Below are positions 1 to 64,000 of a stretch of DNA of 64,000 bases, piece after piece. The stretch is from positions 1-64,000 of the forward strand of contig DAHXOT010000003.1 of NCBI GenBank assembly GCA_027364735.1, read 5' to 3'. The stretch's first letter is position 1; each line of letters begins with the position of its first letter. The notes beneath the pieces were generated by a model that did not search any database, was not told the DNA's origin, and saw only the letters and a list, made by a program, of their open reading frames with translations. A program made the translations under genes and the position numbers. The stretch is from Hydrotalea sp. Its GTDB lineage: Bacteria; Bacteroidota; Bacteroidia; Chitinophagales; Chitinophagaceae.

Positions 1-399
1 ATTTCTAAAATATTAGATGCTTGTTATCAATATAACAGCGATGCATTATTTATTCTTAGCTTAATGCATCAATATGAGGATCGTGGCAGTTTAAGCAAAA
101 AACAATTACAAGGCTTACACTCAAAAGCAAGTAAAATAAAAGACATGCCTGTTAATTGGTTGGCAACGCTGGAAGCAACTATTTTAAAAATGCCTACCAG
201 AGAAAAATCTCCTATACCCGAAATTGCACCGGTAGCTTCTGCCAACAATTCAATTGTAACAATCATTAATGAAATTCTTGCAAAATATCCGCAACATAAA
301 CGAGTACTTTTTCTTCAAACAAAATACAATGCCCACCAATCAATTACTGCTGCTGAAATTGCCGAGTTGGAAAAATTTAAAAAATTACTTCTTACCTAA
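1..399 (+). CDS. 3' end of an unrecognised protein (5' truncated by window)
   Basis: The reading frame is open from base 1, and the first in-frame ATG at 64 is probably internal, so this is the C-terminal ~132 residues of a longer protein. The visible part is lysine-rich and mostly helical in character, with an Ala/Pro/Ser-rich linker near the middle and a charged C-terminal helix. I see no catalytic motif, signal peptide or membrane segment and do not recognise the family. It ends 148 bases before ispG on the same strand, so co-transcription is possible but not shown. Confidence 0.6.
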   Translation: MSKILDACYQYNSDALFILSLMHQYEDRGSLSKKQLQGLHSKASKIKDMPVNWLATLEATILKMPTREKSPIPEIAPVASANNSIVTIINEILAKYPQHKRVLFLQTKYNAHQSITAAEIAELEKFKKLLLT

Positions 400-547
400 T
401 TCTTTCCATCTATTTTTGGTTTCTCGAAATTGATTAGGCAGATACCGTTGATAACTAAACAAAATGCAGGGTTGGGCATTTAATAAAATCTGTAACAATA
501 GTTGATTTTTTTGATGACATTTGTTACGCTCAAACATAAAAAATTGT

Positions 548-2566
548 ATGCAGTTATATTGTAATTCGTTAACAGAATATAATAGATTACCAACGAAAGA
601 AGTTAAAATTGGTAATTTATTACTGGGAAATTTACATCCCATTCGTATTCAAACCATGACTACCACCGACACATTGAATACGCTTGCAACAGTAGAGCAA
701 ACTATTCGGTGTATTGAAGCCGGTGCCGAAATGGTACGTATTACCGCTCCGTCAATTAAAGAGGCAGAAAATTTACAAAATATAAAAGCCGAATTGCATA
801 AACGCGGATATACTATTCCCTTAATTGCAGATATTCATTTTACACCCAATGCAGCCGAAATGGCTGCTCGAATTATTGAAAAAGTAAGAATTAATCCGGG
901 TAATTATATTGATAAAAAAAAGTTTCAACAAATAGAATATACCAATGCAGAATATGTTGAAGAAATTGAAAGAATACGGAACAGGTTTACACCATTAATT
1001 AAAATTTGTAAAGAATACGGAACAGCCATGCGTATTGGAACCAATCATGGCTCTTTGAGCGATAGAATTATGAGCCGTTATGGCGATACACCAATGGGAA
1101 TGGTAGAAAGTGCAATGGAGTTTCTGCGAATTGCAAGAGATGAAAACTATCATAACATTGTATTAAGTATGAAAGCTAGTAATCCGCAAGTGATGGTACA
1201 AGCATACAGGTTATTAATTAATAAAATGTTTGAAGAGTTTCAAGAATGTTATGCCTTGCATTTAGGTGTTACAGAAGCCGGTGACGGCGAAGATGGAAGA
1301 GTAAAAAGTGCGGCAGGTATTGGTACCTTGTTGGAAGATGGTATTGGAGATACCATTCGTGTATCATTAACCGAAGATCCTGAATTTGAAATTCCGGTTT
1401 GTAAAGATTTAGTAAAACGATATTCGGGTACTACGCAATTAAGTACTATTGCTGCAATACCCAAAATTGAAACCATCACTTATTCGCCATTTAATTTTCA
1501 TAAGCGAGCAACTTTTGCAATAAATAATATTGGTAACAATCAGGTGCCCGTTGTTGTTGCCGATTTAAGTAAAATACATACAATTACGCCATCTACATTA
1601 GAAAGTATAGGGTATCAATATAATGCTGTTACCGATAAATGGCTTATTGGCGATACTGCCGCCGATTATATTTTTACCGGTCATCAGGTATTGAATTTTG
1701 CTTTGCCCGGCACTTTAAAAGTTATTTGTTATCCGGCAGCTTGGGTTTTGACTGAGGATAAAAACAAATACTTCCCCATTTTTGATGCAAATGGTTTTAT
1801 AGAAGCAGAAGCAAAAAATAATGAATTAAATTTTGTAATGCTTGATTGTTTTAGTGATGCAACAACAATCAATGATTTTACTTATTTAGATGAATTAGCC
1901 AATGATACTTCAGTTGTTTTGTGTTTAAGTAGTGAAAGAAAAAATGCAATGCAAGCAGTAAGAAGAATGTTTATTGAGTTGCAACAACGTGCTATAAAAA
2001 ATCCGGTGATACTTATTATTGATAGCAATGCTGCAACAGCCGATGAGCATTTAATTCATTATGCAACCGAAGCAGGTGCTTTATTATTAGATGGTTTTGG
2101 TGATGGAGTTTGTTTTGGAATGAAGCAAAATAGCTATCAGCTCTTACAACATAATAGTCAATCCTCAACCGGCCGAACCTATTTGCAAAATCAAACAACA
2201 GAACAATTTATTAATAATACGGCTTTCAGTATTCTACAAGCCACTCGAACAAGAATTTCCAAAACAGAATATATTTCTTGTCCAAGTTGCGGAAGAACAT
2301 TATTTGAATTACAAGAAACTACTGCAAAAATTAGAAATGTTACCAACCATTTAAAAGGGTTAAAAATTGCTATCATGGGTTGTATTGTAAATGGACCCGG
2401 TGAAATGGCCGATGCAGATTTTGGTTATGTAGGAAGTGGAGTTGGAAAAATTACTTTATACAAAGGCAAAGAAATAATGAAACGAAATATTGATAGTAGC
2501 ATTGCAGTAATCGAGTTAATTAATTTATTAAAAGAAAGCGGTGCATGGGTAGAGCCCATAAATTAA
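548..2566 (+). CDS. ispG: 4-hydroxy-3-methylbut-2-enyl diphosphate synthase (IspG/GcpE), large insert-bearing form
   Basis: IspG performs the penultimate step of the MEP isoprenoid pathway, reductively opening 2-C-methylerythritol 2,4-cyclodiphosphate to HMBPP with a 4Fe-4S cluster. The N-terminal TIM-barrel part carries IADIHF and INPGN motifs. The C-terminal iron-sulfur domain shows the CPSCG pair and the third cysteine in MGCIVNGPGE, whose glutamate is the usual fourth ligand. At 672 residues it is far longer than the ~370-residue E. coli type. The extra central domain matches the large form known from Bacteroidota, Chlamydiae and plants. An in-frame TTG lies upstream at 521, but ATG 548 fits the usual N-terminus better. 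The next gene, nadB, starts 81 bases downstream. Confidence 0.95.
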   Translation: MQLYCNSLTEYNRLPTKEVKIGNLLLGNLHPIRIQTMTTTDTLNTLATVEQTIRCIEAGAEMVRITAPSIKEAENLQNIKAELHKRGYTIPLIADIHFTPNAAEMAARIIEKVRINPGNYIDKKKFQQIEYTNAEYVEEIERIRNRFTPLIKICKEYGTAMRIGTNHGSLSDRIMSRYGDTPMGMVESAMEFLRIARDENYHNIVLSMKASNPQVMVQAYRLLINKMFEEFQECYALHLGVTEAGDGEDGRVKSAAGIGTLLEDGIGDTIRVSLTEDPEFEIPVCKDLVKRYSGTTQLSTIAAIPKIETITYSPFNFHKRATFAINNIGNNQVPVVVADLSKIHTITPSTLESIGYQYNAVTDKWLIGDTAADYIFTGHQVLNFALPGTLKVICYPAAWVLTEDKNKYFPIFDANGFIEAEAKNNELNFVMLDCFSDATTINDFTYLDELANDTSVVLCLSSERKNAMQAVRRMFIELQQRAIKNPVILIIDSNAATADEHLIHYATEAGALLLDGFGDGVCFGMKQNSYQLLQHNSQSSTGRTYLQNQTTEQFINNTAFSILQATRTRISKTEYISCPSCGRTLFELQETTAKIRNVTNHLKGLKIAIMGCIVNGPGEMADADFGYVGSGVGKITLYKGKEIMKRNIDSSIAVIELINLLKESGAWVEPIN

Positions 2567-2647
2567 ACAATACAAAATCACACTTTAACTGCAGCGTTCA
2601 TTTTAAAAAAATACAAACAAAATTTAAATTTTTGAGGAGTAAGGAAT

Positions 2648-4264
2648 ATGCAAACAGATTTTTTAATTGTAGGTAGCGGAATTGCAGGATTGACTTATGC
2701 ATTGAAAATTGCCAATCAGTATCCAGATAAAAAAATAGTGGTAATTACAAAAACCGAAGCGGATGAAACTAACACAAAATATGCACAAGGTGGTATTGCC
2801 GGTGTTTGGGATGCAGTAAATGATAGCTATGCCAAACATATAGAAGATACATTAATTGCTGGCGATGGTTTATGCAATGAAAAAATAGTAGAAACCGTAG
2901 TGAAAGAAGGGCCTGAAAGAATTAAAGAAATTATAGAGTATGGAGCCAATTTCGATAAAGATGCCAGTGGCGAGTATGCATTAGGAAAAGAAGGGGGGCA
3001 TAGTGAATTTAGAATTTTGCATCATAAAGATGTTACCGGAAGAGAAATGGAACGAGCTTTATTAGAAAAAGTAAAGGATACTAAAAATATTGAAATTATT
3101 CATCACTGTTTCGTTATAGATATTATTACACAACATCATCTCGGATTTCTGGTTACAAAATCTACCCAAGATATTACTGGTTATGGCGTATATGCTTTGA
3201 ATTTAACAACCAATAAAATTGAAAAAATTCTTTCTACCATAACACTACTCGCTACCGGTGGTTGCGGACAAGCTTACCGAACTACTACCAATCCAAAAAT
3301 TGCTACCGGCGATGGAATAGCTATGCTGTATCGTGCTAAAGGAAGAATTGAAAATATGGAATTTATTCAGTTTCATCCTACCGCTTTGTATGAGCCTGGA
3401 ATATCTCCTTCTTTTTTAATTACCGAAGCGGTGCGTGGCGATGGAGGAATTTTAAGAAACAAAAAAGGAGAAGCTTTTATGGAAAAATATGATTCCAGAA
3501 AAGATTTAGCTCCTCGTGATATTGTTGCACGTGCTATTGATAGCGAAATGAAACGCACTGGAACAGAGCATGTATTTTTAGATTGTACGCATATTGGCAA
3601 AGAAGCATTTATTCATCATTTCCCCAATATTTATGAAAAATGCTTGAGTATAGGAATTGATGTTACGCAACAAATGATACCAGTTGCACCGGCTGCACAT
3701 TATAGTTGCGGTGGTATTAAAACCGATGAATATGGCAGAACATCTATCAAAAATGTATATGCCTGTGGAGAGTGTGCCAGCACTGGTTTACATGGAGCTA
3801 ACCGGTTAGCCAGTAATAGTTTATTAGAGGCAATGGTTTTTTCGCACAGAGCCTATGTAGATTCGGTTAAACTATTTAATGAATTAGCTGCTGCCAACGG
3901 TTTTAAAGAGAGAGCTGCTGCCATACCTGATTGGAATGCAAAAGGAACATCCGATCCTAAGGAAATGATTTTAATTACGCAGAGTGTAAAAGAATTGCAG
4001 CAAGTAATGAGCGATTATGTAGGAATTGTTAGAACCGATGTACGTTTATTAAGAGCTATGAAACGGTTAGATTTATTGTATGAAGAAACAGAAGAATTAT
4101 ATCGTTCTACAAAAGTATCACCACAATTATGCGAATTAAGAAATTTAATTACCGTTGCTTACTTAATTGTTAAAGCGGCAGAATTTAGAAAAGAAAGTCG
4201 TGGCTTGCATTACAATACCGATCATTTATCGAAAAGTAATTTATTACAAAATATAATTCTTTAA
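2648..4264 (+). CDS. nadB: L-aspartate oxidase (NadB)
   Basis: NadB is a cytoplasmic FAD enzyme that oxidises L-aspartate to iminoaspartate, the first step of de novo NAD synthesis, feeding quinolinate synthase NadA (not in this window). The N-terminus has the dinucleotide-binding motif VGSGIAGLTYAL. The family motif TKYAQGGIAG and the C-terminal HGANRLASNSLLEA follow, and a helical succinate-dehydrogenase-like tail ends the protein. Length 538 residues is normal. A purine-rich ribosome-binding site (GAGGAGTAAGG, about 2634-2644) precedes ATG 2648. The lipid A acyltransferase starts 9 bases after the stop, so the two are probably co-transcribed although their pathways are unrelated. Confidence 0.96.
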   Translation: MQTDFLIVGSGIAGLTYALKIANQYPDKKIVVITKTEADETNTKYAQGGIAGVWDAVNDSYAKHIEDTLIAGDGLCNEKIVETVVKEGPERIKEIIEYGANFDKDASGEYALGKEGGHSEFRILHHKDVTGREMERALLEKVKDTKNIEIIHHCFVIDIITQHHLGFLVTKSTQDITGYGVYALNLTTNKIEKILSTITLLATGGCGQAYRTTTNPKIATGDGIAMLYRAKGRIENMEFIQFHPTALYEPGISPSFLITEAVRGDGGILRNKKGEAFMEKYDSRKDLAPRDIVARAIDSEMKRTGTEHVFLDCTHIGKEAFIHHFPNIYEKCLSIGIDVTQQMIPVAPAAHYSCGGIKTDEYGRTSIKNVYACGECASTGLHGANRLASNSLLEAMVFSHRAYVDSVKLFNELAAANGFKERAAAIPDWNAKGTSDPKEMILITQSVKELQQVMSDYVGIVRTDVRLLRAMKRLDLLYEETEELYRSTKVSPQLCELRNLITVAYLIVKAAEFRKESRGLHYNTDHLSKSNLLQNIIL

Positions 4265-4273
4265 ACTATTGCA

Positions 4274-5164
4274 ATGTACTATATCATTTATCCCATTTTT
4301 TATGTAATCTCTTTAATTCCATGGAGAATAATGTATTTTATTAGCGATGGCATTTACCTAATTGTGTATTACCTTGTTGGCTATAGAAAAAAGTTGGTGT
4401 TGCAAAATTTGGCTATTGCATTTCCTGAAAAAACTAAACAAGAGCATGTAACAATTGCAAAAGAGTTTTATCACAATTTTATAGATACTTTTTTAGAAAT
4501 GATTAAGCTAATTTCTATTTCTGATAAAGAATTATCGCAGAGATTTTCTTCTAACATGGAAGTGGTAAATAGTTTATATGATAGTGGAATAAATATTCAA
4601 TTAATGGCAGGTCATTTTTTTAATTGGGAAATAATTAATTTAGGAATTGCCAAATATTGTAAATATCCATTTGTTGGAGTGTACATGCCTCTTACCAATA
4701 AAGCTTTTAATAAGATAGTCTACAATTTGAGAAGTAAGTATAACACAATTCTGGTTCCTGCAACCAAGTTTAGTACTAAGTTTCACGTATATGTAAGAAA
4801 TAGGTATGTATTAGGATTAGCAGCAGATCAAGCTCCTGGCAATCCTAATAAAGCCTATTGGATAACATTTTTAAATAAGTTAACCCCTTTTATTAGTGGC
4901 CCTGAAAAAGGGGCTAAAAGAAATAATACGGCATTTGTTTTTTCTAACTTTTATAAAGTTAAAAGAGGATATTATAAAATAGATTTTGAAATAATTACTA
5001 CTGAACCCAGAAAATATGCCGATGGTGTATTAACTAAATTATATGCCGAAGCTGTTGAAAAAGCTGTAAGAAAAATTCCTTCTAATTATTTATGGAGCCA
5101 CAATAGATGGAAGCACGAATTTATTCCCGAAAAGCACAATCATTTAATTATAACATCGTCTTAA
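4274..5164 (+). CDS. Lipid A biosynthesis acyltransferase, LpxL/HtrB family
   Basis: This family transfers a secondary acyl chain to Kdo-lipid A at the inner face of the cytoplasmic membrane. The protein (296 residues) has an N-terminal hydrophobic segment (about residues 1-33) for membrane attachment. The HX4(D/E) catalytic motif appears as H-F-F-N-W-E near residue 114, and a conserved ADQAPG element lies further on. It follows nadB by 9 bases and converges on the CstB-like gene. Which acyl chain and acceptor it uses cannot be read from sequence. In Bacteroidota some members act on other lipids, such as ornithine-lipid-like acceptors. Confidence 0.88.
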   Translation: MYYIIYPIFYVISLIPWRIMYFISDGIYLIVYYLVGYRKKLVLQNLAIAFPEKTKQEHVTIAKEFYHNFIDTFLEMIKLISISDKELSQRFSSNMEVVNSLYDSGINIQLMAGHFFNWEIINLGIAKYCKYPFVGVYMPLTNKAFNKIVYNLRSKYNTILVPATKFSTKFHVYVRNRYVLGLAADQAPGNPNKAYWITFLNKLTPFISGPEKGAKRNNTAFVFSNFYKVKRGYYKIDFEIITTEPRKYADGVLTKLYAEAVEKAVRKIPSNYLWSHNRWKHEFIPEKHNHLIITSS

Positions 5165-5192
5165 ATAATTTAAGAACGTATTATTTTTCCGG

Positions 5193-6608
5193 TTAATTTA
5201 AAACTTCTTTACTTTTTTCAATTTTAAATGCGTCTTTTATTTCAATAATTTTTCTCCAGCCACCTTCAATATTGCGTACATTATGTATGCCTTGTTGTTT
5301 TATAAGCGATAGAGCAATTACACTTCTATAGCCACCGGCACAGTGTACATAAATATTATGATTATCTTCTAAATTAGCCATATTAGCAGGGTCGGCTAAA
5401 TCTATTAAAGGAATATTTATGGCTTGCTGAATATGTCCATCTGCATATTCTGTTTCTTTTCTTACATCAACAATAACCAAATTTGGATCAAAAGGAATAT
5501 CCATTGCTAATTCATCGGGTTCAACACTAATAAGCATATCAATTTTTTCACCGGCATTTTTCCATGCTTCAAAACTGCCATTTAAATAGCCTACAATATT
5601 TTCAAACCCAACTCTTGTTAAGCGAACAATGCTTTCTTTTTCTTTACCAATTTCTGTAATTAATATAATTTTTTTATAAAAAGATAGTAAGCTGCCGGCC
5701 CATTCTGCAAATCTTCCCTCTAATCCAATAAAAATTGAATCGGGTAAAAATCCTTGTACAAATATTGTGGCATTTCTGGTATCTAATAGAATAATATCTT
5801 CATTTTTCGATAAAGTTTTTACTTGTTCTACAGATAAAGGTTGTAAGCTTTTATCTAAAACAGTAGCTAAACTTGTATATCCTTCTTTATTAATTTTTGC
5901 GTTGATTGGAAAATATTGAGGAGGTTTTGGCAAACCATCGGTTACGGCTTCAATAAATGCTTCTTTTGTTTGTGGCTGTAAAGCATAGTTGGTTTGTTTT
6001 TGCTCGCCAATGGTGCTAAAGGTTTCAGGACCTAAATTTTTACCACAACTACTGCCGGCGCCATGTGCAGGATATAAAATAATATTATCGGCTAAAGGAA
6101 TAATTTTTGATTGTAAGCTATCGTATAACATTGCAGCCAAATCATTCATGGTTAGTACTTCACCTTTTTGGGCAAGATCTGGTCGGCCAACATCATTCAC
6201 AAATAATGTATCACCCGAAAAAATAGCATAATCTTTTCCACTTTCGTCTATTAGTAAATAACAACTGCTTTCTAATGTGTGCCCGGGTGTATGAAGTACT
6301 TTAATGGTAATATTTCCTAAAGAAAAAGTTTCATTATCTTTTGCAATATGAATTGGAAAATTACAAATGGTATTTGGTCCATATACAATAGTTGCACCCG
6401 TTGCTGCCGCTAAATCTAAGTGTCCGCTTATAAAATCGGCATGAAAATGTGTTTCAAAAATATACTGTATGGTTGCTTTTCGTTCATTAGCTAATTGAAG
6501 ATATTCATCAATATCTCTTAGCGGATCTATAACCGCAGCAATACCATTGCTTTCTATATAATAAGCAGCTTCACTAATACATCCTGTATATAATTGTTGT
6601 ATAAACAT
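5193..6608 (-). CDS. CstB-like persulfide dioxygenase / rhodanese multidomain protein
   Basis: A three-domain sulfur enzyme of 471 residues. An N-terminal metallo-beta-lactamase fold (about 1-240) carries T-H-F-H-A-D-F with TPGHT and YPAHG metal-site motifs. The D-F in place of D-H is typical of the mono-iron persulfide dioxygenase branch. A first rhodanese-like domain (about 250-350) has no active-site cysteine. A second (about 360-460) has the loop C-A-G-G-Y-R-S. This order matches CstB of Staphylococcus, which oxidises hydropersulfides and makes thiosulfate. ATG 6608 is preferred over ATG 6656 because the MBL fold begins right after it. An ArsR-type gene lies upstream on the same strand, but a strong terminator separates them. 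The substrate here is inferred. Confidence 0.88.
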   Translation of the reverse strand: MFIQQLYTGCISEAAYYIESNGIAAVIDPLRDIDEYLQLANERKATIQYIFETHFHADFISGHLDLAAATGATIVYGPNTICNFPIHIAKDNETFSLGNITIKVLHTPGHTLESSCYLLIDESGKDYAIFSGDTLFVNDVGRPDLAQKGEVLTMNDLAAMLYDSLQSKIIPLADNIILYPAHGAGSSCGKNLGPETFSTIGEQKQTNYALQPQTKEAFIEAVTDGLPKPPQYFPINAKINKEGYTSLATVLDKSLQPLSVEQVKTLSKNEDIILLDTRNATIFVQGFLPDSIFIGLEGRFAEWAGSLLSFYKKIILITEIGKEKESIVRLTRVGFENIVGYLNGSFEAWKNAGEKIDMLISVEPDELAMDIPFDPNLVIVDVRKETEYADGHIQQAINIPLIDLADPANMANLEDNHNIYVHCAGGYRSVIALSLIKQQGIHNVRNIEGGWRKIIEIKDAFKIEKSKEVLN

Positions 6609-6663
6609 GCAATAATTTTTTGGCAAATATAATAGAAGGTGGTTTTTGCTTTGCATTTTGCTA

Positions 6664-6695
6664 TAAAAAATGCCTGCTACGAGGCAGGCATTTAT
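6664..6695 (-). terminator. Intrinsic terminator of the arsR-type gene
   Basis: Arms 6668-6677 and 6684-6693 are perfectly complementary (10 bp) around a 6-base loop. On the minus strand the hairpin is followed by a run of six T. It lies between the regulator stop (6722) and the start of the CstB-like gene (6608). Read-through is therefore needed for co-transcription, or the enzyme gene has its own promoter. Confidence 0.88.
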
Positions 6696-6721
6696 CTTGG
6701 GGAGAATTCAGCTTTCTATTT

Positions 6722-7057
6722 CTATTCAACCAAATCTGCTGCAAATTTCATTACCTCGGCAATGCGTGGATAATTGGGAGAATAATAAATAAATTTACCA
6801 TCTCTTACGGTAGTAACAATTCCAGCGCGGCGTAAGATTGCTAAATGTTGCGATGCAACCGATTGCTCTAAACGTAACTTAACATAAATTTCAGTTACGG
6901 TCATTTTTTTGTTGTCATCTAATAGCTTTAACATTTGATGGCGAAGCTTGTGGTTCAATGCTCTTAAAATGAGAGCTGCTTTTTTTGTTTGAAGATAATT
7001 AATCTTCACGGTGGACTTACCATTGTTTAGGGTAAGCGATGTTAAAGGATGGTTCAT
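6722..7057 (-). CDS. ArsR/SmtB-family winged-helix transcriptional regulator without cysteines
   Basis: A 111-residue winged-helix protein. The recognition helix region (about 63-85) reads L-E-Q-S-V-A-S-Q-H-L-A-I-L-R-R-A-G, followed by the wing VRDGKFIYYSP, the ArsR pattern. It sits just upstream of the CstB-like enzyme on the same strand, which suggests control of that gene or of itself. The known sulfide-responsive ArsR proteins BigR/SqrR sense through a cysteine pair, but this protein contains no cysteine at all. Metal sites of the ArsR/SmtB type that use cysteine are also excluded. The signal is unknown; histidine or acidic metal sites, or ligand-free action, remain open. Confidence 0.9.
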   Translation of the reverse strand: MNHPLTSLTLNNGKSTVKINYLQTKKAALILRALNHKLRHQMLKLLDDNKKMTVTEIYVKLRLEQSVASQHLAILRRAGIVTTVRDGKFIYYSPNYPRIAEVMKFAADLVE

Positions 7058-7135
7058 CTGTCTTAACTGATTATGGGGGTGAAATAATAAATAACAAGTT
7101 AAAGTTATATAAAATTATTTTTAATTTTTTTTTAA

Positions 7136-7816
7136 TTAGATTTTTTTAGCAGTATAAAATTCTTTTAAGTAATAAGGTTCGCTATAAGCTAAATTTGTAA
7201 ACTGTTTATTTTCAAATTGTTGAGTAGCAATTGCTGCAAGATCTGTTGCATTATGCACAGTGGTGGAAAAAATAATATTTTCATGCGTAATAAGTTGCAA
7301 CATCTTTTTACTTCCGCTGCCGCCCATAATAATGGTATTTTCTTTTAATTCTTCTTTTAAAAAATTTTCATCTACAATAGTGGCTGATGGGTTAATAATG
7401 GGTTCGAGATGGTTATTATATAATGCGGTAAATACTTCCATTCTTCGGGCATCAATTAAAGGGCAAAACAGTAAGTTGGTTTTATCGGCTTGGTAATTTT
7501 TAGCTAAAGCGTATGCCATTACTTGTAAAGTATTAATTAATAGTAGGGGTTTGTTTAATGCATAACATAATCCTTTAGCAGAAGCCAAGCCAACTCTTAA
7601 TCCGGTGTAACTTCCCGGGCCTGCAGTTACTGCAATAGCGTGTAAGGAAGATAATTGAAATTGAAGTGTATTTTGTATTTTTTTGATGGCAGGTTGTAAA
7701 AATGCTGCATGATTTTTTTGTTCAAAATTTTCTTCAATGGCTAAAATAGTATTACCATCCGATAAGCAAACCGATGCATATTCTGTTGCAGTATCAATAT
7801 TTAAAATAATAGCCAC
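7136..7816 (-). CDS. tsaB: tRNA threonylcarbamoyladenosine biosynthesis protein TsaB
   Basis: TsaB (YeaZ) is the ASKHA-fold partner of TsaD in the complex that places N6-threonylcarbamoyl on adenosine 37 of ANN-decoding tRNAs. The 226-residue protein has the N-terminal ILNIDTATEYASVCL strand-loop, the HAAFLQPAI helix and the conserved VTAGPGSYTGLRVGLASAKGL segment. The C-terminal half is the degenerate ASKHA lobe typical of TsaB, so it is not TsaD. It is divergent from ridA. A -7 motif at 7837-7844 lies about 20 bases before its start codon. Confidence 0.94.
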   Translation of the reverse strand: MAIILNIDTATEYASVCLSDGNTILAIEENFEQKNHAAFLQPAIKKIQNTLQFQLSSLHAIAVTAGPGSYTGLRVGLASAKGLCYALNKPLLLINTLQVMAYALAKNYQADKTNLLFCPLIDARRMEVFTALYNNHLEPIINPSATIVDENFLKEELKENTIIMGGSGSKKMLQLITHENIIFSTTVHNATDLAAIATQQFENKQFTNLAYSEPYYLKEFYTAKKI

Positions 7817-7836
7817 TATGTTGTAAAATTTAGCTG

Positions 7837-7844
7837 CAAATTTA
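7837..7844 (-). promoter_or_regulatory. Bacteroidota -7 element before tsaB
   Basis: On the minus strand this reads TAAATTTG, an exact match to the TAnnTTTG consensus of the primary sigma factor in Bacteroidota. A transcript would start a few bases downstream, leaving a short leader before ATG 7816. A weaker TTTC lies about 16 bases upstream as a possible -33 box. Confidence 0.55.
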
Positions 7845-7896
7845 GGTTGCAGTGTTGAAGGAAATGCAGTTATTTGCTAAATAAATACGAATAATT

Positions 7897-8283
7897 ATGT
7901 TGAAAGAAATTATTAAAACCAATAATGCACCCGCTCCAATTGGTCCATATAGTCAAGCAGTGAAAGCAGGAAATATGCTTTTTGTAAGCGGACAAATAGC
8001 TATTGATCCGCAAACTAATCAATTGGTAAATAGCTCTATATCAGATGAAACACATCAGGTAATGAAAAATATAGCTGCAGTTTTAACCGAAGCTCAGTTA
8101 AATTTTAGCAATGTTGTTAAAACAACTATTTTCTTAAATGATATGAATTTATTTGCTACGGTAAATGAGGTTTACGGCTCTTATTTTAGTGGCGATTATC
8201 CTGCACGCGAAACAGTAGCCGTAAAAACATTACCGAGAAATGTGAATGTTGAAATAAGTGTTATAGCAGCAATTAGCTTATAA
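7897..8283 (+). CDS. ridA: RidA family 2-iminobutanoate/2-iminopropanoate deaminase
   Basis: RidA hydrolyses reactive enamine/imine intermediates released by PLP enzymes such as threonine dehydratase. The 128-residue protein has the family signatures APIGPYSQAV and FVSGQIAID near the N-terminus. The conserved arginine lies in the YPARETVAV segment, with NVEISVIA at the C-terminus. Length is normal. It is divergent from tsaB and converges on galK. The two genes overlap by six bases, and their stop codons together form the palindrome TTATAA (8278-8283). Confidence 0.95.
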   Translation: MLKEIIKTNNAPAPIGPYSQAVKAGNMLFVSGQIAIDPQTNQLVNSSISDETHQVMKNIAAVLTEAQLNFSNVVKTTIFLNDMNLFATVNEVYGSYFSGDYPARETVAVKTLPRNVNVEISVIAAISL

Positions 8284-9435
8284 AGTTATTTCGTAAGTGC
8301 CATTGCTTGTTGCAACCTGATATACTTCCGGAACAATATTAAATTGTTTTTGATAGGCAGATGTAATAGTTGAAATAACTGCATCTGCTTTTTCTTTTTC
8401 AATAATATTGATGGTGCAGCCACCAAATCCTCCGCCCATTACTCTTGCACCAATTACTTCGGTAAAATGTTTTGCTTGTTCTACCAAAAAATCTAATTCA
8501 GTACAACTTACTTCATATAACTTACTTAGCCCTTCGTGGGTTTGAAACATCAGTTTGCCAAATTCTTTTAAATTATTTTGTTGTAGAAGCTTCCCTGCTT
8601 TTTGTGTACGATGTATTTCTTGTGTTACAAATAAACTTCTATCAAATACTTTATCGGTTAAGTAAGATTGATGAAGTACCACTTGATCGGAAGTAATTTG
8701 ACGCCAAGAATGAATATCGCCACCAATTTTTTCTTTTAATATGGCGAATCCTTCTTCACAGTCATGCCTTCTTTTATTGTATTCGCCACTGGCTAATGAA
8801 TGATGCACTTTTGTATTAATTAAGTAAATAGCATATTCATTCAATTGTAAAGGAAAATGTTGGTAATCGAGCGTCACACAATCTAATAATATAACGTGGT
8901 CTTTTTGTCCGTTTAAATTGGCAAACTGATCCATAATACCACATTTAACACCCGGATAACTATGCTCTGCTTTTTGTGCCATTTTGGCCATAGTTACCCT
9001 ATCTAATCCAATATTGAAAATGGTATTTAAGGCAAATAACAATCCACCTTCAACAGCTGCTGAAGAAGATAAGCCCGCACCTACAGGCAAATTGCCTCCA
9101 AAAACGCAATCAAATCCACCAATACTTATTTTTTCTTCTTCTAAAATATGCAATACACCCAAAACATAGTTTTTCCAACTTTGTTGCGGATGAATTTGAT
9201 GAATTGTTGTAGTATAGCTTTCGTTATAATCTGTGCTGAAGAAATTAATATTATCGGAATGATTGGCTGAAACTGCATACCATACGCCTTTATCAATAGC
9301 AGCAGGCATTACATAGCCATCGTTATAATCAATATGCTCGCCAATTAAGTTAATTCTGCCGGGAGAAAAAAATACTCTTGGTTCGGTTGTAAAATGATTT
9401 TTAAAAGCAAGTACAACATCGTTATAGGTAGACAT
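8278..9435 (-). CDS. galK: Galactokinase (GalK)
   Basis: GalK phosphorylates alpha-D-galactose at C1 with ATP in the Leloir pathway. The 385-residue GHMP kinase shows the galactokinase signature PGRINLIGEHIDYNDGYVMP near residues 25-44. The ATP-binding loop P-V-G-A-G-L-S-S-S-A-A-V and the third GHMP motif GARVMGGGFGGC follow in order. It starts two bases after the stop of the upstream aldose epimerase, so galM-galK form one transcript. GalT and GalE are not in this window. Its stop codon overlaps that of ridA on the other strand. Confidence 0.97.
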   Translation of the reverse strand: MSTYNDVVLAFKNHFTTEPRVFFSPGRINLIGEHIDYNDGYVMPAAIDKGVWYAVSANHSDNINFFSTDYNESYTTTIHQIHPQQSWKNYVLGVLHILEEEKISIGGFDCVFGGNLPVGAGLSSSAAVEGGLLFALNTIFNIGLDRVTMAKMAQKAEHSYPGVKCGIMDQFANLNGQKDHVILLDCVTLDYQHFPLQLNEYAIYLINTKVHHSLASGEYNKRRHDCEEGFAILKEKIGGDIHSWRQITSDQVVLHQSYLTDKVFDRSLFVTQEIHRTQKAGKLLQQNNLKEFGKLMFQTHEGLSKLYEVSCTELDFLVEQAKHFTEVIGARVMGGGFGGCTINIIEKEKADAVISTITSAYQKQFNIVPEVYQVATSNGTYEITL

Positions 9436-9437
9436 GG

Positions 9438-10379
9438 TTATATTTTTTTTGCTGTGTATGAAGTAGAGAATGAATACAATTTATTGGGTTCTAATAATAA
9501 TAATCCAATGCCATTATTAAAACAATCGGGTGCACCACTTAAGTTTTCAATGGCAATGCTGTTTCTATGATCGGGGGTATATAATTGTAGATACGGATAA
9601 TTTATATCGGGCTGAATAGTTAACGACAATTGGTGATTGCTTATGGTACATTTTGAGGTACTACCATTTTGTAAAACGAAACAATTATCTAAAAAAATGT
9701 CATTTAATGCTATCCCATTAATGAATCTTGTATCTGTAATAGTATTGCCTGTTGGAATTAATGAGCCGTCAAATTCAAGCATAGTATTACTATCAAATTG
9801 TAGCATATAATTATTTACGCTATTGCCTAAAGTAAAATAAGGATGCCATCCATCGGCATAAGGAATTGGCTGATTATTATGGTGTATAACCGTAGTTTTA
9901 ACCGAAAGCTTATTATCTTTTTCCAACTTCCAATTTACTAATAATTCAAAAGCAAACGGATAACCTTTATCTGTTGCTGAATAATTCATTTTCAATCCAA
10001 CCGATGCACTGTTATCATCGGCATGTGTAGTTAGTACTTCAAAAACAGAATCGTAAATAATACCATGAATGGCATGTTCGCCCAAATAAAATTTTTCAAT
10101 TTTATAATCATTTTCTTTCAGCGAATATTCGCCATATTCCATTCTGCAGGTAAATGGAGATAATTTGGCACTTTTAAAACCATTGGTAATATTGTAAAAA
10201 GCTTCATTGGCGTTAGGGAATCCATCAACAATATTTACTGCGGCAGTATCAATATTTATTTTAAAAGCATTTAATAAGGCACCAAATGCATAAATTTCTG
10301 CTTCGGTTTGTGTAAAAGTATCTGTTAGTGTAATAATAGGAAATATATCCTTGCTGTTAATCGTAATGGCAAATCGCAT
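9438..10379 (-). CDS. galM: Aldose 1-epimerase family protein (GalM-like)
   Basis: Aldose 1-epimerases interconvert the alpha and beta anomers of hexoses and supply alpha-galactose to GalK. The 313-residue protein has the beta-rich galactose mutarotase fold. A histidine appears in the conserved YADGWHPYF motif, and the C-terminal region carries YTPDHRNSIAIE. The frame extends upstream to 10427, but the likely promoter -7 element at 10425-10432 lies inside that extension, so ATG 10379 is preferred. galK follows after two bases. Exact sugar specificity is inferred from this neighbour. Confidence 0.9.
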   Translation of the reverse strand: MRFAITINSKDIFPIITLTDTFTQTEAEIYAFGALLNAFKINIDTAAVNIVDGFPNANEAFYNITNGFKSAKLSPFTCRMEYGEYSLKENDYKIEKFYLGEHAIHGIIYDSVFEVLTTHADDNSASVGLKMNYSATDKGYPFAFELLVNWKLEKDNKLSVKTTVIHHNNQPIPYADGWHPYFTLGNSVNNYMLQFDSNTMLEFDGSLIPTGNTITDTRFINGIALNDIFLDNCFVLQNGSTSKCTISNHQLSLTIQPDINYPYLQLYTPDHRNSIAIENLSGAPDCFNNGIGLLLLEPNKLYSFSTSYTAKKI

Positions 10380-10424
10380 AATAAATTTTGCAATGAAATT
10401 AGTAAGAAAATCATTTGCCAAAAG

Positions 10425-10432
10425 CAAAAATA
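10425..10432 (-). promoter_or_regulatory. -7 element for galM-galK
   Basis: On the minus strand it reads TATTTTTG, an exact TAnnTTTG match. Transcription would start near 10418, downstream of the alternative upstream start codon at 10427, which supports ATG 10379 for galM. It faces away from a matching element for icmF at 10476-10483. Confidence 0.55.
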
Positions 10433-10475
10433 ATGGAAGCGGTTTTTAAGCTAACAATCGTTCGCATTAATATTC

Positions 10476-10483
10476 TATTTTTG
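10476..10483 (+). promoter_or_regulatory. -7 element for icmF
   Basis: TATTTTTG is an exact match to TAnnTTTG. It lies 20 bases before ATG 10504, which would give a leader of about 14 bases. I see no convincing -33 box. Confidence 0.5.
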
Positions 10484-10503
10484 TTGTAAATGAATTTTGT
10501 ACC

Positions 10504-13500
10504 ATGAATGTTTCCTCTACCCAAAAAGTAAGACTTATTACCGCAGCCAGTTTATTTGACGGACATGATGCAGCTATTAATATTATGCGAAGGGTAATGC
10601 AAAGTAAAGGTGCAGAAATTATTCATCTTGGGCATAATAAAAGTGTTTATGAAATTGTAGAAGCAGCAATTGAAGAAGATGTTAATGGTATTGCCATTAC
10701 CAGTTATCAGGGTGGACATGTAGAATTTTTTAAGTACATGAAAGATTTATTGGATGAAAACGATTGTGGGCATATTAAAATATTTGGTGGCGGTGGTGGT
10801 ACTATTTTGCCCAACGAAATAAACGAATTACACGAATATGGTATTGCCCGAATTTATTCGCCCGACGATGGGAGAAAAATGGGATTAGAAGGAATGATTG
10901 AAGATGTATTGCAACAGTGCCAATTAAATATTGCTGAAAGAACTATTCTTCACAATAAAAACTTGAAAAAGGTTTTGCCCTTAAATAAGGTAAAAGATAT
11001 TCGGAAAATTGCAAGGGCTATTACCTTGGCCGAACAAGGAAAAGAATATCTATCCATTTTTAGTGAGAATAAAAATCATATTTCGCAAAATGAAAATATC
11101 ATTCCGGTGTTGGGTATTACCGGTACAGGCGGTGCAGGTAAATCTTCCGTAACCGATGAAATGGTTCGCCGTTATTTACAATCCTTCCCAGAAAAAACTA
11201 TTGCTATTATTAGTGTAGATCCTTCCCGAAAAAAAACGGGCGGAGCTTTATTAGGAGATAGAATAAGAATGAATGCAATATCGCATCCTCGTTCATATAT
11301 GCGATCTCTTGCCACACGCGATGAAAATACTGCTTTAAGTAAGGCGGTAAAAGATGCGGTTGCAATTTGTAAGCAAATGTTGTTTGATTTAATTATTATA
11401 GAAAGTGCCGGAGTAGGACAAAGTGATGCTGGTATAATAGACCATTGCGATGTTAGTATGTATGTAATGACACCGGAATATGGAGCCGCATCGCAGTTAG
11501 AGAAAATAAATATGTTGGATTATGCCGATATTATTTGTTTAAATAAAATTGATAAAGCCGGCGCATTAGATGCATTAGCAGATATTAAAAAACAATACAA
11601 GCGAAACCATCAATTATTTAATGCAAAAGACGATACACTTCCTATTATTGGCACATGTGCCAATAAATTTAATGATAGTGGAATAAATCATTTGTTTAAA
11701 TTATTAATTGAAAAAATTACGAATAAATGCGGAGTTAATTTTAGTGATAAATTAATCATTACTGCAAGTGTAGATATGGATAAAGCCATAATTCCTGCTA
11801 ATAGAATACGTTATTTAAGTGAAATATCGGAAAGCAACAGATCGTATGATTTATTGGTTCAAGAGCAAGTTGCTATTGCCAGCAAGTTGTATCAACTGAA
11901 TGGTGCATTAGATGTTTTTAAGCAGGAAAATGAACCATCATTTACAGCATCAATTCAACAAAAAATTAATACTTATTTATTACAATTAACACCTGTAGCA
12001 AAAAAATTGATTACCAACTGGCCCGAAAAAGTAAAAGCGTATCAACAGGCATTGTATCAATATAAAGTGCGTGATAAGGTTATTCAGCAAGAAATGTTTA
12101 CTACCAGTTTATCTGGCACAAAAATTCCCAAAGTGGTATTGCCTAAATATAAAGATTGGGGCGATTTATTAAAGTGGCAAGCACAAGAAAATGTTCCCGG
12201 ACATTTTCCATTTACAGCAGGTGTTTTTCCGTTAAAGAGAGAAGGAGAAGATCCTACCAGAATGTTTGCAGGAGAAGGCACTCCCGAACGAACCAATAAA
12301 CGATTTCATTATGTTTCATTAGGACAGCCTGCTATACGTTTAAGTACTGCATTCGATAGTGTTACTTTGTATGGAGAAGATCCTAATGATCGTCCCGATA
12401 TTTTTGGTAAAATTGGAAATAGTGGTGTAAGTATTGCTACAGTAGATGATATTAAAAAATTATACAGCGGATTTGATTTATGTAGTTTTAAAACGTCTGT
12501 TTCAATGACTATTAATGGTCCTGCACCCATTATACTTGCCTTCTTTTTAAATGCAGCTATTGATCAAGAATGTGAAAAATGGATAGAAAAAAACAATCAA
12601 TGGGAGGCAGTAAATAATAACATTAAAGAAAAATTTGTGCATCAAGTTAAGCCTATTTATAACAATCATCTTCCCGAAGGAAATAATGGATTAGGGTTAA
12701 AATTATTAGGCGTAAGCGGCAGCGAAGTATTGCCAGCAGAAATATACCAAAATATAAAAGCAACAACCTTAGCACAAGTTAGAGGTACTGTTCAAGCAGA
12801 TATATTAAAAGAAGATCAGGCACAAAATACTTGTATTTTTTCTACCGAATTTGCCCTAAAATTAATGGGGGATGTACAACAATATTTTATTGATAATAAT
12901 GTTCGAAATTTTTATAGTGTAAGTATTAGCGGCTATCATATTGCCGAGGCGGGGGCTAATCCTATTACACAATTGGCATTTACATTAGCCAATGGATTTA
13001 CTTATATTGAATATTATTTAAGCAGAGGAATGAATATTGACGATTTTGCTCCTAATCTTTCTTTTTTCTTTAGTAATGGTATGGATGCAGAGTATAGTGT
13101 AATTGGCCGAGTAGCGAGAAGAATTTGGGCAAAAGCCATGAAGTATAAATATAAAGCTAACAAGCGAAGCCAAATGCTGAAATATCATATTCAAACATCG
13201 GGTAGAAGTTTGCATGCACAAGAAATTGATTTTAACGATATCCGCACAACGTTGCAGGCTTTATATGCCATTTATGATAATTGTAATTCATTACACACCA
13301 ATGCGTATGATGAGGCAATAACTACACCCACCGAAGAAAGTGTAAGAAGAGCAATGGCCATTCAATTAATTATTAACAGAGAATTGGGAACCGCTAAAAC
13401 AGAAAATTTTATTCAAGGAAGTTTTATAATTGAAGAACTAACCGATTTAGTAGAAGAAGCTGTTTTAACCGAATTTGATAGAATTACAGATAGAGGTGGT

Positions 13501-13881
13501 GTTTTGGGTGCAATGGAACGCATGTACCAGCGAAATAAAATTCAAGAAGAGAGTTTACAATATGAAATGTTGAAACATACCGGCGAATTGCCTATTGTTG
13601 GTGTAAATACTTTTTTAAATAAAAATGGTAGTCCTACTATTATTCCTACCGAAATAATTCGTTCTACACAAGAAGAAAAAGATAGTCAAATACAAAATTT
13701 ACAATCTTTTCATTCACGCAATAAAGAAAAAGCAACCCACTATTTAAAGCAATTACAGCAAGCAGCAATTAACAACGAAAATGTATTTGAGTTATTAATG
13801 GAAACGGTTAAATATTGTTCACTCGGACAAATTACACATGCTTTATACGAGGTTGGTGGGCAGTATCGTAGAAACATGTAA
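10504..13881 (+). CDS. icmF: Fused isobutyryl-CoA mutase IcmF (B12-dependent acyl-CoA mutase with G-protein chaperone)
   Basis: IcmF catalyses the adenosylcobalamin-dependent rearrangement of isobutyryl-CoA to n-butyryl-CoA, and some members act on other branched acyl-CoAs. The 1125-residue chain has the full domain order. The N-terminal B12-binding domain (about 1-140) has the base-off ligand motif D-G-H-D-A-A with His21. A MeaB/MeaI-type GTPase follows, with P-loop [12 protein letters not shown] near residue 204 and NKID near residue 346. The C-terminal mutase TIM barrel includes [16 protein letters not shown] and [16 protein letters not shown], which resemble IcmF rather than methylmalonyl-CoA mutase. 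It is divergent from galM and followed after 22 bases by a secreted hypothetical. True substrate needs active-site alignment. Confidence 0.93.
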
Positions 13882-13903
13882 TTTGTGATTCAAAATAAAA
13901 TAT

Positions 13904-14479
13904 ATGTTCAAGTTCTTCATCAGTATATGTTTATTAGGCATTGGGTTTAGTAGCTTTTCTCAAAACAGAAAAATTGATACTACGCTAAAAATTGGTAAAA
14001 CCGGATACAGAGTTTTTTGTACTAATAAAAATCTAGAAAAAAATCCGCTCTCAATTCGCCCAATTGGTTTTGAAAATACCGCAAGAGATATTGACTTAAT
14101 GATGAAAGGACGAATAACCAAAGCAGAAATTGACGATTTTAATAATGATGGTTTTCCCGATTTAGTAGTGTATGTATTTAGTGGTGAAAAACGAGAAATG
14201 GGTTCTGTATTTGCTATTGCTTCTTCCGAGAATAAAACCTATTTGCCAATTGTATTTCCTGATATTAGAGATGATGATAAGTTACATGAAGGATATAGAG
14301 GATACGATGATTTTTCTTTATTAGAAGGAACATTAATGAGGCGTTTTCCTATTTATAAGAAAGACGACACTTCCGATAAACCAACCGGAGGTAAAAGAGT
14401 AATTCAATATCAAGCTATTCCGGGCGATAGAGGTGCTCTAAAATTTAAAGTAATGCATACTTACGATTTAAAAGAATAA
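13904..14479 (+). CDS. Secreted hypothetical protein with an FG-GAP-like Asp-rich motif
   Basis: A 191-residue protein with a clear signal peptide (residues 1-20, hydrophobic core FFISICLLGIGFSSF followed by S-Q-N), so it is probably periplasmic. A D-D-F-N-N-D-G-F-P-D-L segment near residue 80 resembles the calcium-binding loop of FG-GAP/VCBS repeats. Only one copy is present, so it does not form a propeller by itself. No enzyme motif was found. It begins 22 bases after icmF, so the two may share a transcript, but there is no evident functional link. Confidence 0.8.
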   Translation: MFKFFISICLLGIGFSSFSQNRKIDTTLKIGKTGYRVFCTNKNLEKNPLSIRPIGFENTARDIDLMMKGRITKAEIDDFNNDGFPDLVVYVFSGEKREMGSVFAIASSENKTYLPIVFPDIRDDDKLHEGYRGYDDFSLLEGTLMRRFPIYKKDDTSDKPTGGKRVIQYQAIPGDRGALKFKVMHTYDLKE

Positions 14480-14570
14480 TAGAAAGCCCCGATAGATAGA
14501 TGTATTGTTGAATGATAAAATGTGTACTTCATTTATTTCTTTTTATCTTCATTCCTCATTCAACTTGCCA

Positions 14571-15749
14571 ATGAATCAACGTTATTATTCATTAGATGTA
14601 TTTCGCGGTGCAACCGTTGCATTAATGATTATGGTTAATAATCCCGGTAGTTGGGAACATGTATTTTCTCCATTAGATCATGCCAATTGGCATGGCTGTA
14701 CGCCCACCGATTTGGTATTTCCTTTTTTTCTTTTTGCAGTGGGTAATGCATTAAGTTTTGTTATGCCCAGGTTCGAACAAAAAGGAACTACCTTCTTCTT
14801 ACAAAAAGTGATAAAAAGAACACTGCTTATTTTTTTGATAGGATTATTGCTTAATTGGAGTCCTTTTATTATGTACAATGCAAAAGGTGAACTGGTTTTT
14901 AAAGCATGGTCATTCTTAAACAGCAATGGCAGTTATTCGGGAGTTAGAGTAATGGGGGTATTGCAGCGCATAGCATTGTGCTATGGATTTGCTGCTGTTA
15001 TTATTTACTTTTTTAAAACAAAAGGAGCATTTGTTATTTCCGGCAGTTTACTTTTAGTGTATTGGATGCTTTGTTTGTTATTGGGAAATAAAATGGATCC
15101 TTATAGTTTATCTGGATGGTTTGGAACCGATTTTGATATTCGGATATTTGGGATAAACCATGTATATAAAGGAGAAGGCGTTGCTTTTGATCCGGAAGGA
15201 TTAGCCAGTACATTGGGTGCAATTGTTCAAGTAATATTTGGTTTTTTTGTTGGTCAGTATATTCAACAAAAAGGCAAAACTTACGAAATGCTGGCAAACC
15301 TTTTTGTTGTAGGAATAATATTGGTATTTGCAGGATATTGTTGGGATATGGTTTTTCCTATCAATAAAAAAATATGGACAAGCAGCTATACCCTTTATAC
15401 AACCGGCTTGGCAATTATTACCATTGCGGTATTTATTTTTTTAATTGAATTTCATTCTAAGCAAGGAGCATGGAGTAAATTTTTTGATGTATTTGGAAAA
15501 AATCCGTTATTCATTTTTGTATTAAGTGGGTTTTTACCACGGGTGTTAGCATTAATTCGTATTCCCAATGGCGTAATCAATAATAAGTCTGTTTTTGTAT
15601 CGCCTTTTGGTTGGTTGTACGAGCATATATTTCAAAACGCTTCCTCCGATTTAAGAGTGGGTTCTTTACTATATGCCATTGCATTAATACTATTTTATTG
15701 GCTAATAGTATATGTTATGGATAGGAAAAAAATATATATTAAAGTATAG
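14571..15749 (+). CDS. HGSNAT/NagX-like membrane acyltransferase family protein
   Basis: A 392-residue polytopic membrane protein with about 10-11 predicted membrane segments. The N-terminal signature is Y-S-L-D-V-F-R-G, followed by MVNNPG and the segment H-G-C-T-P-T-D-L-V-F-P-F-F-L-F. These are hallmarks of the family that includes heparan-alpha-glucosaminide N-acetyltransferase and bacterial NagX. Members are thought to pass acetyl groups across the membrane to amino sugars, with the conserved histidine implicated. An in-frame TTG start at 14505 is unlikely; ATG 14571 directly precedes the conserved N-terminus. It converges on the receiver-acyl-CoA synthetase gene with a 23-base gap. The substrate is unknown. 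Confidence 0.85.
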   Translation: MNQRYYSLDVFRGATVALMIMVNNPGSWEHVFSPLDHANWHGCTPTDLVFPFFLFAVGNALSFVMPRFEQKGTTFFLQKVIKRTLLIFLIGLLLNWSPFIMYNAKGELVFKAWSFLNSNGSYSGVRVMGVLQRIALCYGFAAVIIYFFKTKGAFVISGSLLLVYWMLCLLLGNKMDPYSLSGWFGTDFDIRIFGINHVYKGEGVAFDPEGLASTLGAIVQVIFGFFVGQYIQQKGKTYEMLANLFVVGIILVFAGYCWDMVFPINKKIWTSSYTLYTTGLAIITIAVFIFLIEFHSKQGAWSKFFDVFGKNPLFIFVLSGFLPRVLALIRIPNGVINNKSVFVSPFGWLYEHIFQNASSDLRVGSLLYAIALILFYWLIVYVMDRKKIYIKV

Positions 15750-15772
15750 TTTTTATAGAAAGAAATAATGCT

Positions 15773-18061
15773 TTATTGAAAAGCATTGCCAATTTTTCTT
15801 TCCATAAGTTTTTCTTTTATTTCATTTAAAATGGAAGGATCATCAATGGTAGATGGAATTGTATATGCTGAACCATCGGCCATTAAACGAATTGTTTTTC
15901 TTAAAATTTTGCCACTTCTTGTTTTGGGTAATCTGTTTACTAAAATCGCATTTTTAAAATAAGCTACGGCTCCAATTTGGTCTCTTACTAATCTAATCAA
16001 TTCATCTTCCAATTCAAATTCATCATTGTGATGACTATCTTTTAGAACCACAAATCCAATAGGTTTTTGTCCACGTAATTCATCTGCAATACCAACTACG
16101 GCACATTCTGCAATAGCCGGATGCCGTGAAATAATTTCTTCCATTTCACCGGTACTTAATCGGTGCCCCGATACATTAATAACATCGTCAATTCTTCCCA
16201 TAATATAGAAGTAGCCATCCTCATCTCTATGTCCGCCATCTCCGGTTAAATAATATCCTGGAAATTGAAAAAGATAAGATTGTTTAAAGCCATCGGGGTT
16301 TTTCCATAAAGTTGGCAAGCATCCGGGAGGTAAGGGTAATTTTACAGCAACAAAGCCTTCTTCTTGGTTGGTAATAATGGTTCCATCATCTTCTAAAATT
16401 TGTACATCAAAACCCGGAATAGGTTTACCTGCACTTCCGGCTTTTGTAGGTAAAGGTTCAATGCCCATCATTATGCCTAACATTGGCCATCCACTTTCTG
16501 TTTGCCACCAATGATCTATTACTGGTTTTTGTAACAAATCGTTTACCCAATGATAGGTTGCGGGATCGCATCGTTCGCCGGCGAGAAACAAAATTTTAAG
16601 CTGCGATAGATCTTTGTTTTTTAGTAATATGCCATCGGGGTCTTCTTTTTTTATGGCACGAATAGCAGTAGGGGCAGTAAACATTGATTTTACTTTGTGT
16701 TCTGCAGCAACCCGCCAAAACTCGCCCGCATTGGGGGTTTTAACAGGTTTTCCTTCGAATAAAACAGTGGTACAGCCTTGTATAAGTGGACCGTATACAA
16801 TATAGCTATGGCCTACAACCCAACCTACATCGCTTGCGGCCCAAAATACATCGCCGGTATCTACATTGTAAATATTTTTCATGCTGTATTTTAGGGCAAC
16901 AGCATAGCCTCCATTATCCCTAACAATGCCTTTTGGTTTACCGGTAGTACCCGATGTATATAAAACATACAGTGGATCTGTAGCATCGAGAGGCGTGTAT
17001 GTGGCAGGACTACTTTTTTGCATTAACTCTTGCATATCTACATCGGTATCATTCAATTCAACTTGCATACCTTCACGCTGAAATAGTATAACATGTTGAG
17101 GTTTGTGATGTGCTTCCATTATGGCATGATCTACCAATGGTTTATAAGCTATTTTTTTATCAATTTCAATTCCGTACGATGCTGTAATAATTGCTTTAGG
17201 TTCGGCATCATCTATTCTTATAGATAATTCGTGTGGGGCAAAACCGCCAAATACTACACTATGTATGGCTCCTATTCTGGCGCAGGCCAACATGGCTATT
17301 ACGGCTTGCGGAATCATAGGCATATAAATTACAACTGTATCTCCCTTGGTTATACCTAATTTTTTTAAGCCACCGGCTAACTGAGCAACTTCGTTACGCA
17401 ATTCGGTAAAATTATATTTACGAATAGTTTTGGTAACCGGCGAATCGTAAATTAAAGCAGTTTGGTTACCACGCCCTTCTTCTATATGATAATCCAAACA
17501 TAAATACGATACGTTTAATTTGCCTCCACTAAACCAGTGGTGTAAATTATCGGCATCTTTGGTTAAAATTGTTTCAGGAAATTCGAACCATTTAATGTTT
17601 TGTGCTTCTTCTTTCCAAAATGCTTGAATATTATCAATACTGCGGCGATATTCGGTTACATAAGCCGGTTTAATTTCACTTTTTGGGCCATCTAATAAAT
17701 CGTGTACCTGCTGCATTAGTAACCTTGTGCTAAAGGGTTTATTAATATATAATTCAGCACCCACTGCATATCCTTTTTTTATATCAGATTCTTTTGTTTT
17801 AGCCGAAATGAATATCACCTTGCAGTGCATATATTCGGGGGTGCGTTTAATATAATCGCATATTGCATATCCATCTACATCGGGCATCATAATATCTAAT
17901 AATACTAAATCGGGGATGTATTGATTAATTGCATTTAATGCTTCAGAACCATTTCGGGCAATCATTACCTGATACCCACTTTTTTTCATTAAAAACTCTA
18001 ATGACATTAAGATGTATGGATCATCATCTACTACTAATACTTTATGTTGGCTATTGTTCAT
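15773..18061 (-). CDS. CheY-like receiver domain fused to PrpE/ACSS3-type short-chain acyl-CoA synthetase
   Basis: A 762-residue two-part protein. Residues 1-123 are a complete receiver: acidic pair D12/D13, phosphoacceptor D56 in LLDIMMPDVDG, switch S86 and K108 in INKPF. After a short linker (124-134) a full AMP-forming acyl-CoA synthetase follows. It has the ACAS N-terminal domain, YTSGTTGKPKG, DHWWQTESGWP, YYLTGDGG and the catalytic, usually acetylatable, lysine K718 in PKTRSGK. ITASYGIE and YKPLVDHAI resemble propionyl-CoA synthetase/ACSS3 more than Acs. It begins 11 bases after the SLC5-STAC histidine kinase stop, so the two are surely co-transcribed and probably partners. The inferred role is activation of propionate or acetate, controlled by phosphorylation of D56. 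There is no DNA-binding output domain and no frameshift at the junction. Confidence 0.95.
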   Translation of the reverse strand: MNNSQHKVLVVDDDPYILMSLEFLMKKSGYQVMIARNGSEALNAINQYIPDLVLLDIMMPDVDGYAICDYIKRTPEYMHCKVIFISAKTKESDIKKGYAVGAELYINKPFSTRLLMQQVHDLLDGPKSEIKPAYVTEYRRSIDNIQAFWKEEAQNIKWFEFPETILTKDADNLHHWFSGGKLNVSYLCLDYHIEEGRGNQTALIYDSPVTKTIRKYNFTELRNEVAQLAGGLKKLGITKGDTVVIYMPMIPQAVIAMLACARIGAIHSVVFGGFAPHELSIRIDDAEPKAIITASYGIEIDKKIAYKPLVDHAIMEAHHKPQHVILFQREGMQVELNDTDVDMQELMQKSSPATYTPLDATDPLYVLYTSGTTGKPKGIVRDNGGYAVALKYSMKNIYNVDTGDVFWAASDVGWVVGHSYIVYGPLIQGCTTVLFEGKPVKTPNAGEFWRVAAEHKVKSMFTAPTAIRAIKKEDPDGILLKNKDLSQLKILFLAGERCDPATYHWVNDLLQKPVIDHWWQTESGWPMLGIMMGIEPLPTKAGSAGKPIPGFDVQILEDDGTIITNQEEGFVAVKLPLPPGCLPTLWKNPDGFKQSYLFQFPGYYLTGDGGHRDEDGYFYIMGRIDDVINVSGHRLSTGEMEEIISRHPAIAECAVVGIADELRGQKPIGFVVLKDSHHNDEFELEDELIRLVRDQIGAVAYFKNAILVNRLPKTRSGKILRKTIRLMADGSAYTIPSTIDDPSILNEIKEKLMERKIGNAFQ

Positions 18062-18072
18062 AGTTGATAATT

Positions 18073-20796
18073 TTATTCGGTAGGATAATTATTATATAAA
18101 GGAATTTCAACAATAAAATTGGCTCCTTTTCCTATTTCGCTTTCTACCCAAATTTTTCCATGATGCATTTCAATAATTCGTTTGCAAATTGCTAATCCTA
18201 ATCCGCTACCTTCCGGTTTTTTAAGGGTTTGATTTTTTGCCTGAAAAAATTTATCGAATATTAATTCATGCACTTCGCTTGCAATACCGGCACCATCATC
18301 TTTTATGCTGAAATGAAAAGTATTTTCTTGCATGCCGGCAGTAATCCAAATATTTTTTCTGGCATGTTTTATTGCGTTGGAAGTAAGGTTATAGAATACC
18401 TGATTTAGTAAATCTTTATCTCCATAGGTTATGGGCAGTTCGGCAGAAATATTTTGAAGAAGTTGTAATTGTTTTTCTTTTAATAGTGGTGTGGCACTTT
18501 CAAAAGTTTCGTTTAATAACAGTGCAAAGTTGATGTTGGTTAAATTAAGTTTTGTTCTTCCGCTTTCATATCTCTCTAAATTTAATACTTGTGTAATTAA
18601 ATGACTTAATCTAACGGTTTCTTTCATAATAGCAGCGAGGTATTGGTTTTTTTGTTCGTTGGGTAAATCGGGGTTATCGTGTACAATTTCGCTTAATGCT
18701 CTTACAGAGGTAAGTGGAGTTCTTAATTCGTGCGTTACAGTATATAAAAATTCATCTTTCATTTCATCCATTTGCTTTAATTGTTCATTGGCTTTTTTAA
18801 GTTCTTCGGTAGCTTTACTTAGTTCTATTGATTTTTTTCGCAACTCTTTATTGGTTTCTTTCATTAACTGACTTTCTCTTAAAATTTTAAGTATTTCATC
18901 AATGCTTAATTCTTCTTCTTTTACAACATTCTTTACCATAATTCTTGCCGAAGCCGAGCCAATAGCACCGGCTAAAATTTTTTCGGCAAAACTTACCATT
19001 GCAGGTTCTGCTTGTCCCGAATCGGATAATTTGATATTTCTTCTACGGGCATAGTTTTGTAAAAGTTGGTTAGTACGTTGTGCCCCGATAAAATTGCTAA
19101 GTAGAGTTTTTAAATCGGGTATATAGGCAGTACCTTTCCAAATAGCAGTTCCTTCGGCAGAAAGTGTAACATGTTTATAAGCATCAACAAACATTTCGGC
19201 CTGATAAATTTCTTGCGATTTGCGTTCGGTGAGTAAGGAAATGGCTATAAAACAAGCTGTATTAAAAAAAATACTCCAAAAGAAACCATGCGTAATAATG
19301 TCTAAACCTTCTAACCCAAATAATGCAGTTGGTCGTAAAAAGGAGAGATGAAATAGACCATTAATATTTAAAGTATTATCTCCAATTCCTGCACCTATAA
19401 TTGAGGGAATTACTAAAGTATAAAACCACATAATAAAGCCAATTATAATACCGCCAACTGCAGCATTTTTATTGGCACGTTTCCAATAAATACCACCAAT
19501 TATTGCCGGAGCAAATTGTGCTACCGCCGTAAATGAAACAAGTCCGATGGATACTAAAGAATATTTTTCGGCTACAGTTCTATCGTATAAATACGCTAAA
19601 AAAATAATAACAACAATACTAATTCTTCGGCTATTAATAATAAATTTTCTGATAGAATTGGTTAGCTTTTCTTTAAACGAATCAACCGATAAAAGCAAAG
19701 GCATTACAATATTGTTACTAATCATGGTGCTTAATGCAATGGTTTCAACAATAATCATACTGCTTGCGGCAGAAAAGCCACCTATATAAACTATTAAAGT
19801 AATTAAGTTTTTGTGTGCATGTAATGGTAATGCTAAAACATAGGTATCGGCATTTATTTTTGTTGATTGGAAATAGATAGTTCCGCCAAAAGCAATGGGT
19901 AACACAAAAATGTTAATGATAAATAAGTACAAGGGAAATAGCCACATGGCTTTATTTAAATGATGTTCTTGCACATTTTCTACCACCGAAACTTGAAATT
20001 GACGTGGTAAAAATAAAACGGCCAACATGGACAATAGCATCATTGCAAATAATTGAACATACATGTTGCTATTTTGGATAACAAATAAGTTTTTTAAAGA
20101 AGGAAGTTGTGATGCTTTATTTACCACATCACTCAATCCGTTAAATAAAAAGTAGGTAACAAAAATACCGGCTACAATAAAAGCAATAATTTTTATAATT
20201 GATTCAAAAGCAATTGCAGCAACCATGCCTTCGTGTTTTTCTGTTGCATCTACATTTCTTGTTCCAAAAAAAATAACAAAAATGGAAAGTCCAATAGCAA
20301 TATATAAAGTAGAATCTCTAATGATATGATAAACTGAAGAGATAGAATGATTGTTTCCGGTTACAATATCAATACTGCTGCTAATAGCTTTTAGCTGAAG
20401 TGCTATATAAGGAATAATGCCAATAACACACAATAAAGTAACAATAATGCCTAATGAAATATTTTTGCCATAACGGGTAGAAATAAAATCGGCGATACTG
20501 GTAATTCGATGCATTTTAGAAATGCGAATAATTTTTCGAAGTATCATCCAAAATAAGGGAGCCATTACAGTAGGACCTAAATAAATATATAAAAATTCTA
20601 TACCCGTAAGTGTGGCTCTTCCAACACTTCCAAAAAAAGTCCAAGCAGTACAATAAACGGCTAAAGATAAAGCATAGATGTATGGATTGTTTATAATGCT
20701 TTTCTGTTGTGATGAACGTAACTCGGCATAGTAGCCTACTCCAAATAAAAGTAAGAGATATAATACAGAACAAATAATGATTAAATAATTATTCAT
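18073..20796 (-). CDS. SLC5-STAC sensor histidine kinase (CbrA/CrbS-like)
   Basis: A 907-residue kinase. Residues about 1-520 form a sodium/solute symporter-like (SLC5) domain with about 12-13 membrane helices. A STAC linker follows (FAEKILAGAIGSASARIMV), then a coiled coil rich in Glu/Lys (about 640-680). The HisKA domain has H689 in V-T-H-E-L-R-T-P-L. A HATPase domain with N (YNLTSNAIKH), G1 (DDGAGI) and G2 (GSGLGLA) boxes ends the chain. Unlike CrbS there is no C-terminal receiver, and no PAS domain is evident. The first codons overlap the upstream small membrane gene by 8 bases, and the receiver-synthetase gene follows after 11 bases. Known relatives govern acetate, histidine or amino-acid use. 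The ligand here is inferred to be a short carboxylate. Confidence 0.94.
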   Translation of the reverse strand: MNNYLIIICSVLYLLLLFGVGYYAELRSSQQKSIINNPYIYALSLAVYCTAWTFFGSVGRATLTGIEFLYIYLGPTVMAPLFWMILRKIIRISKMHRITSIADFISTRYGKNISLGIIVTLLCVIGIIPYIALQLKAISSSIDIVTGNNHSISSVYHIIRDSTLYIAIGLSIFVIFFGTRNVDATEKHEGMVAAIAFESIIKIIAFIVAGIFVTYFLFNGLSDVVNKASQLPSLKNLFVIQNSNMYVQLFAMMLLSMLAVLFLPRQFQVSVVENVQEHHLNKAMWLFPLYLFIINIFVLPIAFGGTIYFQSTKINADTYVLALPLHAHKNLITLIVYIGGFSAASSMIIVETIALSTMISNNIVMPLLLSVDSFKEKLTNSIRKFIINSRRISIVVIIFLAYLYDRTVAEKYSLVSIGLVSFTAVAQFAPAIIGGIYWKRANKNAAVGGIIIGFIMWFYTLVIPSIIGAGIGDNTLNINGLFHLSFLRPTALFGLEGLDIITHGFFWSIFFNTACFIAISLLTERKSQEIYQAEMFVDAYKHVTLSAEGTAIWKGTAYIPDLKTLLSNFIGAQRTNQLLQNYARRRNIKLSDSGQAEPAMVSFAEKILAGAIGSASARIMVKNVVKEEELSIDEILKILRESQLMKETNKELRKKSIELSKATEELKKANEQLKQMDEMKDEFLYTVTHELRTPLTSVRALSEIVHDNPDLPNEQKNQYLAAIMKETVRLSHLITQVLNLERYESGRTKLNLTNINFALLLNETFESATPLLKEKQLQLLQNISAELPITYGDKDLLNQVFYNLTSNAIKHARKNIWITAGMQENTFHFSIKDDGAGIASEVHELIFDKFFQAKNQTLKKPEGSGLGLAICKRIIEMHHGKIWVESEIGKGANFIVEIPLYNNYPTE

Positions 20797-21010
20797 CAGT
20801 TTTTTGTTTTATACTTTTTTTTCTGGTATCAACTACAAAAAATATAAGAACAATAGATAGAAGCCAAACCAAAAAAATATAAAAATACAATTGCGGTATA
20901 CCAAGTATAAAAAAGTAAGTATTTGCCATTTTAATAAAAGGAAAACTAAACAGCATAATAAATAAAATACTGATAAAAAAAAGCTTTTGTTCTTTTAGTT
21001 TCTCTTTCAT
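20789..21010 (-). CDS. Small two-helix membrane protein coupled to the SLC5 kinase
   Basis: A 73-residue protein with two membrane helices (about 10-30 and 38-60) and charged ends. The pattern F-P-F-I-K... I-L-G-I-P-Q-L-Y resembles the small DUF3311-type proteins encoded next to sodium/solute symporters. That assignment is tentative. Its 3' end overlaps the start of the SLC5-STAC kinase by 8 bases, which suggests translational coupling and a role as a small partner subunit of the symporter-like sensor. Confidence 0.75.
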   Translation of the reverse strand: MKEKLKEQKLFFISILFIMLFSFPFIKMANTYFFILGIPQLYFYIFLVWLLSIVLIFFVVDTRKKSIKQKTDE

Positions 21011-21025
21011 AATAGATATAAAAGC

Positions 21026-21066
21026 ATACTACCGGTTAGCAATGAAGTAATGCCAACCAGTAGTAT
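21026..21066 (-). terminator. RNA hairpin between transporter and signalling halves of the operon
   Basis: Arms 21026-21041 and 21051-21066 form a 16-pair stem with a 9-base loop. Two of the pairs are G-U only in the minus-strand transcript; on the plus strand the same positions would be C/A mismatches. This fits an RNA structure in the minus-strand message. The following bases GCTTTTATATC give only a weak T-run, so it may be a partial terminator or a processing/stability element. Confidence 0.6.
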
Positions 21067-21080
21067 TATTAGTGGTAGTG

Positions 21081-21347
21081 TTATAATGGTTTAGCTTCAT
21101 AATCTTCTTCAAGTTCTGCACTTGCTTCGGGAATATGATCGTAATTACCTTCCAGTGCATATAAACCGAATAAGATAAATCCAATTGCAATTGGATAAAA
21201 TACTACTATAAAAACTGCCCATTGAATTTTAGTATCTATAATGGGTTTTTTTGCTATTTCGGCTTGTGCAGTGGCAATTAAATAATGAATGCCAATTGGG
21301 CCAAGTATTATCCATAAAAGTCCTGCATATCTTTTTAATGTATTCAT
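21081..21347 (-). CDS. Small two-helix membrane protein accompanying the MHS transporter
   Basis: An 88-residue protein (ATG 21347; an alternative ATG lies at 21356) with two membrane helices, about 7-25 and 43-65, and an acidic C-terminal tail. It resembles the short, uncharacterised membrane proteins found beside MFS transporters in Bacteroidota (possibly the family called DUF6814; I cannot confirm the name). It lies 20 bases after the MFS stop. A hairpin at 21026-21066 follows it, so it closes the transporter half of the operon. An accessory role for the transporter is inferred from position only. Confidence 0.75.
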   Translation of the reverse strand: MNTLKRYAGLLWIILGPIGIHYLIATAQAEIAKKPIIDTKIQWAVFIVVFYPIAIGFILFGLYALEGNYDHIPEASAELEEDYEAKPL

Positions 21348-21367
21348 AATAATCATTTTTATTGTTG

Positions 21368-22903
21368 TTAAACGGTTACGTCTTCATGTTTTTTATTGCT
21401 GATATATATTGCTCCAATAATCATACATAAGGTAGCAATAATAATCGGATACATTAAGCCTACAGTTTTATTATCGGCATATATAGTAGTGAGTAGTGTT
21501 GCTATAAAAGGCGTTAATCCTCCAAATACACCATTACCAATATGATAGGGTAGCGACATAGAAGTGTATCTTATTTTTGTTGGAAACATTTCTACCAAGA
21601 AAGCGGCAATTGGTCCATATACCATTGTAACATATACAATCATTATCCATACCAAGAATACTATTTTCCAATAATCACCATTACTTAAAACTTTTAAAAT
21701 TGTTACTGCCGGTTTAATTGTTTTTTTACCCTGTGCTGCATATAATGTGTCAATTTTTGTTTCAGTAATTTTCATACCATCTTCGTACATCTTTTTTGTA
21801 ACTACTTTTCTAAGTGTATCGGTTGTATTATTAATTAAAGAAATTTTTGTTGTAATGGCTCTCTTATCGTTCAGTTCTGTTTTTGTTGTAGCATCGGTAG
21901 TGGTAAGAATATTTGTAAATAAATAATTATAAGTAAATACCGCCAAAGCCATTCCTAGCATCATTATCCATTTTCGACCAATTTTATCGCTTAATGAAGC
22001 AAAAACCACAAAGAATGGGGTAGCAAATAAAATAGCCCATATAAGAATTGTACGCGATTGATCAAAATCAACTTTACAAACAGTTTCAATAAAAGATTGA
22101 GCATAAAATTGTCCTGTATACCAAACCACACCTTGCCCCATTGTAGCACCAAAAAGTGCTAATAAAACCATTTTTAAATTTGCTTTGTGACCAAAGCTTT
22201 CTTTTAGTGGATTGATTGATGTTTTTCCTTCTGTTTTTAATTTCGCATACATTGGCGATTCTTTCATCTTTAATCGGATATAGATAGAAATAATTACCAA
22301 TAAAAGAGAAACTAAGAAAGGAATTCTCCATCCCCAATCATTAAATTTAGCAATAGATTTTTCAGGGTCCGAATCCAGACTGTGGCGTACCAATAAAATA
22401 ACGCCAAGCGAAATAAATAATCCTAAGGTTGCAGTAGTTTGAATCCAAGAAGTAAAATAGCCTCTTCTGTTGGCAGGGGCATGTTCGGCTACATAGGTTG
22501 CGGCACCTCCATATTCTCCGCCCAATGCCAAACCCTGAATTAAGCGTAGTAATAATACTATTAAGGGTGCTGCAAATCCCCAACTTTCGTAATTTGGAAT
22601 AAGGCCAATTGCAAACGTCGATCCACCCATTAAAATTAAGGTTAATAAAAAAGTGTATTTACGGCCTACTAAATCGCCTAATCTTCCAAAAACTAAAGCA
22701 CCAAAAGGGCGAACAATAAATCCGGCTGCAAATGTGGCTAAGGTGGATAGTAAGGCTGCTGTAGGATTTCCTTTAGGGAAAAACTGACTGGCAATAACTG
22801 TAGCAAGGCTTCCGAAAATATAAAAATCGTACCATTCAATTAAAGTTCCTAACGATGATGCTCCTATTACTTTCCAGATACCTTTTGTTTCTGAATTATT
22901 CAT
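21368..22903 (-). CDS. MFS transporter of the metabolite:H+ symporter (ShiA/ProP-like) family with an extra loop domain
   Basis: A 511-residue 12-helix carrier. The N-terminal G-T-L-I-E-W-Y-D-F-Y-I-F-G and the loop GRLGDLVGRK are signatures of the MHS family (ProP, ShiA, KgtP), which takes up osmolytes and carboxylates with protons. Between about residues 330 and 410 there is an extra hydrophilic stretch rich in Thr, Lys and Asp that ordinary ~430-residue members lack. ATG 22903 is preferred to ATG 22960, since the family N-terminus begins there and the longer form would overlap the porin gene. Given the neighbouring acyl-CoA synthetases and sensor, a short-chain carboxylate is the likely substrate (inference). 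Confidence 0.9.
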   Translation of the reverse strand: MNNSETKGIWKVIGASSLGTLIEWYDFYIFGSLATVIASQFFPKGNPTAALLSTLATFAAGFIVRPFGALVFGRLGDLVGRKYTFLLTLILMGGSTFAIGLIPNYESWGFAAPLIVLLLRLIQGLALGGEYGGAATYVAEHAPANRRGYFTSWIQTTATLGLFISLGVILLVRHSLDSDPEKSIAKFNDWGWRIPFLVSLLLVIISIYIRLKMKESPMYAKLKTEGKTSINPLKESFGHKANLKMVLLALFGATMGQGVVWYTGQFYAQSFIETVCKVDFDQSRTILIWAILFATPFFVVFASLSDKIGRKWIMMLGMALAVFTYNYLFTNILTTTDATTKTELNDKRAITTKISLINNTTDTLRKVVTKKMYEDGMKITETKIDTLYAAQGKKTIKPAVTILKVLSNGDYWKIVFLVWIMIVYVTMVYGPIAAFLVEMFPTKIRYTSMSLPYHIGNGVFGGLTPFIATLLTTIYADNKTVGLMYPIIIATLCMIIGAIYISNKKHEDVTV

Positions 22904-22937
22904 GTGGCAAGTTTTGGTTGTTATTAAAATTAATATT

Positions 22938-24254
22938 TTAGAAAGAGAAAGTAGATACAAACAATATTCTGGTATTAGTTACACTATTGGTGTTACCGGT
23001 AACTTTTGCATCGGTACCTGCTGTTCCATAAGCTGCCGAAGTAATTTCAATTTCGGTTCCAAACTTAAATTTACCCGATACAATTTCTAATCTGGGTGCA
23101 ATTCTTAATACATTATCAATAGAGGCAGCTTTAGGTGCTACACTTCTGGTATAGGCTACACTGGAAATTGCTCCGGCATCGACAGCTCCATTATTTTTGG
23201 TATATCCAAAAAAGAAACCGGGTACAATGGTTTTTCTGGTACCTGCTACTTCAAACCAATAGGCATTAACACGAATAGGTTTATAAGTAATATTTGGTGC
23301 ATCGCCATAAGCAAGATATCCTCCTATCATTAATTGATCGAATGTATTTTCACCCGAAACAAATTCGCCTTTTACTACTACATCTTTAGTGGTTAATTTA
23401 GCATAGGTTTCAAAAGTAAAGCTGTTTATTTTTTCATTTGTTGATACATAGGTTGAAGCTCCTGGTGCAGATTGTACTTTTAAAGCAGGTAGTAAACTTT
23501 TAAAATCAAATGCTGCTCCCATTAATAACGAATTACTTCTATATTGTACTTGTGCATGCATATTGGGAATAACAGCATTATTAGCATACAATTGGCTTAC
23601 AGCCGGTGCTCCTAAAGCAATATTGGTACTTGAGCCGGAGCTTGAAAATGCTTCTGTTTCAGAAACTGCAGCCAAAATAAGATTAAAGCCACTTCCTAAA
23701 TTTTGCGTTAATCGAATTTGTGGATTACGCGAAAATGGTTGAAATGGAATACCAGTATTAAAGCTTACCACACCAGGGAAACATTCGGTTACAAATAAAG
23801 GATGCCAATATTGCCCAAAAGCTAATTGCGTATTTTTCCAATCTAATTTTGCATAAGCATGACGTAACCGAAATGCATTTTCGTTGCCATTAGCGTTACC
23901 AAAAAATTCGCCCTCGAAAATGCCGGATGTTTTAGCTCCAAATGCATTAGGTCCGGTAATAGTACCTGTTAGGCGAGATGTGATAGAAAGCATAGTAATA
24001 GAAGGAGCGGCATTTATATCGTTTCCATTTACATCATTTGCAACATTGGTAGGGTATAATAATAGCTCTCCTTGATTAGCCGGACGAGCAGAAATAACTT
24101 GTCGTGAATCGTAAAAAACATCGTTTCGTAAAAATCCGGAGAATTTAATTCCCCATGTTGGAGTTTCTGTTTTTTTATCGGCACTTGTGCTTTGTGCATT
24201 TGTTGTTTGATAAATAAAAGCAAATGCAATTAGGGGTAATGCAATTTTTTTCAT
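22938..24254 (-). CDS. Outer-membrane beta-barrel porin (DcaP-like)
   Basis: A 438-residue exported protein. The signal peptide spans residues 1-20 and ends at T-N-A-Q. Repeated amphipathic beta-strands rich in aromatic and Gly residues follow, including W-G-I-K-F-S-G-F-L-R-N-D near the start and F-G-Q-Y-W-H-P near the middle. It ends in ...F-V-S-T-F-S-F, the C-terminal aromatic typical of barrel proteins. DcaP-type porins pass dicarboxylates and other small acids; similarity is by architecture, so the subfamily is uncertain. It starts the transporter arm and is followed after 34 bases by the MHS carrier, giving an outer plus inner membrane uptake route. Confidence 0.85.
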   Translation of the reverse strand: MKKIALPLIAFAFIYQTTNAQSTSADKKTETPTWGIKFSGFLRNDVFYDSRQVISARPANQGELLLYPTNVANDVNGNDINAAPSITMLSITSRLTGTITGPNAFGAKTSGIFEGEFFGNANGNENAFRLRHAYAKLDWKNTQLAFGQYWHPLFVTECFPGVVSFNTGIPFQPFSRNPQIRLTQNLGSGFNLILAAVSETEAFSSSGSSTNIALGAPAVSQLYANNAVIPNMHAQVQYRSNSLLMGAAFDFKSLLPALKVQSAPGASTYVSTNEKINSFTFETYAKLTTKDVVVKGEFVSGENTFDQLMIGGYLAYGDAPNITYKPIRVNAYWFEVAGTRKTIVPGFFFGYTKNNGAVDAGAISSVAYTRSVAPKAASIDNVLRIAPRLEIVSGKFKFGTEIEITSAAYGTAGTDAKVTGNTNSVTNTRILFVSTFSF

Positions 24255-24284
24255 AGCAAGCGTTTTGTTTGATTAATTCTTCAT

Positions 24285-24292
24285 CGAACCTA
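24285..24292 (-). promoter_or_regulatory. Possible -7 element before the porin gene
   Basis: On the minus strand it reads TAGGTTCG, one mismatch from TAnnTTTG, about 31 bases before the porin ATG. It would let the porin-transporter-kinase genes be transcribed without the zinc-ribbon/HTH gene upstream. No clear -33 box is seen. Confidence 0.3.
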
Positions 24293-24382
24293 ATAATATT
24301 CGCTACAAAAATTTGCTTGCATGGTATAGATACGGTAAGTATATAGTTTTTTAGTAAAATAAAAAATCAAAAAGAGCTTATT

Positions 24383-24805
24383 TTATTGGCTTTTTAACCG
24401 CTCCCATTTAATCATCATATATTTATCGCCTAATTCTGTTATCATCATTCCAGAGTTTTTTAAATTCGCTGCATTGGCCATAAATGCTGATAGTTCTGTA
24501 AGAGTAAGTACTTTATACGTTGGATGATAATCATAATTTTCCGGTGCTTTTATTTTATATTTTTTAACCCAGTTTATTACGCTAACGTGGCTAACGCCTA
24601 ATATGCGTTCAATTTCTCTGTAAGTTACTCCTTCAATGTGGAGTTGAAGGGCTTTTATCACATAATAAGGATCAATACTTTTTCCTTCTTTTTCTACTGT
24701 AAAATAATAGCTGCATTTTTTGCAATAGAAACGTTGCCGTTTTTTTACAATACCACTTTTGGTAATTTCGTCGCTTTTGCAGCGAGGGCAAAATTTAATT
24801 TTCAT
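24383..24805 (-). CDS. Zinc-ribbon plus helix-turn-helix protein related to the IS1 InsA N-terminus (probable domesticated regulator)
   Basis: A 140-residue protein. Residues 6-31 form a zinc ribbon with cysteine pairs C6/C9 and C28/C31. A helix-turn-helix follows (about 54-80, Y-R-E-I-E-R-I-L-G-V-S-H-V-S-V-I-N-W-V). The two together match the InsA/IS1-family N-terminal DNA-binding unit. The last 60 residues are not transposase: no DDE catalytic domain is present, and I see no terminal inverted repeats around the gene. It is divergent from acs (117-base gap) and heads the minus-strand porin/transporter/kinase operon. This position suggests a transcriptional regulator of carboxylate use. Function is inferred; only the DNA-binding architecture is visible. 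Confidence 0.8.
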   Translation of the reverse strand: MKIKFCPRCKSDEITKSGIVKKRQRFYCKKCSYYFTVEKEGKSIDPYYVIKALQLHIEGVTYREIERILGVSHVSVINWVKKYKIKAPENYDYHPTYKVLTLTELSAFMANAANLKNSGMMITELGDKYMMIKWERLKSQ

Positions 24806-24813
24806 ACACAGCA

Positions 24814-24841
24814 GAAAGTTAGTTATATACTAAATTAGCAA
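24814..24841 (-). promoter_or_regulatory. Putative promoter of the zinc-ribbon/HTH gene
   Basis: On the minus strand TTG (24839-24841) is followed after 17 bases by TAACTTTC (24814-24821), one mismatch from TAnnTTTG. The transcript would start almost at ATG 24805. One copy of the direct repeat TAAATTAGCA (24831-24840) covers the upstream part of this promoter. Confidence 0.4.
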
Positions 24842-24859
24842 TAATATATTAAATTAGCA
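24831..24859. repeat. Direct repeat in the acs/regulator divergent region (possible operator)
   Basis: The 10-mer TAAATTAGCA occurs at 24831-24840 and again at 24850-24859, with a 19-base period, about two helical turns. It lies between the divergent acs and zinc-ribbon/HTH genes and one copy overlaps the latter's putative promoter. A dimeric regulator site is plausible, but chance occurrence in AT-rich DNA is possible. Confidence 0.4.
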
Positions 24860-24922
24860 AAGTATACTATTTTATTATTGATATTTTAAAAAATCTGGCT
24901 TTACTTCGAGTAGCCTAAAATA

Positions 24923-26869
24923 ATGATTGCCATGTCTTACCCATATCAAATTAAAAGCTACGAGCAGTACCAAAAAGAGTATCAACGCAGTATTGAAGAT
25001 CCTGCTGATTTTTGGAGCGAGATTGCCCAAAATTTTACTTGGAAAAAAAAGTGGCATACTACCCTAAATTGGAACTTTAAAGAACCCAAGGTTGAATGGT
25101 TTAAAGGTGCTAAGCTGAATATAACAGAAAATTGTTTGGACCGATTTCTTGAAAAAAGTGGCGATATCCCTGCAATAATTTGGGAACCAAATGACCCTGA
25201 AGAACATCATCGCATACTTACGTATAAAAAATTATACGAAAAAGTTTGCCAATTTGCGCATGTATTAAAAAATAATGGAATAAAAAAAGGTGATAGAGTT
25301 TGCATTTATATGGGAATGATTCCTGAATTGGCTATTGCTGTTTTGGCATGTGCAAGAATTGGAGCAATTCATTCTGTAATTTTTGGTGGATTTTCTGCTC
25401 AAAGCATATCAGATAGGTTATTTGATGCCCAAGCAGAATTTATAGTTACTTGCGATGGTGCGTATCGAGGGCAAAAAGATATTCCGCTTAAAAGCGTTAT
25501 TGATGATGCACTTATTGGCAATAGAACTGTAAAAAAAGTAATTGTTTCAACACGTACCAGAACTGCAGTTTCTATGATTAAGGGTAGAGATGTTTGGTGG
25601 GAAGATGAAATTAAAAAGGTTGAAACAATGGGGGTAACAGATTTTCCGGCAGAAAAAATGGATGCAGAGGACCCTTTATTTATTTTATATACTTCGGGTT
25701 CTACCGGCAAACCTAAAGGGGTAGTACATAGTTGCGCAGGTTATATGATTTATTCCAATTATACTTTTATTAATGTATTTCAATATCAACCGGGCGATAT
25801 TCATTTTTGTACTGCCGATATTGGTTGGATTACAGGGCATAGCTATATTTTATATGGCCCATTAAGTGCCGGTGCTACAACTTTAATGTTCGAAGGGGTT
25901 CCCACTTGGCCCGATGCCGGCAGATTTTGGGATATTGTTGATAAGTACAGGGTAAATATTTTATATACAGCACCAACCGCTATTAGAAGCTTAATGGGAT
26001 TTGGTTTAGGCCCGGTTCATGGCCACGATTTAAGTAGTTTGAAAGTATTAGGTACAGTAGGTGAGCCTATTAATGAGGAAGCATGGCATTGGTACAACGA
26101 GCATATCGGAAAGAAAAAATGTCCTATTGTTGATACATGGTGGCAAACAGAAACAGGTGGTATTTTAATTTCTAATCTAGCAGGTATAACTCCTGCAAAA
26201 GCCAGTTGGGCTACACTTCCATTGCCAGGCGTACAACCAATTTTGGTAGATGATCAAGGCCATGAAATTATAGAAAAAGAAGATGGATTATATAAAGGAA
26301 ATCTTTGTATAAAACACCCTTGGCCAGCTACTATCCGAACTACTTATGGCGATCATGAAAGATGCCGAACTAACTATTTTGCTACTTACGAGAATTTATA
26401 TTTTACTGGAGATGGGGCACTAAAAGATGAGAATGGATTTTATAGAATTACAGGTCGTGTAGATGATGTATTGAATGTTAGTGGGCATAGAATTGGAACC
26501 GCCGAAGTTGAAAACGCTATTAATATGCATTCGGGTGTGGTAGAAAGTGCTGTAGTTGGGTATCCGCACGATATAAAAGGGCAAGGTATCTACGCCTATG
26601 TTATTTATCAAGGCTCTCATCAGCAAAATTCTCATGGCACTGCCGATTTAATTAGAAAAGATATTTTACAAACTGTAACAAGAATTATAGGTCCAATTGC
26701 TAAGCCTGATAAGATTCAGTTTGTAAGTGGATTGCCTAAAACAAGAAGTGGAAAAATTATGCGTAGAATTTTACGTAAAATAGCTGAAGGTGAAATTGAT
26801 AATTTAGGCGATACAACTACCTTACTCGATCCGAATGTTGTGGATGAAATTAAAAATGGGAAACTATAA
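24923..26869 (+). CDS. acs: Acetyl-CoA synthetase (Acs)
   Basis: Acs converts acetate, ATP and CoA to acetyl-CoA through acetyl-AMP in the cytoplasm. The 648-residue protein has the ACAS N-terminal domain, YTSGSTGKPKG, the acetate-pocket motif V-D-T-W-W-Q-T-E-T-G-G and YFTGDGA. The C-terminal PKTRSGKIMRR carries the conserved lysine (K611) that is acetylated by Pat-type enzymes in other bacteria. ATG 24923 or 24932 may be used. It is divergent from the zinc-ribbon/HTH gene, and the receiver-fused second synthetase lies 7 kb away in the same locus. The D-T-W-W-Q-T-E-T-G-G pocket identifies this copy as the true acetate enzyme. Confidence 0.97.
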   Translation: MIAMSYPYQIKSYEQYQKEYQRSIEDPADFWSEIAQNFTWKKKWHTTLNWNFKEPKVEWFKGAKLNITENCLDRFLEKSGDIPAIIWEPNDPEEHHRILTYKKLYEKVCQFAHVLKNNGIKKGDRVCIYMGMIPELAIAVLACARIGAIHSVIFGGFSAQSISDRLFDAQAEFIVTCDGAYRGQKDIPLKSVIDDALIGNRTVKKVIVSTRTRTAVSMIKGRDVWWEDEIKKVETMGVTDFPAEKMDAEDPLFILYTSGSTGKPKGVVHSCAGYMIYSNYTFINVFQYQPGDIHFCTADIGWITGHSYILYGPLSAGATTLMFEGVPTWPDAGRFWDIVDKYRVNILYTAPTAIRSLMGFGLGPVHGHDLSSLKVLGTVGEPINEEAWHWYNEHIGKKKCPIVDTWWQTETGGILISNLAGITPAKASWATLPLPGVQPILVDDQGHEIIEKEDGLYKGNLCIKHPWPATIRTTYGDHERCRTNYFATYENLYFTGDGALKDENGFYRITGRVDDVLNVSGHRIGTAEVENAINMHSGVVESAVVGYPHDIKGQGIYAYVIYQGSHQQNSHGTADLIRKDILQTVTRIIGPIAKPDKIQFVSGLPKTRSGKIMRRILRKIAEGEIDNLGDTTTLLDPNVVDEIKNGKL

Positions 26870-26958
26870 AATGCTATCTTATAAATAGGCCATTTATTAC
26901 AAATAAAATAGTAGAAAATTGTGTTGCATACCGCTTAAGTTTATAGCATCTTTACATA

Positions 26959-28032
26959 ATGGATAATGGAAAATATAAAATTGTTCAAATTATAGATACA
27001 CTTGAGCCGGGTGGTGCAGAACGAGTGTTAATTACCATAGCAAATATTTTATTTTCGAAAGGGCATCAGGTTGCAGTAATTACTACTTTGCATGAAGGGA
27101 AATTGGCTAATGAACTTTGCGAAGGAATAACACTGAAGGTATTAAACAGAAAATCGAAATGGAATTTAGCGGATATGAAAAAATTAATTGAATGGTGTCA
27201 ATCATTCGATATTATTCATGTTCATTCTACCCATAATTTGCGTTATCTTTTTCTAGCTTCAATCATTTTTGGATTACATAAAAAAATATTTTTCCATCAT
27301 CATTTTGGAAATATTGAAATAGATCAATCTGTTAAATGGACTGAAAAATGGATTTTGCCTAAAACAATTGTTATTGCAGTATCGAGAAAAATTTATGAAT
27401 GGACGATTGATAAAATAAAAATGAATAAACAGCATGTTTATTTACTTCCCAATATTATGCAAAAGCAATTATCGGGTTTTGGGTTGCATCAACAATCAAG
27501 CGAATTGCAAATAGTTTTGGTTGCTAATTTTAGAGCTGCAAAAAATATTGAGTTTGCGGTTGATTTAATGCATCAACTAATTCAACAACAAAAAGCACAT
27601 TTAACTATTGTAGGTCAAGTTGCCGATGAAAATTATTGTAATAATATTCAATCGAAAATTGAAGAACTATCCTTAACCAATTATATTACCATTGTGCATA
27701 ATTGCACCAACGTTAGTGCAATGTTACATCAGTTCGATTTAGCCATTCATACTGCCACTTCGGAAAGTGGGCCATTGGTTTTAATTGAATATATGGCAGC
27801 CGGTTTACCTTTTCTTACATACAAAACAGGCGAAGTTGTGTATCAAATAGAAAATGATTTAAGCGAATGTATTATTGATGAATTTGAAATAAGTGCTTGG
27901 ATACGTCAAATTAATCGTTTGCTGCAAATTAATAGAGATGAATTTTGTAATAAATTGCAACATGAATACACAAGCTTATATTCGGAAGATGCCTATTATA
28001 AAGCATTAATAGCCATTTATTCAACCATCTAA
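26959..28032 (+). CDS. Glycosyltransferase family 4 protein
   Basis: A 357-residue GT-B glycosyltransferase. The N-terminal D-T-L-E-P-G-G-A-E-R-V motif is the typical acceptor-side loop. The C-terminal Rossmann domain has VANFRAAKN and the E-S-G-P-L-V-L-I-E-Y-M-A-A-G-L-P segment, which corresponds to the EX7E nucleotide-sugar site of GT4 enzymes. It has no membrane segments. It stands alone between acs and the convergent OPT transporter, so no polysaccharide cluster helps to define the sugar or acceptor. Confidence 0.88.
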   Translation: MDNGKYKIVQIIDTLEPGGAERVLITIANILFSKGHQVAVITTLHEGKLANELCEGITLKVLNRKSKWNLADMKKLIEWCQSFDIIHVHSTHNLRYLFLASIIFGLHKKIFFHHHFGNIEIDQSVKWTEKWILPKTIVIAVSRKIYEWTIDKIKMNKQHVYLLPNIMQKQLSGFGLHQQSSELQIVLVANFRAAKNIEFAVDLMHQLIQQQKAHLTIVGQVADENYCNNIQSKIEELSLTNYITIVHNCTNVSAMLHQFDLAIHTATSESGPLVLIEYMAAGLPFLTYKTGEVVYQIENDLSECIIDEFEISAWIRQINRLLQINRDEFCNKLQHEYTSLYSEDAYYKALIAIYSTI

Positions 28033-28081
28033 AAGTTGTGTGCCTGATAAATAATTATTAGCAATAAAGTTGAGGGTTGAA

Positions 28082-30118
28082 TTAATTTTTCTTTAAAGCT
28101 ATTTTATACAATACCAATCCCATCAAAGCAAAAAAGCCAAAACCCAATATATAAAAACCTGTTTCGCCTATAGTTGCCGATAAGGCATGTTCTATACTCA
28201 GTTTTTGTAAAAAAGAATTTATACTATCGCTTGCCGATAAAAATGCAACTACCACACCGGCAACTGCACCGCCAGCAACTAAGCCTGTTGCATATAAATT
28301 CCCATTACCTAAATCTTCTTCTTCAAGTTCTTGGCTTTTAGCTTTTTTTCTCCAATCAACCAATCCTCTAATAGCACCACCAATAAATATTGGAAATGTG
28401 GTGCTTAAGGGTAAATAAATACCAATTGCAAAACTTAGTGCATTAATGCCGCAAAGTTCCATTACTATAGCAATAGCGACACCAACTAATACAAATTGCC
28501 AATCGAGGTTAAATGATAAAATTCCTTTTACTAATGTTGCCATTAATGTACCCTGTGGAGCAGGATATTTATCGGTACCAATTGCATGATGAATACCTTG
28601 TGCTAACATGTCTTGTGTAGGTTTATCTAATACCTGAACGGTTGCGCCAATAGCCAATGAGGAAACTATCACACCAACAAATAAGGCAATTTGTTGGTAT
28701 TTTGGAGTAGCACCTACCAAATAACCTGTTTTCAAATCTTGTGAAGTTGCTCCGGCATTGGCTGCGGCAATGCAAATCATTCCGCCAACTACTAATGCCA
28801 TTGGTTCGTATATTTTTCCTGTCCATCCAACGGCAATAAATACCAAACATGTTCCCATTAAAGTTGCAATAGTCATTCCGCTAATTGGGTTATTAGAAGA
28901 ACCAATTAAACCAACAATTCTAGAAGAAACTGTTACAAAAAATGCCCCGAAAACAACTACTAAAATGCCTAAGATTAGTTTGCTAAAAATAGAATTTCCC
29001 GGAACTTGAGGAAGTATGGTCATTAATAGAATCAAAGCAATACTGCCAATTCCAACTATTTTAATAGATAAATCTTTTTCGGTTCGTAAAGTAACAGTTG
29101 ATTCTGTTGAGTTATTCTTTAAAGAGCCAATACTTCCTTTAAAAGAAGAAATGATTGTTGGTATGGTTTTAAATAAAGTAATAAATCCGCCGGCGGCTAC
29201 AGCACCAGCACCAATTTGTCGAATATATGCTCGGTAAATAGCAATGGAATAGTCGCCAAAACTATGTGTTACTGCATTCCAATTACCCGGACCGCCATTT
29301 TTATCCATTCCATTTAAGTAACCCAATTTTACTAATTGTTGAGCAATAATATCTGCGGGTACTACCGAAGCCAATAGTGGCGTAAATACAAACCAGCTTA
29401 ATACACTTCCGGCAACTAAAATGCCACCAATTTTAGGACCAATAATATATCCAACTCCCATGTATTCAGGTGTAATTTCTCCACTAATTTTTGCCGAAGG
29501 GAAAAATTTATTTGCCTGTTTGGTCATAAATTCAGGCGTTTCGGCAATTACATGAAATATTTTTTGCAGTAAAGCATATAAAAAAGCAAAACCCAATCCC
29601 TGAAAGGCTGTTTTAGAAAAATCGCCTCCTTTTTCTCCCGCTTTTAAAACGCTTCCGCAAGCAGTTCCTTCAGGATAAGGCAATACGCCATGTTCTTTTA
29701 CAATTAAAGATCGGCGTAAAGGAATCATCATTAATGTGCCTAAAATACCACCAAAAATGGAGAGGGTTAAAATGGTAAAATAGTTAAAGAAGTTGGCATA
29801 CGATGGGTCGCTTAGAAATAAAAATCCGGGTAATGTAAATACTACACCTGCCGCAATGCTTTCGCCGGCAGAGCCTGTTGTTTGAATAATATTATTTTCG
29901 AGAATAGTTGTTTTTAAAAATTTTCTTCCCAAGGTAATGGCTATAACTGCAATTGGGATGGAAGCAGAAACGGTTAATCCTGCTTTTAGTGCAAGATATA
30001 CGGTAGCAGCACCAAAAATAATTCCGAATAAACTTCCAAATAAAATAGATTTTACTGTAAGTTCTTTAACGGAAGATTCTGGGGCAATAAAGGGTTTGAA
30101 GATTTTTTTATCGGACAT
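28082..30118 (-). CDS. OPT family oligopeptide transporter
   Basis: A 678-residue polytopic membrane protein with about 15-16 helices. The N-terminal cytoplasmic tail is followed by ELTVKSILFGSLFGIIFGA, a helix pair common to prokaryotic OPT proteins, and by Y-P-E-G-T-A-C-G, an OPT signature. Members move small peptides, amino-acid derivatives or metal chelates with protons. It is divergent from a POT-family peptide transporter, with 96 bases between them. This pairing suggests peptide uptake as a nutrient theme, matching the S46 dipeptidyl-peptidase elsewhere in the window. Confidence 0.92.
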   Translation of the reverse strand: MSDKKIFKPFIAPESSVKELTVKSILFGSLFGIIFGAATVYLALKAGLTVSASIPIAVIAITLGRKFLKTTILENNIIQTTGSAGESIAAGVVFTLPGFLFLSDPSYANFFNYFTILTLSIFGGILGTLMMIPLRRSLIVKEHGVLPYPEGTACGSVLKAGEKGGDFSKTAFQGLGFAFLYALLQKIFHVIAETPEFMTKQANKFFPSAKISGEITPEYMGVGYIIGPKIGGILVAGSVLSWFVFTPLLASVVPADIIAQQLVKLGYLNGMDKNGGPGNWNAVTHSFGDYSIAIYRAYIRQIGAGAVAAGGFITLFKTIPTIISSFKGSIGSLKNNSTESTVTLRTEKDLSIKIVGIGSIALILLMTILPQVPGNSIFSKLILGILVVVFGAFFVTVSSRIVGLIGSSNNPISGMTIATLMGTCLVFIAVGWTGKIYEPMALVVGGMICIAAANAGATSQDLKTGYLVGATPKYQQIALFVGVIVSSLAIGATVQVLDKPTQDMLAQGIHHAIGTDKYPAPQGTLMATLVKGILSFNLDWQFVLVGVAIAIVMELCGINALSFAIGIYLPLSTTFPIFIGGAIRGLVDWRKKAKSQELEEEDLGNGNLYATGLVAGGAVAGVVVAFLSASDSINSFLQKLSIEHALSATIGETGFYILGFGFFALMGLVLYKIALKKN

Positions 30119-30132
30119 GGCAGCAATTTTTT

Positions 30133-30163
30133 ACAAGATAACTTGATGAAATTTAGTTGCAAA
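30133..30163 (-). promoter_or_regulatory. Near-consensus promoter of the OPT transporter gene
   Basis: On the minus strand TTTG (30160-30163) and TATCTTGT (30133-30140) are separated by exactly 19 bases. This is the TTTG-N19-TAnnTTTG arrangement of Bacteroidota with one mismatch. It lies about 15 bases before ATG 30118. Confidence 0.6.
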
Positions 30164-30187
30164 AATATTTTCAGAACTATTTTCTAA

Positions 30188-30195
30188 TATCTTTA
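30188..30195 (+). promoter_or_regulatory. Possible -7 element of the POT transporter gene
   Basis: TATCTTTA differs from TAnnTTTG at the last base and lies 20 bases before ATG 30215. No good -33 box is seen. With the OPT promoter it would form a divergent pair. Confidence 0.35.
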
Positions 30196-30214
30196 AAATT
30201 CTAAATTCACATTT

Positions 30215-31642
30215 ATGAATGATAACACCGAAACGATTGTAAAGCCCAAAATGCCCAAAGCTGTTCCATTTATTATTGGAAACGAAGCAGCAGAGAGGTT
30301 TAGTTTTTATGGAATACGCTCTATTTTAGCAACTTTTTTGGTTGCCCAATTTTTTAATCCAACGCACAATCCTTCGCTTACCGCAATAGCCGAGGCACAA
30401 AGCAACGAACAAACACACATATTTGTTTCTTTGGCTTATATAATGCCTTTATTAGGAGGTATTTTAGCAGATTGGTTTTTAGGAAAATATTTTGTAATAT
30501 TTTATGTATCTATATTGTATTCAATTGGTAATTTGATACTTGCATTATCTACGCATAACCTAAATTTATTTACAGTTGGGTTGGTGGTAATTGCTGTTTC
30601 TGCGGGCGGAATTAAATCTTGCGTATCGGCCAATGTAGGAGATCAATTCGATAAATCTAATCAAAGCTTAATGAGTAAAGTATATGGTTGGTTTTATTTT
30701 AGTATTAATGCCGGTTCAGTTTTTTCTACTATGCTCATTCCTATTTTATATAATAAATATGGGGCGCCCATCGCATTTGGATTGCCCGGCATATTAATGT
30801 GTTTAGCAACAATTATATTTTGGTCGGGAAGAAAAAAATATGTTAGAGTTCCGCCATCAGGAGTAAAAAAAGAAAACTTCTTTTTTATAACCATTACTTT
30901 TATTGCAAAATCTTTTTCGAACAGAAATGGGAAAACCGTTTGGGAAGCCGTAGCTGAAAAATATTCGGCAGAAGCTATTGATGGCGTACGTGCAGTGTAT
31001 AGGGTTTTAATGGTGTTTGCATTCATTCCTATTTTTTGGGCTATGTGGGATCAAAACCTTTCTGAGTGGGTATTGCAAGCAACAAAGCTCGATTTAAATA
31101 TTTTTGGGTACACTTTTTTGCCCGAACAAATTCAAACAGTAAATCCATTGTTTCTTTTAACATTAATTCCGGTATTTACTTATGGTGTATATCCTTTCTT
31201 TGAAAAATTAGGAATAAAATGTTCGCCATTAAGAAAAATTGGTGCAGGATTATTTTTAACCGGAGTTTCCTTTACAATTATTGCTTTCCTTCAAACAAAG
31301 GTTGATAATGGTCTTCATCCTTCTATATGGTGGCAAATATTAGCTTATTTAATATTGTCTGCTGCAGAGGTTTTGGTTTCTATTACAGGGTTAGAATATG
31401 CGTATACACAATCGCCAAAGTCTATGAAAAGTACTATGAGTGCTATTTGGCTTTTAACTGTTGCAGTTGGTAACTTATTTACTGCATTTGTTAATAATAG
31501 TATTGCCGGAAAGGGCGTTTTTTCTAAGTTTATTGGAGCTGATTATTATTGGCTTTTTGTTGCTATTTTGAGCGGATTTCTTGTGTTGTATGTTTTAATT
31601 TCAAAAAAATTACCCGAAAAAAGCTATGTAGTTGAGAAGTAG
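30215..31642 (+). CDS. POT/PTR2 family proton-dependent peptide transporter
   Basis: A 475-residue MFS carrier for di- and tripeptides. The first helix has the POT signature E-A-A-E-R-F-S-F-Y-G (the ExxERFxxYG proton-coupling motif), and PLLGGILADWFLGK follows in the loop 2 region. About 12-14 helices are predicted. It is divergent from the OPT gene and is followed by a strong terminator (31674-31708) before purD. Confidence 0.94.
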   Translation: MNDNTETIVKPKMPKAVPFIIGNEAAERFSFYGIRSILATFLVAQFFNPTHNPSLTAIAEAQSNEQTHIFVSLAYIMPLLGGILADWFLGKYFVIFYVSILYSIGNLILALSTHNLNLFTVGLVVIAVSAGGIKSCVSANVGDQFDKSNQSLMSKVYGWFYFSINAGSVFSTMLIPILYNKYGAPIAFGLPGILMCLATIIFWSGRKKYVRVPPSGVKKENFFFITITFIAKSFSNRNGKTVWEAVAEKYSAEAIDGVRAVYRVLMVFAFIPIFWAMWDQNLSEWVLQATKLDLNIFGYTFLPEQIQTVNPLFLLTLIPVFTYGVYPFFEKLGIKCSPLRKIGAGLFLTGVSFTIIAFLQTKVDNGLHPSIWWQILAYLILSAAEVLVSITGLEYAYTQSPKSMKSTMSAIWLLTVAVGNLFTAFVNNSIAGKGVFSKFIGADYYWLFVAILSGFLVLYVLISKKLPEKSYVVEK

Positions 31643-31673
31643 CAAATCAATAAATTGATTGAACTTATTGTAG

Positions 31674-31708
31674 AAAAGAGCATTCCATATTGAGTGCTCT
31701 TTTTTGTT
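31674..31708 (+). terminator. Intrinsic terminator after the POT gene
   Basis: Arms 31674-31685 and 31692-31703 form a 12-bp stem with one G-U pair and a 6-base loop. The right arm ends in T-rich sequence (TTTTTTG). It lies 31 bases after the stop and 61 bases before purD. Confidence 0.85.
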
Positions 31709-31764
31709 GGTAATAACTATCAGAATTGTACTTTCGCTTTTCTTTAAAATTAATTTACTACTTC

Positions 31765-33051
31765 ATGAATATTTTATTATTAGGCAGTGGTGGCCGTGAG
31801 CATGCATTGGCGTGGAAAATGTCAAAAAGCCAACATTGCGATCAATTATTTATTGCTCCGGGCAATACCGGAACCGCCTTACACGGTACCAATATTAATA
31901 TAGCTGTAAACGATTTTGAGGCACAGAAAAAATTCTGTATCGAAAAACAAATAAATATAGTGGTGGTGGGTCCCGAAGAACCTTTAGTAAATGGCGTATA
32001 CGATTTTTTTAAGAAGGATAATTCTTTAAAAAATATAATTGTAGTTGGTCCCTCCAAAGAAGCAGCACAATTAGAAGGAAGTAAAGCTTTCTCGAAAAAA
32101 TTTATGCAATGGCACAATATCCCAACTGCTGCCTATGCAGAGTTTACTAAAGATACTTTTGAAGAAGGGAAAAAATATATAACCCAACATAGTTTGCCCA
32201 TTGTTTTAAAAGCCGATGGATTAGCCGCAGGTAAAGGAGTTGTTATTTGCAACAATCACAACGAAGCATTGCAGGCATTTGAAGAAATGATCATCAACAA
32301 ACAATTTGGCGATGCCAGTAGCAAAGTAGTTATTGAAGAATTTCTTTCAGGTATTGAGGTAAGTGTATTTGTGTTAACAGATGGAAAAGAGTATCAAATT
32401 ATTGGTCATGCAAAAGATTATAAACGAATTGGAGAAGGCGATACCGGCTTAAACACAGGCGGAATGGGCTGTGTTACACCTATACCTTTTGTTGATGATT
32501 TGTTTATGCAAAAAGTGGAAGAAAAAATTATTAAACCAACTATAAATGGGTTGGCAAAAGAGAATTTAGAATATTATGGCTTTATCTTTTTTGGGTTAAT
32601 TAATGTAAATAGTGAACCACTGGTTATAGAATATAATTGCAGAATGGGAGATCCGGAAACAGAAGTAGTAATGCCCCGATTGAATACAGATATTGTTGCA
32701 TTATTTGCAGCCATGGATAACGGCACTTTAGCAGATGCGAATATTTCATTTAACGATGCAAGTTTTGCAACAGTGGTTGCGGTTAGTGGCGGATATCCTG
32801 GCGAGTATATAAAAAATAAATTAATTAGTGGATTGCAAACTGAACAATTAAACAAAAACGCAATAGTTTTTCATGCAGGTACCAAGCAAGCAGAGCAGGG
32901 TATTGTAACAAATGGAGGAAGAGTATTGGCAGTTACTGCATCGGGTAAAAATATTAAAGAAGCGGTGATAATATCAAAAGAAATATTAAATAACATTTCA
33001 TTTGAAGGAATGTATTTTAGAAAAGATATTGGTTACGAATTTGAAAGTTAG
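31765..33051 (+). CDS. purD: Phosphoribosylamine-glycine ligase (PurD)
   Basis: PurD is the ATP-grasp enzyme that joins glycine to 5-phosphoribosylamine in purine synthesis. The 428-residue protein begins with L-L-L-G-S-G-G-R-E-H-A-L, the family N-terminus. It then shows VVVGPEEPLVNG, the ATP-grasp segment VLKADGLAAGKGV and the metal-binding N-C-R-M-G-D-P-E-T-E. An upstream TTG at 31726 is in frame, but ATG 31765 starts exactly at the conserved region. It lies between a terminator and the mre cluster and appears to be a single-gene unit. Confidence 0.97.
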   Translation: MNILLLGSGGREHALAWKMSKSQHCDQLFIAPGNTGTALHGTNINIAVNDFEAQKKFCIEKQINIVVVGPEEPLVNGVYDFFKKDNSLKNIIVVGPSKEAAQLEGSKAFSKKFMQWHNIPTAAYAEFTKDTFEEGKKYITQHSLPIVLKADGLAAGKGVVICNNHNEALQAFEEMIINKQFGDASSKVVIEEFLSGIEVSVFVLTDGKEYQIIGHAKDYKRIGEGDTGLNTGGMGCVTPIPFVDDLFMQKVEEKIIKPTINGLAKENLEYYGFIFFGLINVNSEPLVIEYNCRMGDPETEVVMPRLNTDIVALFAAMDNGTLADANISFNDASFATVVAVSGGYPGEYIKNKLISGLQTEQLNKNAIVFHAGTKQAEQGIVTNGGRVLAVTASGKNIKEAVIISKEILNNISFEGMYFRKDIGYEFES

Positions 33052-33304
33052 CCGAAAATAATTGCGTAATAAATAAACAGAATAAGCTGCTTACAAATCC
33101 AAAATACACACATTACAATAGCGATATTAAAATATATGCAGGATTAATTTTCTAACTTAAAAATTTACTATTGCCGATTTTATAGTCATTAAACTTACAC
33201 AATTGGTGCAAATGCCCGAAAAATAAGGGTTTACGCACTTGTTATTTCCATTAATTTCATACACCTTTGCAGGCAATTAGCTTAAATAAAGATATTTTTT
33301 ATAT
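33052..33304. other. Intergenic region before mreB
   Basis: The 253 bases between purD and mreB are the longest gene-free stretch between two complete genes here. I see no ORF, tRNA or strong hairpin. The only signal is a promoter-like pair: TTG near 33239, then about 20 bases, then CACCTTTG at 33262-33269 (one mismatch from TAnnTTTG), about 36 bases before ATG 33305. Confidence 0.5.
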
Positions 33305-34330
33305 ATGGGAATGTTTAACTTTTTTACACAGGAAATTGCAATGGACTTGGGCACTGCTAATACACTTATCATTCATAACGATGAAATTGTAGTAAATGAA
33401 CCCAGTATTGTAGCACTCAACCGTAATAATCCAAAAGAAGTGTTAGCCGTAGGCAAAAAAGCTTTGCTGATGCACGAAAAAACACATGAAAGTATTAGAA
33501 CGGTAAGGCCATTAAAAGATGGAGTAATCGCCGATTTTAACGCTGCGGAATTAATGATTAGAGGAATGATTAAAATGATTTATCCTAAAAAACCATTAAT
33601 TGCACCCAGTTGGAGAATGGTAATTTGTATTCCTTCTTCCATAACCGAAGTTGAAAAACGTGCCGTAAGAGATAGTGCCGAACAAGCCGGAGCTAAGGAA
33701 GTATACATGATTCACGAGCCAATGGCCGCCGCTTTGGGAATAGGAATTGATGTTGAAGAACCTGTAGGAAACATGATTATTGATATTGGTGGAGGAACAA
33801 CAGGTATTACCGTTATAGCATTAGCAGGAATTGTTTGCGACCAAAGTATTCGTATTGCCGGCGATGAATTTACAGCAGATATTATGGAGGCATTACGCCG
33901 ATACCATAGCTTATTAATTGGCGAACGTACGGCCGAACAAATAAAAATTCAAGTAGGTGCTGCCATGAAAGATTTAGATAACCCACCGGATGATTTGCCG
34001 GTTAATGGACGTGATTTGGTTACGGGTATTCCTAAACAAATTATGGTAAGCTATCAAGAAATAGCAGAAGCATTGGATAAAAGTATTTTTAAAATAGAAG
34101 AAGCTATTTTAAAGGCTTTAGAAACTACACCACCCGAATTGGCTGCCGATATTTACAGAAGAGGCTTGTATTTAACCGGTGGCGGTGCTTTGTTGCGTGG
34201 ATTAGATAAACGATTGGGTGCAAAAATTAAATTGCCCGTTCACATAGCAGATGATCCTTTAAAAAGTGTAGTAAGGGGAACCGGTTTAGCACTTAAAAAT
34301 TATCAACATTATCCGTTTATTATGCGATAA
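33305..34330 (+). CDS. mreB: Rod-shape determining protein MreB
   Basis: MreB is the bacterial actin that assembles under the inner membrane and guides the elongasome. The 341-residue protein has the phosphate-1 loop A-M-D-L-G-T-A-N-T-L, the catalytic E-P-M-A-A-A-L-G-I-G-I, the phosphate-2 motif D-I-G-G-G-T-T and the adenosine motif L-T-G-G-G-A-L-L. It has the short amphipathic N-terminus used for membrane contact. It heads mreB-mreC-mreD-mrdA-rodA, all on the plus strand. A further promoter-like element lies in the mreB-mreC gap. Confidence 0.97.
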   Translation: MGMFNFFTQEIAMDLGTANTLIIHNDEIVVNEPSIVALNRNNPKEVLAVGKKALLMHEKTHESIRTVRPLKDGVIADFNAAELMIRGMIKMIYPKKPLIAPSWRMVICIPSSITEVEKRAVRDSAEQAGAKEVYMIHEPMAAALGIGIDVEEPVGNMIIDIGGGTTGITVIALAGIVCDQSIRIAGDEFTADIMEALRRYHSLLIGERTAEQIKIQVGAAMKDLDNPPDDLPVNGRDLVTGIPKQIMVSYQEIAEALDKSIFKIEEAILKALETTPPELAADIYRRGLYLTGGGALLRGLDKRLGAKIKLPVHIADDPLKSVVRGTGLALKNYQHYPFIMR

Positions 34331-34366
34331 TAAAAATCTTACAACACAATCTATCATTACTTATAC

Positions 34367-34374
34367 TAACTTTG
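34367..34374 (+). promoter_or_regulatory. -7 element between mreB and mreC
   Basis: TAACTTTG is an exact TAnnTTTG match, 45 bases before the mreC ATG. It would allow mreC onwards to be transcribed independently of mreB. The -33 region is not recognisable. Confidence 0.45.
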
Positions 34375-34411
34375 AAAAGTACCTTTATAGATTTTTCTTT
34401 TAGTTTTTTGA

Positions 34412-35266
34412 ATGAAAAATATTTTCTTATTTATTGGTAGGCATTTTACTTTTGTAAGCTTTATTGTATTACAAATTTTATGTATTATAATGCTTAGCAA
34501 ATACAATAAAACGTATGAAGCTTTTTTTTCTGCCACAGCTAATGAATTAACCGGAAAAGTAAATGCCAATTTAAGTAATGTGTATACTTATTTTTCGTTA
34601 AAAGAAATTAACCGACAACTTTCGGTAGAAAATGCCAGATTACGCGATAGCTTAAAAGCAAATTTTATTGCACCCGATAGTACCAAAAAATTAGTTACAG
34701 ATACAGTTGCAATTGATTCAATAAAACAATACCGAAAATTTAATTATTTACCGGCTAAAGTAGTAGGCAACACTATTTCTTCTCAAACCAATTATTTAAC
34801 ATTAGAAAGAGGGTTTAAGCAAGGTGTAAGAAAAGGAATGAGCGTATTAGGGCCTGAAGGAATTGTGGGTGTTGTAATTGATGTAAGCGAAAATTTTAGT
34901 AGAGTAATGAGTTTGCTGCATCGCAATAGTAAAGTAAGTGCCATGTTAAAGAAAGATAATGTTGCAGGAAGTATTGAATGGGATGGTGTAGACCCATCTT
35001 ATTTAACTTTACGCAATATTCCTAAAAGCTCAAATATCCAAAAAGGCGATGTTGTTGTAACTAGTAATTATTCTGCTAACTTCCCTTCGCATTTACCTAT
35101 TGGAACAATTACGGAAATCATCAACGATCCATCAACCAATTTTTATACACTGAAAATAAAAACAGCTACTAATTTCTATAGTTTACAATATGTTGATGTA
35201 ATAGAAAATTTACAGTATGGTGAACAAATGAAATTAGAAAACACAAAGCAAAAAAGCAATGAGTAG
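34412..35266 (+). CDS. mreC: Rod-shape determining protein MreC
   Basis: MreC is a bitopic inner-membrane protein whose periplasmic beta-domain contacts PBP2 and MreD. The 284-residue protein has one N-terminal membrane helix (about 12-32) and a coiled-coil segment (about 65-90). The two beta-barrel domains carry the MreC core V-L-G-P-E-G-I-V-G-V-V. Its 3' end overlaps mreD by 8 bases, suggesting translational coupling. Confidence 0.94.
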   Translation: MKNIFLFIGRHFTFVSFIVLQILCIIMLSKYNKTYEAFFSATANELTGKVNANLSNVYTYFSLKEINRQLSVENARLRDSLKANFIAPDSTKKLVTDTVAIDSIKQYRKFNYLPAKVVGNTISSQTNYLTLERGFKQGVRKGMSVLGPEGIVGVVIDVSENFSRVMSLLHRNSKVSAMLKKDNVAGSIEWDGVDPSYLTLRNIPKSSNIQKGDVVVTSNYSANFPSHLPIGTITEIINDPSTNFYTLKIKTATNFYSLQYVDVIENLQYGEQMKLENTKQKSNE

Positions 35267-35798
35267 CATTGTAAAAAATAGTTTCAGATTTGTATTTTTT
35301 ATTTTAATACAGCGATATGTATTAAATGAAATACCTCCTTTACATCAATTTGTTACTCCTTATTTATACTTTCTATTTATTTTATGGTTACCATTTAGTA
35401 TTAACAGATTTTTGTTATTGTTAATAGGTTTTTTATTTGGATTAACGTTAGATTATTTTACACAAACTCCCGGTTTACATGCAGCGCCATGTTTATTAAT
35501 AGCATATATACGGCCTTATTTATTAAACTTACTTATTCCTCAAGAAACAACCGAGCAAAGTTATATTGAACCTTCTTTTAAAAGTATGGGAGGTGCTCCA
35601 TATAGTTTATATGTTTTTTTACTAACATTTATTCATCATTTTTATTTGGTATTAATAGAGTGGCTGCAATTTGGCGATTTTATATTTTTTATTGGTAAAG
35701 TAGCTGCAACAACAGCCATCAGTTTGTTATTAATTTTTGTTACCGAATTGTTGTTTTTTCGAAAAGCCAAGTTTAAAACTAATGCAGCATACATATAA
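35259..35798 (+). CDS. mreD: Rod-shape determining protein MreD
   Basis: A 179-residue membrane protein with about five or six helices, as expected for MreD, an inner-membrane elongasome subunit. Sequence conservation in this family is low, and the assignment rests on the helix pattern, the segment F-L-F-G-L-T-L-D-Y-F, the size and the position. It overlaps mreC by 8 bases and is followed after 95 bases by the PBP2 gene. Confidence 0.9.
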   Translation: MSSIVKNSFRFVFFILIQRYVLNEIPPLHQFVTPYLYFLFILWLPFSINRFLLLLIGFLFGLTLDYFTQTPGLHAAPCLLIAYIRPYLLNLLIPQETTEQSYIEPSFKSMGGAPYSLYVFLLTFIHHFYLVLIEWLQFGDFIFFIGKVAATTAISLLLIFVTELLFFRKAKFKTNAAYI

Positions 35799-35893
35799 AC
35801 ATGTACACATAGCTGAATAAGTTTTTTGTTGGCAATATTGTTTCATCAAATAACTATCAGCAATTTTGTTATTGCTATTTTTTATATCAAATT

Positions 35894-37996
35894 ATGCCGG
35901 TATTTAATCAAAACAGAAGCAGGGTTATTCAAGTAATATTCACTTCAATATTTATTATTATTCTTGTACAATTAATACATCTTCAAATTTTATCTCCTAA
36001 ATATAAATTGGCAGCAGAAAATAATGCCATTTATAGAAAAATTGTGTATCCGGATAGAGGAATTATTTTCGATAGAAAAAGAAGACCACTCTTAGAGAAT
36101 ATCATGTCATTCGATTTGGTTGTAACACCTTCCGAAGCAAAAGGTACAGATACTTTAGATTTATGTACATTATTGCAAATAGATACCACAGAATATAAAA
36201 GGCGAATGCGAGATATTATTTTTAAAAACACGGCTGTTCGTCCCAGTGTTTTTGAACCTTTACTTACACAAGAGCTGTATGCAAAGTTGTATGAGAACAT
36301 GTATAAATTTCCTGGTTTTATTTTAAGTGAACGAAAATCGAGAGCCTATCCTTATAATATTGGTGCAAATGTGTTAGGGTATATTGCAGAAGTAGATACA
36401 AGTTTTTTACGCCGCCATAAAGAAGAAGGATATGAACAAGGCGATTATACCGGTATGACCGGCTTAGAACGCAGTTATGAAAAAGTATTGATGGGGCAAA
36501 GAGGTATACAACGTTTTATTAAAGATAATAGAAGCCGTATTCAAGGCGCTTATGAGAATGGAGTTTTTGATACTGCGGCAGTTGCCGGGAAAAATTTATA
36601 TACAAGTATTGATGTAGAATTGCAAAAGTTAGGTGAAAAATTAATGAACAATAAAGTAGGAAGTATTGTTGCCATTGATCCTAAAACCGGAGGAATACTT
36701 TGTATGGTTAGTGCACCCACTTATAACCCCAATTATTTAACCGGAAACCAACGAAAAAAACATTTTGCCCAATTGTTACTCGATCCAAGATTGCCATTTA
36801 ATAATAGGGCAATTGGTAATAAATATTCTCCCGGTTCAACTTTTAAAACAGTATCCGGAATTATTGGATTAACAGAAGGTGTAATAACAGAACGTACCAC
36901 TGTAACTTGTAATGGAGCGTTTCAGGGTTGCGGTACCGGCAAACCCAAATGTTTAGATAAAGGCACTTTCGATTTTAAAAATGCTATTGCACATAGCGAT
37001 AATACCTATTTTTCTACCGTATATAAAAGAATTCTCGATCAACCCCGATATGGTGGTGCCGATAGTGCATTAACAGTATTTAATAAATATGCGTATACTT
37101 TCGGATTGGGTCATAAATTAGGAATTGATATTCCTTCAGAAAAAGCCGGAAATCTTCCCATATCAAAATATTACCGAAAAATATTTGGTCAAAAATGGTA
37201 TTCCTGTAATGTTATATCAAATGCTATTGGTCAAGGCGAAGTGCAAACTACTTTATTGCAATTGGCTAATGTAATGGCAATTATTGCCAATAAGGGCTGG
37301 TATTATACACCACATATTGTTGATTCAATTCAAGGCGGAGATGAATATAATATGTTAGATGCTTTTAAAACAAAACATTATACCGATAAAAATATTCCCG
37401 ATTCTATTTTTGATGCAGTACAAGATGGAATGCAAGCCGTGGTAGATTATGGAACGGCTGCTGCTTCAAAAATTGATGGTATTGTAATGTGTGGCAAAAC
37501 CGGAACAGTGGAAAATTATGCTAAAATAAATGGTGTAATGGTTAAACAACAAGATCATTCTTTTTTTGGTGCATTTGCCCCACGCGATAATCCAAAAATT
37601 GCCATAGCCGTTATTTGTGAAAACTCGGGGCAAGGGGCTTGGGCTGCTGCACCTATTGCCAGTTTTTTGGTTGAACAATATTTACGAGATTCTATTAGCG
37701 GAACTGAACGGAAAACTAAATTGGAAGAATTTGCCAATAAAAATTTAATTCCATATTTAATGAGGATGCAAATGCAAAAAAATGACTCGCTTAAACGTGT
37801 TAAAGAAAATGAAATTATACAGCAGCAAATGAATAAAGAAAATAACGATTCAACCGAAACAGATGAACCTGCTTTGCAAGAAGTAAAACCAAAAGTGCCT
37901 ATTAAAAAAATACCTTCAAAAAATAAAATTAGTGCAGTAGCTATAATAATTGATGAACAAAGAAAAATACAAAAAGCAATTGCAAGAAAAGTATAA
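35894..37996 (+). CDS. mrdA: Penicillin-binding protein 2 (elongation transpeptidase MrdA)
   Basis: PBP2 cross-links peptidoglycan during cell elongation with RodA as its glycosyltransferase partner. The 700-residue protein has an N-terminal membrane anchor (about 10-30) and a dimerisation domain with Y-P-D-R-G-I-I-F-D-R. The transpeptidase motifs appear in order: S-P-G-S-T-F-K (active serine), S-D-N and C-G-K-T-G-T. After the catalytic domain there is a charged C-terminal tail (about 600-700) rich in Lys, Glu and Gln. It is longer than in E. coli (633 residues). rodA starts two bases after its stop. Confidence 0.96.
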   Translation: MPVFNQNRSRVIQVIFTSIFIIILVQLIHLQILSPKYKLAAENNAIYRKIVYPDRGIIFDRKRRPLLENIMSFDLVVTPSEAKGTDTLDLCTLLQIDTTEYKRRMRDIIFKNTAVRPSVFEPLLTQELYAKLYENMYKFPGFILSERKSRAYPYNIGANVLGYIAEVDTSFLRRHKEEGYEQGDYTGMTGLERSYEKVLMGQRGIQRFIKDNRSRIQGAYENGVFDTAAVAGKNLYTSIDVELQKLGEKLMNNKVGSIVAIDPKTGGILCMVSAPTYNPNYLTGNQRKKHFAQLLLDPRLPFNNRAIGNKYSPGSTFKTVSGIIGLTEGVITERTTVTCNGAFQGCGTGKPKCLDKGTFDFKNAIAHSDNTYFSTVYKRILDQPRYGGADSALTVFNKYAYTFGLGHKLGIDIPSEKAGNLPISKYYRKIFGQKWYSCNVISNAIGQGEVQTTLLQLANVMAIIANKGWYYTPHIVDSIQGGDEYNMLDAFKTKHYTDKNIPDSIFDAVQDGMQAVVDYGTAAASKIDGIVMCGKTGTVENYAKINGVMVKQQDHSFFGAFAPRDNPKIAIAVICENSGQGAWAAAPIASFLVEQYLRDSISGTERKTKLEEFANKNLIPYLMRMQMQKNDSLKRVKENEIIQQQMNKENNDSTETDEPALQEVKPKVPIKKIPSKNKISAVAIIIDEQRKIQKAIARKV

Positions 37997-37998
37997 AA

Positions 37999-39342
37999 AT
38001 GAATAGCAGAAATAATAATACCATATCAAAAGGAGTAGATTGGTTAGTAATTTGGCTATACGCTATATTAGTTGCTATTGGAATTCTTTGCATTTTTATG
38101 GTAGAGTATAAACCCGGAACCGATTGGTTACAAACTTTTATTGCCGGAAAAACCAATTACAGTAAGCAGCTTATTTTTTTAGGTGTATGTGTTATTGTTG
38201 CCACTTTTATTTTATTAGCCGATAGTAAATTGTTTACAACCTTTTCTAATTTATTATATGCTTTTGGAATTTTATTAATGTTAGCAACCTTTGTTGTAGG
38301 CAAAAATATTAACGGCTCTAAAAGCTGGATACCACTTGCGGGAGGCTTTAACTTGCAACCTGCCGAGCTATGTAAAATATTTACAGCATTGGCTTTATCA
38401 AAATTTTTATCCAGGCAGGAAACCGATTTTACAAATATTAAATCTCAAATAATTGGGGCAGTAATAGCTCTTGCTCCTGCAATACTATCTATCTTTCAAA
38501 ACGAAACCGGATTGGCTTTAGTTTATTTTTCTTTCTTTATTGCAATGTACAGAGAAGGGTTGCCACCGGCATTGCTTATTGTAGGAATTTCTTTTGGCGT
38601 ATTAGTAGTAGCTACTTTAATTGTAGATAAAAATATTCTTGCCATAGCGTTAACAATAATTGCTTTATTGGCCATTTATATTTTACGCCGTTATATTAAA
38701 CGCCAAAAAAGTATTCTTACAATTATTGTTGCTTTATGGTTTATTTGTGTTGGTGTGCAACGTTTTGCAGTTCCTTATATTTTTAATAATGTTTTTCAAT
38801 GTTATCAGAGCACGCGTATTTACAGCATGGTTGGAAAGGATTATGATTGTACACAAAATCATCATAAATCAAAATCCAATAGTGATAAACCTTCCAAAAA
38901 ACCCGATGATTATAATGTACGGCAAAGTAAAATTGCAATAGGATCCGGTGGATTATGGGGAAAGGGATTTTTAAAAGGTACTCAAACACGCGGTAAGTAT
39001 GTTCCCGAGCAGCATACCGATTTTATTTTTACATCGTTAAGCGAAGCTTTTGGTTTAGTTGGCTGTGTTATATTTTTAGGATTATATTTATTATTGCTAT
39101 TTCGTATTGTTAGAATTGCCGAAAGGCAGCGGAGCACATTTAGTAGAGTATATGCGTATAGTGTTGCCAGTATTATTTTCTTCCATATAACTGTAAATGT
39201 TTGTATGACTGTTGGGTTGTTTCCAATCATCGGTATTCCTCTTCCTTTAATCAGTTATGGAGGTTCTTCCTTACTTACATTTACTATTTTAATTTTTATA
39301 CTTATTCGGTTAGATGCCGATAGGCAAATGGTTTTACGCTAA
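37999..39342 (+). CDS. rodA: Rod-shape determining SEDS glycosyltransferase RodA
   Basis: RodA polymerises lipid II into glycan strands in complex with PBP2. The 447-residue polytopic protein shows G-S-K-S-W-I-P, Q-P-A-E-L-C-K and the C-terminal G-I-P-L-P-L-I-S-Y-G-G-S-S of SEDS proteins, and E-Q-H-T-D-F-I-F in the large loop. The loop is longer than usual: it has a His/Lys/Ser/Asp-rich hydrophilic insert (about 286-313) with two cysteines near it (Y-Q-S-T context and D-Y-D-C-T-Q). It begins two bases after mrdA and closes the rod-shape cluster. Confidence 0.95.
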   Translation: MNSRNNNTISKGVDWLVIWLYAILVAIGILCIFMVEYKPGTDWLQTFIAGKTNYSKQLIFLGVCVIVATFILLADSKLFTTFSNLLYAFGILLMLATFVVGKNINGSKSWIPLAGGFNLQPAELCKIFTALALSKFLSRQETDFTNIKSQIIGAVIALAPAILSIFQNETGLALVYFSFFIAMYREGLPPALLIVGISFGVLVVATLIVDKNILAIALTIIALLAIYILRRYIKRQKSILTIIVALWFICVGVQRFAVPYIFNNVFQCYQSTRIYSMVGKDYDCTQNHHKSKSNSDKPSKKPDDYNVRQSKIAIGSGGLWGKGFLKGTQTRGKYVPEQHTDFIFTSLSEAFGLVGCVIFLGLYLLLLFRIVRIAERQRSTFSRVYAYSVASIIFFHITVNVCMTVGLFPIIGIPLPLISYGGSSLLTFTILIFILIRLDADRQMVLR

Positions 39343-39369
39343 TTTAGTTTATTCGTTGATATTCGTAAC

Positions 39370-40110
39370 ATGAAAATTATTCCACTTTCCGAAGGATCAT
39401 TTACGGTTGATAAAACAAAAATTTTTGTTCCTTTCGATCAGGTAAATGATACTCTACATAAAAGAGCAACAGGAAGTTTGTTGGTTGAAGTTCAACCTTT
39501 TCTTGTTATTACTTCACACGATATTTTATTAATTGATACCGGATTAGGGTTTAGGAAAAATGGCATATTGCAATTGTATTACAACTTACAATTGAATGGT
39601 ATATTGCCGCATAGTATAACTAAAATTTTAATAAGCCATTTGCATAAAGATCATGCCGGCGGAATTAGCTTTAGAGATAGTGTAGGTAATTATCAACTTT
39701 CATTTCCTCATGCTACATATTATGTTCAGGAAAAAGAATATCAATACGCAAAGGAAATAGGTTATCCATCATATATGACGGATGAACTTGCTGTATTGGA
39801 AAATAATCCTAACGTTATTTGGTTGAATGATAACGGAATAATTGATAAGTATATTCATTATCAAATAACCGGTGCACATAGTCCTTTTCATCAAGTTTTT
39901 TGGATTGAAGAAAAGGAACAGAAAATATTTTTTGGTGCAGATGATGCACCGCAATTGCAGCAAATGAAAAATAGGTTTATTGCTAAATATGATTATGATG
40001 GAAAAAAATGTATGGAATTAAGGCAACAATGGTGGCAGCAAGGCAAACAAGAGAATTGGACATTCTTATTTTACCACGATATTCATACACCAATTTATAT
40101 TGAAAAATAA
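39370..40110 (+). CDS. MBL-fold metallo-hydrolase
   Basis: A 246-residue cytoplasmic metallo-beta-lactamase-fold protein with the metal motif I-S-H-L-H-K-D-H-A-G-G, preceded by I-L-L-I-D-T-G-L-G. A later H-S-P-F-H and G-A-D-D-A supply the remaining ligands. No signal peptide is present. It lies 27 bases after rodA on the same strand but has no known role in cell shape. The substrate is unknown; lactonase and phosphodiesterase types share this fold. Confidence 0.85.
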   Translation: MKIIPLSEGSFTVDKTKIFVPFDQVNDTLHKRATGSLLVEVQPFLVITSHDILLIDTGLGFRKNGILQLYYNLQLNGILPHSITKILISHLHKDHAGGISFRDSVGNYQLSFPHATYYVQEKEYQYAKEIGYPSYMTDELAVLENNPNVIWLNDNGIIDKYIHYQITGAHSPFHQVFWIEEKEQKIFFGADDAPQLQQMKNRFIAKYDYDGKKCMELRQQWWQQGKQENWTFLFYHDIHTPIYIEK

Positions 40111-40116
40111 AATATT

Positions 40117-40506
40117 TTATTGTTTATTTTGTTGTTTAAGTTTTTGGCGAGCTTGTATTTCTTTTCTAATATAATTTCCAAAATCTCTTTCACATAAAAA
40201 GCACTTATTCACTCTTTCTTCATTACCTAAAACCTTTTTAAATTCTTGGAAATATTTTTTCTTCAGTTCTAAATTTTTTTCATCCAATCCAAGAGCATCA
40301 TTTTTCATTTCATTATGAATAACTTTTCTTTCATCTACAAAACTATAATATAGTGGCCAAAATTGTTGTGCTTCTTGCGATGAAAGGTTTAATTCTTTTG
40401 TCATGTATGCTATTTTTAATCCTTGCAAATTGCCCTGTTTATTGAGCTGTTGTGCATACATGTTTTGTGTAAGTAGTAATAATATTATTAAAAGTGTGTT
40501 CTTCAT
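40117..40506 (-). CDS. Periplasmic Spy/CpxP-like small protein
   Basis: A 129-residue exported protein. The signal peptide (1-18) ends at M-Y-A-Q. The mature part is helical and highly charged, with M-T-K-E-L-N-L-S-S-Q-E-A-Q-Q-F-W-P-L-Y, a pattern seen in Bacteroidota proteins of the Spy/CpxP or heavy-metal-sensor type. Two cysteines (C-F-L-C) occur near residue 102. It lies 14 bases after the anti-sigma-like gene in an operon with an ECF sigma factor, so a role in envelope-stress sensing or chaperoning is inferred. Confidence 0.75.
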   Translation of the reverse strand: MKNTLLIILLLLTQNMYAQQLNKQGNLQGLKIAYMTKELNLSSQEAQQFWPLYYSFVDERKVIHNEMKNDALGLDEKNLELKKKYFQEFKKVLGNEERVNKCFLCERDFGNYIRKEIQARQKLKQQNKQ

Positions 40507-40520
40507 CTTTACAACTATGT

Positions 40521-41225
40521 TTAATTATATTTTAAGGAAACTTCGGTACCGTTATTTTCTGTATTTTCTTGTAAATAATTTTCTAATTCTTCATTGCTAA
40601 CCGATTTAAGTCCATCTTCAATATTTAAGAGTTCTTGTTCATTTTCATTTATTAAAGAGTCTTCGTTAAACGAAACAGAATTTTCATCTGCATAACTATT
40701 CAATTCATCATCACTTGCTTTTTTTATTTCATTAGTTACATCGTAAGAAGAGCTATGATCAACATAAAAAAAGGCACCGGTAACTAAAACTCCGGCCATT
40801 ACCGCTGCAGCTGCATAACTTATCCATTTTCTGGTTTTACTGAAAGATATAGTTTTAGCAGGCGTTTTTGTAATGGGTATTTTTATTTGTTCGAAATAAT
40901 TAGTAGGAATTGAGTATATGTTTTTTTTAGAAATAGTATTTAGTAAAGGGGCAATTTGTTGTAGCTCTTCCGAAACCTCATTTTCGGTTAATTTTATTTT
41001 TTTAAGAATAGCAGATGGAAATGTGTTGAAATAATTTTCGGGAACTGAATAAATAGTAGATAATGTAAGGTTTGATGGCAATGTAATTTTACAGCATGCC
41101 AAAATTTTGTTGGATAAGTTTGAAAAAAAATCTTTGGGTACTGTATATACCGGTTGTTTATTAACCGCCATAAGTAATGGTGCAATTTCCTTTAATTCAT
41201 TCAATATTTCTTCATGTTTGTTCAT
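40521..41225 (-). CDS. Anti-sigma-like membrane protein with repeated PxxYF motifs
   Basis: A 234-residue bitopic protein with one membrane helix at about 134-155. The cytoplasmic N-terminal part holds a repeated unit: Y-T-V-P-K-D-F-F (27-34), Y-S-V-P-E-N-Y-F (59-66) and Y-S-I-P-T-N-Y-F (104-111), with L-K-E-I-A-P-L-L (11-18) recurring as L-Q-Q-I-A-P-L-L (88-95). The C-terminal part is acidic and extracytoplasmic. It lacks the zinc-binding HxxxCxxC motif of classical anti-sigma factors. It lies 34 bases after the ECF sigma gene and is presumably its partner. Confidence 0.75.
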   Translation of the reverse strand: MNKHEEILNELKEIAPLLMAVNKQPVYTVPKDFFSNLSNKILACCKITLPSNLTLSTIYSVPENYFNTFPSAILKKIKLTENEVSEELQQIAPLLNTISKKNIYSIPTNYFEQIKIPITKTPAKTISFSKTRKWISYAAAAVMAGVLVTGAFFYVDHSSSYDVTNEIKKASDDELNSYADENSVSFNEDSLINENEQELLNIEDGLKSVSNEELENYLQENTENNGTEVSLKYN

Positions 41226-41259
41226 TGTGCTTTATAAGACCTTTTATTTTTTTTAACGT

Positions 41260-41805
41260 TTAATTATTTTTTATAAATTCCTCAATTTTTTTTGCAGCAT
41301 GATGATAACTTGCTTTTAAAGCACCTTCACTTGTTTCTAATATTTTACTCATTTCATCGTAAGGCATTTCATCATAGTATCTCAAATTAAAAACAAGTCG
41401 TTGTTTTTCGGGTAATTGTTGTATTGCCAGTTGTAATTTCCATTCTAATCTATTCGCATCAAAATTTTCATCTGCTTTTACTTTATTACTAAATCCTTCT
41501 TCAATATCGGTAAAGTTTACAGCAGCTTTCTTTTTTTGTTGATCTAAAAAAGAAAGACTTTCGTTGGTAGCAATTCGGTATAACCAAGTGTATAATTGGC
41601 TATCTTCTCTAAAATTTTCTAAGCCTTTCCAAATTTTAATAAAAGCATTTTGTAATACATCATTAGCATCTTCATGGTCAATTACCATACGCCTTACGTG
41701 CCAATATATCCTTTCTTGATATTTTTTTATGATAGCAGTAAATGCCAATTCTTTTGTTGCAGATTGCCTAAACTGAAACAATAATTCTTTATCGTCTATT
41801 TGCAT
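41260..41805 (-). CDS. ECF RNA polymerase sigma factor
   Basis: A 181-residue sigma-70 family protein of the extracytoplasmic-function type. Region 2 spans about residues 20-90 and includes D-V-L-Q-N-A-F-I-K-I-W and T-W-L-Y-R-I-A-T-N. Region 4 spans about 120-175 and includes L-P-E-K-Q-R-L-V-F-N-L-R-Y and a helix-turn-helix ending in A-L-K-A-S-Y-H-H-A. It heads a three-gene operon with the PxxYF anti-sigma-like protein and the Spy-like protein, a usual stress-response layout. Its target promoters cannot be predicted here. Confidence 0.94.
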   Translation of the reverse strand: MQIDDKELLFQFRQSATKELAFTAIIKKYQERIYWHVRRMVIDHEDANDVLQNAFIKIWKGLENFREDSQLYTWLYRIATNESLSFLDQQKKKAAVNFTDIEEGFSNKVKADENFDANRLEWKLQLAIQQLPEKQRLVFNLRYYDEMPYDEMSKILETSEGALKASYHHAAKKIEEFIKNN

Positions 41806-41906
41806 GCAGGGAAATTAAAAAAAATAATTGAACCAATGTATGACTTTCAATAATTTAAAAAGGTTTAATTAATGCCACGAAAAATTAAGCGAATTAATTT
41901 AACAAG

Positions 41907-41914
41907 TAGCTTTG
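41907..41914 (+). promoter_or_regulatory. -7 element for the S46 peptidase gene
   Basis: TAGCTTTG is an exact TAnnTTTG match, 21 bases before ATG 41936. It supports that start over the in-frame TTG at 41912, which lies inside the element. No clear -33 box. Confidence 0.5.
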
Positions 41915-41935
41915 CAAGCTAAAACCCGAAATAAT

Positions 41936-44095
41936 ATGAAAAAATATTTTCTATCAATTGCGTTGATGGTATTTATCCTTCAAACTTATGCCGATGAGGG
42001 TATGTGGCTGCCTCTTTTACTTGGCAGACAAGTGTATAACGATATGGTTAAAAAAGGTCTGAAACTAAAAGCCGATCAGTTATACAGTATGAATCATTCT
42101 TCCATTAAAGATGCAATAATTATTTTTGGCGGTGGTTGTACCGGCGAAATTGTAAGCGATCAGGGATTAATATTCACCAATCATCACTGCGGATACGATG
42201 CCATTGCCAATGCATCAACAGTAGAACATAATTATTTGCACGATGGTTTTTTTGCAAAAGATAAAAGTGCCGAAATTCAGTCTAAACTTACGGTTCGTTT
42301 CTTAAATCGTATTGAAGATGTTACCGATAGAGTGATGAAAGAATTGGGCAATACCTCCGGAATGGAACGTGCTCAAAAACTTATAGCATTACAATCTTCT
42401 ATGGTAAAAGAATTTACAAATGGAGATGAATTTAAAGCGGCTGTTGTAGCAAGTTTTTTTAAAGGCAATCAATATTTTTTATTTGTGTATGATGTATATA
42501 AAGATGTGCGTTTAGTAGGAAATCCGCCCGAAAGTATTGGCAAATTTGGTGGCGATACCGATAATTGGGAATGGCCTCGGCATACTGGTGATTTCTCTGT
42601 ATTTCGCGTGTACATGAGTCAAGATGGCAAACCTGCCAATTACAGTGCTACTAACGTTCCGCTTAAACCAAAATATTATTTACCCGTAAGTATTAAGGGG
42701 TTTAAGGATGGAGATTTTTGTATGTTATTTGGTTATCCCGGAGGTACTAATCGTTACGAAACATCTTATGGCGTTGCATTAAGCACCGAAATCAATAATC
42801 CAACCTTGGTAAAATTGCGTGACATGCGTTTGAAATATATGTTTGAGGAAATGAAAAAAGATCCTGCTGTTAAATTACAATTAGCCTCTTCTTATGCTTC
42901 TATTGCAAACTATTGGAAATTTTACGATGGCGAAACCAAGCAATTATTGAAGTACGATGTATTTGGCCAAAAACAAAAAGCAGAACAGAACTTTATGGTT
43001 TGGGCAAAAGGAAAAACAGCGTATGAAAATATTTTTACCGATTATGGTAAAAATTACAATGAATGGCGTCCTTATGCCATGCAAGCAGTGTATATGCGTG
43101 AAGGAATTATGGGCTCTCCATTATTAGCGTATGCAGCAAGTTGGAATAGTTTAGAACAATTACTTGCCTCAAAAGATGCAACAAAAGAAGCTATTGAAAA
43201 AGCAATAACTCATGCAAAAGAAACAAGAAATAATTTTTTAAAAGAAGAAAACAAAAAAAGTGATCAGAATATTTTGGCATCTGTATTAATGTTGTTTAAT
43301 ACCGATATTCCAAAAAGTCAGCAGCCTGTAGGATTTTATGAGAATTTGTTGAAACAATGTAATAGTATTGAAGAAAGTCCTTATAAAAAATATGCCACCG
43401 ATGTATTTGAAAATACTATGGCTTTTGATGAAAATAAATGGAACAAGTTTATAAACAATCCTACTGTTGCTGCTTTGCAAGCCGACCCTGCATATACAAC
43501 AGTAATGGCTTTTATAACTAATTGGAAAAATAACTATGCACCTAAACAACAAATTTTTATTAATACCAATAACGATTTAGGAAGATTGTATATGAAAGGA
43601 TTATTTGAAGCAGATCCTATAAAAATGAAAAACACTTATTCCGATGCCAACTTTACTATGCGGGTTACTTATGGCAACGTTAAAAGTTATAAGCCTAAAG
43701 ATGCGGTAACTTATGATGATGTTTGTACATTAAGCGGTGTAGTAGCAAAATATGTTGCAGGAGATTATGAATTTGATTTGCCTGCAAAGTTTTTAGAGCT
43801 GTATAAGGCCAAAGATTTTGGTCAATATGAAGATGCACAGCATAAAGACATAGTAGTTACTTTTATAACAACAACAGATATTACCGGAGGAAATTCAGGC
43901 TCTCCTGTAATGAATGCAAATGGAGAATTAATTGGATTGGCTTTCGATGGAAACTACGAAGCTTTAAGTCATAAACTGGCTTTTGATAAAGATTTAAACC
44001 GTACTATTTGTGTAGATGTTCGGTATGTTTTATGGTGTATTGATAAATTGGGTGGTGCAAAACATATTGTTGACGAATTAAAATTAGTGAAGTAA
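41936..44095 (+). CDS. S46 family dipeptidyl-peptidase (DPP7-type)
   Basis: S46 peptidases are periplasmic serine exopeptidases that release dipeptides from peptide N-termini in Bacteroidota. The 719-residue protein has a signal peptide (1-19) cut near T-Y-A. The chymotrypsin-like triad is visible: His in F-T-N-H-H-C-G-Y, Asp in G-G-D-T-D-N-W-E-W-P-R-H and Ser in T-G-G-N-S-G-S-P-V. The S1-site segment reads A-F-D-G-N-Y-E, with Gly where DPP11 has Arg, so preference for hydrophobic rather than acidic P1 residues is inferred. It ends before a bidirectional terminator. Its dipeptide products could feed the OPT/POT transporters. Confidence 0.93.
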   Translation: MKKYFLSIALMVFILQTYADEGMWLPLLLGRQVYNDMVKKGLKLKADQLYSMNHSSIKDAIIIFGGGCTGEIVSDQGLIFTNHHCGYDAIANASTVEHNYLHDGFFAKDKSAEIQSKLTVRFLNRIEDVTDRVMKELGNTSGMERAQKLIALQSSMVKEFTNGDEFKAAVVASFFKGNQYFLFVYDVYKDVRLVGNPPESIGKFGGDTDNWEWPRHTGDFSVFRVYMSQDGKPANYSATNVPLKPKYYLPVSIKGFKDGDFCMLFGYPGGTNRYETSYGVALSTEINNPTLVKLRDMRLKYMFEEMKKDPAVKLQLASSYASIANYWKFYDGETKQLLKYDVFGQKQKAEQNFMVWAKGKTAYENIFTDYGKNYNEWRPYAMQAVYMREGIMGSPLLAYAASWNSLEQLLASKDATKEAIEKAITHAKETRNNFLKEENKKSDQNILASVLMLFNTDIPKSQQPVGFYENLLKQCNSIEESPYKKYATDVFENTMAFDENKWNKFINNPTVAALQADPAYTTVMAFITNWKNNYAPKQQIFINTNNDLGRLYMKGLFEADPIKMKNTYSDANFTMRVTYGNVKSYKPKDAVTYDDVCTLSGVVAKYVAGDYEFDLPAKFLELYKAKDFGQYEDAQHKDIVVTFITTTDITGGNSGSPVMNANGELIGLAFDGNYEALSHKLAFDKDLNRTICVDVRYVLWCIDKLGGAKHIVDELKLVK

Positions 44096-44113
44096 TATAA
44101 AGTATATCATATT

Positions 44114-44152
44114 AAACGAAAGCCACACAATTTTGTGTGGCTTTCGTTTTTG
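44114..44152. terminator. Bidirectional intrinsic terminator
   Basis: A perfect 17-bp stem (44114-44130 with 44133-44149) around a 2-base loop, flanked by T-rich sequence on the plus side. It lies between the convergent ends of the S46 peptidase and the hybrid kinase and can serve both. Confidence 0.92.
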
Positions 44153-47100
44153 TTATATTTCCCAATTTGCAAGATATTTTCCCGAGTCTATAATTAGCCA
44201 TTTATTAATTACCGTCATTATGGAAGCAGTTACATAAGGTTTAGTAATGTAATCATCCATGCCGGCTTCAAGGCATCTTTCTTTTTCATCTTTTAAGGTG
44301 CCGGCAGTTAAAGCAATAATGGGAGTTTTTTTATCTTTCTCCAAACTGCGTATGGCTAAAGAGGCTTCATATCCATTCATTTCCGGCATTTGAATATCCA
44401 TAAATATTAAATCGGGTTGTTCGTTTTTGTATAATTCTACCGCTTGATGCCCATCAAACGCCTCAATAATCGAAGCATTAGGTAAAATATCATTAACCAT
44501 TGTTTTTATCAGCATTATATTAAAGGCATTATCATCAACTACTAATACCTTAAAATATTCTAATCGAGGATTTATTTTTTCTATAGGTGCATTAGCAATA
44601 TCAAGGTTTACATTTTTATTTTGATGCAGTTTTGATAAGGCTTCAAAAAAATTTTTTGATTTGATGGGTTTTACTAATCGTTGCGAAACATCTAATTCTT
44701 TGCAAGCTGCATTTATGCTTTCATCTTCGGCAGAACTGTGTAATAACATAATAGGTTGTTGATCCGAGTTCATTTTAAGATCCTTTCTTATTCTTCTTAT
44801 TGTTTCAATGCCATCTAATTCGGGCATGTGATAATCCATTAGTATTACATCATATTTTTCATCCGAAATAATTTTTTGTAAAGCTTCAATTCCATTTTCT
44901 GCTTCATCGGTATCAATGCCTTTTAACGATAACATGTCTTTTAAAATGCGTCTGTTATTGGTGTTGTCATCAACAATTAAAATGTTTTTAAAATGATGAA
45001 GGTTCGACCATTCCAACGCTTCTCCATCTAAAGTTTTTACACTTAATTCAAAAAAGAAAGTACTGCCTTTTTGCGGAATACTGTGTAATTGCAATTCGCT
45101 TCCCATTAAATCTAATAATCTTTTAGAAATAGCAAGCCCTAATCCGGTTCCGCCATATTTTCTGTTTACAGAAGCATCTTCTTGCGAGAAGGCTTCGAAA
45201 ACTTTTTGTTGATTTTTAGGATTAATGCCAATGCCTGTATCTCTAACCGAAAAGCGAAGTACACTTTTTCCGTTTAGTTCTTTTCTAATTACTTCTATTT
45301 TAAGTTCTATTTCTCCTTGCGATGTAAATTTTACTGCATTGCCCATTAAGTTTACTAAAACTTGTCGTAGCCTTAAGGGGTCAGTCCATATAAATCTTGG
45401 CACATCATTTCCAATGTTTAACAGAAGCTCTAAATTTTTTTTGTAAGCCTGAAAACTTATTACATCCGAAACCTGATAGCCCAAATCGAGTACATCGGTT
45501 TTATCAATATCAATTTCTAATTTACCGGCTTCTATTTTAGAGAAGTCTAAAATTTCATTAATAATATCAAGTAAAGAATTAGCCGATTGAAATACTGCAG
45601 AAATATATTGATGTTGTATATCGTCTAATTTAGTTCTTGATAATAAATCGGAGAAGCCAATTACACTATTTAACGGTGTTCTAATTTCGTGGCTCATATT
45701 AGCCAAAAACTCCGATTTGGCTTTACTGCCTGCTTCGGCTTTTTCTTTTGCTTTAATAAAAGCTTGTTCCATTTGTTTACGCTCTGTTATGTTGCGTTTA
45801 ATGGCAATCCAATGGGTATAATTTCCTTCGTTATCGCTAATGGGCGATATAGAAATACTGCTCCAAAATTCTTCTCCATTTTTTTTATAATTAATTACTG
45901 CTATTTCGCAGGGTTCAAATTTTTTAATGCTTTCGCTAATGCGTTTTAATTCGGCGGTATCGGTTTTGGGTCCTTGTAAAATTCTCGGTTCTTTACCAAT
46001 AATTTCATTTTTAGTGTAGCCTGTCATTTTACAATATGCATCATTCACAAAAATAATTTCGTGTGAATGCGAGTTTGTTCTATCAATTTTAGTAATAGCC
46101 ACTGCATCGGTAGCATTGGTTATAACCGATTCTAATAACTTTAAGCGAATTTCTTCGCGTTTACGTTCGGTAATATCTCTTGCTATTCCCACTAAGCCAA
46201 TAATATTGCCTTTAGAATCTTTTATTGGAACTTTTGAATTTTGCATCCAATGTTCTTCTCCTATATTATCTACAAAATAGCCTTCTTTGTTAATTATAGA
46301 AATACCCGTTTCTATAATAGATTTATCTTCGGCAAAAGCACCATCGGCAATTTCTTTAGGATATACATCGTAATCTGTTTTTCCTATTACACTTTCTTCC
46401 GATTCAAAACCCATATATTTTACATCTATAGGGTTGGCAATAACTTTCTTACAATTTTTATCTTTTACATAAATCGAGTCGGGTAAGTTATCAATCAGTG
46501 TTCTTAATAAATTTCTTTCATATAAAGTAGCTTCTTCGGCTTTTTTAAGATCGGTAATATCTCTAAAAATTCCTAAGGTTCCGGTAATAGTTCCATTTTC
46601 GAATTGAGAGTTGGCCGTAATTAAAATAGTTTTTTTGGTTCCGTTTTTTAAATGAATATGTGCTTCATACACCCTTTGTTTGGTATTATTTCTTTGGTTT
46701 AGCATAAAGGTAAAATCTTCTTCTGAGAAGAATTCCTCCAAGCCTAATCCAATTAATCCGTCTTTCGTAGTACCAAATATTTTTTCTGCGGCCGAATTGG
46801 CAAATAAAAACTTTTCATTAATGTCGCAAATCACAACTCCTTCTCCAATATTTTCAACCAATGTTTTATAATTGGCTTCTTTTCTATCGTGTTCTGCTCT
46901 GCTTTTTTTAAGTGGTTTAAAGAGAAAATGGTAAATAACCGGAAAAATTAAAATAGAAAGTGTAGATGCATCTAAAATTGCCTCGCCCCAATCAGAAAGT
47001 TCGGGCAAAAACCTTAAAACAATCATGATGGTTGTTTCACTTAAAAAAATAGAAACTATGAGTAAAATAAAAATATTCATTTCTGATTGCGTAATCAGCC

Positions 47101-47188
47101 AAAAATTTTTTTTTCTTTTTGCGGTAACAGAATTCCACCTTGTATTGTTTGCAAGGGAATTTGAGGGTTGTTGTTGTTCATTATTCAT
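44153..47188 (-). CDS. Membrane hybrid histidine kinase with three PAS and two receiver domains
   Basis: A 1011-residue protein. Two membrane helices (about 37-60 and 72-90) are followed by PAS1 (about 105-215), PAS2 (about 225-345) and PAS3 (about 350-475). HisKA has H500 in M-S-H-E-I-R-T-P-L-N. A HATPase domain follows with N-L-M-G-N-A-V-K-F-T and G-G-T-G-L-G-L-A. Two receivers end the chain, with phospho-Asp in L-M-D-Y-H-M-P and F-M-D-I-Q-M-P. There is no C-terminal HPt domain, so a separate one must act if phosphorelay goes further. PAS3 has G-K-E-P-R-I-L-Q-G, similar to LOV domains but without the flavin-binding cysteine. Its signal and partner are unknown. Confidence 0.94.
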   Translation of the reverse strand: MNNEQQQPSNSLANNTRWNSVTAKRKKNFWLITQSEMNIFILLIVSIFLSETTIMIVLRFLPELSDWGEAILDASTLSILIFPVIYHFLFKPLKKSRAEHDRKEANYKTLVENIGEGVVICDINEKFLFANSAAEKIFGTTKDGLIGLGLEEFFSEEDFTFMLNQRNNTKQRVYEAHIHLKNGTKKTILITANSQFENGTITGTLGIFRDITDLKKAEEATLYERNLLRTLIDNLPDSIYVKDKNCKKVIANPIDVKYMGFESEESVIGKTDYDVYPKEIADGAFAEDKSIIETGISIINKEGYFVDNIGEEHWMQNSKVPIKDSKGNIIGLVGIARDITERKREEIRLKLLESVITNATDAVAITKIDRTNSHSHEIIFVNDAYCKMTGYTKNEIIGKEPRILQGPKTDTAELKRISESIKKFEPCEIAVINYKKNGEEFWSSISISPISDNEGNYTHWIAIKRNITERKQMEQAFIKAKEKAEAGSKAKSEFLANMSHEIRTPLNSVIGFSDLLSRTKLDDIQHQYISAVFQSANSLLDIINEILDFSKIEAGKLEIDIDKTDVLDLGYQVSDVISFQAYKKNLELLLNIGNDVPRFIWTDPLRLRQVLVNLMGNAVKFTSQGEIELKIEVIRKELNGKSVLRFSVRDTGIGINPKNQQKVFEAFSQEDASVNRKYGGTGLGLAISKRLLDLMGSELQLHSIPQKGSTFFFELSVKTLDGEALEWSNLHHFKNILIVDDNTNNRRILKDMLSLKGIDTDEAENGIEALQKIISDEKYDVILMDYHMPELDGIETIRRIRKDLKMNSDQQPIMLLHSSAEDESINAACKELDVSQRLVKPIKSKNFFEALSKLHQNKNVNLDIANAPIEKINPRLEYFKVLVVDDNAFNIMLIKTMVNDILPNASIIEAFDGHQAVELYKNEQPDLIFMDIQMPEMNGYEASLAIRSLEKDKKTPIIALTAGTLKDEKERCLEAGMDDYITKPYVTASIMTVINKWLIIDSGKYLANWEI

Positions 47189-47337
47189 AGGATGCGAGCT
47201 ATGGTTGGATTAAAGGTAAATAGTTATTAATGTTATACGTGCAACAAAGTTCATCTCAAAATAGGCAAAAAAAATTATGCTGCCAATAATATTTTAATGG
47301 CAAGTAGCTATTTTGTGGTAGGTAGGTTGGTTAAAAA

Positions 47338-47943
47338 TTATACTGCAGGAGAATTGTCTTTCCATCTCCATAAATGCAAACAAGCATAAGTGCGGTAGGG
47401 GCTCCATTTAGCCGATAAATTTAGCATTGTTTGTTTTAATAATTTTTTATCAGAAATGTTTAGGTTAAATACTTTTATCATGCTTTGCTGAATGCCTAAA
47501 TCGTCTACTGCAAAAACATCTTCTCTGCCCAACGAAAACATTAAAAGCATTTCAACCGTCCATCTGCCCACGCCTTTTATGCGAATGAGTAAATCAATAA
47601 TTTCCTCATTACTCATTGTCAATAATTTTTTGTCCGATATTTTATTTTCTATACAAAAAGCAGCTACATTTTTTACATAACTCACTTTAGCATTCGATAG
47701 GCCAATTGCACGTAAAGTTTCATTTGGCGTATCTAATACTTGTTGTGGTTTGGGCTCTTTTCCGTTGTATAAATTTAAAAAGCGTTGATAAATAATTGCA
47801 GCCACTTTTGTACTTAATTGCTGGCTCATAATACTTGCCATTAATCGGGTTGGTATATTTTTTTTGAATGATAATTGATGATATTCTTTTCCTAAAATGG
47901 TAGCCAACTTTTTATCTTTTTGCAGATGCTTAATATATTCCAT
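47338..47943 (-). CDS. DNA-3-methyladenine glycosylase II family (AlkA-like, HhH-GPD)
   Basis: This family removes alkylated purines from DNA in base-excision repair. The 201-residue protein has the helix-hairpin-helix I-R-I-K-G-V-G-R-W-T-V-E-M and, 20 residues on, the catalytic aspartate in F-A-V-D-D-L-G-I. There is no iron-sulfur cluster motif at the C-terminus. It lacks the N-terminal Ada-like or AlkA N-domain, so it is the short form common in Bacteroidota. It is divergent from mnmD with 56 bases between. Confidence 0.9.
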   Translation of the reverse strand: MEYIKHLQKDKKLATILGKEYHQLSFKKNIPTRLMASIMSQQLSTKVAAIIYQRFLNLYNGKEPKPQQVLDTPNETLRAIGLSNAKVSYVKNVAAFCIENKISDKKLLTMSNEEIIDLLIRIKGVGRWTVEMLLMFSLGREDVFAVDDLGIQQSMIKVFNLNISDKKLLKQTMLNLSAKWSPYRTYACLHLWRWKDNSPAV

Positions 47944-47999
47944 TTAGTTACTTAGTTTAATATAAACGAATGTAATTTTAATTTGTGTAAATAGTAATT

Positions 48000-48665
48000 A
48001 TGGAAAAACAAATTATTACTACTAAAGATGGAAGCAGTTCTGTTTTAATTTCTGAAATGAATGTTACGTATCATAGTATTTATGGTGCTATGCAAGAAAG
48101 TAAGCATGTATTTATTTGTGCCGGATTAATGCCATTCATTGAATCGAAAACATTTGATACCATTACCATTTTTGAAATGGGCTTTGGAACCGGATTAAAT
48201 GCTTTATTGAGTTTAGAACAGGCTATCATTCATCAACAAAAAATACATTATATTGCTATAGAGTTATTTCCTTTGAACGAAAAAGAAATTGAATGTTTAA
48301 GTTATAATGAGCATAGTTTTTTTAAAGAGTTGCATCAATGTAATTGGGAGCAAGATATTGTATTGAACGAGTATTTTATTTTGCATAAAACCAAACAATC
48401 TATTTTTCAGTATAAAAATTTTCAACCAATTAACTTAATTTATTATGATGCTTTTGCACCATCGGCTCAACCCGAATTATGGACAAAAAGCATTTTTGAA
48501 AATACATATGCATGGTTACAAGAGAATGGAGTTTTAGTTACTTATTGCAGTAAAGGAGATGTTAGGAGAGCTATGTTGGCGGCAGGATTTAAAGTAGAAA
48601 AATTACAAGGGCCACCTCATAAACGCGAAATGTTGCGGGCTAAAAAAATAAGTACCGCTGAATGA
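48000..48665 (+). CDS. mnmD: tRNA 5-methylaminomethyl-2-thiouridine methyltransferase domain protein (MnmD)
   Basis: MnmD is the stand-alone form of the methyltransferase half of MnmC. It methylates 5-aminomethyl-2-thiouridine at the wobble position of some tRNAs. The 221-residue protein has the SAM-binding loop F-E-M-G-F-G-T-G-L-N-A-L near residue 60 and the family motif Y-Y-D-A-F-A-P-S-A-Q-P-E-L-W near residue 150. The FAD oxidase half of MnmC is absent. The next gene, a secreted small protein, begins 28 bases later. Confidence 0.9.
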   Translation: MEKQIITTKDGSSSVLISEMNVTYHSIYGAMQESKHVFICAGLMPFIESKTFDTITIFEMGFGTGLNALLSLEQAIIHQQKIHYIAIELFPLNEKEIECLSYNEHSFFKELHQCNWEQDIVLNEYFILHKTKQSIFQYKNFQPINLIYYDAFAPSAQPELWTKSIFENTYAWLQENGVLVTYCSKGDVRRAMLAAGFKVEKLQGPPHKREMLRAKKISTAE

Positions 48666-48693
48666 ATTTTAATGAAACTGTAAATTATTTTGT

Positions 48694-49116
48694 ATGAAAT
48701 ATATTTTTCTTTCTGTATTAATTAGTGTTAGCCTGCATGGTATGGCTCAAGATAAAGAAGCAAAAATGATTAGAAGTATATTAAACCGGCAAACAGCGGA
48801 GTGGAATAATGGTAACTTAAGCAAGTTTATGAGCGGATATTGGCATAGTGATAGCCTTATATTTATTGGAAAAAAAGGCCCGGTATATGGATATGCCAAT
48901 GCTTTAGCGAATTATAAAAAAGCCTATCCCGATACGGTAGTAATGGGTAAATTAAGTTTTGAAATTGAGATGGTAAAAAAACTTTCAAGTAATTATTATT
49001 TTGTAATTGGTAAATGGAATTTACAGCGAAGCATTGGTAATGCCGGAGGAGTATATACTTTATTGTTTAAAAAAATAGATGGTGAATGGAAAATTATAGT
49101 AGATCACAGCAGTTAA
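48694..49116 (+). CDS. Secreted DUF4440/SnoaL-like (NTF2-fold) protein
   Basis: A 140-residue protein with a signal peptide (1-18, ending G-M-A-Q). The mature part has the pattern of the NTF2-like fold: an N-terminal helix with R-Q-T-A-E-W-N-N-G-N-L, then F-M-S-G-Y-W, and alternating strands ending in D-G-E-W-K-I-I-V-D-H. This pattern marks DUF4440/SnoaL-like proteins, which range from ketosteroid isomerases to non-enzymatic binders. It is adjacent to mnmD but unrelated in role, and converges on a small membrane gene. Confidence 0.8.
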   Translation: MKYIFLSVLISVSLHGMAQDKEAKMIRSILNRQTAEWNNGNLSKFMSGYWHSDSLIFIGKKGPVYGYANALANYKKAYPDTVVMGKLSFEIEMVKKLSSNYYFVIGKWNLQRSIGNAGGVYTLLFKKIDGEWKIIVDHSS

Positions 49117-49117
49117 A

Positions 49118-49348
49118 CTAAAATTCTATATCCAAAGGTGTATGCCATATTTTATACAAGCGCCATAATAATAATCCTAAGCTAATAATTACCCATATAT
49201 AAAATAAAACATTGCCAATTGTAAGTGTATTTTCTATAAATGCAAGATTATATTTTATGCCGGCAGTAAGGTTAATAATCATCCATAATAGTACAAATGA
49301 AATAGTATTCAGTATTCTAATAAAATATGCTCTAATCTTAGGATCCAA
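49118..49348 (-). CDS. Small two-helix membrane protein of unknown function
   Basis: A 76-residue protein with two membrane helices (about 12-30 and 42-62), separated by an extracytoplasmic loop, and a C-terminal W-R-L-Y-K-I-W-H-T-P-L-D-I motif. Codon use and a normal start support a real gene. It ends one base from the convergent DUF4440 gene. No family recognised. Confidence 0.65.
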   Translation of the reverse strand: MDPKIRAYFIRILNTISFVLLWMIINLTAGIKYNLAFIENTLTIGNVLFYIWVIISLGLLLWRLYKIWHTPLDIEF

Positions 49349-49400
49349 TGGTAAAGTTTAAAGTAAGTAAACTGCAAAGCAACAGAAAATAGGTAAATGA

Positions 49401-50378
49401 TTAATCAAAACTTTGGTTGGCTGTTGCAGCTAACTTTAAAATTCTATCAAACTGAGCCGGAGTAAGGTCGTTATAAAAATAGTAAATAGGATCTACCGGC
49501 ACTCCATTTCTATGTACCTCGTAATGGCAATGTGGGCCGGTGCTTTTACCTGTACTTCCAATATATCCTATCACTTCGCCTCTTTTTACTGTTTCACCAA
49601 CTTTTGCCTTTACTTTATACATGTGGCCATATAATGTTTCGTAGCCATAGCCATGATTAATTACAACCTTATTGCCATAACCATCTGTTGCAAAACCTGC
49701 TTCTCGAACTGTTCCATCGGCTGTTGCATAAATTGGTGTTCCTAATGGAGCTGTAAAATCAAGTCCTTTATGCAATCTTCTATCTTTATAAATAGGATAA
49801 ATTCTATAACCAAAGCCACTTCCAATTCTGTCTAATCTTTTATTACTTACCGGTTGAATGGAGGGGATAGCCAATAATAATTTTTCTTTATTATTGAGCA
49901 TGTTGGTAATAGCAACATAACTTTTTTCCTGATAGGCTACTTGTAATGAAAGCGTATTAAGTTGTTGTGTTAATCCGTTAACCAATTCTGTTTGGCCAAT
50001 GCTTTGTACCAAACTAACTTCTTTTTTGGTTTCAATATCTTTTAATCTGGCACTATCGGGTATTGGCGATGCTTCGAAAATAGATCGGTATACGGTATTA
50101 TCTCTATTTTCTAATTCTGCCATTTTTAATTCTAATTGTTTGGTTCTCTCCTGTAATACCGCATAGTTTTCTTTCAGGTCGTAATTCTCTTGGCGTAGTA
50201 TTTTTTCTTTTGGGCTATCAACATATCTAAATACTATTAAAACAATAATAATTCCTGTAACTATCGAGGCGGCAACAAAGCCAAATACACGTAATATTTG
50301 TACACGCAATGGAGTTTCCCACTTTTCAAACCTAAGTGTATGCGTGTTATAAAAATATTTTACTTTCTTCATTGCCAT
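49401..50378 (-). CDS. M23 family metallopeptidase (LytM-type cell-wall hydrolase)
   Basis: A 325-residue envelope protein with one N-terminal membrane helix (about 32-52). A long coiled coil (about 65-105) is followed by a C-terminal M23 domain (about 185-305). Zinc ligands are visible in H-K-G-L-D-F (HxxxD) and G-P-H-C-H-Y-E (HxH). An H-G at V-I-N-H-G-Y-G and Y-G-H-M follow the family pattern, so the enzyme appears catalytically competent. Such proteins cut peptidoglycan cross-links, often at division or elongation sites. It is divergent from alaS with 188 bases between. Confidence 0.92.
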   Translation of the reverse strand: MAMKKVKYFYNTHTLRFEKWETPLRVQILRVFGFVAASIVTGIIIVLIVFRYVDSPKEKILRQENYDLKENYAVLQERTKQLELKMAELENRDNTVYRSIFEASPIPDSARLKDIETKKEVSLVQSIGQTELVNGLTQQLNTLSLQVAYQEKSYVAITNMLNNKEKLLLAIPSIQPVSNKRLDRIGSGFGYRIYPIYKDRRLHKGLDFTAPLGTPIYATADGTVREAGFATDGYGNKVVINHGYGYETLYGHMYKVKAKVGETVKRGEVIGYIGSTGKSTGPHCHYEVHRNGVPVDPIYYFYNDLTPAQFDRILKLAATANQSFD

Positions 50379-50487
50379 AATACAACGTATGCCTTATTAG
50401 TTGTAGAATTGTTTTAAAGTATTTAGATGAAACAATTCATACTTATTTCTTATCATTCACAACTGATAACTTATCGCACTTACCCCT

Positions 50488-50495
50488 TACCTTTG
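50488..50495 (+). promoter_or_regulatory. -7 element for alaS
   Basis: TACCTTTG is an exact TAnnTTTG match, 71 bases before ATG 50567. A leader of about 66 bases would remain. I see no T-box-like or attenuator structure in it. Confidence 0.5.
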
Positions 50496-50566
50496 AGGCT
50501 TTTAAATTTAGGCGGTCAAAGATAGTTTTTATCGAAGCAAACATTTTATAAAATTTTTTTTGAGTT

Positions 50567-53182
50567 ATGATGACGAGTGCCCATATTAGACAACAATTTT
50601 TAGATTTTTTTAAAGCTAAACAGCATCAAATTGTTCCTTCAGCTCCTATTGTAGTAAAAAACGATCCTACATTGTTGTTTACCAATGCAGGTATGAACCA
50701 GTTTAAAGATTATTTTTTAGGCAATAGCCAATCAGAATTTAAGCGTGTTGCCGATACACAAAAATGTTTGCGTGTGAGTGGTAAGCATAACGATTTGGAA
50801 GAAGTAGGTGTTGATACCTATCATCATACCATGTTTGAAATGCTGGGTAATTGGAGCTTTGGCGATTATTTTAAAGCAGAAGCTATTGCTTGGAGTTGGG
50901 AATTATTAACCGAAGTATATAAAATTCCTGTTGATAGATTGTATGTGAGTATTTTTGAAGGTGATGAAAAAGAAAATTTGCCCCCAAGTAAAATTGCATT
51001 AAAAGAATGGAGAAAGTTAGTACCTGATGACAAAATTATTTTTGGAAATAAGAAAGATAATTTTTGGGAAATGGGAGATACCGGTCCTTGTGGCCCTTGT
51101 AGCGAAATTCATGTAGACTTAAGACCAGATGAAGAAAGACAACAAATTGCCGGACGCGATTTGGTAAATAAAGATCATCCACAAGTGATAGAAATATGGA
51201 ATAATGTATTTATTCAATATAACAGAAAAAAAGATGGAACACTTGAAGAGTTGCCGGCAAGACATGTAGATACCGGAATGGGTTTGGAAAGATTGGTGCG
51301 AGTTATTCAAAATAAAAAATCTAACTACGATACCGATATTTTTACTGGAACTATACACGAAGTAGAAAAAATAATCGGTAAAACTTATGACTTTGGCGAT
51401 AGCAAACAAGCCGTAGCTTTTAGGGTTTTAGCAGATCATATACGTGCTATTTGTTTCACCATTGCTGATGGGCAATTACCTAATAACACAGGTGCAGGAT
51501 ATGTTATTAGAAGAATTTTAAGACGTGCAGTGCGTTATTATTTCTCTTACTTAGATTATAAAAAACCTTTGCTGCAGCAATTAGTGCCAGTGTTGGCAAA
51601 TCAATTTGCCAATGTTTTTCCTGAATTGAAAGCACAAGAAGATTTTGTTGTAAAAGTGATTCATGAAGAAGAAGAAGCATTTTTAAGAACATTGGATAAA
51701 GGCTTAAAAAAATTAGATGATATTATTTCATCTAGTAAAAATAGTATCGATGGAAAAGAAGCTTTTGAACTTTTTGACACTTATGGGTTTCCTATTGACC
51801 TTACACGACTAATTGCTCAAGAAAATAATTTAAGTGTAGATGAAGTAGATTTTGAAATTTCTTTAGCAGAACAAAAAAATCGTTCTCGTGCAGCCACAGC
51901 AGTTGATACAGAAGATTGGGTAATAGTAAACGATGTTGCCGTAAAAGGTTTTGTAGGATATACGCAAAATAATATTTCCACTCAAATTAATAAATACCGA
52001 AAGGTAAAAGCAAAAGGAAAAGAATACTATCAAATAGTATTAAGTGAAACTCCTTTTTATGCCGAAAGTGGCGGTCAGGTGGGCGATACAGGTAAACTGA
52101 TAATGAACAATCAGGAATTAATAATTCACGATACAAAGAAAGAAAATGATTTAATTATTCATTACAGCGATACACTTCCTTCCAATGTTGAAGCAACAGT
52201 ATTGGCAAGTTTTGATGAAGAAAAAAGAATATTTACTACCTATAATCATTCTGCCACACATTTGATGCATGCCGCATTGCGTAAGGTATTGGGCAATCAT
52301 GTTGCACAAAAAGGCAGTTTAGTAAACAACGAATATTTGCGTTTCGATTTTTCGCATTTTGCTAAAGTTGCCGATGAGGAATTGGCTAAAATAGAAAAAT
52401 TAGTGAATGAAAAAATTCGTGAAAATATACCTGTTATTATTAAGCAATTGCCAAAAGCAGAAGCATTGAAATTGGGTGCTATGGCTTTGTTTGGAGAAAA
52501 GTATGGCGATGTTGTGCGTGTAGTAATGATGGATGCAAATTATTCGGTTGAACTTTGTGGAGGAACACATGTGGGCAATACCGGCGAAATAGGGTTATTT
52601 AAAATTATTGCCGAAACTGCCGTAGCAGCCGGTGTTCGCCGAATTGAGGCTTTAACAGGTAATGGGGCATTAGAATATGTTAACGAATCTGTTCATCAGC
52701 TAAAAGAAATCAATAACCTGCTTAAAACAAAAGATGCTTTTAAATCGGTTGAAAAATTGGTGAATGAAAAGCAGGAATTAGAAAAACAAATTGAAAGTAT
52801 AGAAGCCAAGCAACTTTTATTTATTAAACACGGATTAATTAATAAAATTCAATCCATAAATCATATCAATTTCCTCGGTGAAATAGTTGAAGTAAGTAAT
52901 GCCGATCAATTGAAAAAACTTTGCTTTGATATAAAAATTGAGTTGGGCGAAAAGTATTTGGTAGTTCTTGCAGCCAATATTAATGGCAAAGCCAATGTAG
53001 TGCTATTACTGAGTGATAGTTTGGTGAATGAAAAAAACTTAGAAGCTCCAAAAATTATTAAAGAATATATTGCTCCTATCATTAAAGGCGGCGGCGGCGG
53101 ACAAAAAAACTTGGCTACAGCTGGCGGGCAAGATGCGAGTAATTTGAAACAAGTAATTCATAAAGTACAATTGTTATTGTAA
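50567..53182 (+). CDS. alaS: Alanyl-tRNA synthetase (AlaRS)
   Basis: AlaRS charges tRNA-Ala and clears mischarged Ser/Gly. The 871-residue protein has the class II core (F-T-N-A-G-M-N-Q-F, motif 2 H-H-T-M-F-E-M-L-G-N-W, and G-T-G-L-E-R-like G-M-G-L-E-R-L). The editing domain carries H-S-A-T-H and C-G-G-T-H metal motifs. The C-terminal domain ends in G-G-G-G-G-Q-K-N-L-A-T-A-G-G, the conserved C-Ala glycine segment. Full length, no truncation. It is preceded by a clear -7 element and followed by the PDZ gene after 130 bases. Confidence 0.98.
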   Translation: MMTSAHIRQQFLDFFKAKQHQIVPSAPIVVKNDPTLLFTNAGMNQFKDYFLGNSQSEFKRVADTQKCLRVSGKHNDLEEVGVDTYHHTMFEMLGNWSFGDYFKAEAIAWSWELLTEVYKIPVDRLYVSIFEGDEKENLPPSKIALKEWRKLVPDDKIIFGNKKDNFWEMGDTGPCGPCSEIHVDLRPDEERQQIAGRDLVNKDHPQVIEIWNNVFIQYNRKKDGTLEELPARHVDTGMGLERLVRVIQNKKSNYDTDIFTGTIHEVEKIIGKTYDFGDSKQAVAFRVLADHIRAICFTIADGQLPNNTGAGYVIRRILRRAVRYYFSYLDYKKPLLQQLVPVLANQFANVFPELKAQEDFVVKVIHEEEEAFLRTLDKGLKKLDDIISSSKNSIDGKEAFELFDTYGFPIDLTRLIAQENNLSVDEVDFEISLAEQKNRSRAATAVDTEDWVIVNDVAVKGFVGYTQNNISTQINKYRKVKAKGKEYYQIVLSETPFYAESGGQVGDTGKLIMNNQELIIHDTKKENDLIIHYSDTLPSNVEATVLASFDEEKRIFTTYNHSATHLMHAALRKVLGNHVAQKGSLVNNEYLRFDFSHFAKVADEELAKIEKLVNEKIRENIPVIIKQLPKAEALKLGAMALFGEKYGDVVRVVMMDANYSVELCGGTHVGNTGEIGLFKIIAETAVAAGVRRIEALTGNGALEYVNESVHQLKEINNLLKTKDAFKSVEKLVNEKQELEKQIESIEAKQLLFIKHGLINKIQSINHINFLGEIVEVSNADQLKKLCFDIKIELGEKYLVVLAANINGKANVVLLLSDSLVNEKNLEAPKIIKEYIAPIIKGGGGGQKNLATAGGQDASNLKQVIHKVQLLL

Positions 53183-53268
53183 ACGGTGTTCTCTTCTATT
53201 CCAATTTTTTGATTACTACCATTCATCATTTAACATTTCCGAAGGTTTTCGTATTTCAAAATCTTTCT

Positions 53269-53276
53269 TACATTTG
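53269..53276 (+). promoter_or_regulatory. -7 element for the PDZ protein gene
   Basis: TACATTTG is an exact TAnnTTTG match, 36 bases before ATG 53313. A possible -33 box (TTTTCG, 53246-53251) lies 17 bases upstream. Confidence 0.5.
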
Positions 53277-53312
53277 ATCTACTAAAAATTTCGTACACAA
53301 AAATTATAGATT

Positions 53313-54275
53313 ATGAATACAAAATTTATCTTAGCCTCTGCACTTTCGCTATTGTGCATGCCAACTGTATTTTCTCAAGCAAAATCCGATTCGGTTAATG
53401 TAAAAAAAGAAGAAAAAATTATTATCAAAAGCGATGGTAACGGTAAAGAGAAAAAAACAATTGAAGTAGAAGTAGATGGAGATAAAGTAACTATTAATGG
53501 GAAGCCCGTAGAAAAATTAAATGAAGAAGACAAAGTGCTTTTAAATGATTTAGGAAATGGAAATATTACCATTATGGGTCCGGAAGGTTTTAAAGGAATG
53601 ATTACACCTTATGGTGAGGGTAAATTTAAGTTTAATGTAAATAAAGCCTTTTTAGGCGTAATTACCGAAAAAGATGAAAAGGGAGCCAAAATAACCGATG
53701 TTACCAAAGAATCGGCAGCAGAAAAAGCGGGGTTAAAAGTAGGAGATATTATTACAAAAGTAAATGAAACAAAAATTGAAAATGGAGAGGATTTGCATAA
53801 AGCTATCGGCAATTTTAAGCCACAAGATAAAGTTAAAATAACCTATTTACGAGATAATAAAGAAGCTACTGCCTCTATATTACTTGGTAAAAATAAACCC
53901 ACCAACAACTTCGCTTTCGGTGATAAGGAATTTAATTTCAGAATGCCGCCACCCGATGATAATTTTCGTTATTTTAATTTACCACCATCTGCTCATAAAC
54001 CAAGAATTGGCTTGCAAATACAAGATGTAGAAGAGGGGAATGGCGTAAAAGTGGTTAATGTAGATGATGGAAGTCCGGCTGATAAAGCAGGATTAAAAGA
54101 AAATGATATTATTAGCGAAATTAATGGAGCCGATGTTAAAGATGTGGATGATTTACGGAGCAGAATTAAGGATTTAAAGGAAGGAGATGTATATAAAATA
54201 AAATACAAACGAAATGGCAAGGCAGAAACTTCTGAAATAAAAATCCCGAAAAGATTAAAAACAGCCAATCTATAA
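53313..54275 (+). CDS. Periplasmic double-PDZ protein
   Basis: A 320-residue exported protein with a signal peptide (1-22, ending F-S-Q-A). Two PDZ domains follow at about 110-195 and 225-310. Each has the typical end loop: A-A-E-K-A-G-L-K-V-G-D-I-I and P-A-D-K-A-G-L-K-E-N-D-I-I. The segment between the signal peptide and PDZ1 is Lys/Glu/Asp-rich. There is no trypsin-like protease domain, so it is not DegP itself; an adaptor or chaperone role is inferred. It is followed by a strong terminator. Confidence 0.85.
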   Translation: MNTKFILASALSLLCMPTVFSQAKSDSVNVKKEEKIIIKSDGNGKEKKTIEVEVDGDKVTINGKPVEKLNEEDKVLLNDLGNGNITIMGPEGFKGMITPYGEGKFKFNVNKAFLGVITEKDEKGAKITDVTKESAAEKAGLKVGDIITKVNETKIENGEDLHKAIGNFKPQDKVKITYLRDNKEATASILLGKNKPTNNFAFGDKEFNFRMPPPDDNFRYFNLPPSAHKPRIGLQIQDVEEGNGVKVVNVDDGSPADKAGLKENDIISEINGADVKDVDDLRSRIKDLKEGDVYKIKYKRNGKAETSEIKIPKRLKTANL

Positions 54276-54299
54276 TTTGATACATTTTTCTCGTGTGCA

Positions 54300-54333
54300 C
54301 CCATCTTGATTATTCAAGATGGGTTTTATTTTC
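54300..54333 (+). terminator. Intrinsic terminator after the PDZ gene
   Basis: A perfect 10-bp stem (54300-54309 with 54314-54323) with a 4-base loop, followed by TTTTATTTTC. It separates the PDZ gene from gatB. Confidence 0.9.
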
Positions 54334-54353
54334 TTAAATCCAACTTTTATCAC

Positions 54354-54382
54354 ATTGCTATGCAGTTATACAATTATTTTTG
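54354..54382 (+). promoter_or_regulatory. gatB promoter with almost no leader
   Basis: TTG (54354-54356), 18 bases, then TATTTTTG (54375-54382), an exact TAnnTTTG. The expected transcription start (about 6 bases on) falls at or next to ATG 54388, so the message may be leaderless. Confidence 0.55.
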
Positions 54383-54387
54383 CAGCT

Positions 54388-55836
54388 ATGGTAGTATACG
54401 ATAAATATGAAGCAGTAATAGGGTTAGAAGTACATGCACAATTACAAACCAATAGTAAACTATTTTGTGGAGATAGTATTGCCTTTGGGGCATTACCAAA
54501 TACACAAGTTAGTGCCATTACTTTAGGGCATCCCGGAACTTTACCTAAAACCAATAAAAAAGCTGTAGAGTATGCCATTAAATTGGGGTTGGCTTGTCAT
54601 TGCGATATTGAAAAAGACAATTATTTTGCCCGTAAAAATTATTTTTATCCCGATTTGCCAAAAGGCTATCAAATTTCACAGCACACCACACCCATTTGTA
54701 AAGGAGGTTTTGTAACTATTAAAACTAATGGCATTCAGCGCAACATTCAACTTAATAGAATACATATAGAAGAAGATGCCGGCAAAAGTATTCATGATAT
54801 TTATGATGATTTGAGTTGTATAGATTTAAATCGTGCCGGAACAGCCTTAGTTGAAATTGTTACCGAGCCCGATTTGTATAATAGCGAAGAAGCCTACCAA
54901 TATATAACCGAATTAAGAAGGTTACTTAGGTGGTTACATATTTGCGATGGTAATATGGAGGAAGGAAGCTTACGTTGCGATGCTAATATTTCGGTACGAA
55001 TTAAAGGCGAAAAAAAATTAGGCACTAAAGTAGAAGTGAAAAACTTAAACTCAATTCGTAATGTTAAAAAAGCAATTGATTTTGAAATAAAACGAATGAT
55101 TGAAGTTCTTGAAGCAAATGGAACCATTACGCAACAAACCAGAAGTTTTGATGCAAGTAACGATACTACTTTTGCCATTAGAGATAAGGAAGAAGCGAAT
55201 GATTATCGTTACTTTCCCGACCCCGATTTAGCTCCTTTTCATCTTAGCAACGAATATATTCATCAAATAAAAAATGCTTTGCCGGCTTTGCCTCAAGAAC
55301 GAATGCAGCAATATCAGCTTCAATTAGGATTAAGCGAATATGATGCAGCTCAATTATGCGATGAAATTGCTACTGCAGAATATTTCGAATCGGTAATTGC
55401 TTATTCCAAGCATTATAAAGCCATAGCCAATTGGATGTTTGGTCCCATTAAACAACAGTTAAATGAACTAAATTCTTCTTTCGAAAAAATTAGTTTATTA
55501 CCCAAAACATTGGCCGATTTAATAGAAATTGTAGAAGAAGGCAAGGTTAATTTTTCAATAGCATCTTCAAGGTTATTACCCATTTTGTTAAAAGAAAATA
55601 TACATCCATTAACATTAGCCGAAAAATTAAACTTAATTCAAGTAAGCAATAACAGCGAATTAGAAAAATGGGTAGATGAAGTAATAGCCAAAATGCCGGA
55701 TAAAGTATTGGAATATAAAAAAGGTAAAAAAGGATTAATTGGATTATTTGTTGGCGAAGTAAAAAAATTAAGTAAAGGAAAAGCCGATCCTCAAAAAGTT
55801 ACTGTAATGTTAGAAGAAAAATTAAATAAAGTATAA
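54388..55836 (+). CDS. gatB: Aspartyl/glutamyl-tRNA amidotransferase subunit B (GatB)
   Basis: GatB is the kinase/tRNA-binding subunit of the GatCAB complex that converts Glu-tRNA-Gln (and Asp-tRNA-Asn) to the amidated form. The 482-residue protein begins with Y-E-A-V-I-G-L-E-V-H-A-Q-L and shows Y-P-D-L-P-K-G-Y-Q-I-S-Q, E-E-D-A-G-K-S and D-Y-R-Y-F-P-D-P-D-L. The C-terminal YqeY-like tail is present. The upstream in-frame codon at 54319 is not used if the promoter call is right. gatA and gatC are not in this window. The TlpA-like gene follows after 10 bases. Confidence 0.97.
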   Translation: MVVYDKYEAVIGLEVHAQLQTNSKLFCGDSIAFGALPNTQVSAITLGHPGTLPKTNKKAVEYAIKLGLACHCDIEKDNYFARKNYFYPDLPKGYQISQHTTPICKGGFVTIKTNGIQRNIQLNRIHIEEDAGKSIHDIYDDLSCIDLNRAGTALVEIVTEPDLYNSEEAYQYITELRRLLRWLHICDGNMEEGSLRCDANISVRIKGEKKLGTKVEVKNLNSIRNVKKAIDFEIKRMIEVLEANGTITQQTRSFDASNDTTFAIRDKEEANDYRYFPDPDLAPFHLSNEYIHQIKNALPALPQERMQQYQLQLGLSEYDAAQLCDEIATAEYFESVIAYSKHYKAIANWMFGPIKQQLNELNSSFEKISLLPKTLADLIEIVEEGKVNFSIASSRLLPILLKENIHPLTLAEKLNLIQVSNNSELEKWVDEVIAKMPDKVLEYKKGKKGLIGLFVGEVKKLSKGKADPQKVTVMLEEKLNKV

Positions 55837-55846
55837 TACAAATCAA

Positions 55847-56968
55847 ATGAAACATTTTTTAATAGTAATAATAGCAGTTGTAGCTATTAGTTCGTGTAAA
55901 GAAAAAAAGTATGGGCCATTTATTGTGGCGGGTAATATTGCTCATTCACCATCTACAAAAGTATATTTAGAAGAATTGCCATGGAGTGGCGAGAACCCTG
56001 TTATTGTAGATTCTACTACTTTAAAAGATAATGGAAATTTTGAATTGAGAGCTTTGGGGAAAGAAGAAGAGTTATATCTTGTTTCTATTCAAAATGGGCC
56101 GGAAGTATTAATAATAAATGATAATAAAAGTATTAAGCTTCGATTAGATGTTCAAAATTATAAAGCTTATACTACCGAAGGATCTGATGCTACGGCGGCA
56201 CTTCATGCTTTTTTAGAAGAATATAGTAAGCAGTTTTCTACTTTGGCACAAACATTTATGTTGGCCGATTCTTTATCGAGGAAAAACCCTACCGATAGTT
56301 TAGCTACTGTTGCCAATTTGCAAAAAGATAATGACTTAAAACAAATTAATCAGTTTATAACTACTACGGTAAATAATGCAGTTAGTCCGGCTTTACGATA
56401 TTATGTTATCGGAAAAGCATTTAAAACAATGGATCCCGATGGAATTAAAGAATTAGCGTATGCCTCTGCCACTAAGTTTAAAGAGCATCAAGGGCTGCAA
56501 AAAATGAAAAGCATTATAGATATGCAGTTTGCCAATAATCCTAAATTGGCTTTAATTAATAAAGCTGCACCTGAAATAAGTTTACCCGATACCAGTGGTA
56601 AAATTATATCGTTAAGTAGTTTTAAAGGAAAATATGTATTGGTAGATTTTTGGGCAAGTTGGTGTAAACCTTGTCGCCAAGAAAATCCTAATGTAGTGGC
56701 TGCTTATAATAAATTTAAGAATAAAAATTTTACTGTATTAGGCGTTTCGTTAGATAGTGATAAAGATGCTTGGAAACAAGCTATTCAACAAGATAATCTA
56801 ACATGGACACATATTAGCGATTTAAAGCAATGGGAAAGTGTGGTAGTAGCTCCATATAAAATAGAAGGTATTCCTTTTAATGTATTAATTGATCCATCAG
56901 GAAAAATTATTGCAACAGAGCTACGAGGAAAAGCATTAGACAATAAACTATCGGAAATATTAAAATAG
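55847..56968 (+). CDS. DUF4369-TlpA-like thioredoxin lipoprotein
   Basis: A 373-residue lipoprotein. The signal peptide ends in the lipobox-like I-S-S-C, so it is anchored in the membrane facing the periplasm. An N-terminal DUF4369 domain (about 25-115) is followed by a helical linker. A C-terminal thioredoxin-fold domain (about 240-373) has the redox motif W-A-S-W-C-K-P-C and the cis-proline loop G-I-P-F-N. Proteins of this shape are common in Bacteroidota and are thought to reduce or isomerise disulfides. A terminator follows. Confidence 0.9.
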   Translation: MKHFLIVIIAVVAISSCKEKKYGPFIVAGNIAHSPSTKVYLEELPWSGENPVIVDSTTLKDNGNFELRALGKEEELYLVSIQNGPEVLIINDNKSIKLRLDVQNYKAYTTEGSDATAALHAFLEEYSKQFSTLAQTFMLADSLSRKNPTDSLATVANLQKDNDLKQINQFITTTVNNAVSPALRYYVIGKAFKTMDPDGIKELAYASATKFKEHQGLQKMKSIIDMQFANNPKLALINKAAPEISLPDTSGKIISLSSFKGKYVLVDFWASWCKPCRQENPNVVAAYNKFKNKNFTVLGVSLDSDKDAWKQAIQQDNLTWTHISDLKQWESVVVAPYKIEGIPFNVLIDPSGKIIATELRGKALDNKLSEILK

Positions 56969-56986
56969 CAACAATTAATTACAAAG

Positions 56987-57017
56987 AAGCCTCGAAGTTA
57001 TCGAGGCTTTATTTTTG
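56987..57017. terminator. Intrinsic terminator between the TlpA-like and MMPL genes
   Basis: A 9-bp stem (56987-56995 with 57001-57009) with a 5-base loop, followed on the plus strand by TTATTTTTG. It separates two convergent genes. Confidence 0.85.
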
Positions 57018-57039
57018 ATGAAAAATTCTAAATTAAAAG

Positions 57040-59349
57040 TTATCTATCTTTTTTATTCGATAATAATAGAAGTAATACCGGTAATAATACAAGATTAGTA
57101 AAAGTGCCTACCAACAATGTTAAAGAAGTAAGCCAGCCCAATGAAAAAGTTCCTCCAAAATGGCTAAAACAAAAAATAATAAATCCTGCAATTAAAACCA
57201 ACGATGTATAAATAATACTAATGCCTGTATGATGTATTGTTTGAATTAATGTAGGTTGAACTTTATTTTGGTTATTGGGCAACTCTTGTTTATAGTTTAC
57301 TAAAAAACGAATTGTTACATCAATTACAATTCCTAAGGCAACGCTAAAAACCAATACTGTAGAAGGTTTTAATGTAATACCTACCCATCCCATAACCCCT
57401 GCAGTAACTATTAAAGGAATAATATTTGGAATTAAAGAGCATAATAATATTCTGGCAGAACGGAAAAGAAATAGCATTGAAAGTGCAATTAATAAAAATG
57501 CCCAAAAAATACTTTCTTTTAATCCATTAATAATAAATGAACTGCCTTCTAAAAAAGTTACACTGCTGCCTGTAAATGTAATATGATATTTAGTTGAGTC
57601 GAAAATTTGATTGGCTTTGTTTTTAAAATCATCCAGTAAAATGGGTAAGCGTTTACTGCCAATATCTTTCATGTTAACACTAACTCGAATGTATCGTTGC
57701 GAAGTATCAATAAAATTAGATGTAATTCTGGTAATGTTTGTTTTGTTGGTAGATTTTGTGCGTAAAGCATTTGCAATTGATGCAGGAATTTCTATAGGTA
57801 GTACATAACTTAACGTATCTCCATTGTAAAATGCCTGATTGCCAAATTTAAGTGCTTCTACAATACTAAAAGGTTTTGCTGTTTCGGCTTTTGATGCAAT
57901 GTAATTACTTAAGGAATCTATATTTTGTAAAGTTTCCATATTCAATGCACCTCTATTCTTTTTTGTATCAATTACAATTTCCAGAGGCATTACACCTTTA
58001 AAATTATTTTCAAACCATTTTAAATCGGTATAAATGGTATCATTTTTTGGTAAATCATCTACCATAAAACCTTCGCTTTTTAATTTAAAAGTTCCGGCAA
58101 TGGCAAAAGCAATGGTAATAAAACTTATAATATATACCCATTTGGTATGTTGCAATGCCCATTGTTCTATTTTAATTAAGAATTTTTCTAAAAGTTTATT
58201 CTTGAGGTATTTAACGTGTTTGGGTTTTGGAGCAGGTAAATAACTTAGTGTAATGGGAATGAAAATAAGTGAAATAAGAAATAGTACCATAATATTTATG
58301 CCCGATACAATTCCAAATTCTTTTAATAATTGGCTACGTGTAAATGCAAATACGCTAAAGCCTATGGCTGCTGCAATGTTGCAGAAAAGGGTTACAATAC
58401 CCATTCGGCCAACCATATTTATTATGGCAGATTTTTTATCGTTGGTTACTAAAAATGAGGTATGAAATTTATTTAAAAAATAAATACAATTTGGCACACC
58501 AATTACAACTACTAAAGGCGGAATAAGTACTGTTAGTAATGTAATTTTATAGCCCAACAAAACCATAGTGCCAATACTGCTTACAACACCTATGCTTACT
58601 ACCAATAAGCTCATTAAAGTTGCGCTAAAAGATTTAAAGAATAACAATAAAATAAGAGCTGATAAAAGAATTGAACCAATTAAAAACCAATTCATTTCTT
58701 GTTTTATTTTGTCGCTTATGATGGTTCTAATATAGGGTAGTCCACTAATATGTGTTTTAATTCCGGAAGCATCTTCAAACTTTTTTACTTCGGTTAAAAC
58801 ATTATTTATTAGCCATGTTCTGTTTTTGCTTTCTACCAAGTCTTTCTTTAAGTTAACTGCCAATAAGTAGGCATTGGTTTCTTTATTGTATAAAAGTCCC
58901 CTGTAAAATAGTTGGTTCTCAAAAATTAGTTTGGCGCTATCTAATTGAAGTTGATTTTTGAAAGGATAATTAAATATTTTAGTAGGTATTAATTTATCGG
59001 TAATAGTATCTTTTGTTAGTTCAATTGTTTCAGGAATGCTAAGTACATCCATTACTCCATTTACTTTTTTTAAATCTTGGTGTAATTTACCCAATAAGTT
59101 AAAAATAGGTATTGTAAAAAATTTATCGCTTTCAATGCCAATTACTAATGTAGTTCCATCGGAAGAGAATCTTTTTACAAAGGCCTGATATTCTATATAC
59201 TTTTTATTATCGGTTGGTACTGCCTTCGAAAAATCGTAGCTTAATTTAACCTGCGAAGCAAAAAAGCTCATGATAATTGTAAATACTATTAAAATGCTTA
59301 ATAATGCTATTCTGTATTTTAGAATTAATCTTCCTAAACTATACCACAT
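57040..59349 (-). CDS. RND-superfamily MMPL-type exporter
   Basis: A 769-residue membrane protein in two homologous halves, each with one helix, a large periplasmic loop and a five-helix sterol-sensing-like bundle. Helix 1 is at about 10-30 and the second half begins near residue 390. The loop segment after each bundle and the G-V-P-N-C-I-Y-F-L-N-K-F-H-T motif match the MMPL/Patched branch rather than the tripartite RND pumps, and no adaptor gene is adjacent. Such proteins move lipids or hopanoids. The frame opens 12 bases upstream at a TTG; ATG 59349 is preferred. The substrate is unknown. Confidence 0.88.
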   Translation of the reverse strand: MWYSLGRLILKYRIALLSILIVFTIIMSFFASQVKLSYDFSKAVPTDNKKYIEYQAFVKRFSSDGTTLVIGIESDKFFTIPIFNLLGKLHQDLKKVNGVMDVLSIPETIELTKDTITDKLIPTKIFNYPFKNQLQLDSAKLIFENQLFYRGLLYNKETNAYLLAVNLKKDLVESKNRTWLINNVLTEVKKFEDASGIKTHISGLPYIRTIISDKIKQEMNWFLIGSILLSALILLLFFKSFSATLMSLLVVSIGVVSSIGTMVLLGYKITLLTVLIPPLVVVIGVPNCIYFLNKFHTSFLVTNDKKSAIINMVGRMGIVTLFCNIAAAIGFSVFAFTRSQLLKEFGIVSGINIMVLFLISLIFIPITLSYLPAPKPKHVKYLKNKLLEKFLIKIEQWALQHTKWVYIISFITIAFAIAGTFKLKSEGFMVDDLPKNDTIYTDLKWFENNFKGVMPLEIVIDTKKNRGALNMETLQNIDSLSNYIASKAETAKPFSIVEALKFGNQAFYNGDTLSYVLPIEIPASIANALRTKSTNKTNITRITSNFIDTSQRYIRVSVNMKDIGSKRLPILLDDFKNKANQIFDSTKYHITFTGSSVTFLEGSSFIINGLKESIFWAFLLIALSMLFLFRSARILLCSLIPNIIPLIVTAGVMGWVGITLKPSTVLVFSVALGIVIDVTIRFLVNYKQELPNNQNKVQPTLIQTIHHTGISIIYTSLVLIAGFIIFCFSHFGGTFSLGWLTSLTLLVGTFTNLVLLPVLLLLLSNKKDR

Positions 59350-59474
59350 ACAACTGTACAATTAAGTGATGGAAATGGCAAAGAAAGGAATTATTATTTT
59401 ATTTTAAATATCCAATGTTAATAAACAATATTATTACCCAATTTTAATTACTTTAATTGTTATAATGTAGCATT

Positions 59475-60485
59475 ATGGTAAAGCTTAATTCAAATAAACT
59501 GCGGCAACTAAGTTTTTATAGTATACTAATAGCATGGGCAATATTTATTTTTTATCAGTTATGGTCATTCTTCCCGGCATTGTTAGGAGCAATTACTTTT
59601 TATATTTTAATGCGAAAGCCAATGAACTTTTTAGTTAATAAAAGAAAATGGCACACACCTATTGCAGCAATGGTATTAATGCTTGCATCATTTCTTATTA
59701 TTTTGTTGCCAATAACTATTTTAATAAATGTTTTGTATGCAAAAATTGATTATGCTATTCAAAATTCCAATCAGTTAATCGCCATACTTACAAAAATTAT
59801 AAATAGCATAGAAGTTAAATATCATATTGAAATTATAAGTGATAAAAATTTGGAAGCTGCAGGAAAAACAATAGCAGAAATAATTCCTCAAATAGTAGGT
59901 GCTACTTTTAATACTGTTATCATTATTGCCATACTATATTTTGTTTTATACTTTTTATTAATTAACCATAGCAGCTTAGAAAAATGGTTAATTAAAAATG
60001 TTCCTTTAAAAGACGAAAATGTTCAATTAATTGGCAACGAGCTTCAAACGCTTGTTACATCTAATGCAATTGGAATACCTGTAACTGCATTAATACAAGG
60101 CATTTTAGGAGCAATTGCCTATTGGATATTAGGTGTATCAGATATTGCATTTTGGTTTGTAGTTACTTGTTTGGCAGCCATTGTTCCAATGGTAGGCTCA
60201 TCATTGGCTTTTTTACCTATTGCATTATTACTTTTTGCAGATGGGTTTGAAGTAAAAGGAATAATACTTTTGCTTTATGGTTTTGGAATTATGTATACGT
60301 TGGATAGTTTTTTTAGAATGGCTATTCAAAAAAAGATGGGAAATGTACACCCGTTAATTACCACATTTGGAGTAATAATTGGTTTGAAATTATTTGGGTT
60401 TATAGGATTAGTTTTTGGCCCAATACTTTTGGCAATGTTTATATTATTTGTTCGAATTTATTTAAATGAGTTTAGTGATCGGTAA
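59475..60485 (+). CDS. AI-2E family transporter
   Basis: A 336-residue polytopic protein with about eight membrane helices and the F-A-D-G-F-E-V-K-G and L-K-L-F-G-F-I-G-L-V-F-G-P-I-L-L segments of the AI-2E family (PF01594). Family members have been linked to AI-2 export, Na+/Li+(K+)/H+ exchange or sporulation, so the name does not fix a substrate. Single-gene unit, divergent from the MMPL gene. Confidence 0.9.
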   Translation: MVKLNSNKLRQLSFYSILIAWAIFIFYQLWSFFPALLGAITFYILMRKPMNFLVNKRKWHTPIAAMVLMLASFLIILLPITILINVLYAKIDYAIQNSNQLIAILTKIINSIEVKYHIEIISDKNLEAAGKTIAEIIPQIVGATFNTVIIIAILYFVLYFLLINHSSLEKWLIKNVPLKDENVQLIGNELQTLVTSNAIGIPVTALIQGILGAIAYWILGVSDIAFWFVVTCLAAIVPMVGSSLAFLPIALLLFADGFEVKGIILLLYGFGIMYTLDSFFRMAIQKKMGNVHPLITTFGVIIGLKLFGFIGLVFGPILLAMFILFVRIYLNEFSDR

Positions 60486-60525
60486 AATATATTTATCAAA
60501 CCTATTCATATAGAAGCAACTGCTG

Positions 60526-60999
60526 TTAATTAACAACTTTATCTGCACAACAGCTACTTGCAAATGCCTCCGGCTTTGCTTTAAATGCAAAACCCATTCC
60601 TAAAATATATCCCATGGCTTCTTTCAGTGCATCGTTACTTTTAAATCCCGGATTAGTATTAATATCGGCATGCACTTCCATTTCAACATTATACAAAATA
60701 AACAAATCGCAAAGTTCATAAGCTACGTCAATACTTTTAGCAACTTCCAATAACATTCTTTCTTTAATATGAAACTTTTGTTTTGTTTTTTCATTATGAA
60801 TGTACATGAATCCGCCATTGTGTTCGCGTAAAAAAACAATAACAGTAGCAAATTCGGTATCATCACCTTTTACTTGGCTATCGGTACCAATGCATACTTT
60901 TAATTTAATACCTTTTGCAACTTCTTTTTTAATTGCATCTTCAACTGCATATTTAATAGGAATTTGAATATGGTCTCCGTTAAATTTTCTCCAAAGCAT
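60526..60999 (-). CDS. DUF458 RNase H-like protein
   Basis: A 157-residue protein with the ribonuclease-H-like pattern of DUF458 (YkuK family): V-C-I-G-T-D-S-Q after the first strand, F-A-T-V-I-V-F, H-A-D-I-N at the third strand, and a C-terminal segment G-M-G-F-A-F-K-A-K-P-E-A-F-A-S-S-C-C-A-D. Carboxylates for metal binding are present, but activity has not been shown for the family to my knowledge. A 29-base near-palindrome lies 8 bases before its start codon. Confidence 0.85.
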   Translation of the reverse strand: MLWRKFNGDHIQIPIKYAVEDAIKKEVAKGIKLKVCIGTDSQVKGDDTEFATVIVFLREHNGGFMYIHNEKTKQKFHIKERMLLEVAKSIDVAYELCDLFILYNVEMEVHADINTNPGFKSNDALKEAMGYILGMGFAFKAKPEAFASSCCADKVVN

Positions 61000-61006
61000 A
61001 AAATGA

Positions 61007-61035
61007 AGGTTTTGGTAAGTTACTTACAAAAACCT
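61007..61035. promoter_or_regulatory. Near-perfect dyad upstream of the DUF458 gene
   Basis: Arms 61007-61020 and 61022-61035 are complementary in 13 of 14 positions around a single central base. The lack of a loop and of a T-run makes an operator-like dyad more likely than a terminator. It lies 8 bases before the DUF458 ATG and 76 bases after the stop of the CoA-binding gene, both read from the minus strand. Confidence 0.5.
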
Positions 61036-61110
61036 ATAATTACCTATATTTTATTATTAACAATGGGTTAATAAACTTGAAAGTCTGATTTATTGGGTAC
61101 GAAGTAACTT

Positions 61111-61470
61111 TTAAAATTGACCTGTATTAAGCATAACCAAAGTACAAGCTTCTAAAGCTTTAATGCCATTTGTTTGAGCTATTTCGGCAAACTCATCATT
61201 TTCTGTACCTGGATTAAAAATAATTCTTTTGGGATGAAGTGATAAAATATATTCATAATACTCTTTTTGTTTTTTTTTATTCAAATACAGGGTAACAGTA
61301 TCAATATTGTTTAATGAAGGATGTTCAGTAATAATATCAACATCATTTACTTTTCCTTTTTTACTGCCAATTGCAATAACAGGATAGTTGTATTTTCTTA
61401 ACTTCTCAATTGCCAAATAACTATAACGAGCGATGTTTTCGGATGCTCCTATAACAAGTACTTTTTTCAT
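61111..61470 (-). CDS. CoA-binding domain protein (YccU-like)
   Basis: A 119-residue single-domain protein with the Rossmann-like CoA-binding fold. K-V-L-V-I-G-A-S-E-N lies at the N-terminus, Y-P-V-I-A-I-G-S-K-K-G in the second strand and I-I-F-N-P-G-T-E-N further on. The C-terminal E-A-C-T-L-V-M-L motif is characteristic of this family (as in YccU and the N-domain of succinyl-CoA synthetase alpha). Metabolic role unknown. It is upstream of the DUF458 gene on the same strand but separated by 111 bases and the dyad. Confidence 0.88.
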   Translation of the reverse strand: MKKVLVIGASENIARYSYLAIEKLRKYNYPVIAIGSKKGKVNDVDIITEHPSLNNIDTVTLYLNKKKQKEYYEYILSLHPKRIIFNPGTENDEFAEIAQTNGIKALEACTLVMLNTGQF

Positions 61471-61560
61471 AGCTTAAAGTTCAATATTAATTTTCAAATT
61501 ATTTAAGAAATAAAAACAGAGAAAAGCAATAAAAAAAAATGAAGATTTTAAAAGTATTAA

Positions 61561-61590
61561 TTGTTTTATTAAATATTATTTCTAACTTTC
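61561..61590 (+). promoter_or_regulatory. Promoter of the histone H1-like gene
   Basis: TTG (61561-61563), 19 bases, then TAACTTTC (61583-61590), one mismatch from TAnnTTTG. A leader of about 32 bases would precede ATG 61629. Spacing matches the Bacteroidota consensus. Confidence 0.5.
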
Positions 61591-61628
61591 GATACCAATA
61601 AATTAACCATCCCAAAACAAATATTTTT

Positions 61629-61976
61629 ATGGCAAAAGCAAAAAAGAAAATTGTTAAAAAAGTGGCTGCTAAAAAATCAGCACCGACCAAAAAAGCAATT
61701 AAAAAAGCTGCAAAAAAAGTAATTAAGAAAGCGGTTAAAAAAGTGGCTGCAAAAAAAGCAGCTCCGGCCAAAAAAGTAGTTAAGAAAGCGGTTAAAAAAG
61801 CTGTTGTAAAAAAAGCCGCTCCAGTCAAAAAAGTAGTTAAGAAGGCTGTAAAGAAAACAGTTAAGCCTGTTATAATTGAATCAACAGTTGAAGTAACTCC
61901 TCCAGCTCCTCAGGTAGTAGTAGAAATGCCACCGGTTGTTGAAGCTACGCCTGATAATAATACAACTACAGCGTAA
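61629..61976 (+). CDS. Histone H1-like lysine/alanine-rich protein
   Basis: A 115-residue protein. Residues 1-80 consist of repeated units of Lys, Ala and Val (such as KKVVKKAVKK and AAKKAAP), giving a strongly basic, AAxKK-type helix like eukaryotic H1 tails and the bacterial Hc1/AlgP proteins. The tail (81-115) is Pro/Val/Glu-rich and non-basic. There is no folded DNA-binding domain, so non-specific DNA compaction in the nucleoid is inferred. The basic part is built of near-identical DNA repeats and could vary in copy number. The antisense strand shows a long shadow frame, which is not a gene. Confidence 0.85.
   Translation: MAKAKKKIVKKVAAKKSAPTKKAIKKAAKKVIKKAVKKVAAKKAAPAKKVVKKAVKKAVVKKAAPVKKVVKKAVKKTVKPVIIESTVEVTPPAPQVVVEMPPVVEATPDNNTTTA
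61690..61860 (+). repeat. Tandem coding repeats in the H1-like gene
   Basis: The unit AAAAAAGTAGTTAAGAA and the adjoining GCGGTTAAAAAA recur several times, with period about 30-60 bases. Near-identity at the DNA level, not only in protein, indicates repeat expansion rather than simple amino-acid bias. Confidence 0.6.
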
Positions 61977-62020
61977 GTTATTTCGCATCATTGTTCGCCA
62001 AGCTATATATTCTACATAAA

Positions 62021-62055
62021 AAAAGTTCTGATTGTAAATTCAGAACTTTTCTATT
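62021..62055. terminator. Bidirectional terminator between the H1-like gene and pdhC
   Basis: A perfect 11-bp stem (62021-62031 with 62040-62050) with an 8-base loop, A-rich on the left and T-rich on the right, placed between convergent genes. Confidence 0.88.
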
Positions 62056-62079
62056 TTAGGAATATTTAGTTTGAGGCTT

Positions 62080-63726
62080 TTAAATAAGCATCCTTAAAGG
62101 TTCTTCCAATAAACTTTTTAATGTTTGTAAAAATGCAGCACCGGTTGCACCATCAACAACTCTATGATCGCAACTTAAAGTTACTTTCATAACATTTCCA
62201 ACAGTTATTTGTCCATTTTTTACAACAGGTATTTGCGATATTCCGCCCACGGCTAAAATACAGGCATCGGGTGGGTTAATAATTGCGGTGAATTGATCTA
62301 TGCCAAACATGCCTAAATTAGAGATGGTAAAAGTACTTCCTTCCCAATCGCTGGGTTGTAATTTTTTATCCTTTGCTTTTTGTGCATAATCTTTAACCCG
62401 AACAGCTATTTCACTTAAGCTTAAGCCATCGGCAAAACGAATAACAGGTACTAATAAACCTTCATCAACTGCAACTGCAACGCCAATATTAATGTGATGA
62501 TTGTAGCGGATTTTATCGCCTAACCAACTACTATTTACTTTGGGATGTTGTTTTAAAGCTACTGCTGTAGCTTTAAGCACTATATCGTTAAAACTAATTT
62601 TTATTTTGCCCGATTCGTTTAATTTGGTTCTTGCTGCTACTGCAGCATCCATATCTATACTCATTGTTAGATAAAAATGTGGGGCAGTAAATAAACTTTC
62701 ACTTAAACGGCGTGCAATTGTTTTACGCATTTGCGATATAGGAACTTCATCAAACGAAGAAATGTTGGTTTGTACAAAAGTTTGGGCAATTTGATTATTG
62801 GATGAAGATATTTCGGTTGAAATAGTTGCTGTTGGTATTGGAGTAGTAGAACTATAATTATCAATATCACTTTTTACAATTCTACCGTTATCTCCAGTTC
62901 CTTTAATATATTTTAAATCAATTCCTTTTTCGGCAGCTACTTTTTTAGCCAATGGAGAAGCCAATATTCTGCCCTCATTTACTACAATTGTATTAGTTTG
63001 TTGCTGATTGGCAGGTGTAACAGTAGAAGCAGTAGTTGCTGAACTGGTGGTTGAAGGTTCTTCGGATTTGGCAGCTACATTATTGTTTCCTGCTTTTACA
63101 GCAGCAATAATACTTGCAATATCTAAACCTTCTTTTCCAATTATGCAAAGCAAATCGTTTACAATAATTTTTTCTCCGGCTTTTGCACCCTGATATAGTA
63201 ATATACCATCTTTATAACTTTCTAATTCCATGGTGGCTTTATCCGTTTCAATATCGGCTAAAACTTCTCCTTTTTTAATAGTATCTCCTATGTTTTTATG
63301 CCATGCAGCAATTACGCCTTCAGTCATGGTATCACTCAATCTTGGCATTAAAACTACTTCCTCAGCATTATTGATGTCTATATCAGTAGCTATTGTAGTT
63401 TCAGGTGTAGCTATGGCTGGAGTTGGAGCATTTGTTGCAGAAGGAATGTTTTTTGTGTTAGGAGTAAGTAAGGTGCTTATATCTTCTCCTGCCAATCCAA
63501 TTATTGCCAATAAATCGTTTACTTGAAGTTTTCCTCCGGTGGTGGTACCAATATGTAATAATACGCCGGATTGATAACTTTCTAATTCCATAGTGGCTTT
63601 ATCGGTTTCAATTTCTGCAAGAAGATCTCCTTTTTTAATAGTATCTCCTACGTTTTTGTGCCATGCAGCAATTACGCCTTCGGTCATGGTATCACTTAAT
63701 CTTGGCATTAAAATCACTTCGGCCAT
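62080..63726 (-). CDS. pdhC: Pyruvate dehydrogenase E2, dihydrolipoamide acetyltransferase, with two lipoyl domains
   Basis: E2 forms the core of the pyruvate dehydrogenase complex and transfers acetyl from lipoamide to CoA. The 548-residue protein has two lipoyl domains (about 1-78 and 122-200), each with lysine in E-T-D-K-A-T-M-E-L-E-S, joined by an Ala/Pro/Thr linker. A peripheral subunit-binding domain (about 250-290, L-A-S-P-L-A-K-K-V-A) follows, then the catalytic domain ending in S-C-D-H-R-V-V-D-G-A. The lipoyl domains are near-copies at DNA level. Broader 2-oxo acid use cannot be excluded, but the layout fits pyruvate dehydrogenase. E1 genes are not seen in the window. Confidence 0.93.
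   Translation of the reverse strand: MAEVILMPRLSDTMTEGVIAAWHKNVGDTIKKGDLLAEIETDKATMELESYQSGVLLHIGTTTGGKLQVNDLLAIIGLAGEDISTLLTPNTKNIPSATNAPTPAIATPETTIATDIDINNAEEVVLMPRLSDTMTEGVIAAWHKNIGDTIKKGEVLADIETDKATMELESYKDGILLYQGAKAGEKIIVNDLLCIIGKEGLDIASIIAAVKAGNNNVAAKSEEPSTTSSATTASTVTPANQQQTNTIVVNEGRILASPLAKKVAAEKGIDLKYIKGTGDNGRIVKSDIDNYSSTTPIPTATISTEISSSNNQIAQTFVQTNISSFDEVPISQMRKTIARRLSESLFTAPHFYLTMSIDMDAAVAARTKLNESGKIKISFNDIVLKATAVALKQHPKVNSSWLGDKIRYNHHINIGVAVAVDEGLLVPVIRFADGLSLSEIAVRVKDYAQKAKDKKLQPSDWEGSTFTISNLGMFGIDQFTAIINPPDACILAVGGISQIPVVKNGQITVGNVMKVTLSCDHRVVDGATGAAFLQTLKSLLEEPLRMLI
63211..63720 (-). repeat. Internal duplication encoding the two lipoyl domains
   Basis: Bases 63211-63360 and 63571-63720 are close copies at an exact offset of 360 bases (120 codons). 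One 44-base stretch in each copy (from 63310 and 63670) differs at only two positions. This exceeds what protein conservation requires and suggests a recent duplication or gene conversion. Confidence 0.75.
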
Positions 63727-63949
63727 AAAAAATTTAAAATTTAAGTTGTAATTACAGAAAGAAAAATATTGATATTGTTAGCAAAAGTAAAGTAATTATA
63801 CTTTGTTGCATTGCAGCTTCCTGCTCTTAATAGTTCTGCACATCAATAATTTTCAGGCCGTGAAATTAATATAAAAAAAATAACCTGAGCCGAAAGCCCG
63901 AAAAAAACGATTTCGGAAAAAGGAAAGTATTTTATTTTTTGCTACCAAT
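63727..63949. other. Intergenic region upstream of pdhC
   Basis: No ORF is seen in these 223 bases. A -7 element TACTTTTG on the minus strand (63782-63789) is an exact TAnnTTTG match and lies about 56 bases before ATG 63726. A 6-bp inverted repeat (CCGAAA/TTTCGG, about 63892-63917) sits downstream of the last gene fragment and could be a weak terminator. Confidence 0.45.
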
Positions 63950-64000
63950 TTATTGTCCTTGTGCTAAAGAATAGGCTTTTCTATCGCCTAATTGATTTAA
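63950..64000 (-). CDS. Possible 3' end of a gene running out of the window
   Basis: The minus strand is open from the window end to a TAA at 63950, encoding the last 16 residues L-N-Q-L-G-D-R-K-A-Y-S-L-A-Q-G-Q. The fragment is too short to identify and could be a chance frame. It would lie upstream of pdhC on the same strand. Confidence 0.3.
   Translation of the reverse strand, partial: LNQLGDRKAYSLAQGQ

Follow-up and report, generated by a model that had tools for sequence, protein, structure and literature searches.

A conserved Bacteroidota operon with a probable role in short-chain fatty-acid sensing, uptake and activation, encoding an SLC5-STAC histidine kinase and a putative InsA-like regulator

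The window analysed here is a stretch of 64,000 nucleotides from Hydrotalea sp. (GCA_027364735.1, contig DAHXOT010000003.1, positions 1 to 64,000). Its minus strand encodes, in this order, a predicted DNA-binding protein that we call HTHzn, a putative porin, an MFS carrier, a DUF6814 protein, a 73-aa protein, a histidine kinase and a receiver-ligase, and an acetyl-CoA synthetase gene (acs) diverges from HTHzn:

24826..24859, minus strand: candidate operator, a tandem direct repeat (two copies of TGCTAAnnnnnTATA, 19-bp period) located between HTHzn and acs, 20 bases before the start codon of HTHzn
24383..24805, minus strand: HTHzn, 140 aa, InsA-like zinc ribbon, HTH and C-terminal segment (profiles, alignments, co-occurrence)
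22938..24254, minus strand: putative outer-membrane porin, 438 aa (position and sequence look)
21368..22903, minus strand: MFS metabolite/H+ symporter-type carrier, 511 aa (Pfam Sugar_tr/MFS_1)
21081..21356, minus strand: DUF6814 small membrane protein, 91 aa (Pfam PF20664, E 5e-25)
20789..21010, minus strand: 73-aa hydrophobic protein, DUF3311-like, in the CbrX position (ORF and position)
18073..20796, minus strand: SLC5-STAC-HisKA-HATPase histidine kinase, 907 aa (Pfam and PDB match to 10ED)
15773..18061, minus strand: receiver (Asp56) and propionate-CoA-ligase-like enzyme in one chain of 762 aa, connected by a short linker (Pfam and NCBIfam)
24923..26869, plus strand: acetyl-CoA synthetase, acs (NCBIfam Ac_CoA_lig_AcsA over cut-off)

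The MFS reading frame opens upstream of 22903, at a TTG at 22960, and conservation suggests that the true acs start is the in-frame 24932. All genes named by the earlier note are present on the minus strand. The span that it gave to the operon, 18073-24805, encloses the other operon genes but not the receiver-ligase, which lies outside, 11 bases past the kinase stop. The gene order is repeated in related loci of several families within the window's class, and in a check of co-conservation, set beforehand as the refuting test, the neighbouring genes do stay together. The operon is real and conserved, in agreement with the earlier proposal of a single conserved operon for uptake, sensing and activation. 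Removal of identical kinase sequences reduced 69 loci to 65 unique ones, of which 53 were analysed as full loci and 12 were left out for too little flank. We conclude that this conserved cluster, found in many Bacteroidota, probably serves to detect short-chain fatty acids, take them up and activate them.

The window kinase matches HisKA and HATPase_c of Pfam over the cut-offs, and SSF with 21.3 bits, just below the cut-off of 22.8. Its SLC5/SSS domain was matched to residues 10-451 of PDB entry 10ED, the solved structure of CbrA, at an E-value of 1.7e-67. For the STAC segment that follows, no fitting Pfam family was found, and a profile of 27 segments gave residues 475-590 of 10ED as the top match (E 8.5e-4). 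The phospho-acceptor H689 and K202, the counterpart of the Na2-site lysine of CbrA, are kept in 68 of the 68 kinases longer than 800 aa, those of 800 aa or less having been left out of the count. By these matches, the protein is an SLC5-STAC histidine kinase. The Pfam scan found no C-terminal receiver on it, as the earlier note had stated, nor any PAS domain between STAC and DHp (matches up to E 0.1 considered). The other kinases of the class are 835-958 aa long, and only that of locus L128 is longer (1136 aa, with a receiver).

A receiver is encoded next after the kinase in 64 of the 65 unique loci, free-standing (about 121 aa) in 49 and fused to an enzyme in 15, and the alignment shows its acceptor Asp and Lys to be conserved. 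The window receiver-ligase matches Response_reg, ACAS_N and AMP-binding of Pfam. The AMP-binding motifs, whose meaning we assume from general knowledge, appear intact by eye in the alignment. Propionate-CoA ligases are the best NCBIfam models, with 748 bits for PRK10524 and 705 bits for TIGR02316 against cut-offs of 955 and 827, and the ligase domain is PrpE-like by these scores, below PrpE equivalog status. Judged by its residues, the protein joins an intact receiver to an intact enzyme and is a candidate enzyme-output response regulator. PorX of Bacteroidota is an enzyme-type response regulator, with a receiver joined to a phosphatase-like instead of a DNA-binding domain; here, in contrast, the partner is an acyl-CoA synthetase and the pathway is different. 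The AlphaFold model of REC-PrpE (mean pLDDT 65, below 50 for residues 126-135) has a low-confidence linker and shows no reliable docking between receiver and enzyme.

The gene directly behind the receiver encodes an acyl-CoA synthetase, or the two are fused, in 42 of the 53 full loci; in the remaining 11 no synthetase lies directly behind. After removal of identical kinases and of those of 800 aa or less, the fusion was compatible with one origin, which would make the receiver-ligase a derived state; an ancestral receiver-ligase design is unsupported. Since the receiver is also a separate gene in most loci, the receiver-enzyme does not define the module. The earlier claim that the only receiver is on the enzyme therefore stands for the window's sub-clade and fails elsewhere, where the receiver is a separate gene (49 of 65 unique loci). 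With identical receivers removed, the fused receivers keep K27 and S86, which are typical of receivers in class loci with HTHzn, a signature that could be plain phylogeny. The idea that the standalone receiver is the detached one of CrbS was also tried, and the five best matches to the L128 receiver, being 29-32% identical, were uninformative. Another receiver gene lies nearby in the class loci L091, L094, L109, L110 and L114.

The putative porin was recognised only by its length, a signal-peptide-like start and a terminal F, and has no Pfam match above cut-off. The MFS carrier scores 364 bits with NCBIfam TIGR00883, under the cut-off of 443. Among the 53 full loci, 35 have an MFS carrier with DUF6814, two an MFS carrier without it and 11 an SSS symporter, and five have no carrier upstream on the same strand; DUF6814 travels with the MFS carrier. 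DUF4212 is found beside the SSS carrier in both loci scanned (L129 and L084). In 60 of the 65 unique loci the kinase gene is immediately preceded by that of a small protein, and the two ORFs, measured from the furthest start, overlap in 53 of these 60. The corresponding 73-aa protein of the window overlaps the kinase start by 8 bases; DUF3311 matches six of 26 members, and a PDB search detected no homology to any solved chain.

HTHzn exceeds the cut-off of the NCBIfam IS1/IS1595 Zn domain, with weak matches under the cut-offs to Zn_ribbon_InsA and HTH of Pfam. Its N-terminal zinc ribbon and HTH resemble InsA, the DNA-binding protein of the IS1 transposon. Unlike InsA, it carries an extra conserved C-terminal alpha/beta segment of about 45 residues, no transposase partner was seen, and its putative sites are tandem direct repeats, whereas IS1 sites are terminal inverted ones. 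A fold search with the structure model (mean pLDDT 81, built with 7 sequences) gave a best E-value of 0.024, and its Lrp/AsnC-like top matches, with a TM of about 0.25, are not evidence.

At E<1e-40, HTHzn was found in 30 and the kinase in 30 of 395 genomes of the class, 28 genomes being common to both; the accompanying Fisher p of 3e-38 ignores shared ancestry. A looser threshold (E<0.001) gave HTHzn-like matches in 49 of the 395 genomes, the extras being far weaker (next best 8e-26). Both genes are present on different contigs in G180, G240 and G173, and a genome-wide check of seven further kinase genomes found HTHzn in six, G562 (72% complete) being the exception. G141, G261 and G036 have kinase and receiver but no HTHzn orthologue, and G242 and G422 have HTHzn but no kinase. 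Kinase and receiver with no HTHzn orthologue were also the finding in all 13 other-class genomes searched, two of them having weak matches (E about 1e-5), and in loci of this kind the gene behind the receiver varies. Because HTHzn and the kinase are each found alone, neither strictly requires the other, and the receiver may target something else. The DNA-binding protein that the earlier note had placed at the head of the operon is nevertheless more than a bystander, as 28 of 30 kinase-bearing genomes of the class contain it and it has a conserved tandem site; we predict that it is the local operon regulator.

The tandem direct repeat, with a period of exactly 19 bp, is located upstream of HTHzn in 48 of 51 loci, compared with 0-1 in Markov controls (L014, with a broken HTHzn reading frame, was left out of this and the second-site count). 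It is present in 46 of 48 genomes with HTHzn and kinase, as a single site in 42 of the 46. None was found in the two HTHzn-only genomes, the four with a kinase and a genome-wide verified absence of HTHzn, or the six with neither orthologue, where G002, scored as neither, carries a distant HTHzn relative (E 1.5e-20). A reversed control pattern produced 2 matches in 60 genomes. At <=3 mismatches, the window genome (2.77 Mb) has one tandem match, the site itself with 0 mismatches, a uniqueness that is only descriptive because the backward-read control also gave 1. Where HTHzn and kinase are unlinked (G180, G240 and G173), the tandem sits at HTHzn; the regions surrounding the kinase yielded no copy. 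Neither G242 nor G422 has a tandem at <=2 mismatches; G242 has a variant pair with a 20-bp period upstream of HTHzn, and G422 has no tandem near HTHzn at <=4 mismatches. The 12 mapped kinase-receiver loci without an HTHzn orthologue also lack a tandem. A second site in reverse orientation before the porin has weak support, being present at <=5 mismatches in 11 of 51 loci (control mean 2.9, maximum 6). These distributions make the tandem a candidate operator for HTHzn.

Previously, CrbS of Vibrio and Pseudomonas was described as an SLC5-STAC kinase that is connected with acetyl-CoA synthetase and with the uptake of acetate (PMC5715377). Our system has the same kind of kinase and a link to acetyl-CoA synthetase. 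However, CrbS bears the C-terminal receiver that the window kinase lacks, and its partner CrbR is of LuxR type, in contrast to the separate or enzyme-fused receiver, the InsA-like DNA-binding protein and the porin and carrier within the same operon here. CbrA, according to PMC13022988, has a PAS domain and the sigma-54-type partner CbrB, responds to histidine, and its start is overlapped by the small ORF CbrX. The SLC5-STAC part of our kinase is homologous to that of CbrA, including the Na2-site lysine (10ED), and the small ORF overlaps the kinase start in the same position, with no PDB sequence match to the 73-aa protein; unlike CbrA/CbrB, the window kinase has no PAS and no CbrB-type neighbour. 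RpuS, the SLC5-STAC kinase of the pyruvate system RpuS/RpuR of Sinorhizobium, likewise has a symporter and a small DUF3311 protein as neighbours, but is a hybrid kinase with a LuxR-type regulator, and the genes listed in the figure legend of PMC9100948 include no porin, HTHzn or CoA ligase. The 11 proteins scanned in the window (13904-30118 except 26959-28032) include no LuxR-type response regulator, and those round the kinase no CbrB-type (REC-AAA-HTH) regulator. Thus, the earlier statements that no DNA-binding response regulator lies beside the kinase, and that the system is distinct from CrbS/R and CbrA/B, agree with the proteins scanned and with the differing gene content. We found no description of the module or the HTHzn family in the literature searched, and a STAC paper of 2015 may contain an earlier mention; HTHzn appears to be an undescribed DNA-binding regulator family with its own putative operator, in one class.

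At the level of sequence, the comparison shows the gene order, the phospho-acceptors, the co-occurrence of HTHzn with the kinase, the pairing of HTHzn with the tandem, and a fusion compatible with one origin. We give about an even chance to a local short-chain fatty-acid uptake system in which a transceptor kinase signals to the receiver and this probably to HTHzn on the tandem, setting expression. The porin and carrier would import the acid, presumably propionate and/or acetate, which the PrpE-like and Acs enzymes would trap as acyl-CoA. The transporter-like part of the kinase would read the substrate, and the kinase part would phosphorylate the receiver encoded directly behind, normally a free single-domain protein and in the window's clade tethered to the PrpE-like enzyme. 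The output would probably be a "split response regulator", in which the receiver signals to the separate HTHzn. Bound to the tandem upstream of its own gene and the divergent acs, HTHzn would set operon expression as activator or repressor.

A more elaborate version, which we consider rather unlikely, is that the kinase phosphorylates the synthetase via the fused receiver, which also addresses HTHzn, as a detached, transposon-like DNA-binding half, on the tandem operator; an uptake operon would then have one of its own metabolic enzymes as response regulator, coupling substrate activation and gene control. Alternatively, phosphorylation of the receiver could switch or localise PrpE, thereby matching trapping to uptake, with HTHzn an independent autoregulator that perhaps senses a metabolite C-terminally. 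Such enzyme control would fit the following observations: among the 64 unique loci that have a receiver, 15 carry it on the same chain as PrpE; the synthetase lies directly behind or is fused in 42 of the 53 full loci; and HTHzn and kinase-receiver each occur without the other. It remains doubtful in view of the separate receiver in 49 loci, the 11 of 53 without a synthetase directly behind, and the model without reliable docking; moreover, the fusion is possibly a tolerated stop-codon loss, because it is compatible with one origin and lies between genes that are adjacent elsewhere.

The receiver might instead only drain or pass on the phosphoryl group. In that case the real output would lie elsewhere, in a second kinase or in a DNA-binding regulator of the kind that CrbR provides for CrbS. 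Other-class loci in which the receiver is followed by a PAS protein (L154) or by one that weakly matches HisKA (L163) are in line with this, as is the same-family genome G533, in which L128 has a CrbS-type hybrid and a nearby 211-aa receiver-containing protein. Because the scanned neighbourhood of the window kinase contains no DNA-binding response regulator and HTHzn co-occurs with the kinase instead, we regard such a sink or relay as distinctly unlikely. It is very improbable that HTHzn is a transposon remnant or unrelated neighbour: the NCBIfam IS1 transposase model does match, but below cut-off (77 bits against 100, profile positions 1-112 of 199), and 140 aa are too short for a transposase catalytic domain. 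The strongly conserved protein, with one strong match per carrier genome, keeps the operon and tandem site as companions across families, and HTHzn was rejected as an IS1 copy.

The SLC5-STAC systems in the literature compared come from Proteobacteria and use hybrid kinases or conventional regulators, whereas a broad Bacteroidota branch appears to be wired differently: its receiver is free-standing and, in one class, it has a regulator family with a putative operator. Under the reading in which the receiver signals to HTHzn, the role of a single-domain receiver becomes directly testable, since the site is defined (34 bp) and each genome has one regulator and mostly a single site, and the fusion, compatible with a single event, would be a natural experiment on receiver targets. 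Methylmalonyl-CoA mutase and isocitrate lyase are the usual onward routes for such acyl-CoA, and proteins of both families are encoded in the window genome.

The minus-strand carboxylate uptake and sensing operon described in the earlier note was confirmed, with its named genes located at 24805-15773 and acs diverging from it. Close named relatives of the window's genome are Chitinophagaceae and other Bacteroidetes MAGs. HTHzn, the first gene, encodes a 140-aa InsA-like zinc-ribbon/HTH protein predicted to be a local regulator.

Genes of the operon and the divergent acs gene, in window coordinates
24805-24383, minus: HTHzn
24254-22938, minus: porin-like protein
22903-21368, minus: MFS carrier
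21356-21081, minus: DUF6814 protein
21010-20789, minus: 73-aa hydrophobic protein
20796-18073, minus: SLC5-STAC kinase
18061-15773, minus: receiver-PrpE
start 24923, or 24932 judged by conservation, plus (opposite to the operon): acs

The STAC region of CbrA (structure 10ED) was the top match among 177,635 sequences to a 27-sequence profile of the STAC segment (E 8.5e-4). According to PMC13022988, the Na2 site of CbrA is filled by the lysine K196. Its aligned counterpart in the window kinase, counted along the pairwise alignment, is K202; all 68 of the kinases longer than 800 aa retain it. The kinase itself is present in 41 of 395 genomes sampled across the phylum.

Comparison of gene order across Bacteroidota bore out the co-conservation of these genes. 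We mapped 69 loci including the window, of which 65 were left once identical kinases had been removed. A receiver lies directly 3' of the kinase in 64 of the 65 loci (49 free, 15 fused), and the 73-aa protein directly precedes the kinase in 60, its ORF overlapping that of the kinase in 53 of them. The sole locus without a receiver directly after the kinase, L128 in genome G533, has instead a CrbS-type hybrid SLC5-STAC kinase of 1136 aa with a C-terminal receiver, in an unrelated neighbourhood; this genome belongs to the same taxonomic family as that of the window. Of the 53 flank-complete loci (at least 7 kb upstream and at least 2.5 kb downstream), 44 have HTHzn upstream of the kinase and on its strand, three have it at another place in the stretch, and six lack it there (L078, L079, L084, L093, L128 and L129). 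The genomes of L078 and L079 carry it on another contig; searches of the other four genomes found no orthologue.

In the same 53 loci, the upstream carrier slot is occupied by MFS with DUF6814 in 35 and by MFS alone in two; 11 have an SSS symporter instead, and five have neither kind of carrier there. The symporter replaces MFS and DUF6814 in the slot of L073, L075, L084, L129 and others; L094 and L129, among the five loci with neither, have a carrier nearby in another place or direction. The small protein adjoining the SSS carrier is DUF4212 in both loci scanned, L129 and L084. Together with the slot counts, this indicates an exchange of carriers from different families within a single slot, each accompanied by a small membrane partner, and a given small partner seems to stay with its own carrier family.

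Counting fused enzymes, the first enzyme encountered in the 900 bases that follow the kinase is PrpE-like in 34 of the 53 loci and Acs-like in eight; 11 loci have none there. The fused enzyme scores best as a propionate-CoA ligase, below the equivalog cut-offs. The window genome encodes a methylmalonyl-CoA-mutase protein and an isocitrate-lyase-family protein. The substrates are probably propionate and acetate. At a distance of about 2 kb, the operon has as a neighbour (10504-13881, plus) an IcmF-like fused B12-binding/MeaB/methylmalonyl-CoA-mutase protein of 1125 aa, possibly a link to a branched or short-chain acid. In two loci of one genus, L095 and L170, the ligase slot holds single reading frames of 1286 and 1288 aa; that of L095 matches the acetyl-CoA synthetase profile twice, and each of these frames may be a fusion of two ligases.

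HTHzn and its tandem site together form the most solid new element of the module; the earlier note mentioned the protein in passing. It combines an InsA-like zinc ribbon and an HTH with a C-terminal segment in which many residues are conserved. In NCBIfam, its zinc domain scores above the cut-off for IS1/IS1595, whereas the match to the complete IS1 transposase model stays below cut-off. With an orthologue threshold of E<1e-40 (next best match 8e-26), 30 of 395 genomes of the class containing the window genome have HTHzn, 30 have the kinase and 28 have both; G242 and G422 have HTHzn without the kinase, and G141 and G261 the reverse. In G180, G240 and G173, HTHzn lies on another contig than the kinase and still heads an unlabelled gene of about 475 aa (the porin slot) and an MFS gene, with DUF6814 also present where the contig extends that far.

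Upstream of HTHzn, 63-72 bases from acs and near the HTHzn start codon, lie two direct copies of TGCTAAnnnnnTATA. Allowing at most three of 20 fixed positions to change, the pair was found in 48 of 51 loci, with a period of 19 in every one, against a mean of 0.1 and a maximum of 1 in 50 Markov-shuffled sets; in L077, one of the three exceptions, the pair is located in the gap between HTHzn and the gene that follows it. Whole-genome scans of 60 genomes with at most two mismatches found the site in 46 of 48 genomes with both HTHzn and the kinase (a single site in 42 of the 46), and in none of two HTHzn-only genomes, four kinase-without-HTHzn genomes (one being G533, with the CrbS-type kinase) and six genomes with neither orthologue; the reversed pattern gave two matches in total. 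Of the HTHzn-only genomes, G242 carries, upstream of HTHzn, a variant pair whose period is 20 bp, and no pair was found near HTHzn in G422. At up to three mismatches, the candidate site is the sole match in the window genome, where the backward control likewise gives one. By this distribution, the site goes with HTHzn, which looks like a local regulator. A second perfect site in G611 (C22:195354-195387), on a contig other than that of the operon, is a possible further target.

We fetched 20 further loci. The eight from the class again showed the operon with HTHzn and the tandem. In the 12 from other classes, the kinase is accompanied by a 73-aa-like protein, and in 11 of them a receiver follows the kinase; neither HTHzn nor the tandem was found in them, and a genome-wide search of 13 other-class genomes gave no HTHzn orthologue, with weak matches in G711 and G800 only. 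The constant core is thus the transceptor, the small protein and the receiver, and the output of this kinase-receiver core seems to change. In the loci scanned, the gene after the receiver encodes a PAS protein in L154, a protein weakly matching HisKA in L163 and a 717-aa exonuclease-domain protein in L157 and L165 (PAS weakly in L165), and gave no Pfam match in L159 and L160; these genes are possible alternative outputs. Within the SLC5-STAC two-component kind, the module represents a new wiring, and no description of it was found in the open-licence papers searched.

The earlier note, placing the only receiver on the enzyme, proposed a self-contained module distinct from CrbS/R and CbrA/B. 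The conserved operon supports this in part, but most loci have a free receiver. A midpoint-rooted tree built from 64 kinases requires a single change to the fused state (support 92, not starred; L124 forms a long branch), and all non-fused loci except L128 have a free receiver. Receiver-ligase, the module's most striking element, is therefore best read as a derived fusion, a late variant of the kinase and free-receiver module. Its linker is about 10 residues long. Among 68 distinct class-locus receivers, fused ones included, the position of window K27 is K in 67 and that of S86 is S in 65; all 14 receivers from L084, L093, L129 and the other classes, all without HTHzn, have Q and T there. This split between receivers with and without HTHzn is suggestive, and it is confounded with phylogeny.
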